Below, piece after piece: positions 1-45,964 of a stretch of 45,964 nt of DNA. Origin of the DNA: a virus; the IMG/VR virus record IMGVR_UViG_3300033998_000339, positions 1-45,964 of that record; one strand, given 5' to 3'. The notes under the pieces are model-generated. The model was not told the DNA's origin and did no database searches. It saw nothing but the letters and a program-made list of their open reading frames with translations. The position numbers and the translations under genes were made by a program. Positions within the stretch are counted from its first letter, which is position 1. Every line of letters begins with the position of its first letter.

Positions 1-19
1 TATAGATGTTATCACGTGA

Positions 20-94
20 GGGCGGGTAGTTCAGTGGGAGAACGTCTGCTTGACGCGCAGAAGGTCGTAGGTTCAATTCCTACCCCGCCCACCA
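20..94 (+). tRNA. tRNA-Val (anticodon GAC)
   Basis: This 75-base cloverleaf has acceptor stem GGGCGGG/CCCGCCC, D stem GTTC/GAAC (29-32 with 40-43), anticodon stem TCTGC/GCAGA (45-49 with 57-61), loop TTGACGC with anticodon GAC at 52-54, T arm with GTTCAATTC, and an encoded CCA at 92-94. It is intact because the phage attachment sequence restores its 3' half. The original 3' half now lies at 45607-45651. Confidence 0.95.
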
Positions 95-105
95 GGAAAA
101 TCAAG
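50..105. repeat. attL core, 56-base direct repeat
   Basis: Bases 50-105 are identical to 45607-45662. The repeat starts in the anticodon loop and runs through the encoded CCA plus 11 bases. Sequence diverges immediately on both sides (C/A before, A/T after). This is the classic product of tyrosine-integrase recombination into a tRNA 3' end. Confidence 0.93.
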
Positions 106-124
106 ACTTCGTGGGTTTGGAGAG

Positions 125-164
125 TTACTGTAAACCCTGGCATTACTGCAAAATTACTGCAATG
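125..164. other. Putative integrase arm-binding sites, left
   Basis: Two copies of TTACTGCAA lie at 143-151 and 154-162, with an imperfect copy TTACTGTAA at 125-133. The 23-base block 142-164 recurs in the same orientation at 45471-45493 with only two mismatches. Lying just inside each att core, these fit the arm sites bound by the AP2-like N-terminal domain of such integrases. Assignment rests on position and repetition only. Confidence 0.6.
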
Positions 165-168
165 GAAT

Positions 169-1380
169 TTACCGCTTAACCCCTGTAGGGGGTTTTTCTT
201 TTGTTCTCAGGTAGCTGTCCAGCTTCACTGCCGCCCGCTGCAGCATTTCTGGTCTGACATGGGAGTAAATATCCATGGTCACATTTATCCTTGAATGTCC
301 AAGCAGTTCTTGAACAACTTTCGGATGTTCACCGGCTTCCAGAAGCAGTGTCGCGCAGGTATGCCTTAAGTTGTGCAGGGCCACGTGGGGAATGCCTGCC
401 TTCTTTAGCAATCGGGCATAACGTTTTCCGAAATTGTCAGGGTCCAATGGCCGCCCGTCTTCAGTACAGAACACCAGGCCGTTATCCTGGTATTCTTGCC
501 CGAAGAAAAGTTTCTCCTGGGCCTGGCGCCTTTTGTGTTCCTTTAGTTCCCGCAGAACCTCGCCGGGCAAAGGGACTGTCCGCCGGGACTTTGGGGTTTT
601 GGGTTCGTTGAAAACAAGGGCCGTTTTGGTCGGGCCGTTTTCAACTTTCACCCGGCCAATGGACTGCCTGACATGAACAACGCCGTTCTTCAAGTCCACG
701 TCCTGCCAGCGCAGGGCCAGCAGTTCTCCACGCCGCAGGCCGGTCCCGACGTCCATCAGAAAGGCTGCGTAAAGCCTGTCCGCCTTTGCCGCTTCCAGGA
801 AACGGGCCACTTGTTCAGCCGTCAACGGCTGAATTTCCTTGTAACGCAGTTTGGGCAGGCTTACTGCTTCGCTTACGTTCCGGTGAATAAGCTGTTCTTT
901 CATTGCTTGTTTTAACGCACCGTGAATAACCTGGTGCATCATGTGGATTGTCCTGCTTGACAGGCCGCCCTTTTTGCCATCAGCCCGGCCGCCTTCCATT
1001 TTGCTGTTGTACAGCCTCTGTAAATCTCCAGCCTGTAATTTGCTCAAGGGGACATGGCCAATTTCCGGGATTATGTGCAACCTGGCCACATCCTTATATC
1101 CATGCCACGTTTTGGGCCGCACACGGGGCTTTACATAATCATTCAGCCACCTATCCAACCATTCTCCCACCGTCACCTTGTGGGGTTCTACAAAAGTTCC
1201 CGTGGCCTTCTCGTGCTGCACCTGGACCAACCATTCTTGTGCCTCTTTGCGAGTTTTAAAGTATTTGGTGACCCGCTTCAACTTACCTGTGGTCGGGTCG
1301 CGGCCAATGCTGGCCTGGGCCATCCATCTACCGTCAGGACGTTTAGTGATTGTCCCTTCACCGTGCCCGCGTTTAGCCAT
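169..1380 (-). CDS. int: Tyrosine site-specific integrase
   Basis: This 403-residue recombinase catalyses integration and, with Xis, excision at tRNA-Val. The N-terminal 60 residues resemble the AP2-like arm-binding domain (GEGTITKRPDGRW). A SAM-like core-binding domain spans about 70-175 and the catalytic domain about 185-390. Visible catalytic residues are R216 (TGLRRGEL), H336 and R339 (HNLRHT), H362 (LGH) and Tyr372 (IYSHV). The gene lies directly beside attL, as expected. Its ATG follows the TAG of immA without a gap (TAGATG), so it is translated from the repressor-immA-int message and should be made in the lysogen. The terminator for the tRNA lies within its 3' end. Confidence 0.95.
   Translation of the reverse strand: MAKRGHGEGTITKRPDGRWMAQASIGRDPTTGKLKRVTKYFKTRKEAQEWLVQVQHEKATGTFVEPHKVTVGEWLDRWLNDYVKPRVRPKTWHGYKDVARLHIIPEIGHVPLSKLQAGDLQRLYNSKMEGGRADGKKGGLSSRTIHMMHQVIHGALKQAMKEQLIHRNVSEAVSLPKLRYKEIQPLTAEQVARFLEAAKADRLYAAFLMDVGTGLRRGELLALRWQDVDLKNGVVHVRQSIGRVKVENGPTKTALVFNEPKTPKSRRTVPLPGEVLRELKEHKRRQAQEKLFFGQEYQDNGLVFCTEDGRPLDPDNFGKRYARLLKKAGIPHVALHNLRHTCATLLLEAGEHPKVVQELLGHSRINVTMDIYSHVRPEMLQRAAVKLDSYLRTKEKPPTGVKR
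178..202 (+). terminator. Rho-independent terminator for the tRNA transcript
   Basis: AACCCC (178-183) pairs with GGGGTT (189-194) around a five-base loop. It is followed by a T tract TTTTT-C-TTTT. It reads rightward out of the tRNA and overlaps the last codons of the oppositely oriented integrase. The original host terminator with the same T-tract pattern is stranded at 45683-45708, so the phage seems to replace it. Confidence 0.6.
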
Positions 1381-1800
1381 CTAGTCTTCCACCTCCAGAA
1401 AAGTGGCAATTATTCTCAGGATCTTTTCCAGGCTTTCTGCCGAGCAGGCTTCTGAAACAATAGGCCTGTATTCTTCCGCTTTCTCGCCCAGCATTAGGTG
1501 GCAGGAAAACATGTTTGCCTGGTATTCTTCTTTGATGTAAAAAAGGGTTTTTTGGAGGATGAACACAAAGTTTGTCGAAGGATGTAAAAAAAAGTGGCCC
1601 AGTTCGTGGCCACAGACAAATTGGCGCTCCAGGTCTGAAAGAGTTGAGTTAATCAGTATGAACCTTTTTTCTCCCGCTTGGATCGACATTCCTGCGATGG
1701 TTTCAAAAGGCGCATAACGCACTGAAATACCTAAATCTTCCGCTATATCAATGGGCTTCTTGCCCGTTTCTGCCAGAGTTTTTGCTTTCGAATAGAGCAT
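1381..1800 (-). CDS. immA: ImmA/IrrE-type metallopeptidase
   Basis: This 139-residue protein has the zinc-metalloprotease signature HELGHFFLHP (HExxH) in the middle, preceded by a region typical of ImmA (ISVRYAPFETIAGMS). In ICEBs1 and phi105, ImmA cleaves the partner repressor ImmR and so triggers induction. The same repressor-immA-int order is seen here, which supports that role. The family is well recognised; the substrate is inferred from the neighbour. The start has an AGGG-type site close upstream. A 39-base gap separates it from the repressor gene, consistent with one transcript. Confidence 0.88.
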   Translation of the reverse strand: MLYSKAKTLAETGKKPIDIAEDLGISVRYAPFETIAGMSIQAGEKRFILINSTLSDLERQFVCGHELGHFFLHPSTNFVFILQKTLFYIKEEYQANMFSCHLMLGEKAEEYRPIVSEACSAESLEKILRIIATFLEVED

Positions 1801-1839
1801 CTTCCCTCACTCTACCTTTTGAAACAACCTGGCTTGAAC

Positions 1840-2247
1840 TTATTTCTGCTGCCGTTTGGCAGCTCTTTCTTTTTGCAAGGTTTCCCATACTATCCGCAGG
1901 CCCAACATCACGTCTTCTTTGGTCTTCTCATCAAGAGGGTTTCCAAATAGCCGGAGATTGGGATGTTCTTTGATTATATTTTCCAGGTCGGCTTCCGTGG
2001 GAGGAGTGTCACGTTCGTACCATGGGTCAGGTATTTCCGAGACACCGTTTTTGCCGGTAAGAAGATACTGTACATTGCTATCAAGTGCATCGGCCAGTTT
2101 TTGTAGCATTTCATAATCCGGTTCTCGTCTGCCTACTTCCCAGGATGCCAAGGATGATCTGGCAACACCTATCCTTAAAGCCAGCTCTTTTTGGGTAAGC
2201 CCAAGCTTTTCTCTCAATTGTTTGATTCTATTTCCAAGCGTGTCCAT
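1840..2247 (-). CDS. immR: ImmR-like HTH repressor (lysogeny repressor)
   Basis: This 135-residue protein has an XRE-family helix-turn-helix in residues 1-60 (TLGNRIKQLREKLGLTQKEL, then RSSLASWEVGRREPD). The C-terminal part is short and probably helical. There is no LexA/CI-type self-cleavage domain, so inactivation by the adjacent ImmA protease is likely. I chose the ATG at 2247 because GGAGGTG sits at the right distance; an open frame extends upstream to 2343 but runs back through the operator region and lacks a ribosome binding site. It probably binds the TGTC/GACA elements at 2281-2365 and 40842-40881. Confidence 0.88.
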   Translation of the reverse strand: MDTLGNRIKQLREKLGLTQKELALRIGVARSSLASWEVGRREPDYEMLQKLADALDSNVQYLLTGKNGVSEIPDPWYERDTPPTEADLENIIKEHPNLRLFGNPLDEKTKEDVMLGLRIVWETLQKERAAKRQQK

Positions 2248-2266
2248 TCGTAACACCTCCAGTAAC

Positions 2267-2295
2267 AGCATAACCAAAAGTGTGTCGCCAGGCAA
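2267..2295 (-). promoter_or_regulatory. Leftward repressor promoter
   Basis: On the minus strand TTGCCT (2290-2295) and TATGCT (2267-2272) are 17 bases apart, 20 bases upstream of the repressor start. A TGTC half-site (2283-2286) lies in the spacer, which would allow autoregulation. It should drive repressor, immA and int. Confidence 0.65.
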
Positions 2296-2322
2296 CATTT
2301 GTCTCGATAAGACACAAACACA

Positions 2323-2351
2323 TTGACAGTGGCAAAACGACACAGTATAAT
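2323..2351 (+). promoter_or_regulatory. Rightward lytic promoter with repressor operators
   Basis: A perfect sigma-A-type promoter is visible: TTGACA (2323-2328), 17-base spacer, TATAAT (2346-2351). GACAC (2339-2343) and GTGTC (2353-2357) form an inverted repeat over the -10 box. Further upstream TGTCT-CGATA-AGACA (2300-2314) forms another. Bound repressor would block RNA polymerase directly. A near copy of this block lies at 40836-40881. Confidence 0.85.
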
Positions 2352-2383
2352 AGTGTCAGAACGGCACAGGGAGGTAAGCAGTA

Positions 2384-2629
2384 ATGCTTCGGAGGAAATT
2401 GCTTGAGGCACGAAAAGAAGCGGGCTTCACACATGAGAAGATTGCGCAAGAGCTCGGTATTAGCCGTGCCCATTATACCCATATAGAGCTGGGGACAAGG
2501 AATCCATCTCTTGAACTAGCTGTGGAAATAGCTAGGTTGCTAAACAAAAGCTTAGATGAAATTTTTTTGCCCGAAGAAGTGTCGAAACGCGACACAGACA
2601 TTACAGAAAACGCTTCTCAGGCTGGTTAA
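2384..2629 (+). CDS. Cro-like HTH regulator
   Basis: This 81-residue protein is almost entirely an XRE-family HTH (EKIAQELGISRAHYTHIE followed by GTRNPSLELAVEIARLL). It is the first gene of the rightward operon, divergent from the repressor, which is the usual position of Cro. GGGAGGT lies eight bases before the ATG. It likely competes for the same operators and commits the phage to lytic growth. An alternative is an activator of a downstream phage gene. The 3' end carries an operator-like palindrome. Confidence 0.8.
   Translation: MLRRKLLEARKEAGFTHEKIAQELGISRAHYTHIELGTRNPSLELAVEIARLLNKSLDEIFLPEEVSKRDTDITENASQAG
2579..2595. promoter_or_regulatory. Operator-like palindrome in the cro 3' end
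   Basis: GTGTCG-AAACG-CGACAC is a perfect 6+6 inverted repeat using the same GTGTC/GACAC half-sites as the two promoters. It lies 230 bases downstream of the lytic promoter, inside the cro-like reading frame. It could be a third operator allowing looping or roadblocking. No binding evidence is available from sequence. Confidence 0.45.
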
Positions 2630-2648
2630 CGGCTAAGGAGGTGATGTC

Positions 2649-3026
2649 TTGGCTGAAAAAGTTTTGCTTTTTCCAACACCCGAAGACATTTCTGCCGTGC
2701 AAACCGCCGTGAGCATTCTGGTACGGACCGGTCGGGGAACAACCAGGCAGTTGATGCTCAAGGTAATCAGGACAGTGCTTGACAAGTACGGCATACGGCG
2801 GCTTTCTCTGCCCGAGTATGTTGTAGAGGCGACTAAAGAGACAGGGTGGGCTACTGTTCGAGGAAAGCACTCCATTGCCGGCCGCCTTTGCCCGGGCTGC
2901 GGGGCCGACATATACCGGTGGCCCGGGCCGGTTAAGATTTTGGGAATTATGGAGGGGTTTAAGGCAGATACCGTAACCTATGGATGCACGTGTGGTGCAG
3001 TGTTTACCAAAGTTGAACCGGTATAG
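2649..3026 (+). CDS. Hypothetical early protein with zinc-ribbon end
   Basis: This 125-residue protein has a helical N-terminal half and a C-terminal pair of cysteine motifs (CPGC near residue 81, CTC near residue 113) that looks like a zinc ribbon. The start is TTG at 2649, chosen because GGAGGTGATG lies directly upstream. It is the second gene after the cro-like gene and is probably in the same early transcript. I do not recognise the family. A nucleic-acid-binding role is plausible from the zinc ribbon but is only inference. Confidence 0.65.
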   Translation: MAEKVLLFPTPEDISAVQTAVSILVRTGRGTTRQLMLKVIRTVLDKYGIRRLSLPEYVVEATKETGWATVRGKHSIAGRLCPGCGADIYRWPGPVKILGIMEGFKADTVTYGCTCGAVFTKVEPV

Positions 3027-3039
3027 AGGTGAACTAAAG

Positions 3040-3237
3040 ATGGGCCGTAACATCTTTGTGAGGCCAATATCTGTCGACATCAGATCACGCTGGTTCTCAA
3101 ATAGAGATCGAGCATGGGCATTTGCTCAAGAAGCGGCTAATAAAAGCAACTTTTGTGTTGACATATATGTTTACTCCGACGGTAAGCATTACCAAAAATA
3201 CACAGTATACCCCGCACGGGAAGATGATAGGAGGTGA
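3040..3237 (+). CDS. Small hypothetical early protein
   Basis: This 65-residue protein is rich in aromatic and charged residues and has no recognisable motif. The ATG at 3040 has GAGGTG eight bases upstream. An open frame extends to 2980 but would overlap the preceding gene and lacks a ribosome site. It ends six bases before the next small gene and belongs to the early operon by position. Confidence 0.55.
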   Translation: MGRNIFVRPISVDIRSRWFSNRDRAWAFAQEAANKSNFCVDIYVYSDGKHYQKYTVYPAREDDRR

Positions 3238-3242
3238 AATCG

Positions 3243-3344
3243 GTGTTAAGAAGGCTATATCTGAGATGGAAAGCTTGGCGGGCTGAAGTAAAGAAGAGGC
3301 GCCGGTGGGCGCTCTACTTCAGAAGTGGGGGGATGGCGCGGTGA
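3243..3344 (+). CDS. 33-residue basic mini-protein
   Basis: GTG at 3243 follows GGAGG at good spacing and opens a 33-codon frame. The product is very basic and Trp/Arg-rich (LRWKAW, KKRRRWAL). Its TGA overlaps the next GTG start in a GTGA arrangement, which suggests translational coupling. It is short, so it could be a leader peptide rather than a functional protein. Confidence 0.4.
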   Translation: MLRRLYLRWKAWRAEVKKRRRWALYFRSGGMAR

Positions 3345-3547
3345 GATGGTGGGATATGGTAGTAAGCGATGAATACCGGAGCTATAACCCATGGGACAAA
3401 ATGCGCCGCGAATGTAAGTGTTATAGCTGCAGTAAAAGCAACACCCAACAGTGTCCTTATGATGTCTTTTGGGGTAATCCTCACCTAAAGCCCGAAAACT
3501 GCAACCTATGGGTACCTTACTGGGAAGGTGGTTCTAATGGAAAATAA
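3341..3547 (+). CDS. Small Cys-rich hypothetical protein
   Basis: This 68-residue protein carries a CKCYSCSKSNTQQC cluster followed by another cysteine (ENCNLW), consistent with one zinc site. I chose the GTG at 3341, overlapping the stop of the preceding mini-gene; ATG at 3356 and GTG at 3305 are alternatives. The next gene overlaps its end by 11 bases. Function unknown. Confidence 0.5.
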   Translation: MRWWDMVVSDEYRSYNPWDKMRRECKCYSCSKSNTQQCPYDVFWGNPHLKPENCNLWVPYWEGGSNGK

Positions 3548-3818
3548 ACTGCTTGATGCCATATTCAGATTCAGGGAAAGCTTTGAGACCATTCAGCAAA
3601 TCACTGGTGCATACGGGGCAAATCTCTCTATAAAAAACAACCTTCAAATCCAGGTCAGTGAGAAGCAGTTAAATGAACTGTGCCGGACGTTTAATAAAAT
3701 AGCGTGCTTGGAGATATTCCAGAACACTGAGTACCCTTATCGCAAACACATCATTGTTAATGGCGTTGAGTTCTTTGCGCTGACGAAGAAGCTGGAAGAA
3801 TTGGGGGAGGTGGCTTAG
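3537..3818 (+). CDS. Hypothetical early protein
   Basis: This 93-residue soluble protein has no motif I recognise. The ATG at 3537 is preceded by AAGGTGG at six bases. It overlaps the previous gene and is immediately followed by the next start (TAG-GTG), so the three are likely co-translated. The position, just before a probable recombination module, suggests an early DNA-metabolism accessory role, but nothing in the sequence proves this. Confidence 0.55.
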   Translation: MENKLLDAIFRFRESFETIQQITGAYGANLSIKNNLQIQVSEKQLNELCRTFNKIACLEIFQNTEYPYRKHIIVNGVEFFALTKKLEELGEVA

Positions 3819-4799
3819 GTGGGCGAACTGGCAACAATCAACCAGTATAACACGATGGCAGACCTCGATTTAGGCTCTGTCCGGGAAATGGAGGCCCGCC
3901 TGACGGAAATAGAGACCAGGATGAAATTAGTGCAGGACTTTTTCAAGCGGGTTTTGGTTAAGGACGTGCATTATGGTGTCGTGCCCGGCGCTAAAAAGCC
4001 CACCCTTTACCAACCGGGGGCCGACCTTCTCAACAAGCTATACGGATTCTCACTGGTAATCCTGGATAAGCACGAGACCAAAGATTATGTCACAGGGCAT
4101 TATGAAGTGACGGCGCGGGTTCGGCTGGTGCATACGCAGACACAGATAAACGTCGGTGAAGGCGAGGGAATGGCCAGCACCCGGGAGGCCAAATACCGCT
4201 ATCGCTGGGTTCCGGAAAGGGATATTCCCCGTGGTCTGGACAAAGAAACGCTTGTTTACAAAGAGTTTGAAGGGAAAAACGGCACGTACAGGCTGTACCG
4301 GGTTGAAAACGACGATCTATATTCCCTTTGGAACACTGTCCTTAAAATGGCAATCAAGCGGGCTTATGTCCGGGCAACACTCGCTGCAACCGGGCTGAGT
4401 GGTGTTTTTTCGCAAGAAGAAGACGAGTTGGAAGAGTGGATTGAGGGCACAAATCCAAACTTAACTCAACCCACCAATGCTGATCGGAAAAACGGTGGCG
4501 GCAGCGCGAATGCCAAAAACCGCGCGAGTGAAAAACAAATCAAGGCGATTTTTGCCACCGGTCGCAGTAAAGGTTTGTCGAACGCTGACATTAAGAACAT
4601 TGTTTATCAACAGACGAAGAAGGACCTTAATGATCTCAACATGGATGATGCAAGCTTGCTGATCGACATGCTGCAAAAAAAGACCAAAGATGAATTACTT
4701 GCCATGATCACCGGCATGATCACCGGTCAAACTCCCGGTGATGAAGTGCTGCCTGGCTCGCCTGGCTCGCCTGGCTTGTTTGGTGGTGATCAGGCATGA
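3819..4799 (+). CDS. Conserved phage protein, putative recombination/ssDNA-binding partner of SbcCD
   Basis: This 326-residue protein resembles a family common in Firmicute phages and marked by a VHYGVVPGAKKPTLYQPGA block near residue 50. The central part (about 60-190) is mixed alpha/beta. The tail (about 215-290) is a separate helical segment followed by a low-complexity Gly/Pro/Ser end. It starts with GTG directly after the preceding stop and ends in an ATGA overlap with sbcD. Such proteins often sit where an annealase or ssDNA-binding protein would be expected. That role is an inference; I cannot assign a named superfamily. Confidence 0.55.
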   Translation: MGELATINQYNTMADLDLGSVREMEARLTEIETRMKLVQDFFKRVLVKDVHYGVVPGAKKPTLYQPGADLLNKLYGFSLVILDKHETKDYVTGHYEVTARVRLVHTQTQINVGEGEGMASTREAKYRYRWVPERDIPRGLDKETLVYKEFEGKNGTYRLYRVENDDLYSLWNTVLKMAIKRAYVRATLAATGLSGVFSQEEDELEEWIEGTNPNLTQPTNADRKNGGGSANAKNRASEKQIKAIFATGRSKGLSNADIKNIVYQQTKKDLNDLNMDDASLLIDMLQKKTKDELLAMITGMITGQTPGDEVLPGSPGSPGLFGGDQA

Positions 4800-5971
4800 G
4801 AATAGCCCACATCGGAGATGTCCACTGGGGCCTGGGGTACCCCGGCCCCACTCCCCAATCCCGCTTTGAGGATATTACACGGGTCATGGACTGGGTAGCC
4901 GACCGCATAATTGAGGAACAATGTAATCTTGTGCTATTCGCCGGCGATGCTTTCAAGGATGCCAGGGTCTTTCTGGACCGGGCCAGCGTGGAGATCAAGG
5001 CCTTTGCCGACTGGCTACGCAAGGTGACGGCGGCCGGTATCCCGGTAATAGCCATAAGCGGTACACCCAGCCATGATGCCATTTCAGCCTACCGTTTGAT
5101 CCAGGATATGCAAATTCCCGGGGTGACCATACTTACTGAACCGGGAGTGGTTCACCACAAGGGTCTTTCCATTGCCTGTCTCCCGGGGATGAGCCGGTCT
5201 GCTTTGGTCACCCAGGAGGAATACCGTGATCTCCCCACACACGTTATCCACCACATAATGACCGACAAAATAAAAGATATCTGCCAGGGGTTACGGGCAC
5301 AATGCGAAAACCTGGCCGTACTCCTGGCCCATCTTACCTACGATCTGGCCAACAAGGGCTTCGAGGACGTTCTGATGCAGCATGAGCCAGTGCTGACTAA
5401 AGAAGCCATCCAGGGGTTTGACCTGGTGTGCTTGGGGCATATACACCGGCCACAACAGAACGGTCGGGTGTTCTACTGCGGGAGCCCGGAGCGTTTGAGT
5501 TTCAACGACGAGCAAATTACCCCCGGTTTTTGGATTCACGAATTTAACCTGGCGATGTTTAGACAGATGACGAATCCTATCAAGTCTCGTTTTATTGAAA
5601 CGCCGGCCAGGCCCTTTGTGACGGCTACCTGGGAGGATTGGGTGGTTGAAGGTTTCATAAAGGGCAGAAAACCCGGCCCGGGCTTTAAGGATGCTGTGGT
5701 TCGCCTCTGGTATAGTTGCTCTGAGGAACTGGCTAAACAAATGGACCGCAAAGCTCTGGAGAGGGCGCTTTATGAAGTCGGTGCTTTCTATGTTGCTGAG
5801 ATCAAAGCCGACATCCAGCGAATAGATAGGGTCCGGGACCAGGGGGTTACTGAGACCCTGGGACCGGTAGAGGCCCTGGCCAGGTGGGCTAAGCAACATA
5901 ATATCCCCGATAACGAGATCGAGGCCCTGCAGGCCATGACCGCAGGGCTGCTGGAGGAGGTAACTATATGA
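4796..5971 (+). CDS. sbcD: SbcD-like nuclease subunit (metallophosphoesterase)
   Basis: This 391-residue protein is the Mre11-type nuclease partner of SbcC, acting on DNA ends and hairpins. Metal-site motifs are D8 and H10 (GDVHWG), D51 (AGDAF), H93-D94 (GTPSHD, replacing the usual GNHD), a histidine in LAHLTYD, and GHIHRPQ. The C-terminal 120 residues match the capping region. It overlaps its neighbours by ATGA on both sides, so the three-gene set is translationally coupled. In phages SbcCD relatives serve replication, recombination and end processing. Confidence 0.9.
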   Translation: MRIAHIGDVHWGLGYPGPTPQSRFEDITRVMDWVADRIIEEQCNLVLFAGDAFKDARVFLDRASVEIKAFADWLRKVTAAGIPVIAISGTPSHDAISAYRLIQDMQIPGVTILTEPGVVHHKGLSIACLPGMSRSALVTQEEYRDLPTHVIHHIMTDKIKDICQGLRAQCENLAVLLAHLTYDLANKGFEDVLMQHEPVLTKEAIQGFDLVCLGHIHRPQQNGRVFYCGSPERLSFNDEQITPGFWIHEFNLAMFRQMTNPIKSRFIETPARPFVTATWEDWVVEGFIKGRKPGPGFKDAVVRLWYSCSEELAKQMDRKALERALYEVGAFYVAEIKADIQRIDRVRDQGVTETLGPVEALARWAKQHNIPDNEIEALQAMTAGLLEEVTI

Positions 5972-8514
5972 TCCCTTTGCGCATCGAGGTTACTAATTTT
6001 GGGGCCATCCCCCATGCAGATATTAACCTTTCTAACATAAACCTGGCAGCTGTAGCGGGGCCTAACGGCGCCGGAAAGTCAACTCTCTTCACCATTGCCC
6101 CGATGTTTGCCCTTTTCGGGACCACGAAGAACGGGTGCAGTGCGGACGATATGGTCCGCACCGGCACCCAGGAAATGGCCGTCAGCTTTGAGTTTGAGCA
6201 CCGGGGAGAAATCTATCGGGTCATCCGGACCCGCAGCCGGCGGGGTAAGGGCAAAACCACTCTGGAACTGCAGCATCTAGTTGGGGAGCAATGGACCAGC
6301 GAGTCAGGCACTACCATTCGGGAGACAGAAGAAAAGATACGTGATCTTCTTAATTTGGACGCGGAGACCTTTGCGGCCAGTAGCATGATCCTTCAGGGCC
6401 GGGCTAATGAGTTTACCGCTAAACCACCGGGCCAGCGGAAAGCGGTCCTGGCCCAAATCCTCGGGCTAGAGATTTACGACGCCCTCCAGGAAAAGGCCCG
6501 GGAGAAGGAGCGGGCCGCCCACGTGGCACTGGAAAAAGCCAAGGCGAAGGCGGCAGAACTGGATGAAAAGCTGCAGACTCGGGCCGGGCTGCAGGATGAA
6601 TTGGCGGAGATAGAGACTCAACTTGCGGACCTGGCCAGGGAGATCGAGGACAAAGAGGCGGAGTTGCTACAAGCCGAGGAACAGGCCCGAGAGGCTGCAG
6701 CCAAGGCTGAGAAGGCCAGGGACCTCGAAAGCCAGATCAAGGCTTTGACCGATGAAATCGCGGTCAAGCAACAGGAGCGCCAGAAGCTCCAAGAGCAGGC
6801 CGAGCGGGCCAGGAAGATGCTGGATGCCGAGGCCCAGATTATGGCCAAGGCTGCCGAGTTAGAGCAAGTCAAACAGCAGATTACCGAGTTAAAGACCAGG
6901 CAACCCATGCTGGCCGAAGTCCAGGCGGAGGAGGCCCGGATTGCAAGCGAGCTGCGCCGGATCGAAACCGGCATTAGCAAGCTAAAATCCCAGATCGAAG
7001 CTACCGAGGCAGCCCTGGCTAACAGGGGGGCTCTGGAGAAGGCCGCGACCGACTACCAGATAGCCCTGGCGGAACTAGAAGCATTAGATGCCATAGCGGA
7101 ACTGTGGCAGGCTTTGGATGCACAGGCCAAGGAGGCTCATGCTGCATGGAGGCAGGCTGAAACAGAATTTGAAGCCCGTGCCAGGACATTGGAAAAGGAA
7201 CTGGCAGACCTCCGGGCCAGGACCGATATGCTGGCCAACAGCGGGTGCCTGGATCCGGAGCGGGCAGCCTGCAAGTTCTTAGCCGATGCCCAGGCCGCCA
7301 AGGCGAGGATACCACAGGTGCAGGCAGAGTATGACAGCCTAAACCGGACGCCAGTTATCCAATTGGAGCAGGTCTGGCGCGATTTGGAAGCACAGCGAGA
7401 CGCCCTGGGGTATGACGCAAAGGAGCGGCAGCGCCTGAAGGATATGGTCGCGGCCCTCCGGCCCAAGGCGGAGCAAGCTGTCCAGTTGGCCTCTAAAGCT
7501 GAATTGCTCCAGAACCTGCAGGAGCAGTTACAGGGCGCCGAGGAGCAGCGGGCTGAACTTGTCAATAGGCTTGAGGAAATCCGCCAGAAGGTCGGACAAC
7601 TGGCTAACGAGTTGCGGGCTTTACCATTACTTGAAGAGCGGGCCAAGAAACTCGAGGGTTGGGCCAGGGCCAAAGAAGAGTTGCCGGCGGCCCGCCAGAT
7701 AGCGACCACCGCAGCAGAAAGGCTAGAGGCCATCACCAGAGAGGTCGAAACGAAGGAAGACCGGGCCAAGGAACTGGAGCAAGAGCGCCAGAACCTCCTG
7801 AAGGATGCCGCCCAAGCTCCCGCTTACAAAGCCCGGGCCGAAGAATTAAGGCTGGGGATAAAGCAGTTGCAGGAGCAGCAAAACAGCATCTATGCCCGGG
7901 TGGGCAGTCTCAAGGCCCAACTAGAGGCCCTGGACAAAGCACAAGAGGAGCGCCGGCAACTGACCGCCGCGATGGAGCCTATGGCCAAAGAACAGGCCCG
8001 ATGGCAAACCCTGGTCAAGGCCTTCGGCCGTGATGGGATACCGGCCCTAATCATCGAAAATGCGGTTCCGGAACTGGAGCGGATCGCCAACGAAATCCTG
8101 GGTCAGATGAGCAAAGGGGAGCATTCCTTGAAATTTGAGACACAGCGGAATTTAAAGAGCAGGGCTGGGATGGCGGAAACCTTGGACATCATCGTTTCGG
8201 ATTGGAACGGGGAGAGGCCCTACGAGACATTTTCCGGCGGAGAACAGTTACGGATTGACTTCGCTATTAGGTTTGCCCTGGCAGAACTCCTGGCCCGCCG
8301 GGCTGGTTCCCGTATAGAATGGCTGACCGTGGATGAGGGCCTGGGGAGCCAGGATGCGGAACACAGAGCGCTGGTCCTGGAGGCTATCAAAGCTGTGGCG
8401 GACAGGTTTAAAAAGGTGTTTGTCATCACGCACATTGAGGAGGCCAAATCATTCTTCGACCAGGTTATTTATGTAGAATCTAACGGGGCGGGAACTGAGG
8501 TAAAGATTGCCTGA
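5968..8514 (+). CDS. sbcC: SbcC-like SMC-type ATPase subunit
   Basis: This 848-residue Rad50-type ATPase has Walker A GPNGAGKS near residue 31, a long Ala/Glu/Lys/Gln-rich coiled coil from about 170 to 690, and C-terminal ABC signature SGGEQ with Walker B LTVDEGLGSQD. The coil apex is exactly central, with Cys427 and Cys435 in a C-x7-C spacing instead of the CxxC zinc hook. It overlaps sbcD by four bases (ATGA). It forms the DNA-end clamp that controls the SbcD nuclease. The high GC and codon bias match the neighbouring late genes. Confidence 0.92.
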   Translation: MIPLRIEVTNFGAIPHADINLSNINLAAVAGPNGAGKSTLFTIAPMFALFGTTKNGCSADDMVRTGTQEMAVSFEFEHRGEIYRVIRTRSRRGKGKTTLELQHLVGEQWTSESGTTIRETEEKIRDLLNLDAETFAASSMILQGRANEFTAKPPGQRKAVLAQILGLEIYDALQEKAREKERAAHVALEKAKAKAAELDEKLQTRAGLQDELAEIETQLADLAREIEDKEAELLQAEEQAREAAAKAEKARDLESQIKALTDEIAVKQQERQKLQEQAERARKMLDAEAQIMAKAAELEQVKQQITELKTRQPMLAEVQAEEARIASELRRIETGISKLKSQIEATEAALANRGALEKAATDYQIALAELEALDAIAELWQALDAQAKEAHAAWRQAETEFEARARTLEKELADLRARTDMLANSGCLDPERAACKFLADAQAAKARIPQVQAEYDSLNRTPVIQLEQVWRDLEAQRDALGYDAKERQRLKDMVAALRPKAEQAVQLASKAELLQNLQEQLQGAEEQRAELVNRLEEIRQKVGQLANELRALPLLEERAKKLEGWARAKEELPAARQIATTAAERLEAITREVETKEDRAKELEQERQNLLKDAAQAPAYKARAEELRLGIKQLQEQQNSIYARVGSLKAQLEALDKAQEERRQLTAAMEPMAKEQARWQTLVKAFGRDGIPALIIENAVPELERIANEILGQMSKGEHSLKFETQRNLKSRAGMAETLDIIVSDWNGERPYETFSGGEQLRIDFAIRFALAELLARRAGSRIEWLTVDEGLGSQDAEHRALVLEAIKAVADRFKKVFVITHIEEAKSFFDQVIYVESNGAGTEVKIA

Positions 8515-8523
8515 TAAAAACAC

Positions 8524-9354
8524 ATGATAAAAACACAGAAACCGAATGATTTAAAGTTCAAGGTGGTGGTTAAAGTGGATTATTTCGATCTGGTCAAACC
8601 CACCTACATAGAGAACTGGCCGGATGGGCTTATCAATCACTCGATAGCTACAGTTCATTTCCCACTTACCAAAGAACAAGTTAGATCATTGATTGCTCTA
8701 AATTATATGACCATGGAAGACGGACGCGAGCCAAAACCAGAAGAAAGAACTACATTCCTGAAGTTGGCGCGAAAATTATCGGAATATATAAAGCAATTTC
8801 CGAAAGGGGCGTTTGTCCGTTTAGGTAGCAGGAGCCCGAAAGATTCCTGGAAAGGACATAGGGATGGTTTTCGGTGCACTTCGGCAACTAAAGCATTAGC
8901 CCTTCTATGCGACAGTGAGAGGATATACGACGACCTGAATCTCGCCTTATCGAACAATTACACACCACACTTGGTTGTCAGGGAGTGGATTGAAATTGAA
9001 CCCTGGCAGGAGTTCCGGTGTTTTTACAAAAACCGGCGGCTGGTAGGAATATCACAGTATAACTACCTGAAAGGCGAAGTGTTCCCGGAAATAATAGAAC
9101 TGGCCGGAGCGATTGAGTGGGCGATAAGGCAAAAAAGCGAAATTATTGCCTCGCTTCTTCCGGCGGATGATGTGGTGGTTGATTACATCTACCGGGTAAA
9201 GCAGCGTGGTAATGAGCGGATAAACGAGGTAATATTGTTGGAGTGCAACCCATTCATGGTATACACTGACCCCTGCCTGTTTAACTGGTCAAAAGACACA
9301 TTCAATGAGTTTGAGTTTAGATATATGGAGCCGAACGGGGCGGGACAGAGGTGA
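8524..9354 (+). CDS. CDC123-like (D123 family) ATP-grasp protein
   Basis: This 276-residue protein matches the layout of the eukaryotic CDC123/D123 family. It has FVRLGSRSPKDSW (about 97-109), LVVREWIEIEPWQEFRCF with ISQYNYLKG (about 149-180), VVDYIYRV, and ECNPFMVYTDPCLFNW near the end. These correspond to the nucleotide- and metal-binding parts of an ATP-grasp fold. Eukaryotic CDC123 helps assemble eIF2; bacterial relatives are predicted to modify proteins or RNA. It starts ten bases after sbcC with no good ribosome binding site, so translation may depend on the upstream gene. It looks more A/T-rich than sbcC, which hints at separate acquisition. The family call is by motif recognition. Confidence 0.75.
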   Translation: MIKTQKPNDLKFKVVVKVDYFDLVKPTYIENWPDGLINHSIATVHFPLTKEQVRSLIALNYMTMEDGREPKPEERTTFLKLARKLSEYIKQFPKGAFVRLGSRSPKDSWKGHRDGFRCTSATKALALLCDSERIYDDLNLALSNNYTPHLVVREWIEIEPWQEFRCFYKNRRLVGISQYNYLKGEVFPEIIELAGAIEWAIRQKSEIIASLLPADDVVVDYIYRVKQRGNERINEVILLECNPFMVYTDPCLFNWSKDTFNEFEFRYMEPNGAGQR

Positions 9355-9361
9355 AGGTGGC

Positions 9362-9682
9362 ATGATCCTGTTTAAGCCAGAGCACGTCGATTTGATCCTT
9401 GCCGGCAAGAAGACCCAGACCAGGCGCATCGGTCGGCGCCGCTGGCGCGTCGGGTCGGTACATCAAGCGAAAACCGATTTTAAAAAGGGTAGCAAGCCTT
9501 TCGCCTTGCTCCGCATTATTTCCGTGCGCCAGGAACGGCTTGGGGATATTTCGGAGGACGATGCCCGGAGGGAAGGTTATCCGTCTATCGAGGCTTACAA
9601 AGAGGTTTTTAAGCGGATATATGGATGGTGGGACCCGAACGAGCTGGTGTGGGTTGTAGACTTCGAGGTGGTGTCGGTCTAA
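9362..9682 (+). CDS. ASCH-domain protein
   Basis: This 106-residue protein begins MILFKPEHVDLILAGKKTQT, the N-terminal signature of ASCH domains, followed by a basic RRIGRRRWRVG loop. ASCH domains have a PUA-like fold and are predicted or shown to bind RNA or modified nucleotides. GAGGTGAAGGTGG precedes the ATG at 9362; an upstream in-frame GTG/ATG region lies inside the previous gene and was not used. Phage ASCH genes often lie near Gp37/Gp68-type genes, as here. Confidence 0.8.
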   Translation: MILFKPEHVDLILAGKKTQTRRIGRRRWRVGSVHQAKTDFKKGSKPFALLRIISVRQERLGDISEDDARREGYPSIEAYKEVFKRIYGWWDPNELVWVVDFEVVSV

Positions 9683-9713
9683 AGTGCATGTCCTGAGAAA
9701 AGAGGGTGTGAGT

Positions 9714-10631
9714 ATGGGACAAACGAGGATAGAGTGGGCAACGGACGTTTGGAACCCCGTCACTGGCTGCACCCCGGTTAGTGAGGGCTGCCAAAACTGC
9801 TATGCCCGAATGATGGCTACCAGGCTCCGCGGTCGGTTTGGATATCCTGAAGATAATCCGTTCAGGGTAACACTGCATCCTGGCAGGGTGAGTTCGTTGG
9901 AACCAGCCTTGCGTGGCACGGGCAAGATCATTTTTGTTTGTTCAATGGGTGACCTTTTTCACCAGGACGTTCCGGAATCATTTATTCGAGAGATCCTGAA
10001 ACTGGTTACCGCAACAGGTCAACACACTTTTTTGATGTTAACTAAACGTCCAGAGCGGATGCGGAACGTTTTTAAAAGTTATTATGCAACAGGTGCTGCT
10101 ATAATCCGTAATTTATGGCTCGGCGTTACCGCCGAAAACCAAAAAACCGCCGATGAGCGCATCCCGATTCTGTTGCAGATTCCTGCGGCGGTGAGGTTTG
10201 TGAGTTGTGAGCCGCTGTTGGGGCCAATAGATTTATCCGCTTTCAAACCGTTCGATGGCGAGTGTTTCTGTCAGGATGATCCGAAGGGCTGCAAACCCCG
10301 CCTCACACCTAATTGCCCGGTGACAGCAATAGATTGGGTCATCTGTGGCGGCGAAACCGGCCCTAATGCCCGGCCCATGCACCTGGACTGGGTGCGGAGC
10401 TTGCGGGACCAGTGTCGTGAGGCAGAGGTGCCGTTCTTCTTCAAGCAGTGGGGCGAGTGGCAGTTGGTTAATCTCATGGAGCCGCTGGATGTTCGGAACA
10501 AGGAGACCGGGGACTTTGAGACATGGCCAGCAGGCAAAGAAGTTTTTAAGCGGGTTGGCCGTAAGGCCGCCGGCCGTCTACTGGACGGGCGGACGTGGAA
10601 TGAGATGCCAAATACGGAGGTGTCTAAATGA
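9714..10631 (+). CDS. DUF5131 (phage Gp37/Gp68) family protein
   Basis: This 305-residue protein starts with IEWATDVWNPVTGC and carries a three-cysteine cluster C-x6-C-x2-C (CTPVSEGCQNC), similar to radical-SAM-like iron-sulfur binding. Later blocks IFVCSMGDLFH, LTKRPERM, LWLGVTAENQ, CEPLLGPIDL and VICGGETGP are diagnostic of the family. A metal- or SAM-dependent modification role is predicted for these but the reaction is not established. The ATG at 9714 follows GAGGGTG. Its end overlaps the next gene (ATGA). Confidence 0.85.
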   Translation: MGQTRIEWATDVWNPVTGCTPVSEGCQNCYARMMATRLRGRFGYPEDNPFRVTLHPGRVSSLEPALRGTGKIIFVCSMGDLFHQDVPESFIREILKLVTATGQHTFLMLTKRPERMRNVFKSYYATGAAIIRNLWLGVTAENQKTADERIPILLQIPAAVRFVSCEPLLGPIDLSAFKPFDGECFCQDDPKGCKPRLTPNCPVTAIDWVICGGETGPNARPMHLDWVRSLRDQCREAEVPFFFKQWGEWQLVNLMEPLDVRNKETGDFETWPAGKEVFKRVGRKAAGRLLDGRTWNEMPNTEVSK

Positions 10632-10819
10632 AAATTAGGGTTTGCTATTCGGAGCTGGTCAGCGGCCCAGGCTACAACAACCGGAAAGCCGAGGCAGAGA
10701 TTGAGGTAACTGTGGAAAACAAAGCCGACCTGGACATTGCATATCAAAAAGCCTGGGAAAGAGTCAAGAACGAGGTAAAGAAGCAGCTTACAGGAAACAA
10801 CGAAGAATTGCCGTTTTAA
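10628..10819 (+). CDS. Small protein with SSB-like C-terminal tip
   Basis: This 63-residue protein overlaps the preceding gene by ATGA. The body is an alternating charged sheet/helix sequence of no known family. The last residues NNEELPF resemble the acidic Asp/Glu-Leu/Ile-Pro-Phe tip of bacterial SSB, which recruits RecO, PriA, ExoI, RecQ and other repair proteins. It sits just before the replication initiator. The tail match is direct; any SSB-partner binding is inference. Confidence 0.6.
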   Translation: MKIRVCYSELVSGPGYNNRKAEAEIEVTVENKADLDIAYQKAWERVKNEVKKQLTGNNEELPF

Positions 10820-10838
10820 GCCGATGGGAGGTACGGGG

Positions 10839-11642
10839 ATGGCTTGGATAGAGCTCCACCAAGCAATTTGGACGCACAGGAAAACATTTATACTGGCCGC
10901 TGAACTGAATATAGATGAGACTTACGCCGCGGCACACATGATCCGTTTATGGACATGGGCACTGGATAATGCTCCGGATGGAGATCTATCCGGCTTGCCT
11001 CCCAAGGTAATAGCTTATGGAGCTGGCTGGCGGGGAGACGCAGAGGCATTTGTGGAAGCCGCAATCAAGGCCGGCTGGCTCGACCGAGATAATGAGAGAC
11101 TTGTCATCCATGACTGGTATGACTATGCCGGACGTCTTATTGAAAAGCGCCGCAAGGACATGGAACGCAAACGGAAGGAGCGGGAATCTCACAAGGATGT
11201 CCAGCGGACATCCAACGGACATCCAAAGGACGGCGCGGGTAACCTAACCAAACCTAACCAAACCGATCATGATCATAGTGGATGTCTAACGACATCCACA
11301 GCGCAAGGCGCTGAGGCGGCTGTGGACAAATCTGTGGATAAGCCAACCAATCAGAAGCTAATTGCCGAACTGACTGAGTCTTACCGGGCTATAGAGGGCA
11401 TTAAGCCGGCCAACGGTGATTATGCCTTCATCGGGGCGTTGTACAACAAGCACGGATATGATCAGGTCCTGGATGCCATAAACAAGCTGCAGATGGCGGC
11501 TGCCGTGCAGCAACTGGAAAAGCCACTTTTGTACCTGAAAGGCATTTTGGAAAAACAGGGAAGGGAGCCGCCTAAGAAGGAGTTGCCGCACAAGGTGGAC
11601 GAGAGAAGGAAACAGCTGCTCCGATCGCTTTACTTGAGTTGA
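10839..11642 (+). CDS. Replication initiator / replisome organiser, DnaD-like
   Basis: This 267-residue protein has an N-terminal winged-helix-like domain (MAWIELHQAIWTHRK to about residue 105) of the phage replisome-organiser type. A charged linker rich in repeats spans about 110-170, and a DnaD-like C-terminal segment (HGYDQVLDAINKL, LYLKGILEKQG) spans about 180-250. The linker is encoded by the origin-like repeat cluster at 11195-11341, the same logic as lambda O. No phage helicase or loader gene is visible, so host DnaB/DnaC/DnaI recruitment is likely. The ATG at 10839 follows GGGAGGT. Confidence 0.7.
   Translation: MAWIELHQAIWTHRKTFILAAELNIDETYAAAHMIRLWTWALDNAPDGDLSGLPPKVIAYGAGWRGDAEAFVEAAIKAGWLDRDNERLVIHDWYDYAGRLIEKRRKDMERKRKERESHKDVQRTSNGHPKDGAGNLTKPNQTDHDHSGCLTTSTAQGAEAAVDKSVDKPTNQKLIAELTESYRAIEGIKPANGDYAFIGALYNKHGYDQVLDAINKLQMAAAVQQLEKPLLYLKGILEKQGREPPKKELPHKVDERRKQLLRSLYLS
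11195..11341. other. Putative phage replication origin inside the initiator gene
   Basis: Direct and inverted GGACATCC/GGATGTCC copies occur at 11195-11202, 11206-11213 and 11217-11224. AACCTAACCA is repeated in tandem at 11241-11260. A 9+9 inverted repeat (GTGGATGTC, four-base loop) occupies 11278-11299. DnaA-box-like TGTGGACAA (11321-11329) and a perfect DnaA box TGTGGATAA (11333-11341) follow. Clustering of these inside the initiator linker is typical of phage origins. Confidence 0.6.
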
Positions 11643-11654
11643 GAGGTGCTAATC

Positions 11655-11855
11655 ATGAGAAAGCCTAAAATCACCTTTTGGCGGATACCAACGGATAAAC
11701 ATAAGTGCTGGTGCGGTAAAAGCGCAGACCATTGCTATAAAGTAGAGGGCAACCGCAACTTGTATTACTGCTGCCGGAAACATTTGGACAGCCTTAGTCA
11801 AAGCGGGAAGTTTGTGATCATGATGCAAACGGGAGGTATGCGGTTAGCCAATTAA
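11655..11855 (+). CDS. Small zinc-finger-like protein
   Basis: This 66-residue protein has CWCGKSADHCYK followed by YYCCRKHLD, giving Cys/His ligands for a zinc finger. The ATG at 11655 follows GAGAGGTG; GTG at 11646 is a less likely start. No family is recognised. It lies in the early operon between the initiator and a putative DNA-binding protein. Confidence 0.55.
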   Translation: MRKPKITFWRIPTDKHKCWCGKSADHCYKVEGNRNLYYCCRKHLDSLSQSGKFVIMMQTGGMRLAN

Positions 11856-11878
11856 ACCTGAACTTAGAGAGGTGATAC

Positions 11879-12817
11879 ATGATGGCCAACTTCACAAAAA
11901 TTTCCCCCTACCGTGCCGGGCCTCCAAGGTTCGGCCGGGCCCCTGGGGAGGAACCAGCGAACGGGCCGGTTATCACGTACCGCCTCAGCCCAGAGGAGAT
12001 AGCCCGCCGGTATGGGCCGCCGGGAGATAGTGAATGGAGGGGTGAAGACATGCCGTCGAAACTGGACATTTCTAAAGAGCAGATTGAAAACGCGCTCAGG
12101 GTTACGCAGGGCAACGCGAAGAAGGCCATAGAGATTTTGAAAATCGGCGTTGGGACGTTTTACAGCCGGGTTAAGGAATTCGGCATCGACGTGGCCAGCT
12201 TCAGGGCGCCGGAGGCGGGCACTGGGGGAACTCAGGACGCGGGCCCAGCGGAAGTGGCGAAGGAAGCGGCGGATCCGGTACTGAAATCCGCGGAGCCGGA
12301 ATCTGCGTCAACAGAAACTGCGGGGCCGGAAACCTGGGAAACGCATTACGAGGAACCGGCGTACCCTGCTCTGGAAATCCCGGAACCGGAACCTTTCAAA
12401 GAACCTGCATCTTCTCAGCTGGCGAACAACGGAGGTGCCACCGAGGACATCTTCTCTACCTGGCTGCGAATTAAGCGGAATTACACCGGCACTAAGGAAA
12501 ACGCGATCAGCATCGATAAACGTGGTACCGTCCGGCTGTTGAGTGACGTCGGGAGTGCTTTTAAACTCGGTGACCGGGTGGAATTTTTCTTGAGCCCGGA
12601 CAAAACACGTTTAGCATTGAGGAAAACGGACGATGCTGACGGTTTTAGGCTCCGATCCGAAAACAAAAGCAAGGCGAAGATATGCAACTGCGGGGAACTG
12701 AAAAATCTTCTCCTGGAGGCCGGGGTTGAGCTGCCGGCGCGGTTCGCGGCGCAGTGGGGCGAGCGGCTGCAGGCGTGGATCGGGAGGCGGTGTATACCGA
12801 TCCAGGGAAGGTGGTGA
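11879..12817 (+). CDS. Putative DNA-binding regulator with Fis-type HTH
   Basis: This 312-residue protein has three parts. The first 55 residues are Pro/Gly-rich. A helical segment at about 64-105 (QIENALRVTQGNAKKAIEIL, then VGTFYSRVKEFGID) looks like a Fis/NtrC-type helix-turn-helix. After an acidic Pro/Glu/Ala linker comes a compact C-terminal domain (about 195-260: AISIDKRGTVRLL, FKLGDRVEFFLSPDKTRLALRK) of beta-rich, AbrB-like look. Two start codons are adjacent (ATGATG) after GAGGTG. A transcriptional role is an inference from the HTH. Confidence 0.5.
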   Translation: MMANFTKISPYRAGPPRFGRAPGEEPANGPVITYRLSPEEIARRYGPPGDSEWRGEDMPSKLDISKEQIENALRVTQGNAKKAIEILKIGVGTFYSRVKEFGIDVASFRAPEAGTGGTQDAGPAEVAKEAADPVLKSAEPESASTETAGPETWETHYEEPAYPALEIPEPEPFKEPASSQLANNGGATEDIFSTWLRIKRNYTGTKENAISIDKRGTVRLLSDVGSAFKLGDRVEFFLSPDKTRLALRKTDDADGFRLRSENKSKAKICNCGELKNLLLEAGVELPARFAAQWGERLQAWIGRRCIPIQGRW

Positions 12818-12821
12818 CGCC

Positions 12822-13232
12822 ATGAAGCTTTATCACTTTACTGCCGCACATCTGGTTGGTCATATTCTCAGGGACGGTATAACACTTGGGGTGCTGCCTG
12901 TCTTAGACGAAGACGGTCGGGTAAAGTTTCTCGCTGGACCTTGCCAGTGGCTAACAGATGATCCAGGTTGGGGTTCTCAAGGTTGGGCGACCAGGAAAAA
13001 GCTTACCTATGACCGGACGGCTGCGAGGTTAACGGTAGCTATTCCGAAGTGTCATCGTTACCGGCTGATACGGGCTTATGACTACCTCCCGTGCCTTCCG
13101 CCGCCGACACGCAGGTTGATCACTGATTGGGAAGGCAGCGAGCACTGGTACCTATTCTTTGGCAAGATACCTCCGGGCTGGATTCGCAAGGTGGAGTGGA
13201 AACCTGAAACCAAACAAGATTTAGGGAGGTAA
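12822..13232 (+). CDS. Hypothetical protein, ADP-ribosyltransferase-like fold suspected
   Basis: This 136-residue protein begins MKLYHFTAAHLVGHILRDGI, the pattern (Tyr-His-Phe-Thr, then a helix ending in Gly-Ile) seen at the start of several small ART-fold and DarT-like families. A WLTDDPGWGSQGWATR block follows, and EGSEHWYLFFGKIP near the end could supply the glutamate. The ATG at 12822 has GGTGGTGACG upstream; an open frame reaching back to 12726 lies inside the previous gene. Without a structure or search the fold remains a guess. Confidence 0.45.
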   Translation: MKLYHFTAAHLVGHILRDGITLGVLPVLDEDGRVKFLAGPCQWLTDDPGWGSQGWATRKKLTYDRTAARLTVAIPKCHRYRLIRAYDYLPCLPPPTRRLITDWEGSEHWYLFFGKIPPGWIRKVEWKPETKQDLGR

Positions 13233-13238
13233 TATCAT

Positions 13239-13508
13239 ATGCTGTTATACATAGGCTTTGGGGGTTTTGTGTCCACCAATCACGTTATTGCCATTGTGAA
13301 CCCCGAATCGGCACCCATCAAGCGCATTATTAACGAGGCCCGTGATCAGGGCAAGCTGGTGGATGCCACCTACGGGCGGCGCACCCGGGCAGTGATTATT
13401 ACCGATAGCGATCACGTAATTCTCTCCGCCACACAGTCGGAAACCCTGGCTCGAAGGATGGGCGGCAAAGCAGATGAAACAAAAGATGACACATGGCCAA
13501 GTTGTTAA
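13239..13508 (+). CDS. remA: RemA/DUF370-family regulator
   Basis: This 89-residue protein is a clear match to RemA. It has [20 protein letters not shown], then [20 protein letters not shown], then [20 protein letters not shown]. RemA of Bacillus is a ring-forming DNA-binding activator of biofilm matrix and osmoprotection genes, normally encoded beside gmk on the chromosome. Here it lies within the early phage region, seven bases after the previous gene, with GGGAGGT before its ATG. It may regulate phage genes or reprogram host genes. Family assignment is firm; the role is not. Confidence 0.9.
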
Positions 13509-13558
13509 TGGCGCCATTCGCTGCACGGTAAACCCGGCGGCAGGCCGTTGACATAAAT

Positions 13559-13607
13559 GCCGGCCAGGTTTTTCCCATGGCCTGGCCGGCCACCCCCAAC
13601 CCGGGGG
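13559..13607 (+). other. Tandem strong hairpins upstream of rusA
   Basis: GCCGGCCAGG (13559-13568) pairs perfectly with CCTGGCCGGC (13581-13590) around a 12-base loop. CCCCC (13593-13597) can pair with GGGGG (13603-13607). The gap between remA and rusA is 123 bases, unusually long for this operon. There is no T tract after either stem, so attenuation, RNA processing or transcript protection are as likely as termination. Confidence 0.5.
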
Positions 13608-13631
13608 CTAACTGGATGGAGGGGTGTAAAA

Positions 13632-14066
13632 ATGCAGTTGTTGACCGTGCCCGTAAAACCAGTGCCTAAAGGCCGGCATCAGGTGCGTCTGTATAGGGGT
13701 GGAGTGGTGAGCTACACGCCGCAGAAAACGCGTGAGTATGAGAAGAAGGTACGGGCTTATGCAAAAAAGCAGCGTATAAAGCAGGTTAATGGCAAGGTAG
13801 CGGTGGTGGCGGTGTTCTATACGTCGAACCAGGGCGACGTGGATAACCTGACTAAGAGCTTGCTCGATGCATTAAATGGGGTTGCCTGGGAGGACGACCG
13901 GCAAGTAAAAGCGGTTGTGGCCGAAAAACGCCCCTGCCCTCGTGGACAGGAGAGAACAGAAGTTTTAATCATGAGTATGGCGGAATATGAGGCATTGGCC
14001 TGGGACATCGAGGGGGTATGGAATGCGTCGCGGGGAAATGGTGGGCAAGACAAAATAAAATGTTGA
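13632..14066 (+). CDS. rusA: RusA-family Holliday junction resolvase
   Basis: This 144-residue endonuclease cuts Holliday junctions and branched DNA during phage recombination and packaging. The RusA signature with catalytic aspartates is plain: GDVDNLTKSLLDALNGVAW followed by EDDRQV. N-terminal PVKPVPKGRHQVRLY is also typical. The ATG at 13632 follows GGAGGGGTG; the open frame extending back to 13557 runs through the hairpin region and was rejected. It overlaps a possible small frame downstream. Confidence 0.88.
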   Translation: MQLLTVPVKPVPKGRHQVRLYRGGVVSYTPQKTREYEKKVRAYAKKQRIKQVNGKVAVVAVFYTSNQGDVDNLTKSLLDALNGVAWEDDRQVKAVVAEKRPCPRGQERTEVLIMSMAEYEALAWDIEGVWNASRGNGGQDKIKC

Positions 14067-14197
14067 TGTTGATCTGCGAAGAGGAGCAGATGAAAACTGA
14101 GAAGCGCAAGGCATGTAGGGAGAAATATTATTGGGCTGACTTTGAACTAAGAAGGCGCATTCATGTTCCTTCTCAAGCGGCAAATCCGAGAGCTTAA
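14060..14197 (+). CDS. Possible 45-residue protein
   Basis: An ATG overlapping the rusA stop opens a 45-codon frame, Lys/Arg/Glu-rich (EEEQMKTEKRKACREKYYW). No good ribosome binding site is visible, so it would need coupling to rusA. It overlaps the next gene by 35 bases. It may be real given the tight packing but is weakly supported. Confidence 0.3.
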   Translation: MLMLICEEEQMKTEKRKACREKYYWADFELRRRIHVPSQAANPRA

Positions 14198-14423
14198 ACG
14201 CGAAGCGGATAGAGGTAAAGAGGCTATCAGTGAGCTTGAAAAAGTGCGGGCTGTGTTAGGTCAAATGGGGTTACGAACCGGGTATGGATGGATTGATGAG
14301 CTTGAGCAGGCCTTAAAGCAAGGAAGGCAGCGTGAAGGTGCGACGGCTGGAGAGGGAGATGGGGTAAAATGCGTTACCCGGAACTGGAAGGCTATATTTG
14401 CCTGGGTTGGTCAGATGATTTAA
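14163..14423 (+). CDS. Small coiled-coil hypothetical protein
   Basis: This 86-residue protein begins with a heptad-like helix (FLLKRQIRELKREADRGKEA, then ISELEKV) that should form a coiled coil. AGAAGG lies seven bases before the ATG. It overlaps the following gene by 55 bases in another frame, so its C-terminal third is constrained by two readings. Function unknown. Confidence 0.5.
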   Translation: MFLLKRQIRELKREADRGKEAISELEKVRAVLGQMGLRTGYGWIDELEQALKQGRQREGATAGEGDGVKCVTRNWKAIFAWVGQMI

Positions 14424-14626
14424 AACCCTGGGGGATAATCGTATCCGGCTGGTATCGGCCTAGGGATGGCGATTTTGCCTGGCTGTATAAACGCGATGGT
14501 CAGTATCACGTAGCGAAGACCTACGAGGAGCAGGTGGCAATTCACCGGCGGTACGGTATTCCGGTCGTGCCGCCGGGAGCTTGGTTTAAGTCGGCTGGGC
14601 AGCCGGAACAGCTTACCCTGTTCTGA
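14369..14626 (+). CDS. Hypothetical protein ending in a sliding-clamp-binding motif
   Basis: This 85-residue protein has no family I recognise (GYICLGWSDDLKPWGIIVSG, WYRPRDGDFAWLYKRDG). Its last residues are QPEQLTLF. QLxLF is the consensus by which DNA polymerases, Hda, MutS and others dock on the bacterial beta clamp. GGGAGATGGGG precedes the ATG at 14369. It would bring an unknown small protein to the replication fork; the motif is seen, the binding is inferred. Confidence 0.6.
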   Translation: MRYPELEGYICLGWSDDLKPWGIIVSGWYRPRDGDFAWLYKRDGQYHVAKTYEEQVAIHRRYGIPVVPPGAWFKSAGQPEQLTLF

Positions 14627-14659
14627 AAAAGAGTAATGCAGTACGGAGGTGATTAAACC

Positions 14660-14767
14660 GTGAGATGTCCCAACTGTGGCGAAGAGATGGTGCTTATGCC
14701 TGTCTCTGTAAAAGCTGGAAACTACGTATGTCCGAAATGCGGTCATAAGGAGTATGTTTGTGACTAG
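14660..14767 (+). CDS. 35-residue zinc-ribbon mini-protein
   Basis: GTG at 14660 follows GGAGGTGATT. The product has paired CPNC and CPKC knuckles 18 residues apart, a textbook rubredoxin-type zinc ribbon, and ends CGHKEYVCD. Such minimal ribbons often bind nucleic acid or act as phage modulators of host enzymes. The clear ribosome site and four-Cys pattern support it despite its size. Confidence 0.65.
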   Translation: MRCPNCGEEMVLMPVSVKAGNYVCPKCGHKEYVCD

Positions 14768-14806
14768 TTTTGCTTGCAGGATAATCGGGCCGGAGGTGGG
14801 AGTTGG

Positions 14807-15271
14807 ATGAAAGAGTTGCGGAAGAAGCTAGAGCCGTACTATCAAGAAGCTGAATTCTGGCTTCTAAATGCTCCGCAGAAAGAAAAAGAACTGGTGCAAA
14901 AACACGAGGATATTCTGCAATCATCGCCAGGGCCTGGTTTTGAAGTGGCGGTGCAACGCTATAACTATGGAGACCCTACCGGGGAAAAAGCCAGGAAGTT
15001 AGCTGAACTGGAACATGAGGAGCAATGGCTGCAATTAGTCCGTGAGATAGAACAGACCTCTTTCGGCCCTATTATCAGATTGCGGAGGTTGTATGGAAGA
15101 GGTTACCGGGGGAACCCCGTCTGGCGCAGGATAGCCAAAAAAGTACATTATTCCGAAAGACGGGTGCGGCAGAAATGGCGGGAAGCAGTGTATTATACGG
15201 CCTTCCTTGCTGTCAGCCGGGGGATAACGAGAAAAAAGGAAGCCGTCTATTGCAAAGAGAATGTGCTATAA
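14807..15271 (+). CDS. Late transcription regulator, ArpU/RinA-like
   Basis: This 154-residue protein is mostly helical and ends with a sigma-region-4-like HTH (VWRRIAKKVHYSERRVRQKW). It lies last before the terminators and terminase, the normal place for ArpU/RinA-type activators of the late operon. GGAGGTGGGAGT precedes the ATG at 14807. Its target would be the late promoter around 15264-15383. The assignment rests on size, HTH and position rather than on a diagnostic motif. Confidence 0.6.
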   Translation: MKELRKKLEPYYQEAEFWLLNAPQKEKELVQKHEDILQSSPGPGFEVAVQRYNYGDPTGEKARKLAELEHEEQWLQLVREIEQTSFGPIIRLRRLYGRGYRGNPVWRRIAKKVHYSERRVRQKWREAVYYTAFLAVSRGITRKKEAVYCKENVL

Positions 15272-15272
15272 T
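15264..15272 (+). promoter_or_regulatory. Extended -10 element at the late-gene boundary
   Basis: TGC-TATAAT (15264-15272) is an extended -10 sequence with no matching -35 box, as expected for an activator-dependent promoter. It overlaps the end of the ArpU-like gene and lies 11 bases before a terminator hairpin. Confidence 0.35.
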
Positions 15273-15282
15273 GCTATCAGGG

Positions 15283-15305
15283 GCCGTCCGCGAGGGCGGC
15301 TTTTT
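15283..15305 (+). terminator. Terminator at the early/late boundary, first
   Basis: GCCGTCC (15283-15289) pairs with GGGCGGC (15294-15300), one G-T wobble, tetraloop GCGA, followed by TTTTT. It ends the early transcript after the ArpU-like gene. Confidence 0.75.
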
Positions 15306-15330
15306 AGTTTGTAGGAATGGCCCTTCTTTT

Positions 15331-15361
15331 GGCCGACCGTATTGGGCGGCCTTTCTGTTTT
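15331..15361 (+). terminator. Terminator at the early/late boundary, second
   Basis: GGCCGACC (15331-15338) pairs with GGGCGGCC (15344-15351) with one mismatch, followed by TTTCTGTTTT. It lies between the first terminator and terS and would require read-through or a promoter downstream for late expression. Confidence 0.6.
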
Positions 15362-15383
15362 AGGGCAAGTGAGGTGGGAGGTG

Positions 15384-15869
15384 ATGGCCCGGTACGACTG
15401 GGAGGCCCTAAAAAGGGAATTCCTGCTTGGAGATTACAAGTCGGTTAGAGAATTTGCCCGGCAGAAGGGCTTAAAATATAACGCGTACTTTGCCAAGCGG
15501 ACTAAAGGCTGGGCCGGTGAGAAGCAAGCAAAGAAAAGGCAAAAGGAAAGCAAAATCGTTAAGGCGGTTCTAGAGAAACAGGCCCAGCACGAGATTGACT
15601 GGAACACCCGGCACTTAGAGATTTGGGGCAAGCTGCTAGTGATAATCCTGGAGGCGGTGGAAGACTACCGCCTCCAATTTGTTAGCGAGAAGACCGGGCG
15701 GCTTAACGTCTATGCCCTGGAGAAGGTGGCCAACATTATCGAGAAGGCTCAGAAGGGCCAGAGGTTATCTTTGGGGCTGGATGAGAAGACCGAGAAGGAC
15801 GACGGCAGCCTACAAGAGCTTGCCGATGCCATCAGGGAAAGCCTTAAAGCCCTGGGTGAGAGCAAATGA
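15384..15869 (+). CDS. terS: Terminase small subunit
   Basis: This 161-residue protein has an N-terminal HTH (REFARQKGLKYNAYFAKRTK) like PBSX/SPP1-type small terminases and a central oligomerisation helix. It recognises phage DNA for packaging. The ATG at 15384 follows GGGAGGTG. It overlaps terL by ATGA. The packaging site is expected in or near this gene but is not identifiable by eye. Confidence 0.78.
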   Translation: MARYDWEALKREFLLGDYKSVREFARQKGLKYNAYFAKRTKGWAGEKQAKKRQKESKIVKAVLEKQAQHEIDWNTRHLEIWGKLLVIILEAVEDYRLQFVSEKTGRLNVYALEKVANIIEKAQKGQRLSLGLDEKTEKDDGSLQELADAIRESLKALGESK

Positions 15870-17074
15870 GCTTTGCCTGGGGCAGATTCAGCCGGAAGCA
15901 GCTTGATGTTATTGCCAACGCTACGGCCCGATTGAATATACTGGACGGCTCCGTGCGCTCCGGTAAGACAATTGCCAGCTTAGTAGCGTGGATAATGTTC
16001 GTTGGGGAGGCCCCACCGGGCGAGTTACTCATGGTGGGCAAGACGGAGCGAACGCTAAAGCGCAACGTGCTGGACTTGTTGGAGAGCATGGTGGGTAGCA
16101 AGCACTTCAAGTACAAGCAAGGGGCTGGCGAAGCTTATTTATTCGGCCGCAGGATTTACCTTGCTGGGGCAAACGATGAGCGGGCTGAAGGCAAGATTAG
16201 AGGCATGACTTTAGCCGGAGCTTATGGAGATGAGATAACACTTTGGCCGGAGAGTTTCTTTACGATGTTACTCTCTCGGCTTTCATTGCCGGGTGCGAGG
16301 TTTATAGGTACTACAAATCCCGACAGCCCTTTTCACTGGCTTAACACTAGGTATCTCGAAAAAGCCGGGCTGCTTAACCTAAAGCGGTGGCAGTTTAGAC
16401 TTGAGGACAATCTAAACCTCGACCCGGCCTACGTCGAAGCCCTTAAGAAGGAATACACCGGCCTGTGGTATAAGCGGTTCATCCTGGGGCTTTGGGTGCT
16501 TGCCGAAGGTGCCATATATGACATGTGGGATGATGCCCGGTTTGTTAGGCCGGCGCCGGAAGATTTGCAGCGTTTCATTGTTGCCGTTGATTATGGCACC
16601 AGTAATCCCTGTACGTTTGGGCTGTACGCTTGGAAAGACGGGCCAAGACCAGTGGTGCATTTAGTCCGGGAATACTGGTACGATTCTAAAGAAACCGGGC
16701 GCCAGAAAACGGATGCAGAATATGCTGATGATTTCAGGGAATGGCTCGGCGATATAAACCCGGAAGCAATTTACGTCGATCCCTCAGCAGCAAGCTTTAT
16801 CGCCGAGTTGAGGAAGCGAGGGTATACAGTAAGCGATGCGAATAACGACGTTATAGACGGGATCCGGTTTGTCGCGTCTATGCTGAACCAGGAGAGGTTT
16901 TTTGTTGACCCGAGTTGCATTAATACAATAAAAGAATTTGCTTCATATGTTTGGGACCCAAGAGCGCAGTTAAAAGGCGAAGATAAACCGCTAAAACAAA
17001 ACGACCATGCCATGGACCGCAACAGGTACGCTTTGCACAGTCACTTTAATTACGAACCTATTCAGTTGTGGTAG
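15866..17074 (+). CDS. terL: Terminase large subunit, PBSX family
   Basis: This 402-residue packaging motor has Walker A GSVRSGKT (28-35), Walker B followed by catalytic Glu (AGAYGDE), the coupling motif region GTTNPDSP, and a C-terminal RNase-H-type nuclease with metal-binding Asp in VAVDYG and downstream YVDPSAASF. It cuts concatemeric DNA and pumps it into the prohead. Length fits the family. It overlaps terS by four bases and is followed after three bases by the portal gene. Confidence 0.93.
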   Translation: MSFAWGRFSRKQLDVIANATARLNILDGSVRSGKTIASLVAWIMFVGEAPPGELLMVGKTERTLKRNVLDLLESMVGSKHFKYKQGAGEAYLFGRRIYLAGANDERAEGKIRGMTLAGAYGDEITLWPESFFTMLLSRLSLPGARFIGTTNPDSPFHWLNTRYLEKAGLLNLKRWQFRLEDNLNLDPAYVEALKKEYTGLWYKRFILGLWVLAEGAIYDMWDDARFVRPAPEDLQRFIVAVDYGTSNPCTFGLYAWKDGPRPVVHLVREYWYDSKETGRQKTDAEYADDFREWLGDINPEAIYVDPSAASFIAELRKRGYTVSDANNDVIDGIRFVASMLNQERFFVDPSCINTIKEFASYVWDPRAQLKGEDKPLKQNDHAMDRNRYALHSHFNYEPIQLW

Positions 17075-17077
17075 GAT

Positions 17078-19234
17078 GTGATTCTGTTGCTGTTACCGTT
17101 GAGAGACAGGCTAAAACTCCTGGTCCGTGCCGCCATCGGAGTATTTTCCGATACCTCCACCCAGCAGGTTTACGGCATGCTGGCCGGCATTTTCCCCGGG
17201 ACCGCAGGGCAGCCCCCCAAACGGGGGACCAGGGAACTTCTCAACGCTTACAACGAAATGCCCTGGCTCCGGGCAGTGGTGAACAAGGTTAGCCGCAGCG
17301 TGGCTTCTGTACCCTGGCGCCTTTACGTAGTAAGGAGAAACGGCAAGGCCGTTAAAATATCCAAAATTCAGTGGACCGATTACGCCGGAAGGCAAAAACT
17401 GATGGTCAGTTACCGCAAGCAGGGCGAGTTGATGGAGATAGAGGAGCATCCCCTGCTGGATCTGTTTAATAAGCCCAATTCATTCCTGACGGGGCTGGTT
17501 TTCCGGCAGCTGACGCAGATTTACATTGACCTGGCCGGCGAAGCGTTTTGGCTCAAAGAGCGAAACGGCGCCGGCAGGCCGGTGACCCTTTGGCCGCTTC
17601 CGCCGGACTGGGTAATTAGCACGCCTACGCCGGCGCATCGTTTTTTCCGGGTGTCGTTCCGGGGGTGGCAGGGGGAGATTCCCGATACGGAGATTTTGTG
17701 GATGGTGGATCCGGATCCACTCAACCCTTACGGCCGGGGTTCCGGTGTGGCACGGGCCTTGAGTGACGAACTGGAAACGGACGAATACGCAGCCAAGCAT
17801 ACAAAATCCTGGTTCTATAACCGGGCCCGGCCGGACGTAATTATCAGCGCCGATGGCCTGAGACCGGAAGATACCAGGCGGCTTGAACAAGATTGGCTGG
17901 CAAGAAATCAGGGTTTCTGGAAAGCTTACAAGCCGTATTTCTTGAGTAAGAAAATTGACGTTCAAACTCTGAGCCAGACGTTTGAAAATATGCAGCTGGT
18001 GGAACTCCGCAAATACGAGCGGGACACGATAATCCAGATCTACGGTGTCCCACCTGAAATCCTGGGCATTATCGAAAACTCCAACAGGGCCACTATAGAG
18101 GCGGCAGATTATCTCTTTGCTAAGTGGGTCGTTCAGCCGCGCCTGGAGTTTTTGCGCAACGTGCTGCAGGAGTTTTTAGTACCCGAATTCGACGACCGGC
18201 TCATCCTGGATTATGAGAACCCGGTCAGCGAGGACAAGGAATATAACCTGAAAGTAGCGCAGGCATCGCCCTGGTCCATGACCGTGGACGAGTGGCGGGA
18301 ACTGCAGGGACGGGAACCTCTGCCGGACGGCCAGGGGCAGGTTTATATGTTGCCGTTTAATTTGTACTCTTCGCGCACACTGGCCGGGGGAGGGCAGCAG
18401 CAGGCGCCGGGGCAACCTGAAGTGCCGTCTCAGGAGGAACAGCCTTCAGAAGGGAAACAACAACGGGTTAAGCAACTAAATCAGGATGACGTTGAAAAAA
18501 TCCTGGCCGCCGTAGCCATAAAACACTTGTATGACCAGCTTTTACCTGTGTACCGGGAAATTGTAGCCGCCTTCGGGCAGGACATGCTGGATACCCTGGT
18601 TGTAGGGATTGACTTCGACTTGCTGAATCCCGGGGTGGTTTATTTTCTCAATAACGAAGCCGGGAAGTACATCAAGGAGATTAACGAGACCACGCTAAAG
18701 GCCCTCCGGGAAACTTTGATCGAGGGCGTAGAGGCCGGGGAGAGCATTCCAAAGCTGGCCAAGAGGATTTCGGTAGTGTTTGATGATGCGAAAGGGCGCC
18801 GGGCGGTAACTATCGCCAGGACGGAAGTGGTGCGGGCTTCTAATTTCGGCGGCTGGGAGGGGATGAGGCAGGGCGGAGCAGAAGAAAAAGAATGGCTGGC
18901 TACCAGAGATAGCCGGGTTAGAGACGCCCACCTGGCCATGGACGGACAAATAAAACCCGTGGATCAGCCATTTGTAGCTCCCGGTGGCCAGACGGCGATG
19001 TACCCGGGAAATTTCGGCGTAGCCAGCCTGGATATAAACTGCCGGTGCACGGTGGCTCCGGTGCTGGGTGGCAAAACTATGTACGACACCGAAGAGAAGC
19101 GGGTAGCCGCCTGGCAGAAGTATGATGCTGACCTGCGGCCCTGGGAGCGCCGGATGGAGACGGCGGTGAAGAAGGCATTCCAGGCGCAGCAGGATGCGGC
19201 AATGGAGGTTTTGAAGGAATTAGGGAAGGAGTGA
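17078..19234 (+). CDS. Portal protein fused to MuF-type head morphogenesis domain
   Basis: This 718-residue protein joins two usually separate genes. Residues about 25-420 are an HK97-type portal (YNEMPWLRAVVNKVSRSVAS, IYGVPPEILGIIENSNRATI). A Gln/Pro-rich linker follows (about 430-465). Residues about 580-690 are an SPP1 gp7/MuF domain with ARTEVVRASNFG, RDAHLAMDGQ and DINCRCTVAP. The portal ring is the DNA channel of the head; MuF proteins enter the virion. The reading frame is continuous with no weak point, so the fusion is real in this sequence. The start is GTG at 17078 with a weak GGAT site. Confidence 0.9.
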   Translation: MILLLLPLRDRLKLLVRAAIGVFSDTSTQQVYGMLAGIFPGTAGQPPKRGTRELLNAYNEMPWLRAVVNKVSRSVASVPWRLYVVRRNGKAVKISKIQWTDYAGRQKLMVSYRKQGELMEIEEHPLLDLFNKPNSFLTGLVFRQLTQIYIDLAGEAFWLKERNGAGRPVTLWPLPPDWVISTPTPAHRFFRVSFRGWQGEIPDTEILWMVDPDPLNPYGRGSGVARALSDELETDEYAAKHTKSWFYNRARPDVIISADGLRPEDTRRLEQDWLARNQGFWKAYKPYFLSKKIDVQTLSQTFENMQLVELRKYERDTIIQIYGVPPEILGIIENSNRATIEAADYLFAKWVVQPRLEFLRNVLQEFLVPEFDDRLILDYENPVSEDKEYNLKVAQASPWSMTVDEWRELQGREPLPDGQGQVYMLPFNLYSSRTLAGGGQQQAPGQPEVPSQEEQPSEGKQQRVKQLNQDDVEKILAAVAIKHLYDQLLPVYREIVAAFGQDMLDTLVVGIDFDLLNPGVVYFLNNEAGKYIKEINETTLKALRETLIEGVEAGESIPKLAKRISVVFDDAKGRRAVTIARTEVVRASNFGGWEGMRQGGAEEKEWLATRDSRVRDAHLAMDGQIKPVDQPFVAPGGQTAMYPGNFGVASLDINCRCTVAPVLGGKTMYDTEEKRVAAWQKYDADLRPWERRMETAVKKAFQAQQDAAMEVLKELGKE

Positions 19235-19240
19235 AATACT

Positions 19241-20689
19241 TTGGCCGATAAGCTGAAGTTCATAGACCTCAAAACGTTCAAGGAAAAAGCCCTGGCGGAA
19301 GAAGAAGTCCAGGGCTTTGGTTTGCGCAAGCAGTTTGTCCTGGAGGAAGTCAAGCAGGTCGAAGGTGAAGACGACACCCTGCAGTTTACGATTTCCACCG
19401 GCTCGGTGGACCGGGACAGCGATACCATCAATCCCGACGGTTGGAAACTAGAGAACTATCTTAAAAACCCTGTCGTTCTTTGGGCACACGACTACCAGGG
19501 CCTCCCGGTAGCCAAGGCACCGGCAACCTGGGTGGAGAATGGGAAACTCAAGAGCAGGGCGCAGTTTACGCCGAAGGACTTATACCCGTTCGGCCATCTG
19601 GTCTATCAACTTTACAAGCAGGGATATCTAAAGGCTACATCTGTTGGCTTCAACCCCCTTAAGTGGCAGTTCAATGAGGAGCGCAAGTTCGGGATAGACT
19701 TCCTGGAACAGGAGCTTCTCGAATATTCCTGTGTGCCGGTTCCGGCCAATCCGGAGGCCCTTATAGATGCAAAGGCGAAGGGCATTGACCTGGTGCCGCT
19801 CAAAGAGTGGGCCGAACGGGTGCTTGATGAGTGGCACCAGGAGAAAGGGTTATGGCTGCCCAGGAGCAAGGTGGAGCAGGTGTTTGCCTTGTTGGACGGC
19901 AAGAAGTCCTTCCTGGTGCCTGATGTGACGAGTAAAAATGACGGGGATGGTGTCGTCGAAAAAGGTGCCATCTCCTATGCCCGGGCTCACCCAGACGGCA
20001 CACCGAAAGCCCCGGAGGACGAAGAGTGGGACGGTCCCGCGGAGGTGGCGGCTGCCGATGTAGATGACCTCAAAGTAATGTGTGCATGGGTGGATAGCGA
20101 AAACGCTGACAAGAAGGGTGCATATAAGCTGCCCCACCATAAGGCATCCGGCCAGCACGCCGTAGTGTGGCGCGGAGTGGACGCCGCCGGCAAGGCCGTA
20201 ATGGGCGCCAGGGGTGGCGTGGACATTCCGGAGGATGACGTTGCCGGCGTTAAGGCGCACCTGGCGAAGCATTACAAGGAATTTAATAAGACCCCGCCAT
20301 GGGAAACCGAAGAGGGGCGGGCGTATGAAGCCATTTGCAAGTTGAACATTTCGCAGGCAATCAAGGAGGATATTGGCCGGGTGCTATTACCCGGCGTTTT
20401 TGATGACCAGAAATCCGGCCGGGTGCTTTCCCGGGCGAACGAGGACCGCATCCGCAGAGCGGCTGAATTGCTGCAGGAAGTGCTTGCTCAACTAGAAGAG
20501 GAACCGGAGCAGGACAACCCTGATTCCGTTTCTCATAAAAATGGTGATGACGTGGTGCTTCTGCTGGCCAACGACGAAGGAGCTGGCGAAGGAGAATCGA
20601 GGTTCGACGTTGATGACAAATCATTGCAAGAGATGGTGAAAGAGGTCCTGAGAGAAGCGCTGAGAAGCATCACCGGCAGAGTAGACTAA
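19241..20689 (+). CDS. Prohead maturation protease with scaffold-like tail
   Basis: Residues about 45-190 of this 482-residue protein form an HK97/S78-type serine protease (STGSVDRDSDTINPDGW, VLWAHDY with the catalytic His, ATSVGF with the likely Ser). A separate middle domain (about 235-355, AISYARAHPDGTPKAPEDEE to VKAHLAKHYKEFN) is found in some phage structural proteins. The acidic helical C-terminus probably serves as scaffold. The TTG start at 19241 follows AAGGAGTG. It lies just before the capsid gene, as expected. Confidence 0.87.
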   Translation: MADKLKFIDLKTFKEKALAEEEVQGFGLRKQFVLEEVKQVEGEDDTLQFTISTGSVDRDSDTINPDGWKLENYLKNPVVLWAHDYQGLPVAKAPATWVENGKLKSRAQFTPKDLYPFGHLVYQLYKQGYLKATSVGFNPLKWQFNEERKFGIDFLEQELLEYSCVPVPANPEALIDAKAKGIDLVPLKEWAERVLDEWHQEKGLWLPRSKVEQVFALLDGKKSFLVPDVTSKNDGDGVVEKGAISYARAHPDGTPKAPEDEEWDGPAEVAAADVDDLKVMCAWVDSENADKKGAYKLPHHKASGQHAVVWRGVDAAGKAVMGARGGVDIPEDDVAGVKAHLAKHYKEFNKTPPWETEEGRAYEAICKLNISQAIKEDIGRVLLPGVFDDQKSGRVLSRANEDRIRRAAELLQEVLAQLEEEPEQDNPDSVSHKNGDDVVLLLANDEGAGEGESRFDVDDKSLQEMVKEVLREALRSITGRVD

Positions 20690-20706
20690 GCAAGGAGGAA
20701 AAAATA

Positions 20707-21879
20707 ATGGGAAAGCAAATGACTTTAGACGAACTGCGGGAAATGATTAAGAGCATTGTGGCCGAAGCCGTGGAGCCCTTAAAGCAGCAGCAGACTGACT
20801 GGGCTAGCAAGATTTTTGCTGTCCCACCTGCCGAGGACAAAAAGCCGGAAAAAGGCATGATCACCGCTCGCATTGTCCGGGCGCTGGCTGCTGCAAAAGG
20901 CGATCCAGAGCGAGCTGCAACCTGGGCAAAGAAAAACTGGAATGACAGCGAGCTTGTGGTCAAAGCGTTGGCCGCTGGGGACGCTACCGCCGGCGGATAC
21001 CTGGTGCCGCCGGAGTACAGCACCGACCTGATCGAACTGCTGAAGCCACAGGCTGTAGTGCGGCGTTTGGGAGCGGTCACGCTGCCGATGGATGCCGGTA
21101 CCATGAGCATACCGAAGATTACTGGTGGTGCGACTGCTTCATATATCGGCGAAAACACCAACATTCCTAAGACTGAGCAGACCTTTGGACAAATCACCTT
21201 AACCTGGAAGAAGCTGGCCGCACTGGTGCCTATCAGCAATGATTTACTGCGTTTTTCTAACCCGAACGCAGATAGCATCGTGCGGGACGACCTGGTTTCG
21301 GCGATGGCCTTACGCGAAGACCTAGCGTTCATCCGGGACGACGGCACCAGCAACAAACCAAAGGGACTGCTTAACTGGGCGCCGACGGAGAACAAGTTCA
21401 GCGCAAATCCTACGGTGAATCTGGCAAACGTAACCGCCGACCTGGGCAAAGCCGTGTACCTGCTTAAGAAAAACAACGTGCGGTTTATCCGCCCGGGCTG
21501 GATCATGTCACCCCGTACTGAGAATTACCTGATGACTGTGCGGGACGCTAATGGAAACTTCGCTTTCCGGACGGAGATGTTGGCTGGTCGGCTTTTCGGG
21601 TTTCCCTATGGGGTGACTTCACAGATTCCAGAAAACCTGGGTGTAGACGGTAATGAGTCCGAAGTATACCTGGTTGACTTTGCCGACGCGGTTATCGGCG
21701 AGGCTACGCAGCTGATTATCGACGCTTCTACTGAGGCGGCCTACCATGATGGCACCAATGTTGTGGCGGCTTTCTCGCTGGATCAGACGGTGATCAGGGT
21801 GATAGCTCAACATGACTTTGCTATGAGGCATGCCGAGTCTATTGCGGTCATTCAAGCTGTGAAGTGGGGTGCCGCTTAA
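20707..21879 (+). CDS. Major capsid protein, HK97 fold
   Basis: This 390-residue protein has an N-terminal helical delta-like region (about 1-75), likely removed by the protease, then the HK97 core beginning GGYLVPPEYSTDLIELLKPQ. It includes VTLPMDAGTMSIPKIT, SYIGENTNIPKT and FIRDDGTSNKPKGLL. It assembles the icosahedral head. AAGGAGG lies just before the ATG. The gene ends shortly before a hairpin terminator, which could raise its relative expression. Confidence 0.93.
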   Translation: MGKQMTLDELREMIKSIVAEAVEPLKQQQTDWASKIFAVPPAEDKKPEKGMITARIVRALAAAKGDPERAATWAKKNWNDSELVVKALAAGDATAGGYLVPPEYSTDLIELLKPQAVVRRLGAVTLPMDAGTMSIPKITGGATASYIGENTNIPKTEQTFGQITLTWKKLAALVPISNDLLRFSNPNADSIVRDDLVSAMALREDLAFIRDDGTSNKPKGLLNWAPTENKFSANPTVNLANVTADLGKAVYLLKKNNVRFIRPGWIMSPRTENYLMTVRDANGNFAFRTEMLAGRLFGFPYGVTSQIPENLGVDGNESEVYLVDFADAVIGEATQLIIDASTEAAYHDGTNVVAAFSLDQTVIRVIAQHDFAMRHAESIAVIQAVKWGAA

Positions 21880-21891
21880 AAGTAGATGAGG

Positions 21892-21921
21892 GCCGGGGTT
21901 AATTCCCCGGCTCCTTATTTT
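21892..21921 (+). terminator. Hairpin after the capsid gene
   Basis: GCCGGGG (21892-21898) pairs perfectly with CCCCGGC (21905-21911), loop TTAATT, followed by TCCTTATTTT. The weak T tract suggests partial termination or mRNA stabilisation after the capsid gene, leaving downstream genes at lower level. Confidence 0.6.
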
Positions 21922-21958
21922 AAAGTAATAATCCGCCAGGAAAGGAGACAGGTTTTCC

Positions 21959-22150
21959 ATGAAAGTTATTCGTTTTAAAGTCGGGGTTTCCCCGTACCAG
22001 GCGGGCGAATTAGCGGGTTTTCCGGAGGCGGAGGCCCGCTGCCTCATTGAAGCCGGGGTCGCGGAGGAATACCAACCGCAAACAGATGAAACAAAAGCAC
22101 CCGAAAGACCAGAAGAAGACAAAATGGTGAGGGATGCAAGAAAGAAGTGA
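21959..22150 (+). CDS. Small head protein, hypothetical
   Basis: This 63-residue protein has a short compact N-terminus (FKVGVSPYQAGELAGFPEAE) and a charged tail. Similar small genes often sit between capsid and connector genes. AAGGAGA lies upstream of the ATG. No defined role. Confidence 0.6.
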   Translation: MKVIRFKVGVSPYQAGELAGFPEAEARCLIEAGVAEEYQPQTDETKAPERPEEDKMVRDARKK

Positions 22151-22156
22151 TTCTGA

Positions 22157-22786
22157 ATGCTGGAAGTTATTACTCCGGCTGCAAATAAAAAACTTACCAC
22201 CGTGTCGGCGGTCAAGGAGGAACTGGGTATTCCTGATGCTGACATGAGCCAGGATGCCCTTATTTCTTTGTTCATCGACCGGGCCAGCGATGCTATTGTC
22301 ACTTTTTGCAGCCGACCGTTTGCAAAAGAAGGTTACCGCGAGACGGTGCCCGGTTATGGCAGTAATCGTCTGATCCTCAGCCGAACGCCTATCGTGGAAA
22401 TAACCTCCGTTATAGCTGACAGCGAGATTATTACTGACTATCTGTTGGAAGACCCGGAAGCCGGAATCCTCTTCCGCAGGCGCGGCTGGCAGTGGGCGCC
22501 AACTATGGGCTGGAATATTACCTGGCACCCCGTAGGAAACAGCGAGGATTTGAACTTCACGGTGGAATACACGGCGGGATATGTTCTCCCCGGGGATCAG
22601 GGCACCAGGACCCTTCCCAACGACATTGAGAAAGCCTGCATCGAAACGGTAAAAGCCTGGTATCTAGCCCGGGAGCGGGATCCGGTGATTACTGCAGAGC
22701 GTATCGGCGATTACCAGGCATCCTATGCCCAGGGGCTGCCAGCCGTTGCAACGCAGCTCCTCGCGCCCTGGAGGCGGATAATATGA
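22157..22786 (+). CDS. Head-tail connector, gp6-like adaptor
   Basis: This 209-residue protein has an N-terminal helical part typical of HK97 gp6/SPP1 gp15 adaptors (TTVSAVKEELGIPDADMSQD, then ALISLFIDRASDAIVTFC). An inserted beta region follows, then a C-terminal helix (DIEKACIETVKAWYLARERD). It would form the ring under the portal. It overlaps the next gene by ATGA. Position and N-terminal pattern make the call good. Confidence 0.78.
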   Translation: MLEVITPAANKKLTTVSAVKEELGIPDADMSQDALISLFIDRASDAIVTFCSRPFAKEGYRETVPGYGSNRLILSRTPIVEITSVIADSEIITDYLLEDPEAGILFRRRGWQWAPTMGWNITWHPVGNSEDLNFTVEYTAGYVLPGDQGTRTLPNDIEKACIETVKAWYLARERDPVITAERIGDYQASYAQGLPAVATQLLAPWRRII

Positions 22787-23103
22787 GACACCTGTTTGAC
22801 AAAACCCTGATCCTCCAGCGCAAAACACGCATTGACGACGGCCAGGGTGGCTGGATTGAAGACTGGCAGACTGTCGGCACCATCCGCGGCAGGTTCAGGC
22901 CGGCTTCGGCCAGCGAAAGGACGGCGGCCGCCCAGGAGCAGGCGGTAATCAGCCATGTGCTGTACTGCGCTGCCGATGAAGACGTGTGCCGGGGAGACAG
23001 GGTTGTTTTGGGCAACTTGATTGTTGAGGTAACCGCTGTCAGGGAGCCAAGCTATGCCGGCCACCACCTGGAATGTGAGGGGGTGGCGGTGCAGAGTGGT
23101 TAA
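22783..23103 (+). CDS. Head closure protein, SPP1 gp16-like
   Basis: This 106-residue protein matches the small beta-barrel head-closure family (LFDKTLILQRKTRIDDGQGG, VGTIRGRFRPASASE, RGDRVVLGNLIVEVTAVREP). It seals the connector after packaging. It overlaps the adaptor by four bases and the following gene starts within its last codons. Confidence 0.8.
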   Translation: MRHLFDKTLILQRKTRIDDGQGGWIEDWQTVGTIRGRFRPASASERTAAAQEQAVISHVLYCAADEDVCRGDRVVLGNLIVEVTAVREPSYAGHHLECEGVAVQSG

Positions 23104-23518
23104 AAACGTGAGGGTTAAAATAGACCTGGACAGGGCGTTGAAGTTTGCTGAAACAAAAGCCTTGGCAGGGATGGAACGGGCAAGTGCCTGGCTGGAGGGA
23201 ACGGTTAAACGCAGTTTCAAGCCGGGGACTGGCAGGAAATACAGGCGAGGGCGGAAATATCACATTGCCTCCGCGCCGGGCCGGCCTCCGGCAGTGGATA
23301 CCGGGCGGCTGAGAGCCAGCATAACCCACGAGGTGCACAAAGAAGGCGACCAGATTGTTGGTCTGGTGGGTACTAACGTGGAATATGCGCCCCACCTTGA
23401 ATTCGGGACAAATAAAATGGCCGCCCGCCCCTTTTTGCGGCCGGCGCTTTTCAACAATGTACCGGAAATAAAGCGGCAAATTGTCCTGGGTGTGAAGATA
23501 GCCGGTGAGGGTAGGTGA
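23096..23518 (+). CDS. HK97 gp10-type tail-component protein
   Basis: This 140-residue protein contains the family core APGRPPAVDTGRLRASI, VGTNVEYAPHLEFGTNKMAA and RPFLRPAL. These proteins sit at the head-tail joining region or act in tail completion. The start is uncertain: GTG at 23096 is preceded by GGGGGTGG at good spacing, and GTG at 23108 or ATG at 23054 are alternatives. The end overlaps the next small gene (GTGA). Confidence 0.8.
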   Translation: MVKNVRVKIDLDRALKFAETKALAGMERASAWLEGTVKRSFKPGTGRKYRRGRKYHIASAPGRPPAVDTGRLRASITHEVHKEGDQIVGLVGTNVEYAPHLEFGTNKMAARPFLRPALFNNVPEIKRQIVLGVKIAGEGR

Positions 23519-23682
23519 TACCTGTAAAAGAGATAACAGATTTTGAGCGCTCCATTCTCAATCTTTTAAATTACGAAGAAAGCGTTTTGCAAACCGCAAA
23601 AAAAGTTTTGTCTCAAATGGGGTATAAAACACTTCAAACCAAGGAACAAGCCGAGGATACAAAGGCTGGCGAAGGTAAATGA
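23515..23682 (+). CDS. Small hypothetical protein between connector genes
   Basis: GTG at 23515 overlaps the preceding stop (GTGA) and the frame ends in an ATGA overlap with the next gene. The 55-residue product is acidic and helical (DFERSILNLLNYEESVLQTA) and more A/T-rich than its neighbours. Overlaps on both sides and GGTGAGGG upstream support translation. Function unknown. Confidence 0.6.
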   Translation: MIPVKEITDFERSILNLLNYEESVLQTAKKVLSQMGYKTLQTKEQAEDTKAGEGK

Positions 23683-24098
23683 GCGTTTTCACTGCCGCCA
23701 TCTACAACCGGCTTAGAAACGATGCTACCCTGGTTGCCATGCTCAGCACCTATAATGGGCGCCCGGCGATTTTCACCGTTGATCCGGTGCCGGGAGATGC
23801 TGTTCTGCCGTATATCGTAGCCGTCGGCCATGTGGCGGATGCGCCCTGGGATACCAAAACCAGCCGGGGGCGTAATATTCTGCGTGATATCCGCTGCTAT
23901 GCGGAGGCGACGGGCAGCATGGCCCTGGTGGAGAGCATGGCCGAGCGGGTGCGGATCCTTTTCCACCGCCAGAAAATCCCGGTGGAAGGTTACGACAATG
24001 TAATGACTACATGCACCGGGCCGATCATTGGTCCTGCAGACGGTTCGGTTTATGGGTTAATAGTTACTGTACGGTTTGTTTTGGAGGAGGTGGCTTAA
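23679..24098 (+). CDS. Tail terminator / DUF3168-like tail completion protein
   Basis: This 139-residue protein has the size, position and beginning (SVFTAAIYNRLRNDATLVAM) of DUF3168/SPP1 gp17-like tail-to-head joining proteins. VLPYIVAVGHVADAPWDTKT fits the family core. It caps the tail tube. It overlaps its downstream neighbour by TAATG. Confidence 0.7.
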   Translation: MSVFTAAIYNRLRNDATLVAMLSTYNGRPAIFTVDPVPGDAVLPYIVAVGHVADAPWDTKTSRGRNILRDIRCYAEATGSMALVESMAERVRILFHRQKIPVEGYDNVMTTCTGPIIGPADGSVYGLIVTVRFVLEEVA

Positions 24099-24796
24099 TG
24101 GATATCACTAAGTTCAGCCCGCATTCCGGGCAGTATATTAAGGACGACGGCTCAGTTGTCAACCTGGCCGATAAAATTGAGGCGATTTACAATGCTTTGG
24201 TTGTTAATAAAGACGCCGGTATTGATGTGATTGACCGCACGGCCCGAGTCCTGGGCAAAATTTCTGCCGACGACGCGGCCATCACTGCTCTGGGTGCAAT
24301 GGCTGATGCAGCTAAAACGGATCCGGCACAGGCGGCATCGGTTATAGCGTTGCTTAAGGGTCTGCTGACAGGGGCAGGGGCCAAAGGGGATACCCTAGTT
24401 ACTGATCCTGCCCAGGCGGCTTCACAAATAGCACTTTTGAAAGGACTTTTGAAAATTTTGGCGGATGTTTGGGATGATCCAAACAACGCCCTCAATATGA
24501 AACTAACGGGCAGTTTAACCGCAATAACTCATTCCGTTTTAACCGTTACTACAACAAGTCAGCAGGCCCTCGCCGCCAACCCAGATCGGAAGTATGCTAT
24601 GCTGATCAACGACAGCGACACGGTGATATATATTAAAATAGGTGCCCCGGCTGTCGTTGGTGAAGGCATACGACTCAATCCTAATGGTGGGTCCTATGAA
24701 ATGAGTTCCGCTATAGGAAACCTGCATACGGGCGCGATAAATGCGATTCATGGGGGTACAGGAAACAAAAACCTGCTTGTCCTGGAGGGAGTATAA
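24098..24796 (+). CDS. Virion-associated hypothetical protein preceding the DGR target
   Basis: This 232-residue protein has a short N-terminal part, a twice-repeated segment DPAQAAS-x-IALLKGLL (about 69-85 and 104-119), and a beta-rich C-terminal domain (YAMLINDSDTVIYIKIGAPA, then GGTGNKNLLVLEG) like phage surface decoration domains. The ATG overlaps the previous stop. Its placement directly before the DGR target gene suggests it is an anchor or partner of the variable protein. That is inference. Confidence 0.55.
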   Translation: MDITKFSPHSGQYIKDDGSVVNLADKIEAIYNALVVNKDAGIDVIDRTARVLGKISADDAAITALGAMADAAKTDPAQAASVIALLKGLLTGAGAKGDTLVTDPAQAASQIALLKGLLKILADVWDDPNNALNMKLTGSLTAITHSVLTVTTTSQQALAANPDRKYAMLINDSDTVIYIKIGAPAVVGEGIRLNPNGGSYEMSSAIGNLHTGAINAIHGGTGNKNLLVLEGV

Positions 24797-24798
24797 TC

Positions 24799-26106
24799 AT
24801 GCGTGGCGGACTTTTTAATCCAATTACGGACCTGCAATTAGTTATTGCTTCCCTCCCGGCGCATTACGAACGTGATATCAGGTGGACGCAAAAGCCCGGG
24901 GCAAGGACAGTGTTGCTGTCTCCAAACAGGTTGACAGTCAACATCGGCAATCAAGGCTACAAGCTCGACTCCCAGATAGAGCTTGACCTGAATATAGCTG
25001 CAAATTGGGATTCAATAAGCCCCAGCGACTACACGGTGGCTGCAAACCGGGCAGGGAAAGATTTTTACATCTATGCCTGCCAGCCAGTCAGCGGCACAGC
25101 ACCAAAGATATTACTTTCAGCCAATTCAACTGTACCCAGCGGGTATAATGCTAATAATTCTCGTAAAATAGGAGGTTTTCATTGCCTTTGTGTAGGTGTT
25201 AATCATGCCAGCACTTTGACAGCGTGGGCACCTAATACGTCAATAAGTATAGGTGTTACAAGGAGAGCTACCACCTGGGATGGTTACTTATATAGATGTA
25301 TCACGGCGGGTACTACCGGCACAGCTGAGCCAACATGGTCAAATTACAGTGTTGGTCAGACAATTACAGATGGTAGTGTTACATGGTTAAAAGAGAGTCA
25401 TAGTCTTGAGGGATATGAGGCGGGCGATATTCTTCCTGCTTCCATTTGGGACTTAAAACACAGGCCCGTATCCAATCCGGAGGGAATGGTCTATTCCGAG
25501 GCGGCGAACATCTGGGTAGATATTTATCTCCAATCCGGCACCGGCGCAAATACCGCCAGTGTGTTTGGCGCAACTATCACCGACAACCGTAACTGGATGG
25601 ACTTTGTTGACGACGCCGGCGCGGTTAGAAAAACTCTTCTCTCTGACATTGAATTCCAACTGATTGCTGCTGGCAGCAATGAAGAAACCAATATAGCGGG
25701 AAGTGCTGATCCAGGCACTACCGGCGGCCATGTGGATATAGCAGGAAGGCGTATGATCAGCAACATTGGTTGCGAAGATTGCTGTGGGGTTATGTGGCAG
25801 TGGCTAAGGGATCAGTCTTTTAGAGTTGAGGCGAACCACACTCACACTGAAAACACAGCTGCCACATATACTCAGAATGCAACCACGGCCGCTACCGACT
25901 TTGCCGTCTGGAGATGGTATGATCTTCCCGGTGCCAAAGGGTCTTTATACAGACAGGGAGCCTTCGGTGATGTAAAGTTGCGCGCGGGCGCGGCTTGGAC
26001 CGATGGCGCGTCTTCCGGGTCGCGGTCTCGTGATGCGGCTGGCTATCGCTGGTATGCGGCTGCGGCTATCGGTTGCCGGCTGCACGCGGAGCCTTTAAGA
26101 GCGTAG
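24799..26106 (+). CDS. DGR target: variable ligand-binding tail protein (C-type-lectin-like)
   Basis: This 435-residue protein probably displays a variable binding surface at the tail. The last third resembles the C-type lectin/formylglycine-enzyme-like fold of DGR targets (WDLKHRPVSNPEGMVYSEAA, MWQWLRDQSF). The variable segment at residues 393-431 carries GSRSRDAAGYRW and IGCRLHA, followed by five fixed residues. A probable insertion at about 148-200 resembles a carbohydrate-binding module (WDGYLYRCITAGTTGTAEPT). Fifteen codons differ from the template, 14 changing the amino acid. All seven template AAT codons are changed. Confidence 0.9.
   Translation: MRGGLFNPITDLQLVIASLPAHYERDIRWTQKPGARTVLLSPNRLTVNIGNQGYKLDSQIELDLNIAANWDSISPSDYTVAANRAGKDFYIYACQPVSGTAPKILLSANSTVPSGYNANNSRKIGGFHCLCVGVNHASTLTAWAPNTSISIGVTRRATTWDGYLYRCITAGTTGTAEPTWSNYSVGQTITDGSVTWLKESHSLEGYEAGDILPASIWDLKHRPVSNPEGMVYSEAANIWVDIYLQSGTGANTASVFGATITDNRNWMDFVDDAGAVRKTLLSDIEFQLIAAGSNEETNIAGSADPGTTGGHVDIAGRRMISNIGCEDCCGVMWQWLRDQSFRVEANHTHTENTAATYTQNATTAATDFAVWRWYDLPGAKGSLYRQGAFGDVKLRAGAAWTDGASSGSRSRDAAGYRWYAAAAIGCRLHAEPLRA
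25977..26090 (+). repeat. DGR variable repeat (VR)
   Basis: This 114-base segment is offset 166 bases from the template repeat. The 19 substitutions are A to G (12), A to C (5) and A to T (2), read template to variable. It ends 13 bases before the TAG stop codon of the target gene begins. Confidence 0.97.
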
Positions 26107-26120
26107 CGCGGCGACTTAAA
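26094..26120. other. Hairpin downstream of the variable repeat
   Basis: TTTAAG (26094-26099) pairs with CTTAAA (26115-26120), with an inner GCG/CGC pairing (26101-26103 with 26107-26109, loop TAG). Many DGRs have a hairpin or cruciform just after the variable repeat that aids target recognition. The stem here is imperfect. Confidence 0.45.
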
Positions 26121-26142
26121 TTTTTGGGCTAACAGGTCTCTG

Positions 26143-26256
26143 GTTGCACGCAGGCACGGATTGGACCAATGGCACGAATTCCGGGTCGCGGTCTCGTAAT
26201 GCGAATAGCTATCGCTGGAATGCGAATGCGAATATCAGTTGCCAGCTGCACGCGGA
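26143..26256 (+). repeat. DGR template repeat (TR)
   Basis: This is the non-coding donor for the variable repeat, containing 27 adenines of which 19 are altered in the present variable copy. Seven AAT codons in the reading frame of the target can mutate to many residues but not to stop codons. Its transcript is copied by the adjacent reverse transcriptase. The region 26257-26381 between it and the RT gene presumably forms part of the structured template RNA. Confidence 0.97.
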
Positions 26257-26381
26257 TACAGGATTTGAGCTAACTCCTGGCTGGACCTGTTGGCCTTGTT
26301 CCGGGAAACCGGGGCAAAATACGAGAAAGGAGTTTGGGAATAGCTAGTAGTCATAACGAACGTTATTCCCAAAAAATAATT

Positions 26382-27410
26382 ATGAAAAGACATGGGAACC
26401 TGTTTTCGAAGATAGTTGATCCAGATAATATTTATAAAGCTTATCGTAACGCCCGGAAGGGCAAAGGATGGCAAAGAACGGTCCAGGAATTTGAGAAAAA
26501 TCTTGACACAAACTTGGCCAAAATTCGGCAAAGCTTAATTAACAAGACTTTCAGAACATCACGTTACAAGATAAAGATCATACACGAACCAAAAGAACGA
26601 GTCATCTACAGATTGCCTTTTAACCCCGACAGAATTGTCCAACATGCGCTTATGAATGTGCTTGAGCCGATTTGGGATAAATTGTTCATCTATGATTCAT
26701 ATGCTTGCAGAAAAGGAAAGGGAATTCACGCCGGGAGCAGGCGCACAATGGAGTTTGTTAGAAGGAATAAATATTGCCTTAAGTGCGATATTTCTAAGTT
26801 TTACCCCTCGATTAACCATGACATCTTATATAATATCGTACAGAGAAAAATTAAGTGCAAGGATACGTTATGGTTGATAAAGGACATTATTTATAGCATA
26901 GGCGGCGGCGTGAATGTTCCTATTGGTAACTATACAAGCCAGTGGTTTGGCAATCTGTACCTGAATGAGCTTGACCAGTTTATCAAACATAAATGTCACA
27001 TTAAAGATTATATCCGTTACTGCGACGATTTTTTGTTGTTTCATAACGATAAGAAATTGTTGGGTGAAATGGCCCAGGTTATTGAGTGCTTTTTAAGGGA
27101 GAAGTTACAACTTAAGCTTAGTAAAATTGATCTTTTTCCGGTGTCAAGAGGCGTTGATTTTCTCGGCTACAGACATTTTAAGGGATATATACTTATCCGG
27201 AAGAGTACGGTTAAACGGGTTAAGAAGAGGCTGAAGAAGCTCCCCATTCTTCTTGAGAAAGGCAGAATTACCCTCGACCAATACCGCTCATCGCTGGCTT
27301 CAACAATGGGATGGTTGAGATGGGCCAACAGTTACAATCTACGGAAAAGCCTTCAGATTGATTTATTGATGGAGGCGTGCAATGGAAAAGCAGAAAATAA
27401 AAAGATTTAG
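26382..27410 (+). CDS. DGR reverse transcriptase
   Basis: This 342-residue RT copies the template RNA with errors opposite adenine. Catalytic Asp136 (KCDISKFYPSI) and the YCDD box at 213-216 (RYCDDFLLF) are intact. Motif IGNYTSQ at 181-187 is the DGR-type form, where group II intron RTs have QGxxxSP. I chose ATG 26382, though no strong ribosome site precedes it; TTG at 26334 has AAAGGAG but at too short a spacing. The gene looks clearly more A/T-rich than the surrounding structural genes, in keeping with transfer as a cassette. It overlaps the next gene by 29 bases. Confidence 0.95.
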   Translation: MKRHGNLFSKIVDPDNIYKAYRNARKGKGWQRTVQEFEKNLDTNLAKIRQSLINKTFRTSRYKIKIIHEPKERVIYRLPFNPDRIVQHALMNVLEPIWDKLFIYDSYACRKGKGIHAGSRRTMEFVRRNKYCLKCDISKFYPSINHDILYNIVQRKIKCKDTLWLIKDIIYSIGGGVNVPIGNYTSQWFGNLYLNELDQFIKHKCHIKDYIRYCDDFLLFHNDKKLLGEMAQVIECFLREKLQLKLSKIDLFPVSRGVDFLGYRHFKGYILIRKSTVKRVKKRLKKLPILLEKGRITLDQYRSSLASTMGWLRWANSYNLRKSLQIDLLMEACNGKAENKKI

Positions 27411-27690
27411 CGATTTTGCACAAGAGGCAAAACCAATGGACGGGGCAAAACTTAAAATAGATGATGTTGTGAACAAAGAAATCTTAATCATTGGTTGCAA
27501 GATTAAGGACAGTAAATATTCAAAATCTAACTCATCAAAGTGTCTAACTATACAATTCATCATGGATGATAAGCGATATGTTTTGTTTACGGGGTCAACT
27601 GTTCTAATTGAGCAAATGGAAAAGTACCAGCATGAAATTCCATTTCTGGCAACAATCAAAAAGATTGATAGATATTATACTTTGTCATAA
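27382..27690 (+). CDS. Putative DGR accessory protein, OB-fold-like
   Basis: This 102-residue basic protein starts inside the RT gene and is A/T-rich like it. Blocks KLKIDDVVNKEILIIGCKIK, CLTIQFIMDDKRYVLFTGS and FLATIKKIDRYYTLS suggest a small beta barrel, possibly binding single-stranded nucleic acid. Proteins of this look occur next to phage reverse transcriptases. No Avd-type four-helix protein is seen in the cassette, so this may take its place. Role is inference from overlap and composition. Confidence 0.65.
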   Translation: MEKQKIKRFSDFAQEAKPMDGAKLKIDDVVNKEILIIGCKIKDSKYSKSNSSKCLTIQFIMDDKRYVLFTGSTVLIEQMEKYQHEIPFLATIKKIDRYYTLS

Positions 27691-27702
27691 GGAGGGTAAA
27701 GT

Positions 27703-28011
27703 ATGGTTGGTTTTCCGAAGTGGCTTAATACGAAAGAAGATTACTTATATGTCCGTGAGCATTTTCCACGTGAACAATGGGAGCCTGTTTTTCAAGCACT
27801 TTTGGATGAGCGCATGGCATGGCTGAATGTAGGACAGTTAAACAACGAAGCGGAAGGAATAACTGACGATACACATAAAGTGGTTGTTGTTGGTGGGGAA
27901 GATGGGATGCCGGTACAATATTATCAATACGAGTACAAAGAGGATCCGAATTGTAGATTGTTTAGGCTTGGATTTACGGTTGAAGAAGTTCAACAGTTAC
28001 TGAATAGATAA
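27703..28011 (+). CDS. Hypothetical protein downstream of the DGR
   Basis: This 102-residue protein begins VGFPKWLNTKEDYLYVREHF and has a conserved-looking helical start followed by a beta segment (HKVVVVGGEDGMPVQYYQYE). AAGGAGGG precedes the ATG. It resembles small phage proteins of unknown role. It could belong to the DGR cassette or to the tail module. Confidence 0.55.
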   Translation: MVGFPKWLNTKEDYLYVREHFPREQWEPVFQALLDERMAWLNVGQLNNEAEGITDDTHKVVVVGGEDGMPVQYYQYEYKEDPNCRLFRLGFTVEEVQQLLNR

Positions 28012-28025
28012 CGGCGGTGATGACA

Positions 28026-28370
28026 ATGGACTACCTTACCGTGAACGAATTAAAAGCGCAGGTTCCATCTAACTTGACCGATGAAATCCTTTCCGCTATC
28101 ATAACCAGGGAATCAGCACATATCACAAGCAGATTGGGCGCAGAATCAACAGACTCCGTAACTCAGAAATTCCAGCAGCCGTCGCAGACCACAAAAATAA
28201 TTACCCTGGCTTTCGTGCCGGACGTAATTTCCGAGGTCAAGGAAGACGGGGTTACTCTGGACCCGAATTTGCATCACAACCCTGAAACTGGTATTTCCGA
28301 CATCAGTTTGCATGTGAAACACCTCAATGTTGCAATTGAGTTCGAGACTGACTGGAGATCAAACAGTTAA
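28026..28370 (+). CDS. Small tail-module protein, adaptor-like
   Basis: This 114-residue protein has an N-terminal helical part (YLTVNELKAQVPSNLTDEIL, ITRESAHITSRLG) similar in look to connector adaptor proteins and a beta-rich end. The ATG at 28026 has GGCGGTG at good spacing; GTG 28017 and ATG 28020 are alternatives. Its position right before the major tail protein suggests a virion role, but it may be a relic of the connector region displaced by the DGR insertion. Confidence 0.5.
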   Translation: MDYLTVNELKAQVPSNLTDEILSAIITRESAHITSRLGAESTDSVTQKFQQPSQTTKIITLAFVPDVISEVKEDGVTLDPNLHHNPETGISDISLHVKHLNVAIEFETDWRSNS

Positions 28371-28387
28371 AGTTGGGAGGGATCAAT

Positions 28388-28792
28388 ATGCCCGCAGTAA
28401 GCGGCGTTGATTTTCTGGTTAAGGTGAATACCGGCACTGAAGCAAGTCCGGTCTGGACCACTGTCGGGGGGCAGCGCAATGCCACACTGAATCTCGACAG
28501 CGATGCCATCGACGTCACAAGCAAGGACAGCAACGGCTGGCATGAAGAGATTGTCGGCATAAGTAATTGGAGCATTGAGTTCGACGGCCTGATCCTGGAA
28601 GACGATGCAGGGTATCTGGAGCTGGAAGAGGCTTACATGAACAAAACCCTTGTCATGGTTCAACTCGCGACACCAGCGGGAAAGACTTACACCGGCAAGG
28701 CCAGGATAACCCTGAGCATTGAAGGTCCTTATGACGGCGAGGCAACGGTTAGCGGCACCCTGACCGGTTCCGGCCAGCTTACCAAGGCTTAA
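28388..28792 (+). CDS. Major tail tube protein
   Basis: This 134-residue protein has the TP901-1/phi13-type major tail pattern: AVSGVDFLVKVNTGTEASPV, then NATLNLDSDAIDVTSKDSNG and ISNWSIEFDGLILEDDAGYL, closing with ATVSGTLTGSGQLTKA. It polymerises into the tail tube. GGGAGGGATC precedes the ATG at 28388. Confidence 0.87.
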   Translation: MPAVSGVDFLVKVNTGTEASPVWTTVGGQRNATLNLDSDAIDVTSKDSNGWHEEIVGISNWSIEFDGLILEDDAGYLELEEAYMNKTLVMVQLATPAGKTYTGKARITLSIEGPYDGEATVSGTLTGSGQLTKA

Positions 28793-28805
28793 GGGGGGAT
28801 GGATA

Positions 28806-29135
28806 ATGGCAACGTTGAACGTATACAAGGTTAACCTGGACGGTGGTAAACCGTCCTTCGTACCAGCCAGCGCCGGAGGAGACGATTTTGCCAACTCCGG
28901 TAAGACATTCCTTATTGTGAAAAACGGTGGGGCTGGAGCTGTCACGGTGACGATAAACTCTCAAACCCCGTGCAATTACGGTTTTGACCATGACGTACAG
29001 GTACCCGTGGCAGCCGGCGACGAAACCTGGATCGGCCCGTTTTCCAAGGCCAGATTCAACGACGAAAATGGCAAGGTACAAATCTCTTACAGTGACATAA
29101 CTTCGGTTACAGTTGCCGCAGTGGAGGTAGGATAA
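28806..29135 (+). CDS. Hypothetical virion protein, beta-sandwich-like
   Basis: This 109-residue protein is rich in Gly, Val and Thr with alternating strands (FLIVKNGGAGAVTVTINSQT, VPVAAGDETWIGPFSKARFN), typical of small phage decoration or tail-surface domains. GGGGGGATGGATA precedes the ATG. It lies between the tail tube and tail chaperone genes. No defined role. Confidence 0.6.
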   Translation: MATLNVYKVNLDGGKPSFVPASAGGDDFANSGKTFLIVKNGGAGAVTVTINSQTPCNYGFDHDVQVPVAAGDETWIGPFSKARFNDENGKVQISYSDITSVTVAAVEVG

Positions 29136-29136
29136 T

Positions 29137-29466
29137 ATGCCGAGAAATAAAACCGTAACCATCAACGGCAAACAGGTAATCGTGAGGGAACACAAAATCA
29201 AAGAGCTTCGGGAAAATATTATCCCGAAGCTCTCATCTTTTATGGATATGCAGGAATTGGCCGGGAAAGAGATTAAGGACATTATTCCACTCTTCGAGGC
29301 CCGCCTGGCCGATTTTTTCCCGGAAATCACAGAAGCTGACATTGACGAGGCCTATCCGAGTGAGATTGAGGCCTTGCTGGAAGCCTGGATCGACGTAAAT
29401 TTTTTTGGCTTGAAGAAAATCTACAAGCCGGTGCTGTCTTTAGCCCGGATGGGTACGCCGCAATAG
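29137..29466 (+). CDS. Tail assembly chaperone (G-type)
   Basis: This 109-residue protein has the position and helical composition of the G-type tail assembly chaperone located between tail tube and tape measure. It has KTVTINGKQVIVREHKIKEL, LSSFMDMQELAGKEIKDIIP and EIEALLEAWIDVNFFG. A seven-T slippery site within its 3' end allows a -1 shift into the downstream frame to make the longer GT form. It binds the tape measure during tail assembly. Confidence 0.75.
   Translation: MPRNKTVTINGKQVIVREHKIKELRENIIPKLSSFMDMQELAGKEIKDIIPLFEARLADFFPEITEADIDEAYPSEIEALLEAWIDVNFFGLKKIYKPVLSLARMGTPQ
29400..29406 (+). promoter_or_regulatory. -1 ribosomal frameshift slippery site
   Basis: T-TTT-TTT in the zero frame (codons TTT TTT at 29401-29406 preceded by AAT) is a perfect X-XXY-YYZ heptamer. 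After a -1 slip the frame stays open through the G stop codon and joins the downstream frame without a stop, reading TGG CTT GAA GAA. The predicted fusion is about 213 residues, 90 before the slip and 123 after. Confidence 0.75.
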
Positions 29467-29471
29467 CCGTC

Positions 29472-29777
29472 TTGATAGGCCGGGAAACCGGTTGGCCGCC
29501 GGAAGTTTGGGAAAAGTGGACGGTCAGGGAGCTTGAGTCATTTCTCGAGGCCCTGACCGATATTCTTGCAGCGGAAGACTACCGGGACTGGCACAGGTTC
29601 GCTTTCCTGGCCTCGGTTATAGCCAACGTGAACCAGGGCAGGCGGGGGAGAAAATTCAGGCCGGAAGATTTTATTGGTAAACCTCCGTGGGAGAAAAAGA
29701 AAAAACCTGCTAAGAAGAGCAGGGAAGATAAGCGGAGGGAATTGGAAGAGTTGAAGCAGAAGTTCGGGGAACAGTAA
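29472..29777 (+). CDS. Tail assembly chaperone, T part of the GT frameshift product
   Basis: The frame is open from the slippery site at 29406 to 29777. The TTG at 29472 is only a nominal start, as it has no ribosome binding site. The protein segment has an acidic helical part (LESFLEALTDILAAEDYRDW) and a basic tail (KKKKPAKKSREDKRRELEEL). In other siphophages the T part is made only as an extension of G and contacts the tape measure. Reading it as an independent gene would miss this. Confidence 0.75.
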   Translation: MIGRETGWPPEVWEKWTVRELESFLEALTDILAAEDYRDWHRFAFLASVIANVNQGRRGRKFRPEDFIGKPPWEKKKKPAKKSREDKRRELEELKQKFGEQ

Positions 29778-29784
29778 GTTTTTG

Positions 29785-30435
29785 TTACTTATCCCCGGCC
29801 TTCTTAGTGACTACCAGATAATGACTTTCGATCTCGGGAACGGTCATTGATTGCCCCAGGATGGTCTGGTATGTCCTGGGGCCTTTGACTGTTCCCCAGA
29901 TTTCAACGGTGTCATTTTCGAGGACCCGGCCAGCGGAATCTTTACGTGTAACCCAGACAATCTCAGGATTCAGGATGATTTTATCCGGTTTTTGTTTCGC
30001 AACATTAATCCGAAGAACCGGTGGATTTTCGATTACCTGGACGACGTCGCCGACGCAGTGAACGCGGGTTCCTTTATATTTTTCCGTGTTTCTTGCTAAC
30101 TCATCGTATGGTAGATCTACAGCGGTAGCCTTAAACTCTTCGAGCGGGATGGTTGCTACGGGTGATGTTGTTGGGCTATGACTGGTGAGGCTCCCGATAA
30201 GCAACAATAAACCAAAAAGGATACCAGCGCCAATGAGGAAAGTTTTAAACGAGAATCTTTTCTTTTTTGTTGTGTAACTGCGTATCTGTTTCAGATAGGT
30301 ATCCCGGTAGATCGGCTCAGCCTTGAAGGTATCATCGAGCAACCAATGGCCGCAATGTACACAGTATTTTACGTGTTTGGGATTAATTGTTTTGCACGTT
30401 GGGCACCGGTAGCCGAGAAGGTCATCATCTTTCAT
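29785..30435 (-). CDS. Zinc-ribbon membrane protein, antisense moron
   Basis: This 216-residue protein is read against the late genes. Residues 11-28 form a zinc ribbon (CPTC and CVHC). A basic stretch KKKRF precedes one membrane segment at about 66-83 (FLIGAGILFGLLLLIGSL), so the ribbon should face the cytoplasm and the rest the outside. Residues about 105-216 look like an OB fold (YKGTRVHCVGDVVQVIENPP, NDTVEIWGTVKGP, TVPEIESHYLVV). GGGGTGATG precedes its ATG. Opposite orientation in a late operon is typical of a lysogenic-conversion gene with its own promoter. Superinfection exclusion or envelope function are guesses. Confidence 0.75.
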   Translation of the reverse strand: MKDDDLLGYRCPTCKTINPKHVKYCVHCGHWLLDDTFKAEPIYRDTYLKQIRSYTTKKKRFSFKTFLIGAGILFGLLLLIGSLTSHSPTTSPVATIPLEEFKATAVDLPYDELARNTEKYKGTRVHCVGDVVQVIENPPVLRINVAKQKPDKIILNPEIVWVTRKDSAGRVLENDTVEIWGTVKGPRTYQTILGQSMTVPEIESHYLVVTKKAGDK

Positions 30436-30508
30436 TTTTCATCACCCCTTACTATTTTATGGCAGTTGTTCGCCGAAAATCTCAAAAATCCTCTTGGGGT
30501 GAAAGCGC

Positions 30509-33235
30509 ATGGCCAAAGTAGGGGAACTTTTTGTGGCACTGGGGATTGACCTCACTGATTATCAAAGGGGCCTGAAACAAGCGGAAAACCAGGCTAAGAA
30601 CTTTGCCCAAAATATCTCTAGCTATTTTAAAGATGCAGCGAAATCATTGGAGGGTATAGGGCAAAAAATGAGTCTGGCCATAACGGCCCCTCTTACGCTC
30701 ATTGGGCATAACATGCTCAAAATGGCCATGGATGCGGTGGAATCGGAAAACCTGTTCACGGTGTCCATGGGGAATATGGCCGACGCGGCCAGGCAGTGGA
30801 GTATTGCCTTAAGTAAATCCCTCGGGTTGAACCAATATGAATTGCGCCGGAATGTGGGTATGTTCAACGTCATGTTCCGGAGCATGGGTTTTAACGAACA
30901 GGCTGCCTACGCTATGGCTAGAGGGTTAACACAGCTAGCTTACGACATGGCCTCCTTCTATAACCTGCGGCCCGAGGAGGCATTTGAAAAACTACGCGCA
31001 GGTATAACGGGCGAAGCGGAGCCACTGAAGGCATTGGGCATCCTGGTTATGGAGGAGCAAACCAAGCTGGCTGCATACCGTTACGGGATCGCCAAGACCG
31101 GCGAAGAGCTGACGGAAAACCAAAAGGTTCTCGCGCGTTACTATGCCATAATGGAACAGACTGCCAAAGCCCAGGGAGACCTTGCCCGGACAATAGACAG
31201 TCCTGCCAACCAGGCACGCATAGCTAAAGCACGGTATGAAGAGCTGTCTGTTTCAATTGGGATGAAGCTCATCCCGGTTATGCACAAAGTGGTTACTGCA
31301 CTTAATAAAGCCATGGTCTGGTTTGAGAAACTGCCTGGCGGTATGCAGACGGCTATTATTGCCTCTGTGGTCCTTGCCTGGGCTATGGGTCCGCTTATTC
31401 TAACATTCGTTGGGTTAACAACCATATTGCCGAAAGTCTATACAGGTTTTATGGCCTTCCTGCGGTTGAAGGCTGTAAAGGCCGTTATCGATGCATTAAC
31501 CCTGGCTTTTACCCGCTTAAATATTACCTTGTTACGCAACCCCATCGTCCTTGCAATCGTGGGCATAAGCATTGCCCTGCTACTGATTGCCCGGAGCAGC
31601 AAAACGGTATCATCCTGGCTCGACCAGGTAATTGCCAGGTTACGGGCGCTGGCCGGGCTCGACTACCAACCGCCGGCACCGAACGCCGAAGACCCGGCCG
31701 CAGCGGCCGAAAGCTATGCGGATTATGCAGCAGCCCTGACCAATGCGGGGGATGCGGCCGGAGGGGCGGCAAAGGAATTCAAGAAATTCCTGGCCGCATT
31801 TGACGAAGTATATCAAGCCGGCGAGGATGCCGACCAGAATGGGGGCATACCGGGGATTTCGCCCGTGCAGCCGCCTGGTGGAGGTGGTGGAGGAGCAGTC
31901 GGCGGGGGTGACGGCGGTGGATTCAATATCCCGCCGATACCGCCCACGTTGCCGCCCATAATATGGACTGGTATTCAGCCACCACCGGGAGCAGTGGCCG
32001 AGGAATTAGAAACGGCACTTGAGCGAATCCGCAATGCCTTGCTGCAGCCTTTACCGGCGGTGGCGCTACCTGGTCTCGTACCTGTTCCTGATCCCGTGCC
32101 GGTCTGGGTGGCTGTTCTGCAGGGCATAGCCACTGTGCTTGAGGCCCTGAAACAGAAATTTGCCGAGGTGTTTCTGCCCAACTTGCTGCCTGCACCGGAG
32201 TTAGTGCCTGCCTGGCAGACTGCTACAGCCGTCCTTGTGGCATGTCTGGCAGCAGTAGCAGCCGCCGCTCTGGCAACAGGCACCTCTCTAACCGTAGCGC
32301 TTGCCCCGGCACTGGCCCTGGCCGCAGTTTTCGCGGCGGCATGGGTGGCCGCCGGCGTTGCCGTCCAGGGTGTACAGGCAGCGTTGCAAGCGGCATGGGC
32401 TACCCTGGTGGCTGCCTGGCAGGCTGGGGTAGCAGTAGTACAAAATGTCACCCAAGCTATCGCAAATGTATGGGGCGCCGCCCTTGATGGCATCCGCCGG
32501 GCTATGGAGAGGTTTCGGGAATGGGCGCAGGAAGTATGGAACCGACTGGGTGAAAGCCTAAGGGGTGGCCTGCAAAATGCCCTGGCCTTTATGCAGCAAA
32601 TGTGGGAAAACCACAAGGTCGTTGTGGTGGGCATAGCTGTTGCCTTAATCGCTGCGGTGGTGGCTATTTTCGCGGGCGGCCCGGCAGCTATCGCCGGAGC
32701 CCTGGCTCCCCTGGTCCCGGCGGTTATGGCCATAATTTCCAGGTTGCCAGGACAGTTCTCTAAAATAATCAGTCAGTTACCTGTGATAGTTACAAACATC
32801 ATCTCCCGGATACCAGGCATCTTTTCTTCCGTATTTTCTTGCCTGCCTGGAATTGTGAGAAGTGTTTTGTCCTCGATTACAAGCACTGTCTCATCCTGGG
32901 CAAGCAGGATTGGATCGTTTATCTCCGGCGTTGTATCCCGGGCGCAATCGGCTTTTAGCGGGGGACTCGGTGGGAGATATAGCCCGGCTCTCGCTCACTA
33001 TGCCGCCGGAGGCATTGCCCTGACTCCCCAGGTAGCCATGGTAGCGGAAAACGAACCCGAAGCAATCATCCCGCTGTCAAAACTAAACCAGTACCTGGCG
33101 GGCAGGGAAAGCGCTCCAAATATCACTCTTCAGGTGGGGACCCTGGTGGCTGACGACCGTAGCCTTAGGGAGCTTGAACGTCGACTGCGCAATATACGGT
33201 TGAATGAAGCTGCCAGAACGGGGGCGATGTTATGA
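30509..33235 (+). CDS. Tape measure protein
   Basis: This 908-residue protein sets tail length and is ejected with DNA. It starts VGELFVALGIDLTDYQRGLK, the standard tape-measure beginning, and has a conserved helical block (about 60-280). Several hydrophobic segments follow (AIIASVVLAWAMGPLILTF, PIVLAIVGISIALLLIA, and others after residue 560), with a Gly/Pro-rich stretch (about 445-500) between them. The C-terminus resembles the usual end of the family (GGIALTPQVAMVAENEPEAI). It is the longest gene of the phage, and its length would predict the tail length. GGGGTGAAAGC precedes the ATG. Confidence 0.93.
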   Translation: MAKVGELFVALGIDLTDYQRGLKQAENQAKNFAQNISSYFKDAAKSLEGIGQKMSLAITAPLTLIGHNMLKMAMDAVESENLFTVSMGNMADAARQWSIALSKSLGLNQYELRRNVGMFNVMFRSMGFNEQAAYAMARGLTQLAYDMASFYNLRPEEAFEKLRAGITGEAEPLKALGILVMEEQTKLAAYRYGIAKTGEELTENQKVLARYYAIMEQTAKAQGDLARTIDSPANQARIAKARYEELSVSIGMKLIPVMHKVVTALNKAMVWFEKLPGGMQTAIIASVVLAWAMGPLILTFVGLTTILPKVYTGFMAFLRLKAVKAVIDALTLAFTRLNITLLRNPIVLAIVGISIALLLIARSSKTVSSWLDQVIARLRALAGLDYQPPAPNAEDPAAAAESYADYAAALTNAGDAAGGAAKEFKKFLAAFDEVYQAGEDADQNGGIPGISPVQPPGGGGGGAVGGGDGGGFNIPPIPPTLPPIIWTGIQPPPGAVAEELETALERIRNALLQPLPAVALPGLVPVPDPVPVWVAVLQGIATVLEALKQKFAEVFLPNLLPAPELVPAWQTATAVLVACLAAVAAAALATGTSLTVALAPALALAAVFAAAWVAAGVAVQGVQAALQAAWATLVAAWQAGVAVVQNVTQAIANVWGAALDGIRRAMERFREWAQEVWNRLGESLRGGLQNALAFMQQMWENHKVVVVGIAVALIAAVVAIFAGGPAAIAGALAPLVPAVMAIISRLPGQFSKIISQLPVIVTNIISRIPGIFSSVFSCLPGIVRSVLSSITSTVSSWASRIGSFISGVVSRAQSAFSGGLGGRYSPALAHYAAGGIALTPQVAMVAENEPEAIIPLSKLNQYLAGRESAPNITLQVGTLVADDRSLRELERRLRNIRLNEAARTGAML

Positions 33236-33585
33236 GCCTGATCATCGGCGGCGTGACGGTAAAAACCCCCACTGAAATGCCCATTGAAAAGTACAACCTT
33301 ACCAAGGCCGGCCGGGTAGCCAGCGGAAAGATGACCATGGAGCTGGTAGCCCAGAAGCGCAAGCTGGTGTGCAAGTACAATGCTATCCGGGAGGACGACC
33401 TGCAGGTAATACTCAGCAAAATATACGACCCGGCAAACCTGTTTTTTACGGTCACTTACGACGACGCTGGCGGCCCGGTTACCATGACATGCTACGCCGG
33501 GGCCATAAAAGGGGAACCCTTCAGGCGGGATGTAGACGGGGTGTGGATCTGGAAGGACGTTGAATTTGCTCTCATCGAGCAGTGA
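33232..33585 (+). CDS. Small tail protein after the tape measure
   Basis: This 117-residue protein is beta-rich (LIIGGVTVKTPTEMPIEKYN, NLFFTVTYDDAGGPVTMTCY, GVWIWKDVEFALIEQ) with the look of a tail-tube-like or distal tail domain. It overlaps the tape measure by ATGA. Position suggests the distal tail or baseplate ring. Confidence 0.65.
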   Translation: MSLIIGGVTVKTPTEMPIEKYNLTKAGRVASGKMTMELVAQKRKLVCKYNAIREDDLQVILSKIYDPANLFFTVTYDDAGGPVTMTCYAGAIKGEPFRRDVDGVWIWKDVEFALIEQ

Positions 33586-33594
33586 GGTGAGGCC

Positions 33595-35073
33595 ATGATC
33601 CCTGTCAGCGATGCATACAGGACAGCGATAGATGCGGATATGCGAAACATAAAACCCAGGGTGCTGGTCTACTTCGACGGGGACAGCCAGCCTCCGGTAG
33701 AATTCGACGAAGACACCGTTGTAGACATCCACCTGCTGGAAGAGGCCCGGGCGGAGTCAGACAATCCCCTGGGCCTTGTGTCATCAAACGAAATTACAAT
33801 CAGTTTTCGCAACGATGACCGGGCCTTTACACCGACAAACCCGGCCAGTCCTTACTACGGTAAACTGCGGCCCAACGTGCTGGTGAAGCCCTACCTTGGG
33901 GTGGAAACTTCACCCGGGGTATTCGAGTGGGTGCCCCTGGGTGTATTCCGGACCGGGGACTGGTCGGCGCCGTCTGACAGCGTGGAGGCGACCATTACCT
34001 GTTATGATAAATTATACGAAATAGGTAATAAAGACGTGCCTATGTTGCCTGCTGTCGCTGAAACCACCATCTACGGGCTGTTTGGGTTGCTTTTTCAGGC
34101 CCTGGGGTTGTCTTCTAGCGATTACTTAATCGATCCTAGCCTGAACCAGCCGGTTCGCATCGGGTGGTTGCCGAAAGGTAAGGTTAAAGATGCACTGCAG
34201 ACTTTGGCTGTAGCCGGTAACTGCAGCGTGATGGTGGACCGGTACGGAATTATCCGGGTGCGGAGTAACTTTGTTAGCGGCAGCCCGGTGGCAGTGTTGA
34301 CCGATAACGACCAGATAATTAGCGCCGAAAATCCGCAAAAGTACCTGGATACGTACAATGTCGTTAAAGTTAATTATAAGTCACCATACCTCAAACCGCT
34401 TGATTCCCTACTTAAGATAGATTCATTAACTGTGCCTAACGGCGGCATAACTCTACAGAACATCGAATTTTCCAGCAGTCCTGTGGTGGTTGTCGACCAG
34501 GTGAAGATTATTGGTGCGAAAAACTCCGCCATAACGTCGATGCAATATGGTGCCTGGGCGATAACAATTGAAATCGCGAATCCAGGTCCGGATGAAACTG
34601 TCAGTTTGGAAGTCACTGGTAGAGCTGCAGGCATGATTAACTCTGCCTATACTGCAAAGGATGATGCATCGGTTGCCTTGTGGGGAGAGAAAAAATTAGA
34701 AATAGACAATGTGTTAATTCAAGACTTAAATGCGACAAAAACCTATGCTGATATGCTCTTGAATTTGTTAAAGGATCCGTATGCAAACTTTAGCCTGAAC
34801 ATCCGGGGGGACCCTGCCCTGGAGGTTGGAGACACAATCAAAGTCCAGGACGCGGCGGACAAAATCGGCGATGTTACTCTGGTACCCATCCGCATTACCC
34901 TGGATTACGATGGAGCGTTGGAGGCGAAGGTGAAGGCCAGGAAGCCAATTTTGCCTTACCAGTGGACCTTTATTTCGCCTGGATTGGCAGTTTATGGGCA
35001 ATACGGGCTTAAAGAGTGGATCGAAGAATATGTTTTTGTTTCTCCTGGATTACCAGCGAAAATAAGGAGGTAA
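33595..35073 (+). CDS. Baseplate/tail-hub protein
   Basis: The N-terminal half of this 492-residue protein resembles tail-tip hub proteins. It has SDAYRTAIDADMRNIKPRVL, NEITISFRNDDRAFTPTNPA, then LGVFRTGDWSAPSDSVEATI and CYDKLYEIG. The middle, including KVKDALQTLAVAGNCSVMVD and YGIIRVRSNF, is hub-like. It should sit at the tail tip below the tape measure. GAGGTGAGGCC precedes the ATG. No peptidase motif is seen. Confidence 0.72.
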   Translation: MIPVSDAYRTAIDADMRNIKPRVLVYFDGDSQPPVEFDEDTVVDIHLLEEARAESDNPLGLVSSNEITISFRNDDRAFTPTNPASPYYGKLRPNVLVKPYLGVETSPGVFEWVPLGVFRTGDWSAPSDSVEATITCYDKLYEIGNKDVPMLPAVAETTIYGLFGLLFQALGLSSSDYLIDPSLNQPVRIGWLPKGKVKDALQTLAVAGNCSVMVDRYGIIRVRSNFVSGSPVAVLTDNDQIISAENPQKYLDTYNVVKVNYKSPYLKPLDSLLKIDSLTVPNGGITLQNIEFSSSPVVVVDQVKIIGAKNSAITSMQYGAWAITIEIANPGPDETVSLEVTGRAAGMINSAYTAKDDASVALWGEKKLEIDNVLIQDLNATKTYADMLLNLLKDPYANFSLNIRGDPALEVGDTIKVQDAADKIGDVTLVPIRITLDYDGALEAKVKARKPILPYQWTFISPGLAVYGQYGLKEWIEEYVFVSPGLPAKIRR

Positions 35074-35077
35074 TAGT

Positions 35078-35791
35078 ATGGCAAATTTACTGCTCGATGA
35101 TTCCGGCAGGCCAAAGCCGCAGATAGAAAACGCTGCTGGTACCGGATTTGAAGCCTGGAAAGGTGAGAATAACGCTGGCCGCATTACCGGCGATATTGAC
35201 CATGATGCCGTAGATGCCGGTAAGCCGGTTAAGATAGGTGGTAAGGCCGCTGACCCTGCCGCGTTGCCTGCTGACGTAGCTGCTGGTGACCGGGTAAATG
35301 CGCTGTTCGATCTGAAAGGCCGGTTGTTCACCCGGATGGACATTGCTCCTCCTTTGCCAACTGGTGCGGCCACGGAAGCAAAACAGGATGCTATCATTGG
35401 GTATATTGATGCTCTGGAAACGCTGCTGACTGCTATTAAAGACACCGATGGTATAAAGAAAATCACTGATGCTCTACCTGCTGGAAACAACACGATAGGT
35501 GGCGTCAACATAGCTAGCGAAAAAACGTACAGCTATGCCAATGTTACGGGAGATACGCAGATTAAGGCCGGCGCAGGGAAGCTGAAGAGGGTAATAATCG
35601 GCAAAGTCACTGCCGCAGGCGACTTAACTTTGTACGACAGTACGACAGAAAGCGGCACGACCATTGCCGTGCTTAGCCTAGAGCAGACTGGCAACCCCAG
35701 GCAAATAGATTTTGATATCGCCTTTTCCACCGGCCTTTACATCGGATTTGATGCTGCCCTGGCTGCCAATATCACCGTCATATACGAGTGA
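35078..35791 (+). CDS. Tail-tip structural protein, hypothetical
   Basis: This 237-residue protein has an extended N-terminal part, a helical stretch (TEAKQDAIIGYIDALETLLT) and a C-terminal beta domain (KLKRVIIGKVTAAGDLTLYD, GLYIGFDAALAANITVIYE) of trimeric-fibre or surface-decoration look. AAGGAGGTAATAGT precedes its ATG. The C-terminal half is similar in style to the protein at 24098-24796. A receptor-binding adaptor role is possible but unproven. Confidence 0.55.
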   Translation: MANLLLDDSGRPKPQIENAAGTGFEAWKGENNAGRITGDIDHDAVDAGKPVKIGGKAADPAALPADVAAGDRVNALFDLKGRLFTRMDIAPPLPTGAATEAKQDAIIGYIDALETLLTAIKDTDGIKKITDALPAGNNTIGGVNIASEKTYSYANVTGDTQIKAGAGKLKRVIIGKVTAAGDLTLYDSTTESGTTIAVLSLEQTGNPRQIDFDIAFSTGLYIGFDAALAANITVIYE

Positions 35792-35809
35792 TGAAAGGTG
35801 ACATGCCTT

Positions 35810-36145
35810 ATGACCGAAGATTTGTACTCGAAAAATCGTCTTGTTAACCCGTCGGCGGAGGATGGGCTTACTGGGTGGTCCGTTTCTAATGTTGACGTCG
35901 TAGACGGTGGTATCGACGGAAGCAAGTGCTTTCGTCTTGCCCCTACTGCTAGTATGAGTCAGATAAAAATATTTCCGGTGCAGCCGCCGGACTTTAAAGT
36001 GGCCGTCGATTTTCTTCCCGAGTACGAGCAGCCGGAAAACAGTACTGATGTAAAAGCAGTTCTGAAAGTGACCTACGAGTATTCTGACGGCAGTACAGAT
36101 GTCTTTATCCTGCCGTGCAGGGATGACACCCAGGGAGTGGTCTGA
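35810..36145 (+). CDS. Carbohydrate-binding-like tail protein
   Basis: This 111-residue protein begins NRLVNPSAEDGLTGWSVSNV, the usual opening of carbohydrate-binding (CBM4/9-like) jelly-roll domains found on phage tails. It continues beta-rich to the end. The ATG at 35810 follows AAAGGTG at nine bases; GTG 35798 is an alternative. It is immediately followed by the next tail gene and may be one half of a split jelly roll. Confidence 0.55.
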   Translation: MTEDLYSKNRLVNPSAEDGLTGWSVSNVDVVDGGIDGSKCFRLAPTASMSQIKIFPVQPPDFKVAVDFLPEYEQPENSTDVKAVLKVTYEYSDGSTDVFILPCRDDTQGVV

Positions 36146-36715
36146 TTGGCAATGACGTGGATTGAGGGAGAATTACAGCCACTGGATGTGGAGTGGCTTC
36201 ACATTGAAGGGATTTGCCAGGTACGCGAAAATGCGGAACTGCTCCGCGTTACGGTTGCCGCCGAGACTTCAGGACTGGAGGGGTATGGGTACTTTGACCT
36301 TTTTCAGCTCTGCAAAAACCTGTTGAACGAGAAAATCATAAGCGCCAACGTTGTCTATCTGCCGCTGAACGAGGTTCCAGCAGGGGTTGCGACAGAAATA
36401 CCGGCGTTCGGCTCCGTCGTGGAGATAGCGCAAATCGTAGGTGTTCGCCTGATACCAAAAGAAACAATTGTCGGTAATGACAGTGATTACATGCAACTCA
36501 AGCTGGTGAACAAGGAAACCGGAGCGGTTATATGCACGAAGACCTTTATTGCGGGTGTTGACGCCCTGGCTTACGAAGTAACTGACTTCGGCCCGGTAGA
36601 CGAAAATGCCGGGGCGATAAATTTTGGGCAGGGCGTATCGCTCGCAAAGGAAGAGTTTGGTGCGGGCATGACGCTGCCGCAGTCTGTGCTTGTGATTCAG
36701 TGGGACTTGAGGTGA
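36146..36715 (+). CDS. Tail-tip hypothetical protein
   Basis: This 189-residue protein starts with TTG (or ATG at 36152) after GGGAGTGG and directly abuts the previous stop. Its first 50 residues (VEWLHIEGICQVRENAELLR, SGLEGYGYFDLFQL) look like the missing end of the jelly roll begun by the gene before it. The remaining 130 residues are an independent beta domain (VRLIPKETIVGNDSDYMQLK). The two genes may once have been one, split in frame-changing fashion, or act as partners. Confidence 0.5.
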   Translation: MAMTWIEGELQPLDVEWLHIEGICQVRENAELLRVTVAAETSGLEGYGYFDLFQLCKNLLNEKIISANVVYLPLNEVPAGVATEIPAFGSVVEIAQIVGVRLIPKETIVGNDSDYMQLKLVNKETGAVICTKTFIAGVDALAYEVTDFGPVDENAGAINFGQGVSLAKEEFGAGMTLPQSVLVIQWDLR

Positions 36716-36719
36716 TAAG

Positions 36720-38429
36720 GTGAGCCTAGCTAATTCACCGTGGCCGAAGTTTAGGCGTGATAACAGGAATACGGGATGTAGCCCGTACATTGGATCCGCA
36801 AGTGGCGAATTGAAATGGCGGTATTTGACTGGTAATCTAATAGATTCCTCACCAGCTATAGGAATTGACGGAACAATTTATGTTGGTAGTGGTGATAAAT
36901 ATCTTTATGCCTTAAGCCCCGATGGGACGCTCAAATGGCGATACTTGACTGGTGACTGGGTAGGTTCTTCACCAGCCATAGGATCTGATGGAACGATTTA
37001 TATTGGTAGCGATGATGGCTATCTTTACGCTTTAAACCCTGACGGGACACTTAAGTGGCGGTATCAGACGGGAGACTGGGTAGAGTCATCACCAGCCATA
37101 GGAGCCGATGGAACGATTTACTTTGGAAGCTACGACTGCTACTTCTATGCTTTAAACCCTAACGGTACTCTAAAATGGCGATATTTGACTGGTGACTGGA
37201 TATGGTCTTCGCCAGCCATAGGAATCGATGGGACGATTTATGTCGGCAGTACAGATGGCTACCTTTATGCCTTTAACCCTGATGGAACCCTCAAGTGGCG
37301 GTACCAAACCGGTGATACTATATGGTCTTCGCCGTCTGTGGGTGTTGATGGAACGATTTATATTGGTAGTGATGATGGCTATCTTTACGCCTTAAACCCT
37401 GACGGGACACTTAAGTGGCGGTACTTGACCGATTGGTGTGTGCGTTCCACTCCGGCAATAGGGTCTGATGGGACAATTTATGTTGGAAGCCGGGATTATT
37501 ACCTTTACGCCTTAAACCCTGACGGGACACTTAAGTGGCGATACTTGACCGATTCCGAGATACGTTCCTCACCGACTATAGGAGCCGATGGAACGATTTA
37601 TATTGGTAGCTATGATGGCTATCTTTACGCTTTAAACCCTGACGGGACACTTAAGTGGCGGTATCAGACGGGAGACTGGGTATACTCGTCGCCAGCTATA
37701 GGAACCGATGGAACAATTTACTTTGGAAGCTGGGATAGCTATCTTTACGCTATTGGTGTTGTTTCTTTCGAGGTCACAGCTACCAACCCGCCTCAAAATG
37801 CCATCAACGTAAATCCAGACACGGACATTCAAGTAACATTCTCCGATTCGCTCGACATATCAACCATATCGCCAAATACTTTACAGGTCTTAGGCACTAA
37901 CTTAGAGCAATACGAATATCAGTGGACTTATGATGATGCAACAAAAACACTCACCCTGACCATCCCCGGCGGCCTGGAAACAGACGCTTCCATAATCGTT
38001 AACCTGACCGACGGGCTTAAATCTACCGGCGGAGTTGCATTAACTCCTTATACCCTGGAATTCTCGACGGCGAAACTGCCGCTACAATGTGACCCGCCGG
38101 TGATCGTCGAACCATATTCCGCCAGGTGTGCCAGGCCGATGGCCATCGTGCAAGCACCTACGCCAGCCAGGCCCCGGGCGAAGTGGAGATTACACTTCCG
38201 AATCAGCGCTTACGCCGACGAGGCTGGTAGTCAGTTAATTAGTCAGGTGGATAGTAACACAAACTCGGAGCTGTTCGAGTACAGCCCGGACAACGGCTTG
38301 ACCTGGCACGACTTTCCAGCTGACGGGCTACCAAGGGAGCAATACGGAAAACTTGTTCGGGCCAGGGTGGAGGTAGGACCGAGGAAAAAGGTGTGGCTTA
38401 AAGCCAGTGCAGGGGCGGAAGATGCATAA
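36720..38429 (+). CDS. PQQ-type beta-propeller tail protein with Ig-like domain
   Basis: This 569-residue protein has eight 40-residue repeats of the form SSPAIGxDGTIYxGSxDGYLYALNPDGTLKWRY, residues about 43-346, predicted to close into one eight-bladed propeller. A Big_5-type Ig-like domain follows (about 350-450: ATNPPQNAINVNPDTDIQVT), then an unclassified C-terminal domain. No signal peptide is present, consistent with a virion protein. It likely recognises a cell-surface or extracellular polymer, a role inferred from its position at the end of the tail module. GTG start after GAGGTGATAAG. Confidence 0.82.
   Translation: MSLANSPWPKFRRDNRNTGCSPYIGSASGELKWRYLTGNLIDSSPAIGIDGTIYVGSGDKYLYALSPDGTLKWRYLTGDWVGSSPAIGSDGTIYIGSDDGYLYALNPDGTLKWRYQTGDWVESSPAIGADGTIYFGSYDCYFYALNPNGTLKWRYLTGDWIWSSPAIGIDGTIYVGSTDGYLYAFNPDGTLKWRYQTGDTIWSSPSVGVDGTIYIGSDDGYLYALNPDGTLKWRYLTDWCVRSTPAIGSDGTIYVGSRDYYLYALNPDGTLKWRYLTDSEIRSSPTIGADGTIYIGSYDGYLYALNPDGTLKWRYQTGDWVYSSPAIGTDGTIYFGSWDSYLYAIGVVSFEVTATNPPQNAINVNPDTDIQVTFSDSLDISTISPNTLQVLGTNLEQYEYQWTYDDATKTLTLTIPGGLETDASIIVNLTDGLKSTGGVALTPYTLEFSTAKLPLQCDPPVIVEPYSARCARPMAIVQAPTPARPRAKWRLHFRISAYADEAGSQLISQVDSNTNSELFEYSPDNGLTWHDFPADGLPREQYGKLVRARVEVGPRKKVWLKASAGAEDA
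36798..37759 (+). repeat. Eight tandem 120-base in-frame repeats
   Basis: The propeller blades are encoded by exactly 120-base units, each starting about where SSP is read (first full unit 36846). Several units are near identical at DNA level; 37021-37082 and 37621-37682 are identical over 62 bases although five units apart. Such homology would allow blade number or order to change by recombination. Confidence 0.85.
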
Positions 38430-38441
38430 GGAGTTGTTTAT

Positions 38442-38469
38442 AGCCGCCGGTGGGCGGCTTTATTATTTA
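38442..38469 (+). terminator. Hairpin between tail and lysis genes
   Basis: AGCCGCC (38442-38448) pairs perfectly with GGCGGCT (38453-38459), loop GGTG, followed by TTATTATTT. It separates the propeller gene from the holin and may reduce or stop transcription. Confidence 0.65.
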
Positions 38470-38484
38470 ACGGAGGTGAGTCAA

Positions 38485-38904
38485 ATGAACAACTTAACGG
38501 ACTACTTGACCTGGGGTAAGTTGATGCTAATTACGACAGGAACCGCAATCACTACATTACTGGGGGGCTGGGACATGGCGCTGCAAGTGCTGGTTATTTT
38601 CGTCGTCGCCGACTACTTGACCGGCCTTGCAGCAGCCTGGTACGAGGGCAAGTTAAACAGTAACGTGGGTTTCAAAGGTATTGCGAAGAAAATACTTCTC
38701 TTTGTGCCCGTGGCCGTCGGTTACTGGCTCGATCAGGTCATCGGCCAGAACATATTGCGAAACCTGGCCATCTGGTTCTATATGGCCAATGAAGGCCTGA
38801 GCATCCTTGAAAACCTGGGCAGGGCAGGCGTACCGGTACCCGCCCAGCTGCAACAGGCCCTAGAACAGCTCAAGAAGAAAAGCGATGGTTCCGGTGAAAT
38901 TTGA
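38485..38904 (+). CDS. Holin
   Basis: This 139-residue protein matches the phage holin 4 (Cph1/toxin-secretion type) family: ALQVLVIFVVADYLTGLAAA, LNSNVGFKGIAKKILLFVPV and WFYMANEGLSILENLGRAGV. Three to four membrane segments are visible (about 15-30, 32-50, 66-85, 92-108). It permeabilises the membrane to release the endolysin. The ATG at 38485 follows GGAGGTGAG; an upstream in-frame extension to 38407 runs through the terminator hairpin. Confidence 0.88.
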   Translation: MNNLTDYLTWGKLMLITTGTAITTLLGGWDMALQVLVIFVVADYLTGLAAAWYEGKLNSNVGFKGIAKKILLFVPVAVGYWLDQVIGQNILRNLAIWFYMANEGLSILENLGRAGVPVPAQLQQALEQLKKKSDGSGEI

Positions 38905-38939
38905 CGGACATAAATGCTTATCTATAGGGAGGTGGTTAA

Positions 38940-39695
38940 GTGGTCAAGAAGGTAGTTCTTGACCCAGGCCACGGAGGAATAGACCCGGGAGCAATTGGTC
39001 CCACCGGCGTACAGGAAAAGATAGTTGTTCTGGCTATTGCCCGGCATGCTGCGGACAGACTCCGGCAGCGGGGGGTTAATGTTCGACTTACCAGGGATGA
39101 CGACCGGACCGTAAGCCTGCAGGAGCGGTGCGATATTGCCAACAACTTTGGGGCGAACTGCTTTGTCTCCATTCACGTTAACAGCACCACAAACACACTT
39201 GCAGAAGGGACAGAGGTATACTACTGTGCTGATCCCAAATCTGCCGAGGGATTTACCCTTGCTACGTATTTGAGCCAGAGCCTATCGGGGGTAGGAACCG
39301 GTCAAACTTCTGTCTTTGGTGTTGACCTGGAAGAAATCCCGGCTACCGCTCAGGAAGCGGAGCAGCTGCGCAACCGGGGCGTAAAAGCGGCCCGGTTTTA
39401 CGTTTTAAGGCACACAATCATGCCTGCTGCATTAGTGGAAGTTGCGTTTCTGAGCAACCCCAAAGAAGAAGGCCTTTTGGAAAGTCCAACCTTCCAGGAG
39501 CAGGCGGGTGAGGCCATAGCCCGCGGAATCTGCGCCTATTTGGGCGTGACCTGGGAAAGCGATTGGGAAAAACAGCGCCAGGCGGCGCTTCAGGAACTAG
39601 CCGCAAAAGCCAGGTTCAACTCACCGCATAAGCCTTCGGAGCCCGTGGATATGGGAATGCTGGCCATTATTTTGCAAAGACTGGGGGTAATCTAA
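38940..39695 (+). CDS. N-acetylmuramoyl-L-alanine amidase (endolysin)
   Basis: This 251-residue zinc amidase of the Amidase_3 family cleaves the lactyl-amide bond in peptidoglycan. Zinc ligands H11 (DPGHGG), E26 and the histidine of VSIHVNS are present, with the catalytic glutamate in ALVEVAFLSN. The C-terminal 50 residues are a linker plus short helix, not a typical SH3 or LysM binding domain. The GTG start at 38940 follows GGGAGGTGG. It acts with the holin just upstream. Confidence 0.93.
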   Translation: MVKKVVLDPGHGGIDPGAIGPTGVQEKIVVLAIARHAADRLRQRGVNVRLTRDDDRTVSLQERCDIANNFGANCFVSIHVNSTTNTLAEGTEVYYCADPKSAEGFTLATYLSQSLSGVGTGQTSVFGVDLEEIPATAQEAEQLRNRGVKAARFYVLRHTIMPAALVEVAFLSNPKEEGLLESPTFQEQAGEAIARGICAYLGVTWESDWEKQRQAALQELAAKARFNSPHKPSEPVDMGMLAIILQRLGVI

Positions 39696-40757
39696 ATGCC
39701 TTATGAAACATGGCGGAAACTCATGAACAAATTAACTACTGAACTTAAAGGCGCCGGCGGACTGACCACCGGCGCTTTTCCTTCGTGGCCTGATTTCCGG
39801 GACTATAAATACAATCATCTGGTACCGACGATTAGCGCCGAACAACTGCCAGCCGAGGTAGACTACCGGCGCAATATGCCGCCGGTATGGGATCAAGGAC
39901 AACTGGGTACCTGCGTGGCAGCGGCCTCCTGCTGGGGGTTGAAAGCGTTCCAAGAAATCAGTCAGGGTGATTTCCCGGCTAAAGGTTTGTCTGTAGCATA
40001 TCTTTATGCCCTGTGCAAGCAGCGGGACGGCATTCCGAATGAAGCAGGCACCTATCCACGGGTGGCGTTGAAGGTATTACAGGAAATCGGCGTCTGCACC
40101 GAAGATGTCCTGCCGTACTCCTGGCTGAACACGGATAAGAATGTTCCTCAACCGCCGGTAAACCTGGCTGAGCAGGCGAGTAAATACCGGATCAAAACCT
40201 ATGCCCAAATTTGCGGCATAACTGACAAAAACCGTTCCGGCACTGTGGAAGCCTTAAAACGGGCCATCTGGCGAGAAGGAGTTGTGTTGGCTGCCCTGTT
40301 GGTTTGCTCTAACTTTTTGGAGCCTAAGGATGGAATTATTCCACTCCCGTCCGGCCGGGTCTTGGGAGGACATGCTGTAACTCTTTGCGGCTACAGCGAC
40401 AAACGGCAGGCATTTCTGCTGCGCAATTCCTGGGGGCAGAAGTGGGGAGAAAATGGTTATGCCTGGTTGCCCTACTCCTGGATAACTGCTCGGGATCTTG
40501 ACATCGGTTATTGGTACTTTTTTGAAGCCTGGACTGCCGTAGACATCGCAGTGCCAAAGGCCGCCAGGAAGATTGAGCTTACCGTAGGCGAAAAAGCAGC
40601 AAAAGTAGACGACGTAATCATCCTGACGGATCAAGAACCACTTATCACCAAGGCCGGTAGAACGGTAGTACCGTTGCGCTTCGTCGCGAGCAACATGGGC
40701 TACCTCGTTAAATACGATCATGCGACAAACAAGATTATCATGACCAAGCCGAATTAG
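39696..40757 (+). CDS. Papain-like (C1) cysteine peptidase with Cu-amine-oxidase-N-like domain
   Basis: Residues about 50-280 of this 353-residue protein are a papain-family peptidase. Cys73 sits in QGQLGTCVAAASCW, the histidine in GGHAVTLCGY and Asn in LLRNSWGQKWGENGYAWLPY. Residues about 290-350 (KIELTVGEKAAKVDDVIILT, KAGRTVVPLRFVASNMGY) match the copper amine oxidase N-terminal-like domain, abundant in extracellular clostridial proteins. There is no signal peptide. It starts immediately after the amidase stop. Role in lysis, cell-wall or virion processing is unknown. Confidence 0.88.
   Translation: MPYETWRKLMNKLTTELKGAGGLTTGAFPSWPDFRDYKYNHLVPTISAEQLPAEVDYRRNMPPVWDQGQLGTCVAAASCWGLKAFQEISQGDFPAKGLSVAYLYALCKQRDGIPNEAGTYPRVALKVLQEIGVCTEDVLPYSWLNTDKNVPQPPVNLAEQASKYRIKTYAQICGITDKNRSGTVEALKRAIWREGVVLAALLVCSNFLEPKDGIIPLPSGRVLGGHAVTLCGYSDKRQAFLLRNSWGQKWGENGYAWLPYSWITARDLDIGYWYFFEAWTAVDIAVPKAARKIELTVGEKAAKVDDVIILTDQEPLITKAGRTVVPLRFVASNMGYLVKYDHATNKIIMTKPN
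39751..39779 (+). terminator. Terminator-like hairpin within the peptidase 5' end
   Basis: GCGCCGG (39751-39757) pairs perfectly with CCGGCGC (39769-39775), followed by TTTT. It lies inside codons 19-28 of the peptidase gene. It could end most lysis transcripts and make the peptidase a low-level product, or be chance in a GC-rich frame. Confidence 0.35.
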
Positions 40758-40765
40758 AAGATCAT

Positions 40766-40796
40766 GCACCCCGGAAGGGGTGCTTTTTATTTTTTG
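40766..40796 (+). terminator. Strong terminator ending the late operon
   Basis: GCACCCC (40766-40772) pairs perfectly with GGGGTGC (40777-40783), loop GGAA, followed by TTTTTATTTTTT. It isolates the late genes from the right-end operon. Confidence 0.92.
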
Positions 40797-40835
40797 TAAA
40801 ATGATGCAGTAAGACACAAATTTGAAAACAAGGTG

Positions 40836-40881
40836 TTGACAGTCGCATAGCGACACATTATAATAAGTGTCAGAATGACAC
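40836..40881 (+). promoter_or_regulatory. Repressor-type promoter/operator of the right-end operon
   Basis: TTGACA (40836-40841), 17-base spacer and TATAAT (40859-40864) form a perfect consensus promoter. GACAC (40852-40856) and GTGTC (40867-40871) flank the -10, and GTGTC-AGAAT-GACAC (40867-40881) is a further palindrome. Across about 46 aligned bases it differs from the lytic promoter at 2323 by six substitutions and one inserted base. The repressor and Cro-like protein should therefore act on both. Confidence 0.85.
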
Positions 40882-41211
40882 ACAAAAACAACCAAGGGGC
40901 ACCTTGACAACCGCATATGATTCGCCTGATAGGCGCGGCGGCGGCTGATAAAACGCCCGGCACGGATACACCGGCGGGGACCTCGGCGAGGTCGCAACGG
41001 GCCTGCGTAACAGGGGAGCGATGAACCCGGCTCAGGGATGGGCCAGCCCGATACCAGCCCCGGGGAAGGAGGAAAAAAACAAGGGGCGGGCCAGGGGGGA
41101 GCGGTGAACCAACAGGCAGGCTAAAGACGGCGCGAACCAGCGAGCGAGCGGGCAGGGAGACGATGGTGCCGGAGATAACACAGCAGTCTATACATGGGGG
41201 AGGGCCAAGCA
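40871..41211 (+). ncRNA. GC-rich transcribed leader, putative structured RNA or tiny-ORF chain
   Basis: Between the promoter and the first clear gene lie about 340 bases with no large credible reading frame on the plus strand. Visible stems include AAGG/CCTT (40894-40905) and GACCTC/GAGGTC (40979-40993), plus a CCCGG/CCGGG enclosure around 41025-41066. Two tiny frames overlap as ATGA: 40917-41024 (35 codons) and 41021-41107 (28 codons), the latter overlapping a GTG start (GTGA). Ribosome sites for these are poor. I cannot match it to a known RNA class. Confidence 0.45.
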
Positions 41212-41619
41212 ATGGAGCTGGTATACCATGGTCAAGTAAAGTTTTACCTCGACAGCTTTGTTTGCATTGATGTTCGCTATTTCGATGATTGGTACAATAA
41301 CGATTGCTGGTACATCTCTGTGTATGTGGACCGTAATTACCACCAGAGATGGAGGCTTTCTATATACTGTGCGACCAACGAAGCCTTGGATGCAGCGCGG
41401 TGGCTCGCAGAAAGTTTCAAGACCCAGGGTTTACGGACGCGCGTTAGGCTAAAAGTCGATAAGCCGGCAGAAAAACGCCTTCGCCATATAAGGGAACAGT
41501 ATGGTGAGGCTTGCACACAAAAAAAGGCAGAGTTAACGGATAAAAATATTCCGCATTGGTCAAAGCACAACCCAATTTCCCGGATAGCAAAAATTTTGAT
41601 TACGGAGGTTGGCGAATAA
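41212..41619 (+). CDS. Hypothetical first gene of the right-end operon
   Basis: This 135-residue protein has an N-terminal beta-rich part with many aromatic residues (FVCIDVRYFDDWYNNDCWYI, VYVDRNYHQRWRLSIYC) and a helical basic C-terminal half. ATG at 41212 follows GGGGGAGGG; the upstream ATG at 41194 lacks a ribosome site. Its stop overlaps the ravA start (TAATG), so translation is coupled. No family is recognised. Confidence 0.65.
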   Translation: MELVYHGQVKFYLDSFVCIDVRYFDDWYNNDCWYISVYVDRNYHQRWRLSIYCATNEALDAARWLAESFKTQGLRTRVRLKVDKPAEKRLRHIREQYGEACTQKKAELTDKNIPHWSKHNPISRIAKILITEVGE

Positions 41620-42737
41620 TGCGCAATAAGTTTCTGAGCATCGAAAAGGAATTAAATAGCGCCTATCTTGAGCGCCGGGAGGTCATCCGGGGCTTGCTGG
41701 TGGGCCTGCTCGCTCGCCAGCATGTTCTCTTGCTGGGACCACCTGGTACGGCGAAATCGGCCCTTGCGGAGGATATTTGCAGTAGAATCGGCGGGCGCTA
41801 CTTCCGCTGGCTGCTTGCCCGGACGAGCACACCGGAGGAACTGTTCGGGCCGGTTAGCCTCAAGGCACTGGAGAACGACAGCTACCGGAGGGTTACATCC
41901 GGCAAGCTCCCGGAGGCCGACATTGCCTTCCTTGACGAAATCTGGAAGTGCAATTCCGCCGTCCTGAACAGCCTGCTCACCGTGGTAAACGAGCGGCTGT
42001 TCTTCAATGACGGGCAGCCGGTGCAGGTTCCGCTGCAAATGCTCGTCGGGGCATCAAATGAACTCCCGGAAGACCGGGAGGAACTGGGGGCACTTTGGGA
42101 TCGTTTCCTCCTGCGCTTCGTGGTGTCTTACATCAAAGACCCGCGCAGCTTTGAAAAGCTCCTGGCGGGCGCAGGCGCAGATGGGCGCACCACGATCACC
42201 GCGCAGGAACTTGCCCAGGCCCAAGCGGAAGTCCAGCAGGTGGACATAAGCAAGGTAATCCGGCATATCGCTACCTTGCGGCAGAAGATGTTTGAGCTGA
42301 ACATCCCGGTTTCTGACCGCAGGTGGAAGCAGAGCCTCGACCTTATCCGGGCACACGCCTGGCTGGAAGGACGGGCACAGGCGGCAGAGGACGACCTGGC
42401 GATCCTGGCCGCAGCTCTCTGGCAGGAACCGGGGCAGATCGTCCAAGTGCGGCAGGCGATCATGGCCCTGGCGAACCCGCTTGATCAGGAAGCCCAGGAC
42501 CTACTGGACCAGGCGATGGAAGTCTGGCAGAACGCCATGCAGGCCCCAGATGAGAAAGCATCCTCTGTCGGTGCAGAAGCCAACGCCAAACTGAAGAAAA
42601 TAGCCAAGCGCCTGGAGGAGCTGCAGCGGGAAGCCCAGGCAAAAGGCAAGAGCGACGCCCGGATCGCCGAGGCCCTGTTTCAAGTGATTGGCTGGAACAA
42701 GGAGGTGGTTGCAAAGTGCTTGGGCATCCAGATTTGA
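41619..42737 (+). CDS. ravA: RavA-like MoxR-family AAA+ ATPase
   Basis: This 372-residue ATPase has Walker A GPPGTAKS (40-47), RTSTPEELFGPVSLKALE (the MoxR/RavA pre-sensor region), Walker B AFLDEIWK (D106-E107), sensor LVGASNELPE and VSDRRWKQSLDLIRAHAWL. These closely follow Escherichia RavA. It is much shorter than the 498-residue E. coli protein and lacks most of the LARA discoid domain that binds LdcI. RavA hexamers work with ViaA as chaperones for respiratory and iron-sulfur proteins and affect aminoglycoside sensitivity. A phage role is not known. Confidence 0.88.
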   Translation: MRNKFLSIEKELNSAYLERREVIRGLLVGLLARQHVLLLGPPGTAKSALAEDICSRIGGRYFRWLLARTSTPEELFGPVSLKALENDSYRRVTSGKLPEADIAFLDEIWKCNSAVLNSLLTVVNERLFFNDGQPVQVPLQMLVGASNELPEDREELGALWDRFLLRFVVSYIKDPRSFEKLLAGAGADGRTTITAQELAQAQAEVQQVDISKVIRHIATLRQKMFELNIPVSDRRWKQSLDLIRAHAWLEGRAQAAEDDLAILAAALWQEPGQIVQVRQAIMALANPLDQEAQDLLDQAMEVWQNAMQAPDEKASSVGAEANAKLKKIAKRLEELQREAQAKGKSDARIAEALFQVIGWNKEVVAKCLGIQI

Positions 42738-44149
42738 GCAGCTTCCTGGGGGTGTCGGAAGAAACCTTCCGGCACCTCGCACCGGGCAAGAACAATATCC
42801 ACCAAGACAAATACGACCGCACTTTATTTGACGAACTGATGGCGGCAAGCGACAAGCTGATCGACCTCGCAGCTAAGGGTCCGGCGACATTCCCGGCGCT
42901 GCTCCGGGACATCTGGGCGACTTATTACAAGACGGCCCCGGAGCTGATGCCGGAGGAGCGCGTCGATGTCGTACACCGGGTAAACCGCCCTTTCGTAGAA
43001 CGGCTGCAGGAAGATAAGACAGTGCAGGAAACCCGCCTGGTGACAATGCTTGACGAGCTTTCGGCAGGCGTCGCCACCATCGAGACCGGACGCAAGCTTC
43101 TGGAAGAATTAAAGCAGCGCCCGGAACTGGAAAAGGCGATGGAATACGCCCAGGCAGCAGCTAACCATGCCGCCGAAGGCTCAAATAGGCCAGCAACGGA
43201 GCTGGCCGACCTGGCGCAGCAAACACTCCAGCAAGCGGCCAGGGAAGTGCGCCGGACGGTGCGGGCGGTAGCGGAGGCCGGGAAAGAGAAAGCGGAAGAG
43301 CTGCAACAGGCCCTCGCCGGGTGGGGCCTGGAGCCGGGCGACCTGAAACGAGTGCCGATGGAAGAGCGGCTGAAGCTGGCTGAAAGGCTAACCGGGCCAA
43401 AGCTGAAGAAGCTTGCCGACCTGGTTGGCCGCTTCCGCAACCTGGCCCGGGCGCGGCAGAGGGAGAAACTGAAGAAGGAGCGGGACGAGCTACACGGGAT
43501 CACCGTCGGCGCGGATCTGTCCCGCGTCCTTCCAGCAGAACTGGCTATGCTCAGGCATCCCTTGCGCCGCCTGGACTTCTACCGGCGGTACACGGAGAAG
43601 CAGCTCCTCCAGTACGAGCTGCTGACAAAGGAGAAACTGGGCCGCGGCCCGATCATCTGCCTGGTGGACGCCTCCGGCAGCATGAACGGGGAGCCGATGG
43701 ACTGGGCGGTGGCGGTGGCCCTCGCCCTCCTGGACACCGCCACAAGGCAGAAGCGCAAGGCGGCAGTGATTTTCTTCGATACCCGCGTCCTGGCAGAGTA
43801 TCTTTTCACTCCAGGGGAGCGGGATATTGAAAAGTTTGTGGCAATCGCCACTACGGGCACGGCAGGCGGGACAGACTACGTTCCGGCACTTACCCGCGCA
43901 ATGGAACTGATGATCATGGACGGCTACGACAAGGCGGACATCGTGATGGTCACAGACGGCATCTGCCAGGTACCGGATACATTCCTGCAAGGCTTTTTTG
44001 AGTACAAGAGAATTTTCAACTTCCGCGTTTGGTCAGTCCTCATCGGATATGGATCACCCCGGGAGCTGACCCGCTGGTCTGACCGGGTGTGGCAAACTGC
44101 CCGGCCATCAGAAGGGGTGGCCGGAGAAATTTTCGAGGAGGTATGGTAA
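42716..44149 (+). CDS. viaA: ViaA-like VWA-domain protein
   Basis: This 477-residue protein is close in length to E. coli ViaA (about 483). An N-terminal helical domain with long coiled segments (about 60-290) leads to a C-terminal VWA domain. Its MIDAS has DASGSMNG (Asp318), a threonine in GTAGGTDY and MVTDGIC. ViaA stimulates the RavA ATPase and probably selects substrates. It starts at GTG 42716 after GAGGTGG, inside the end of ravA (22-base overlap), which would keep the two products balanced. Gene order ravA-viaA is the same as in enterobacteria. Confidence 0.88.
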   Translation: MLGHPDLSSFLGVSEETFRHLAPGKNNIHQDKYDRTLFDELMAASDKLIDLAAKGPATFPALLRDIWATYYKTAPELMPEERVDVVHRVNRPFVERLQEDKTVQETRLVTMLDELSAGVATIETGRKLLEELKQRPELEKAMEYAQAAANHAAEGSNRPATELADLAQQTLQQAAREVRRTVRAVAEAGKEKAEELQQALAGWGLEPGDLKRVPMEERLKLAERLTGPKLKKLADLVGRFRNLARARQREKLKKERDELHGITVGADLSRVLPAELAMLRHPLRRLDFYRRYTEKQLLQYELLTKEKLGRGPIICLVDASGSMNGEPMDWAVAVALALLDTATRQKRKAAVIFFDTRVLAEYLFTPGERDIEKFVAIATTGTAGGTDYVPALTRAMELMIMDGYDKADIVMVTDGICQVPDTFLQGFFEYKRIFNFRVWSVLIGYGSPRELTRWSDRVWQTARPSEGVAGEIFEEVW

Positions 44150-44242
44150 ATGTACCGGGAGGTAGACTGCGAAAAGTGCAAAAACTACGACAAGAAGTGC
44201 GAAGAGTGCGAGCACTACGAGCGGGACCTATACGCTTACTAA
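44150..44242 (+). CDS. 30-residue zinc-knuckle mini-protein
   Basis: ATG at 44150 follows the viaA stop without a gap. The product, VDCEKCKNYDKKCEECEHYE in its centre, has C-x2-C-x6-C-x2-C, enough for one zinc site or an iron-sulfur ligand set. GAGGAGGT lies upstream within viaA. It is highly charged. A small metal-binding partner of RavA/ViaA is an attractive inference, given their link to metal-protein maturation, but untested. Confidence 0.6.
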   Translation: MYREVDCEKCKNYDKKCEECEHYERDLYAY

Positions 44243-44270
44243 AGAAAAATTTACGGGAGGAGAATGACAA

Positions 44271-45236
44271 ATGGCAAGAGTACCTAAAACAAGCGATCTG
44301 ATAGCTGTCGAAAAAGCGCTTAACGTGGAGGTAAAATACCTCGGGGCTTTGGCCTGGTATTCGATCAGCGACTGCCTCATCACCCGCAACCAGTTAGCAG
44401 AACGACTATCCCAGGCAGGTCTGGAAGAAAGGTTTCTCCCCGGTGAACTAAACATTCGTGACGCTTTCCGCCGGGCCTGCCACGCCGGGGAGCGCAAGCG
44501 GGAACCTGCCGGCGACAATAATTTTGTGAACATCCTTATTCGCCAGGTAAAGGCAGATTCAAGAGATATGGTTGTCCAAGTAGTAAAGGAGGTTGTAGAC
44601 GCTAAAAATATTCGCCTTTCTTATGAACCTATGGTGGAGCTTACTTTGCTTGATGGAGAGATCACCGTGCGGGAACTGGTCGATGTTTTGCCCGAAGACA
44701 TTGCCATAAATGCGGCTTATGCTATCGTCAACAGGTTCCAGGTGGTAAAGAACCATTACGAGGGTTACCACATACGTGACCTGGTCATGCGAGTACTCCG
44801 GGAATGTGACCCGGTTGCTGTCCGGCCATCCGGTGGCGTGTACTTCGTTCCTCAGGTGCACGAAGAAAAACTCCAGGCGCTTAAATCCTTCGTCAATAGT
44901 CTGGCTGAATACAGCGTGACCAGTAATACATCTTCCATGTGGAGTATCCCGGTGATCGACGTAGAAGAACACCGGCAAATGATCCGGGTATCCCTGGAGG
45001 AGCAGGTGAATGCGGAATCCGAACGACTGATTTCTGAGATGACCGAGATTATTAAGAGCGGGAAGACCATCAGACAGAAGACGGCAAAACAGTATATCGA
45101 CCGGGTAAGGAACCTGGCGCGGCTGGTGAAGGACTATAAAGACCTGTTGGAAACAAAGAGCATCAGGGCCGAATCTAACCTTGAGTTTGCTCTCATAGAG
45201 GCCCAAAAACTGCTGATGAATGCGGAGGCTGCATAG
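44271..45236 (+). CDS. Conserved phage hypothetical, possibly DUF6744-like
   Basis: This 321-residue protein resembles phage proteins I have seen grouped with MoxR and VWA genes; DUF6744 is my best guess and is not certain. The N-terminal third (LIAVEKALNVEVKYLGALAW) is followed by mixed alpha/beta (FQVVKNHYEGYHIRDLVMRV, RPSGGVYFVPQVHEEKLQAL) and an extended C-terminal coiled coil (about 235-315). GGGAGGAGAATGACAA precedes the ATG. It is likely the substrate or effector of the ATPase/VWA pair, by context only. Confidence 0.65.
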   Translation: MARVPKTSDLIAVEKALNVEVKYLGALAWYSISDCLITRNQLAERLSQAGLEERFLPGELNIRDAFRRACHAGERKREPAGDNNFVNILIRQVKADSRDMVVQVVKEVVDAKNIRLSYEPMVELTLLDGEITVRELVDVLPEDIAINAAYAIVNRFQVVKNHYEGYHIRDLVMRVLRECDPVAVRPSGGVYFVPQVHEEKLQALKSFVNSLAEYSVTSNTSSMWSIPVIDVEEHRQMIRVSLEEQVNAESERLISEMTEIIKSGKTIRQKTAKQYIDRVRNLARLVKDYKDLLETKSIRAESNLEFALIEAQKLLMNAEAA

Positions 45237-45250
45237 AGAGGGGTACAGCC

Positions 45251-45457
45251 ATGAATAACTGGAATGACCTACCGGCTGTCTTAACCATTGAAGAAACGGC
45301 CCGCTTTCTGCGGCGGGGATACAGGTGCGTGTTACAGCTTTGCCACCGGCACGATTTTCCTGCCATAAAGCTGGGCCGCCGGTGGATGATAAACAGGGAT
45401 GGGCTTCGCCGGTGGCTGGAGCAGCAAACCGAACAAAATTCCTCCACCCTGCCGTAA
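45251..45457 (+). CDS. xis: Excisionase-like winged-helix protein
   Basis: This 68-residue protein has the MerR/excisionase-type domain LTIEETARFLRRGYRCVLQL followed by FPAIKLGRRWMINRDGLRRW. It should bind near attR and bias integrase towards excision. It lies next to the right arm sites and attR, and at the end of the operon controlled by the repressor-type promoter at 40836. That arrangement ties excision to induction. GAGAGGGG precedes the ATG. Confidence 0.85.
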   Translation: MNNWNDLPAVLTIEETARFLRRGYRCVLQLCHRHDFPAIKLGRRWMINRDGLRRWLEQQTEQNSSTLP

Positions 45458-45469
45458 GGCGGGTGGAGG
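45441..45469. terminator. Hairpin at the xis stop
   Basis: CCTCCACCC (45441-45449) pairs perfectly with GGGTGGAGG (45461-45469) with an inner GCC/GGC pairing; the xis stop codon lies in the loop. There is no clean T tract on the plus strand, whereas the minus-strand side has AATTTTGTT. It may end the operon or insulate attR. Confidence 0.5.
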
Positions 45470-45470
45470 A

Positions 45471-45493
45471 ATTACTGCAATTTTACTGCAATG
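45471..45493. other. Putative integrase arm-binding sites, right
   Basis: Two copies of TTACTGCAA at 45472-45480 and 45483-45491 match the left pair in order, orientation and 11-base spacing. Only bases 10-11 of the repeat unit differ (AA/TT). They lie 113 bases inside attR. The 113-base stretch between them and the core (45494-45606) holds no gene and may bind Xis. Confidence 0.6.
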
Positions 45494-45606
45494 CATCTAC
45501 ATAAGTACTTCCAAACCGGCATTTGTAATACATTGCCAATTCCTCAATGCCTTGAAAATACAGTGTTTATCATTTTTAGATGTTGGTTGACGAATACTTC
45601 TCATAA

Positions 45607-45662
45607 TTGACGCGCAGAAGGTCGTAGGTTCAATTCCTACCCCGCCCACCAGGAAAATCAAG
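45607..45662. repeat. attR core, displaced tRNA-Val 3' end
   Basis: It is identical to 50-105 over 56 bases and carries the original 3' part of the tRNA including CCA. It lacks the 5' half, so it is not a functional tRNA gene. Confidence 0.93.
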
Positions 45663-45682
45663 TGTAGTCGGCCCATCATTCG

Positions 45683-45708
45683 CCTTCCTGAACGGAAGGT
45701 TTTTCTTT
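45683..45708 (+). terminator. Original host tRNA terminator
   Basis: CCTTCC (45683-45688) pairs with GGAAGG (45694-45699), loop TGAAC, followed by TTTTTCTTTT. It lies 32 bases after the displaced CCA and would terminate the tRNA transcript in the uninfected host. Confidence 0.75.
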
Positions 45709-45964
45709 TGCCTTCAGGAAGGCCGCCAGGGGCCTGACCTCAGAACGGGACAAAATTTACGACAGGAAAGCAACTTTTTCGTTTCAGAGAAGGATCCTGC
45801 GCCGGGAAGTAGAAAGAAAATCCAAAAATACCGATGATACGGAACCGTCTCACAGAAAGGCTGTAGAAGAACCGGCTATTAGATAGGCAAAACTGCCGTA
45901 CGGCAAACAGGAGTTCTCGGGCAGGTGTTGTAAGCAGGATATTTCGTCAATTTCGTGGAAAGGG
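45709..45964. other. Host flank without a recognisable gene
   Basis: No credible reading frame is visible in these 256 bases. A perfect 12-base palindrome TGCCGTACGGCA lies at 45894-45905. The region is probably intergenic or the upstream part of a host gene beyond the window. Confidence 0.5.

What the first reader, a model, noticed from the sequence alone, without database searches (positions are those of the whole stretch)
8524..9354. CDC123-like ATP-grasp protein in a prophage early region
Motifs FVRLGSRSPKDSW, REWIEIEPWQEFRCF and ECNPF with TDPCLFNW closely follow the eukaryotic translation-assembly factor CDC123. Bacteria lack eIF2, so the phage version must act on another substrate. It sits between sbcC and two putative nucleic-acid-modifying genes and looks more A/T-rich than sbcC.
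Basis: partly seen in the sequence, partly recalled or inferred. Interest (0 to 1): 0.7.

Follow-up and report, generated by a model that had tools for sequence, protein, structure and literature searches.

The report
Phage-borne CDC123-family ATP-grasp gene
A complete bacterial prophage carries an intact gene for a relative of CDC123, the protein that assembles a translation factor in eukaryotes; such genes were known from eukaryotes, giant viruses and bacterial toxin loci, and here they also turn up in several unrelated tailed phages as late-acquired accessory genes whose target in bacteria is unknown.

Summary
Window 8524-9354 encodes a genuine CDC123 (Pfam D123, R2K.1) protein: profile E 5e-26. 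The AlphaFold model matches solved Cdc123 at Z 20, against 9.6 for the next ATP-grasp protein, and the predicted catalytic residues are kept. It lies in a complete prophage bounded by a 56-bp attL/attR repeat of tRNA-Val, between sbcC and an ASCH-DUF5131 pair. It is an accessory gene added late: a sister phage has only a small ORF between sbcC and ASCH, the gene is A/T-richer, and its last codons are a frameshifted second copy of the sbcC 3' end, which marks the insertion. ASCH and DUF5131 are not its partners (0 of 80 DUF5131 loci carry a CDC123). The family also occurs in five other phage-like IMG/VR contigs, as a remnant in a sixth, and in three large contigs, two of them plasmid-like. None was found in isolate-phage records; BFVD's CDC123 matches are giant viruses. 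Burroughs 2015 predicted peptide-ligase roles and placed phage members in sister family R2K.2. Most likely it is an active ATP-dependent modifier or remodeller of a host protein; the substrate is not shown, and an EF-Tu-type GTPase is a testable guess.

The parts
8575..9324 (+). CDC123/D123 (R2K.1) ATP-grasp coding core, probable start GTG 8575; the ORF as called runs 8524-9354
   Evidence: Pfam D123 4.9e-26, PDB CDC123, fold Z 20, homologue alignment A7
8524..8574 (+). Upstream in-frame extension from ATG 8524, probably untranslated or non-core
   Evidence: Poorly covered by homologues, pLDDT below 50, no Shine-Dalgarno before ATG 8524 but AAGGTGG before GTG 8575
8512..8537 (+). 13-bp tandem repeat (TGATAAAAACACA twice) spanning the sbcC stop and the ATG at 8524
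   Evidence: Sequence
9326..9366 (+). Insertion footprint: second copy of the sbcC 3' end, one base shorter, so the CDC123 frame reads EPNGAGQR and stops; includes the ASCH start
   Evidence: 42-column alignment with the L003 sbcC tail, score 57 against a null maximum of 21 in about 3000 random window stretches; homologue L104 ends just before it
8482..8515 (+). First copy: the window's own sbcC 3' end
   Evidence: Aligned to the second copy with score 36
5968..8514 (+). sbcC
   Evidence: ORF; 84-85% identical at protein level in L002 and L003
4796..5971 (+). sbcD-like nuclease (Metallophos)
   Evidence: Pfam Metallophos 7e-10
9362..9682 (+). ASCH-domain protein, recurrent neighbour of DUF5131
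   Evidence: Pfam ASCH 1.3e-12; weak N4-acetylcytidine amidohydrolase similarity, 20.6 bits against a cut-off of 93
9714..10631 (+). DUF5131 (phrog_2045), radical-SAM-like
   Evidence: Pfam 2.5e-93; phrog_2045; rSAM mobile pair A 53 bits, below cut-off
50..105 (+). attL, tRNA-Val 3' end
   Evidence: 56-bp perfect repeat; tRNA-Val 20-94
45607..45662 (+). attR
   Evidence: 56-bp perfect repeat
15866..17074 (+). Terminase-like large subunit, followed by a portal/head region (reading of ORFs, not profiled)
   Evidence: ORF list, (inference from sequence)

Best explanation
The gene encodes a true CDC123-family (D123, R2K.1) ATP-grasp protein (shown by profile, motif and fold; about 0.97). It is a recently acquired accessory gene placed into the early operon of a complete temperate phage, at the 3' end of sbcC (shown by the sister phage, composition and footprint; about 0.9). 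Most likely it is catalytically competent (inferred from conserved ATP and Mg residues; about 0.85). It is made in the lysogenised or infected bacterium and uses ATP to modify (amide/peptide ligation) or conformationally remodel a host protein, as sister R2K enzymes are predicted to do (inferred; about 0.5). The substrate is not shown. Because the only characterised member grips domain III of the EF-Tu-like GTPase eIF2gamma, a bacterial EF-Tu-type GTPase (EF-Tu, SelB) is the first candidate to test (guess; about 0.15).
For: Family: D123 4.9e-26 against R2K_3 0.11; profile to human CDC123 8e-27. Fold: Cdc123 chains Z 19.4-20.3, next ATP-grasp 9.6. Catalytic set, mapped on human K104, R111, D233, D246xN248: R99 (K in L107 and L108), K106, D220, E240xN242; K106, R153, D220 and N242 are invariant and E240 nearly so in 14 prokaryotic sequences (residues named in PMC4431377 and PMC12860950). 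Accessory nature: L003 and L002 have a small ORF after sbcC, followed in L003 by ASCH-DUF5131, with no D123 match; GC 45% against 58% and the footprint. Recurrence: L104, L105, L106, L107 and L108 carry it at different places near DNA-metabolism genes, with TerL in L104's and L106's contigs. Literature: predicted ATP-dependent peptide ligases in conflict roles (PMC4431377); mammalian CDC123 binds and hydrolyses ATP (PMC12860950).
Against: No ligase product has been shown for any CDC123 in the papers read; in eukaryotes it is described as an assembly chaperone with ATPase activity (PMC12860950, PMC8844851), so 'modifier' may be wrong. The RAGNYA lysine is arginine (R99) in this copy. No conserved partner gene points to a substrate. 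Expression is unknown, and an added gene with a replaced C-terminal tail could be drifting, although the frame is intact.
Confidence: 0.55

Rival explanations
1. It is an ATP-driven chaperone, not a ligase: like eukaryotic CDC123 it binds domain III of a translational GTPase (EF-Tu or SelB) and changes its assembly or activity, shifting host translation in favour of the phage.
For: Closest solved relatives are Cdc123 bound to eIF2gamma domain 3 (8phd, 4zgq); current work calls CDC123 a chaperone and ATPase (PMC12860950, PMC8844851). eIF2gamma and EF-Tu domains III are homologous (own knowledge).
Against: No interface residues could be tested; the family is old and diversified, so binding specificity may not be kept. 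Bacterial relatives sit in toxin loci, not with translation genes.
Confidence: 0.2
2. It is cargo from bacterial toxin loci: a helper of HNH toxin - SUKH immunity cassettes that moved into phages and now serves inter-bacterial or inter-phage conflict.
For: Five of seven plasmid loci read have HNH - SMI1/KNR4 - CDC123, three with VgrG, as in PMC4431377.
Against: No HNH or SUKH gene lies beside the window's copy; none of the L101/L102 genes profiled matched HNH or SUKH, though L104-L108 were not profiled in full. In the tree the alphaproteobacterial toxin-locus clade (100/99) is separate from the phage copies, though Methylobacter's place is unresolved.
Confidence: 0.12
3. It is an anti-defence or superinfection gene working with the adjacent ASCH and DUF5131 genes on nucleic acids or nucleotides.
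For: Same operon; DUF5131 hits PADLOC candidate-defence models PDC-M41B and M30B; ASCH and CDC123 also lie three genes apart in L101, and DUF5131 is upstream of CDC123 in L108.
Against: ASCH-DUF5131 occurs without CDC123 in L003 and L006; 0 of 80 DUF5131 loci carry CDC123; P0001 itself has no PADLOC hit.
Confidence: 0.08
4. It is a neutral passenger: a captured gene expressed weakly or not at all and on its way to decay.
For: Recent insertion with a makeshift C-terminus and a one-base-shorter footprint; a mere remnant of the family sits beside terL in L109.
Against: The frame is intact, the catalytic residues are invariant across distant copies, and the gene occurs in several unrelated phages.
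Confidence: 0.1

Closest known systems
Eukaryotic CDC123 (PF07065; PDB 4zgp, 4zgq, 8phd)
   Same: Fold over about 220-230 residues (Z about 20, 23-25% identity), RSPKD-like, RxW, EFRCF, E/DxNPF and TDxxLF motifs, ATP-site residues
   Different: Eukaryotic protein works on eIF2gamma, absent from bacteria; the phage copy is shorter (276 against 336 residues in human CDC123)
Bacterial CDC123 (R2K.1) of T6SS polymorphic-toxin loci (Burroughs 2015, PMC4431377)
   Same: Same family and size; 26-36% identity; same invariant residues
   Different: They follow an HNH toxin and SUKH immunity gene; the phage gene sits in an early DNA-metabolism operon
Giant-virus (NCLDV) CDC123 proteins, e.g. Clandestinovirus, Cafeteria roenbergensis virus
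   Same: Viral members of the same family, best BFVD structural matches
   Different: Giant viruses of eukaryotes; relation to the phage copies was not tested on one tree
R2K.2/R2K.3 ATP-grasp proteins of phages (Atu_ph07, jumbo phages; PMC7824862)
   Same: Same R2K clade, in phages, predicted peptide ligases
   Different: Atu_ph07 matches R2K_2 and R2K_3 and not D123; the window protein matches D123 and is far below the R2K_3 cut-off

Membership tests
CDC123 / D123 (PF07065, R2K.1) | Profile match above the curated cut-off | tested here: met
   92 bits against 24, E 4.9e-26
CDC123 / D123 (PF07065, R2K.1) | Cdc123-type ATP-grasp fold | tested here: met
   Z 19.4-20.3 to six Cdc123 entries, next 9.6; model pLDDT 80
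CDC123 / D123 (PF07065, R2K.1) | Two R2K basic residues: RAGNYA strand-2 lysine and loop lysine/arginine | tested here: met
   Position of K104 is R99 here (K in L107, L108), a conservative change; loop residue K106 is invariant
CDC123 / D123 (PF07065, R2K.1) | Kinase-like strand Asp and final E/DxN motif | tested here: met
   D220 and E240-C-N242
CDC123 / D123 (PF07065, R2K.1) | ATP binding and hydrolysis | not testable with these tools
   Needs protein
CDC123 / D123 (PF07065, R2K.1) | Binding of eIF2gamma domain III (eukaryotic members) | not testable with these tools
   No eIF2 in bacteria; no complex prediction available
R2K.2 / R2K.3 (PF18299 / PF14243) | Profile match above cut-off | tested here: not met
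   R2K_3 13.1 bits against 26.3; R2K_2 not listed at E up to 1
T6SS polymorphic-toxin-linked CDC123 | HNH toxin - SUKH immunity gene directly upstream | tested here: not met
   Upstream is sbcC, downstream ASCH and DUF5131
ASCH-DUF5131 gene unit | CDC123 as a conserved third member | tested here: not met
   Absent from L003 and L006 and from all 80 DUF5131 loci

The most novel reading that the evidence does not exclude
Tailed phages repeatedly acquire CDC123 to seize a bacterial EF-Tu-type GTPase by ATP-dependent assembly or modification, so that the eukaryotic eIF2 assembly factor descends from a class of bacterial and phage weapons against translation GTPases.
Probability: 0.1. Interest if true: 0.85.

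Novelty: new member of a known kind. Interest (0 to 1): 0.48.

Why it matters
CDC123 is an essential, still poorly understood step of eukaryotic translation, and its bacterial ancestry was inferred from toxin loci and effectors. Finding intact CDC123-family genes in several unrelated tailed phages, independent of toxin loci, supplies a simpler system in which the ancestral reaction (ligase or chaperone, and on what) can be found genetically, and bears on the idea that a eukaryotic translation factor came from conflict systems.

Tried and rejected
Own-sequence scans of viral and genome contigs found nothing, and isolate-phage tblastn with three different members found nothing. An alignment of all plasmid members was too diverse for a collection scan, and A2 scans found no relatives. 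A 14-base W..EFRCF.K pattern worked.

The tree has too few sequences to decide how often phages gained the gene: the viral label needs 2 changes and one origin is not excluded.

Three IMG/VR contigs found last (L118, L121, L122; 124-214 kb) were not counted as phages: L118 carries PRTRC genes and L122 a PRTRC ThiF, and no terminase was found in any of the three. In L118 and L122 CDC123 directly precedes PRTRC_E beside E2-like and ThiF genes, but these two are near-copies, so this is one observation.

The interface with eIF2gamma could not be compared: the human complex paper is not held. The first-reader partner idea (ASCH, DUF5131) was rejected as described. Recoding was considered for L104 (three TGA in its terminase frame): its CDC123 stops at TAA and two neighbours stop at TGA, so there is no sign of recoding there.

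Full report
Observation. The ORF at window 8524-9354 is intact and carries every motif quoted. It matches Pfam D123 at 4.9e-26 and human and fission-yeast Cdc123 in the PDB. A profile of six viral members raises human CDC123 to 8e-27. AlphaFold with six sequences gives mean pLDDT 80. VIA-align puts all six Cdc123 entries at Z 19.4-20.3 over 221-231 residues, rmsd 3.3-3.5, while carbamoyl-phosphate synthetase and D-Ala-D-Ala ligases follow at 9.6 and below. So the fold is not merely ATP-grasp but Cdc123-like.

Residues. Burroughs et al. (PMC4431377) name human K104, a loop lysine/arginine, D233 and D246xN248. By alignment these are R99, K106, D220 and E240xN242. K106, R153, E163, R165, D215, D220, N242 and P243 are invariant among 14 prokaryotic sequences and E240 nearly so. 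R99 is lysine in L107 and L108. The ATP site thus looks functional; that it turns over ATP is inferred.

Gene start and end. Homologues begin near V18. GTG 8575 has AAGGTGG 8 nt upstream, ATG 8524 has none, and residues 1-27 are unconfident in the model. The close homologue L104 ends FEFRYL-stop; the window reads FEFRYMEPNGAGQR-stop. The extra codons are the 3' end of an sbcC gene: 42 columns aligned with the L003 sbcC tail at score 57, against a maximum of 21 for about 3000 random window stretches; one base is missing, which shifts the frame to a stop. The window's own sbcC ends just upstream in a more diverged copy (72% to L002/L003 in its last 47 bases). I read this as recombination at the sbcC tail that set CDC123 between sbcC and ASCH; the order of events is inferred.

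Surroundings. The record is an IMG/VR virus, and its DNA is a whole prophage: tRNA-Val, integrase, and a perfect 56-bp repeat at 50-105 and 45607-45662. The operon reads ssDNA-annealing-like gene (phrog_10048), sbcD, sbcC, CDC123, ASCH, DUF5131. In sister phage L003 (sbcC 84% identical) a small ORF stands in the place of CDC123 before ASCH-DUF5131; L002 has the same small ORF, and no D123 match exists in these records. L006 has ASCH-DUF5131 behind another gene. With GC 45% against 58%, CDC123 is an accessory gene.

Relatives. Seven plasmid loci were read. Sagittula (two strains), Tritonibacter, Rhodobacteraceae S2214 and Methylobacter have HNH - SMI1/KNR4 - CDC123, three of them with VgrG and two with PAAR; Aneurinibacillus has WGR proteins; Sinorhizobium is unannotated. 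This repeats the published picture. In IMG/VR, motif scans gave five further phage-like contigs (L104, L105, L106, L107, L108), a remnant in L109, and three large contigs. L104's contig has TerL, endolysin and a head-like protein, with a Holliday-junction resolvase beside CDC123; L106's has TerL, DnaB and a KTSC gene next door; L107 has ParB, DnaB, DUF1643, ASCH and an exonuclease upstream; L105 has GyrB and a DnaB-like gene; L108 has RecT, DUF5131 and a DNA methylase. L105, L107 and L108 lack a detected terminase and are called phage by IMG/VR and gene content only. L109 has TerL and portal genes beside its remnant.

What is known. Burroughs 2015 assign R2K.1 to eukaryotes, giant viruses and bacteria (T6SS toxin loci, Legionella), and phages to R2K.2. 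The jumbo-phage survey (PMC7824862) mentions R2K enzymes; I tested the phage I take to hold its cited example, Atu_ph07: R2K_2 and R2K_3 match, D123 does not. Foldseek against BFVD gives giant-virus CDC123 proteins on top; the best named tailed-virus entries are generic ATP-grasp proteins (Halogranum virus 1.3e-6, Atu_ph07 1e-3). Full-text searches found no report of CDC123-family genes in tailed phages; most subscription papers are not in that library.

Function. Shown: identity, fold, residues, insertion, recurrence. Inferred: activity. Unknown: reaction and substrate. Two published models compete for the family: peptide ligase (PMC4431377) and ATP-dependent assembly chaperone (PMC12860950, PMC8844851). 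Sporadic occurrence as a mobile accessory gene fits a role in phage-host or phage-phage conflict better than a core phage function. The neighbours do not name a target.

Verdict. An ordinary identification with an unusual address: a known family in a new kind of genome. The interest lies in what the bacterial target will say about the ancestral reaction of CDC123.

Noticed in passing
window 25977-26090, 26143-26256, 26334-27410: Diversity-generating retroelement: variable repeat at the 3' end of a tail-region gene, template repeat, and reverse transcriptase; the two repeats are 83% identical with differences at template A positions.
   Followed up: partly
window 9714-10631: DUF5131 protein hits PADLOC candidate defence models PDC-M41B/M30B and, below cut-off, radical SAM mobile pair protein A; the ASCH-DUF5131 pair recurs in L003 and L006.
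   Followed up: partly
L118 5635-10706, L122: CDC123 with an N-terminal cysteine-rich extension lies 33 bases before PRTRC_E in a cassette with Prok-E2_D and ThiF genes, on 124-178 kb contigs.
   Followed up: partly
L109 8001-8258: A truncated CDC123 C-terminal remnant (TDPCLFNWSKDNFEAFEFRYNK) sits directly before a terminase gene.
   Followed up: partly
window 41556-44149: An AAA-ATPase gene followed by a VWA-like protein gene near attR, resembling MoxR-VWA pairs (reading of sequence; PADLOC gave only weak hits).
   Followed up: no
window 12816-13232: Protein beginning MKLYHFTAAHLVGHILRDGITLG resembles ADP-ribosyltransferase-like folds by eye; no NCBIfam or Pfam match for the ORF.
   Followed up: no
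window 39696-40757: Papain-like cysteine peptidase (WDQGQLGTCVAAAS motif, by eye) next to an amidase-like gene at 38940-39695, an unusual neighbour in a lysis region.
   Followed up: no
L102 161-1993: DNA gyrase B is encoded in the 22-kb viral contig that carries CDC123.
   Followed up: no

Follow-up and report, generated by a model that had tools for sequence, protein, structure and literature searches.

Diversity-generating retroelements (DGRs) as such are ordinary among phages. DGRs without the accessory protein Avd, the fold of which is a four-helix bundle, are frequently portrayed as lacking an accessory gene altogether. In the DGR of phage BPP-1 the cDNA is primed from the spacer; the commonest error of the BPP-1 reverse transcriptase (bRT) in E. 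coli is the misincorporation of dC (59.3%), which gives rise to G in the variable repeat (VR), and dG is placed opposite A in 26.8% of NAC contexts as compared with 2.5% of NAT contexts (PMC12875486). In the 'Lineage 3' DGRs, e.g., that of crAssphage LMMB, the target gene is followed by the template repeat (TR) and the reverse transcriptase (RT) gene, and avd is absent (PMC7290462). The known accessory proteins of DGRs are Avd, HRDC and MSL (PMC10053308). In the legends of the report on archaeal DGRs, the ANMV-1 cassette is drawn with an Avd ORF, and Avd-sized ORFs are listed in other archaeal DGRs (PMC4372165).

The DNA analyzed here, referred to below as the window, is the entire stretch of 45,964 nucleotides of the IMG/VR virus record IMGVR_UViG_3300033998_000339. 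This record is a complete integrated prophage of ~45.6 kb, since it carries a 56-bp direct repeat that includes the 3' portion of a tRNA-Val gene, and an integrase-like ORF adjoining the left copy of the repeat. The window ends in a stretch of ~300 bases that probably belongs to the host. The DGR is located among the structural genes of the prophage in the order target gene (with the VR at its 3' end), TR, RT gene, a gene for a 102-aa protein that overlaps the end of the RT gene, and a second gene for a 102-aa protein (Table 1). The element is a genuine and intact DGR of a known kind, and we are highly confident of the reading in which a complete prophage carries a DGR ordered target(VR)-TR-RT-accessory that diversifies an Mtd-type tail tip. 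The initial annotation had assigned a DGR with a tail-ligand target to positions 25977-27690, and this holds; the interval, however, also spans the gene overlapping the RT end, which was left undiscussed there, and neither the ends of the prophage nor the structured RNA of the spacer nor a candidate accessory gene had been recognized.

Table 1. Positions of the DGR components, RNA elements and prophage landmarks in the window.
Feature	Position	Strand	Basis or remark
tRNA-Val (gac), integration site	20..94	+	
attL, 56-bp direct repeat with attR	50..105	+	
Tyrosine integrase adjoining attL	169..1380	-	ORF, identity from its sequence alone
Target, 435 aa, Mtd-like receptor-binding tail protein, VR at 3' end	24799..26106	+	
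Variable repeat (VR)	25977..26090	+	Gap-free alignment and repeat search
Short inverted repeat directly 3' of VR (TTTAAG / CTTAAA, 15-nt loop)	26094..26120	+	Weak, 6 bp
H1 5' strand, TR-enclosing helix	26126..26139	+	Pairs with 26283-26296
Template repeat (TR)	26143..26256	+	Gap-free alignment and repeat search
Candidate priming duplex, TR 3' end/flank with spacer (CGG..CAGGA with TCCTG..CTG)	26253..26283	+	Compensatory changes
H1 3' strand	26283..26296	+	Own-partner pairing score
Spacer hairpin H2	26297..26316	+	
Spacer rod H3, conserved internal AGTAG...CGAA	26333..26373	+	10/12 pairs changed on both sides
DGR reverse transcriptase, 342 aa from ATG	26382..27410	+	
Candidate accessory protein 'ACC', 102 aa, pI 9.2, predicted OB-like barrel	27382..27690	+	
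Conserved 102-aa protein tied to target gene	27703..28011	+	
attR, 56-bp	45607..45662	+	

The VR and the TR align without gaps over 114 nt at an offset of 166, with 95 of the 114 positions identical. All 19 mismatches are found at the 27 adenines of the TR and none at the 87 other bases; 12 of the changes are to G, 5 to C and 2 to T. At the protein level, 14 residues are replaced and a single change, at 25984, is silent; all seven in-frame AAT codons are altered. These numbers (114 bases, 19 differences, 27 adenines and 87 other bases, as well as the seven AAT codons and 14 residues) had been given in the initial annotation and were reproduced exactly when recomputed, and an independent repeat search recovers the identical VR/TR pair. 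The 3' ends of the two repeats diverge in the manner of IMH and IMH*, where GGA is followed by GCC in the VR and by TAC in the TR; the same is observed in most relatives. The short inverted repeat behind the VR lies where BPP-1 has its target-site stem-loop and is barely above chance, with a family mean of 5.1 vs 4.4 in shuffles. In the relatives, (A/C)ACG words are enriched in the first 70 nt past the VR (85 vs 30 expected from shuffles) and at times form imperfect AAACG repeats, as in loci L047, L032, L074 and L073.

The RT belongs, by its sequence, to the DGR group. The IGNYTSQ and YCDD motifs that had been reported for it were both confirmed, it matches phrog_1423 with an E value of 5e-128, and its best PDB match in a phmmer search is 8ub7 (E 5.6e-54), while the group II intron RTs score at ~1e-19. 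The 8ub7 entry, labelled simply 'Reverse transcriptase' in the PDB table, we take to be the BPP-1 DGR RT. The RT gene more likely starts with the ATG at 26382, since most relatives align from there (residue 17); the alternative, a TTG at 26334, lies within the H3 arm.

The target protein is, by homology, a counterpart of Mtd, the tropism determinant of BPP-1. It matches the Pfam family of the second Mtd domain (PF21916, E 3.7e-17) and the tail protein family phrog_11262 (E 2.8e-54), and its family profile matches the Mtd crystal structures in the PDB with an E value of 1e-24; the VR domain, which in a DGR target is expected to be of the C-type-lectin type, aligns with the variable domain of Mtd in a second, weak stretch (12 bits). 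The AlphaFold2 model of the target has a pLDDT of 42, is unusable and carries no claim about the fold. The role of a tail ligand, proposed for this protein from the outset, is thus well supported through homology to PF21916, phrog_11262 and Mtd in the PDB. The second 102-aa protein, which belongs to no known family, is conserved and encoded after the target gene or the DGR in most relatives. In L076, L077 and L079 its gene immediately precedes that of the target, and in L117, where the RT was not found, it is still present along with a target gene. It is possibly a dedicated chaperone of the tail protein.

The 102-aa protein encoded by the gene overlapping the RT end, which we call ACC, has no meaningful match in Pfam, NCBIfam or PHROGs and no sequence match in the PDB. 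It is present in 46 of the 50 loci collected with the RT as a seed, nearly always directly 3' of the RT gene; it is missing from L003, L004, L024 and L051, where it may be dispensable or replaced, and is placed between the VR and the TR in L035. Conversely, the RT is present in 31 of the 35 ACC-seeded loci. In the four exceptions (L081-L084) the RT is gone along with the N-terminal portion of ACC, and the 3' end of the ACC gene is retained; both repeats are still present in L081 and L082, and the target gene in L083, while L084 lies at the edge of a contig. RT decay appears to have recurred with a similar breakpoint region. ACC is conserved, with a length of ~100 aa, and none was found away from DGR loci in the relatives and Omnitrophota genomes searched; among 384 Omnitrophota genomes a single one encodes it, and this genome carries the DGR. 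A search with PF05635 (Avd-like) returned nothing in the window or in the DGR loci of 50 records, the three matches in those records being located elsewhere than the DGR or below the cut-off; this profile finds an Avd-like gene beside the DGRs of VP58.5 and BalMu-1 and misses the Avd of BPP-1, which means that a divergent Avd could escape it.

The AlphaFold2 model of ACC has a pLDDT of 90.4 and the topology E-E-E-H-E-E, as in OB folds. When the model was compared with the PDB using Foldseek, the weak matches included OB proteins, none of them below an E value of 0.1, while in a comparison with viral models the two best matches, as well as others lower down, were annotated as RTs (E 5e-7, 9e-7 and 7.6e-3). 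The RT of cr7_1 also resembles ACC structurally according to Foldseek, while sequence profiles reveal no homology between the two. These model comparisons suggest that an ACC-like domain may be fused to RTs elsewhere. In the crAss-like loci L091, L094 and L103, the DGR RTs possess C-terminal extensions of ~90-100 aa, the predicted fold of which may resemble ACC. A relationship in sequence between ACC and these extensions was considered and rejected, with HMM scores below those of shuffles and an hhalign probability of <10%.

The TR is embedded in a structured RNA. The spacer between the 3' end of the TR and the RT start is a conserved structure of 26 base pairs, which are 93.4% paired, and 18 of them have changes on both sides; the covariation is 0.614 as compared with 0.212 in shuffles (0/500 as high) and with no more than 0.19 in slid versions. 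A model of the spacer RNA built from 28 loci recovers it ahead of the RT gene in the majority of the other loci, that of vir525 among them, and weakly in cr55_1 and BalMu-1. The helix H1 is formed by the sequence just upstream of the TR and the sequence 3' of a GGCTG(A/G) motif. Its upstream strand is misplaced in the multiple alignment, and for that reason the helix was tested by swapping partners: over 49 loci the mean own-partner score is 11.3 vs 6.4 for swapped partners and 6.2 for shuffles, and 41 of the 49 loci beat all 50 of their shuffles; for H1 in the window the own-partner score is 12.5 vs 6.4. From this pairing it follows that the TR is located in a loop closed by a helix of 12-14 bp. 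By analogy with BPP-1, the pairing of the spacer with the 3' end and flank of the TR likely represents the priming duplex.

The bias towards G in the VR, initially put forward as a trait of this particular RT, turned out to be family-wide: changes to G make up 467 of the 910 A-site changes in the DGR family (51%), and the 12 of 19 counted here do not differ from this average (p = 0.21). The fraction of G does vary among loci beyond chance (p = 5e-6). A dependence on context is seen for changes to C, which affect the second A of in-frame codons in 111/404 cases for AAT vs 3/93 for AAC (Fisher p = 2e-8), in a spectrum drawn from natural VRs, which have passed through selection and are partly related by descent; when stratified by alignment column, the effect has an odds ratio of 9 (p = 1e-4). 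Selection on the coding sequence is an unlikely cause of this A-to-C context, since AAT and AAC lead to identical amino acids. The A-to-C context does look distinctive for this DGR family, being the reverse of the preference measured for BPP-1 (PMC12875486). The error context in natural repeats offers a way to ask if it is the partner protein, the RNA or the RT that sets the spectrum.

Near repeats such as the VR and the TR in a metagenomic record may be subject to collapse or chimerism, and the adenine pattern could in principle be an assembly artefact or a chance divergence of two repeats, but the probability that 19 random mismatches would all fall at the 27 adenines is 1e-15, and the same pattern is observed in 57 distinct VR/TR pairs from related loci, which contain 910 changes at A sites vs 28 changes at 5,005 non-A sites; we give this explanation virtually no credence. 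Diversification by the copy in the window we infer from past retrohoming in one genome. For the DGR family activity is well supported by sequence comparison, since near-identical siblings differ only or mainly in the VR. Loci L022 and L043, which come from different metagenomes, have 18 differences over 5,462 bases, all 18 of them in the VR and 17 at template adenines, with identical TRs; L030 and L044 also have identical TRs and 15 VR differences, all at A and none elsewhere, with 3/300 in the flank; L077 and L079 differ at 17 A sites and at no other site of the VR, with 1/300 in the flank. Among the near-identical phages L076, L077 and L079 the TRs themselves vary, exclusively at template adenines (4-5 sites with respect to L079), which looks like hypermutation or conversion of the template, the alternative being VR-TR assembly chimerism. 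A decayed passenger, in which the VR reflects an old retrohoming event and the element no longer works in the prophage, would be consistent with the single genome available, with the existence of the RT-deleted relatives in which just the 3' end of ACC is left, and with a pattern scan of viral contigs, which found no sibling, i.e., no other VR of this exact TR. The RT, ACC, the target and all RNA helices are, however, intact, the RNA scores 112.8 bits, and zero non-A changes have accumulated at the 87 sites, and we consider such decay to be quite unlikely.

A rival of more weight concerns ACC itself, which may be a neighboring phage gene, e.g., for a single-stranded DNA-binding protein, that travels with the tail module. 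The gene of the second 102-aa protein also travels with the target gene, even without the RT (L117), ACC is absent from L003, L004 and L024, and OB-like folds are common in single-stranded DNA-binding proteins. Against this, ACC also comes after the RT in phages that are unrelated and in archaeal viruses (L085 and L086), its best viral structure matches include the RT-annotated proteins mentioned above, and it was not found in the 383 other Omnitrophota genomes. While a passenger of the tail module is doubtful, ACC is probably an accessory subunit of this branch of DGRs.

With ACC as a subunit, the following mechanism can be proposed. The sequence of the TR is copied over the VR, with alterations confined to adenines, and the TR resides in an RNA with enclosing paired flanks and a covarying spacer; both of these steps are backed by sequence comparison. 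The RT would bind the TR RNA jointly with the OB-like protein, which would take the place of Avd. Priming of the cDNA would take place from the spacer, where the 3' end of the TR pairs with TCCTGGCTG, and dNTPs would be misincorporated opposite A. The cDNA would then replace the VR starting from its GC-rich 3' end, at the point where the VR and the TR diverge, and the phage would gain tail-tip variants with altered receptor binding. We hold with about even confidence the more far-reaching proposal that the OB-like protein is an unrecognized subunit that replaces Avd and, together with the helix-closed TR RNA, forms a distinct retrohoming particle, present in phages and archaeal viruses, the error rule of which (A-to-C favored before U and disfavored before C) is the reverse of that of BPP-1. 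In the literature that we covered, outside of which there are important papers, the ACC family, the quantified RNA architecture and the context rule are probably undescribed. The conserved partner and the covarying template RNA are direct and testable candidates for what allows the RT to recognize its template.

The element resembles the BPP-1 DGR (mtd-avd-TR-brt) in the adenine-only differences between the VR and the TR, the position of the VR at the 3' end of an Mtd-type gene, the homologous RT (8ub7) and the presence of a structured spacer between the TR and the RT. It differs in the order of its genes, which is target-TR-RT-accessory here and target-avd-TR-RT in BPP-1, and in encoding an OB-like protein with no Avd detected by PF05635, a profile that does not find the BPP-1 Avd either, whereas BPP-1 possesses Avd; when the same simple test was applied to BPP-1, no counterpart of the 12-14-bp helix around the TR emerged. 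With lineage 3 it shares the target-VR-TR-RT architecture without avd and a homologous RT; the annotated RTs of LMMB, cr55_1 and cr7_1, however, have a C-terminal extension of ~90-100 aa. A clear ACC homologue is encoded directly 3' of the RT in ANMV-1 and in the Methanosarcinales virus vir525 (E 2e-31 and 9e-36, respectively), where the records label it 'hypothetical protein'; the RT of ANMV-1 is more distant (40%). ACC (pI 9.2, 11.9 kDa) and Avd (pI 9.55, 14.5 kDa) are alike in being small, basic and encoded beside the RT, and differ in fold, ACC being a predicted beta-barrel and Avd a bundle of four helices.

Follow-up and report, generated by a model that had tools for sequence, protein, structure and literature searches.

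The prophage of a bacterial virus analysed here (the window, meaning the whole stretch of 45,964 nt, IMG/VR record IMGVR_UViG_3300033998_000339, positions 1 to 45,964) raises the question of why a consensus promoter near its right end resembles the one preceding cro near its left end, and whether the two are read by the same regulators. Its ends are marked by 56-bp exact direct repeats, attL lying in the 3′ end of a plus-strand tRNA-Val gene (repeat, 50..105; tRNA, 20-94) and attR at 45607..45662. Repeated TTACTGCAA boxes stand beside both att sites (139-164 and 45468-45493) and are probably integrase arm-type sites. Inward of attL, genes with profile matches to a tyrosine integrase (169..1380) and an HTH_3 repressor (1840..2247) border that of an ImmA-like M78 metalloprotease (1381..1800; PF06114, 9.8e-15); the three follow the order repressor, protease, integrase on the minus strand, with the protease and integrase genes abutting. 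Among solved structures, the DNA-binding domain of ICEBs1 ImmR (7t8i) was the second-best match of the repressor (9e-9), a relation that is not exclusive since P22 C2 and 434 match too. The left operon opens on the plus strand with a gene for a Cro-like HTH protein (2384..2629), assigned by profile match and by the Cro comparison described below. A possible weak repressor promoter, TTGCCT-N17-TATGCT, was recognized by eye on the minus strand (2268-2297), with a poor dyad in its spacer (2282-2296).

Only two sigma-70-type promoters matching the consensus at all 12 positions occur in the window, both TTGACA-N17-TATAAT on the plus strand, one ahead of cro at 2323..2351 and the other at 40836..40864; no perfect promoter arose in any of 200 Markov-1 samples of the window. 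The first-pass annotation had read the block at 40836 as a repeat of the block at 2323, with the same hexamers and 17-nt spacer and with six substitutions and one indel over about 46 bases. The repeat was borne out and the count is exact: the local alignment spans 47 columns, in which six positions are substituted and a 1-nt gap occurs, and it scores 57, versus 24 for the next best unrelated place in the window for the left block. The same annotation had taken the flanking GACAC and GTGTC as half-sites paired across the -10 hexamer. This pairing was abandoned because the spacing there shifts by one base, while each dyad keeps its length; the half-sites belong instead to two neighbouring 15-bp dyads, GTGTC-N5-GACAC. 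Each promoter carries two such operator units, one filling the spacer between -35 and -10 and the other located just after the -10, over the expected start site.

Scanning the window for this dyad with up to two mismatches marked three positions on the left (2301, 2329 and 2353) and two on the right (40842 and 40867). The left sites each differ from the dyad at one position and correspond to O1 (2301..2315), O2 in the spacer (2329..2343, GTGGC-N5-GACAC) and the start-site dyad O3 (2353..2367, GTGTC-N5-GGCAC). On the right, the spacer holds O2′ (40842..40856, GTCGC-ATAGC-GACAC, two mismatches), and the expected start site is covered by O3′ (40867..40881, GTGTC-AGAAT-GACAC), a perfect dyad. The two dyads of a promoter are spaced 24 bp on the left versus 25 bp on the right, the single indel of the block falling between them. 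A third element, absent from the earlier annotation, is a weaker upstream half-site, TAAGACACAAA, with exact occurrences at 2308 and 40810 as its only matches in the window even when one mismatch was allowed. Its right-hand version, O1′ (40803..40820), has a single good half-site and is also present in the genome described next.

A scan of approximately 85,000 genomes, in which the pattern comprised the promoter and part of O2 only, returned nine loci, and the complete three-part layout was found in one of them, L006, a Clostridiales MAG. The parts of L006 lying outside the search pattern are O1 (TAAGACACAAA), the rest of O2 and the start-site dyad GTGTCAGAACGACAC, and its O1, O2 and O3 stand at matching spacing. 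These operators are located between a repressor homologous to that of the window (42% identical) and a homologous Cro (46%). The recognition helices of L006 and the window are near-identical in both proteins, the recognition regions reading GVARSSLASWEVGRREP versus GVARATLASWETGRRSP in the repressor and SRAHYTHIELGTRNPS versus DRASYTHIERGTRNPS in Cro. When the window was probed with L006 O3, allowing three mismatches at most, the only matches were at 2329, 2353 and 40867. A matrix built from the three L006 sites likewise ranked 40867 first, followed by 2329, 2353 and 2301, its top score being reached by no Markov sample; the probe is the cleaner test, as the search pattern had already dictated part of one of the three matrix sites. 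O3′ is the best 15-mer of the window for the L006 operators and differs from L006 O3 at one position, while among the main dyads O2′ scores lowest (11.5 bits, versus 18.8 for O2). As a specificity control, locus L105, with a more distant repressor and another recognition region, has another repeated operator, GTTATCGTTTCGGTAAC. Since the L006 operator picks out only these two regions of the window, one regulator should read both promoters, and to that extent the earlier proposal of one repressor silencing two early operons stands; that the operons are early, repressed in the lysogen and induced jointly is the more conjectural part of that proposal.

The other eight loci returned by the genome scan (L007-L014) are without operators and look like chance matches, and searches of viral contigs with the promoter and operator patterns gave no match. 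The nearest viral repressor, at locus L005, is different and without operators. No operator cluster outside the window and L006 was found among 80 repressor relatives from viral contigs and 30 loci from a class-wide genome search. The right-end promoter copy was found in no other phage in the searches of viral contigs and genomes, so the two-site arrangement has not been seen twice. In a short survey of 45 partial loci for second copies of control regions, the one strong match, in L101, was set aside as a distant promoter copy, for it is no more than ~500 bp away from the control region and looks like a gene end that has been repeated locally.

What the right promoter serves is apparent from its surroundings. 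An intrinsic terminator (40766..40783, plus strand; a 7-pair stem followed by TTTTTATTTT) separates it from the late operon, and six tightly packed plus-strand genes follow it, the last of the excisionase family. An untranslated, T-poor leader of ~330 nt (40882..41211) precedes the first gene; it matched no Rfam family and showed no excess structure (fold z -0.08), so that its reading as a known or structured phage RNA was dropped, and searches of phages and plasmids gave no meaningful match. Two short overlapping ORFs in this leader (35 and 28 aa, 40917-41104) are putatively coding. The first gene, with GGGGGAGG before its ATG, encodes a 135-aa protein (41212..41619) without a match in NCBIfam from this start, or in Pfam for the longer frame beginning at 41194. 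Next come an AAA+ ATPase of the MoxR/RavA type (41619..42737; Pfam bpMoxR, 2.5e-58) and a vWA protein (42716..44149), which are RavA-like and ViaA-like only, as they fall short of the respective equivalog cut-offs (225 versus 681 bits, and 105 versus 500 bits). A 30-aa Cys-rich ORF recognized from its sequence (44150..44242) and a DUF6744 protein (44271..45236; Pfam, 1.3e-50) lead to the HTH protein at 45251..45457, a probable excisionase by family (TIGR01764, 35.4 bits against a cut-off of 28.8; HTH_17) whose gene ends 150 bp from attR. Some HTH_17 proteins are not excisionases. A stable hairpin over the end of this gene (45437..45473, plus strand; -29.5 kcal/mol) may act as a terminator, with a weak T run. 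No other good promoter was found within the operon. Consistent with the first-pass annotation, the promoter at 40836 is thus placed to drive the right-end operon including xis, being the sole good promoter ahead of the TIGR01764 gene and having a terminator upstream. Relatives of the ATPase and of the DUF6744 protein are encoded near each other in Moorella phage MTATph1, where a hypothetical protein directly follows the ATPase.

From the sites, the gene order and the cognate operator of L006, from which binding, repression, induction and excisionase activity are all deduced, we infer that the block at 40836 is very probably a second lytic promoter that carries the operators found at cro and responds to the same regulators, in a lambda-like immunity regulon. 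These regulators would be the repressor (1840-2247) and probably also the Cro-like protein (2384-2629). In the lysogen, repressor bound to the spacer and start-site dyads would bar RNA polymerase from both promoters, and the opposite strand would supply the repressor itself, the ImmA-like protease and the integrase, leaving int on and xis off; integration would be stable for want of excisionase. As the terminator at 40766 stops readthrough from the late genes, expression of the excisionase-family gene would await the end of repression, which the M78 protease probably brings about in the way that ImmA acts on ImmR. Both operons would then start together, and excision of the prophage would coincide with the switching on of cro and the early genes. 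The distance of 38 kb noted earlier between the promoters holds for the prophage; on the excised circle they lie ~7 kb apart across attP, with xis and int on either side of it. Because O2′ is the weakest main dyad, repression may be looser at the right promoter than at the left one, or Cro may be preferred there. So read, the locus turns a phage of a poorly studied group into a testable two-site immunity regulon, in which independent evidence defines the likely operator sequence and there is a clear regulatory rationale for int being on and xis off. It would also place under lytic control a RavA/ViaA-like pair and a DUF6744 gene.

How the right block arose is a separate matter. Calling it a duplicate, as had been done earlier, is apt for the likeness of the sequences and goes too far as to descent, left and right being hardly closer to each other than left is to L006 (7 of 46 positions differing, compared with six plus the indel) and the flanks outside the blocks being unrelated (18% and 30% identity). 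Since the left and L006 blocks differ so little although they come from distant elements, such a block can be kept alike by selection alone, which could also account for the likeness of left and right. There is an appreciable, though less than even, probability that the right promoter, while controlled by the same repressor, did not arise by copying of the left block and instead came with its cassette from another element sharing the immunity type, or converged. The unrelated flanks favor this origin, as does the spacing of O1 to O2, which is 39 bp on the right as in L006 versus 28 bp on the left. Against it, 40 of 46 positions are common to the left and right blocks, a slightly higher number than when either one is compared with L006, but this margin cannot separate descent from selection. 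Either origin is compatible with the shared-repressor function that we favor.

An operator-like dyad, GTGTCG-N5-CGACAC, lies inside the 3′ end of cro (2579..2595). It occurs at the same place in L006 (815-830) and, with a sequence of its own, in L105 (1125-1141). In a survey of 90 non-redundant immunity regions, in which a close copy was one with up to two mismatches to a dyad of the control region, 14 had such a copy at a distance of 240-480 nt from the start of the repressor, and 13 of these cluster at ~342-392 nt; the next tiles out to 960 nt held copies in 0-1 of the 90 regions, and tiles beyond in 3-4. Measured from the main operator, the clustered dyad of these 13 regions is ~220-270 bp away, although the operator sequences differ. 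In its position at the 3′ end of cro, the 2579 dyad presumably resembles OD of TP901-1 and phi13, and it is probably the OD site of a TP901-1-like switch. More speculatively, and with a rather low probability, the right operon could be a portable exit module (the ATPase/vWA pair as remodelling factors, DUF6744 and excisionase) brought under immunity by a full promoter copy of its own, and the repressor could also bridge both operator clusters and the OD-like site across attP, tightening lysogeny.

Less probable still is a right promoter that answers chiefly to the Cro-like protein rather than the repressor, being open in the lysogen or lowered late in lytic growth, with the operon acting as an accessory cassette expressed from the prophage. 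The weak O2′, the single half-site of O1′ and the conservation of the Cro recognition helices relative to L006 all fit this reading, and RavA/ViaA-like genes adjoining an att site could be cargo. It is hard to square with O3′, the best dyad of the window, covering the start site, and an open consensus promoter before an excisionase gene would be expected to threaten the lysogen. As to a chance likeness between two strong promoters, hexamers by themselves recur in any genome, but the shared positions include dyads outside the hexamers, the Markov samples yielded no perfect promoter and the independent operator probe matches these sites only, so that this explanation, of negligible probability, is already refuted at the level of sequence.

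The two-site regulon proposed here recalls lambda OL/PL and OR/PR in that two promoters of a single phage, one before cro and the other before an operon with xis (by family), bear similar operators. In lambda, the two operator regions flank cI ~2.4 kb apart, and int lies within the xis operon. In the window, by contrast, the second promoter is at the other end of the prophage, int belongs to the repressor operon, and the xis operon carries RavA/ViaA-like and DUF6744 genes. L006 differs as well, its excisionase-family gene belonging to the cro operon. ICEBs1 of Bacillus subtilis offers another likeness, with repressor, M78 protease and integrase on one strand and xis behind a promoter that, in the window, is predicted to be repressed. 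In ICEBs1, int expression is low and constitutive and xis comes on after derepression (PMC9956884), ImmA lifting the repression by ImmR (PMC9956884, PMC8960796), and xis and the main operon share one promoter, Pxis (PMC8960796). The window has separate copies for the cro and xis-operon promoters; with two promoters rather than a single Pxis, it would work like ICEBs1 while standing outside its layout. The CI/MOR switches of TP901-1 and phi13 are described as having several CI operators (OR, OL and OD) around a divergent switch, and the right-end operator copy of the window has no counterpart in those descriptions (PMC7250872, PMC8516035). Mycobacteriophage stoperators are many sites scattered over the genome and bound by one repressor (PMC9283540), unlike the main sites of the window, which are true promoters in two regions only. 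The logic is thus already known from lambda OL/OR and ICEBs1 Pxis; what differs is the division of parts, int lying with the repressor, and cro and xis behind two promoter copies.

Elsewhere in the prophage, genes of the D123 and DUF5131 families, unusual for a phage, follow SbcC/D-like genes in the left operon (8524-10631). A protein resembling a beta-propeller, with 120-nt repeats, is encoded in the tail region (36720-38429). A diversity-generating retroelement comprises a variable repeat with which a tail gene ends (25977-26090), a template repeat (26143-26256) and a reverse transcriptase (26334-27410), and all 19 differences between its repeats fall on template adenines.
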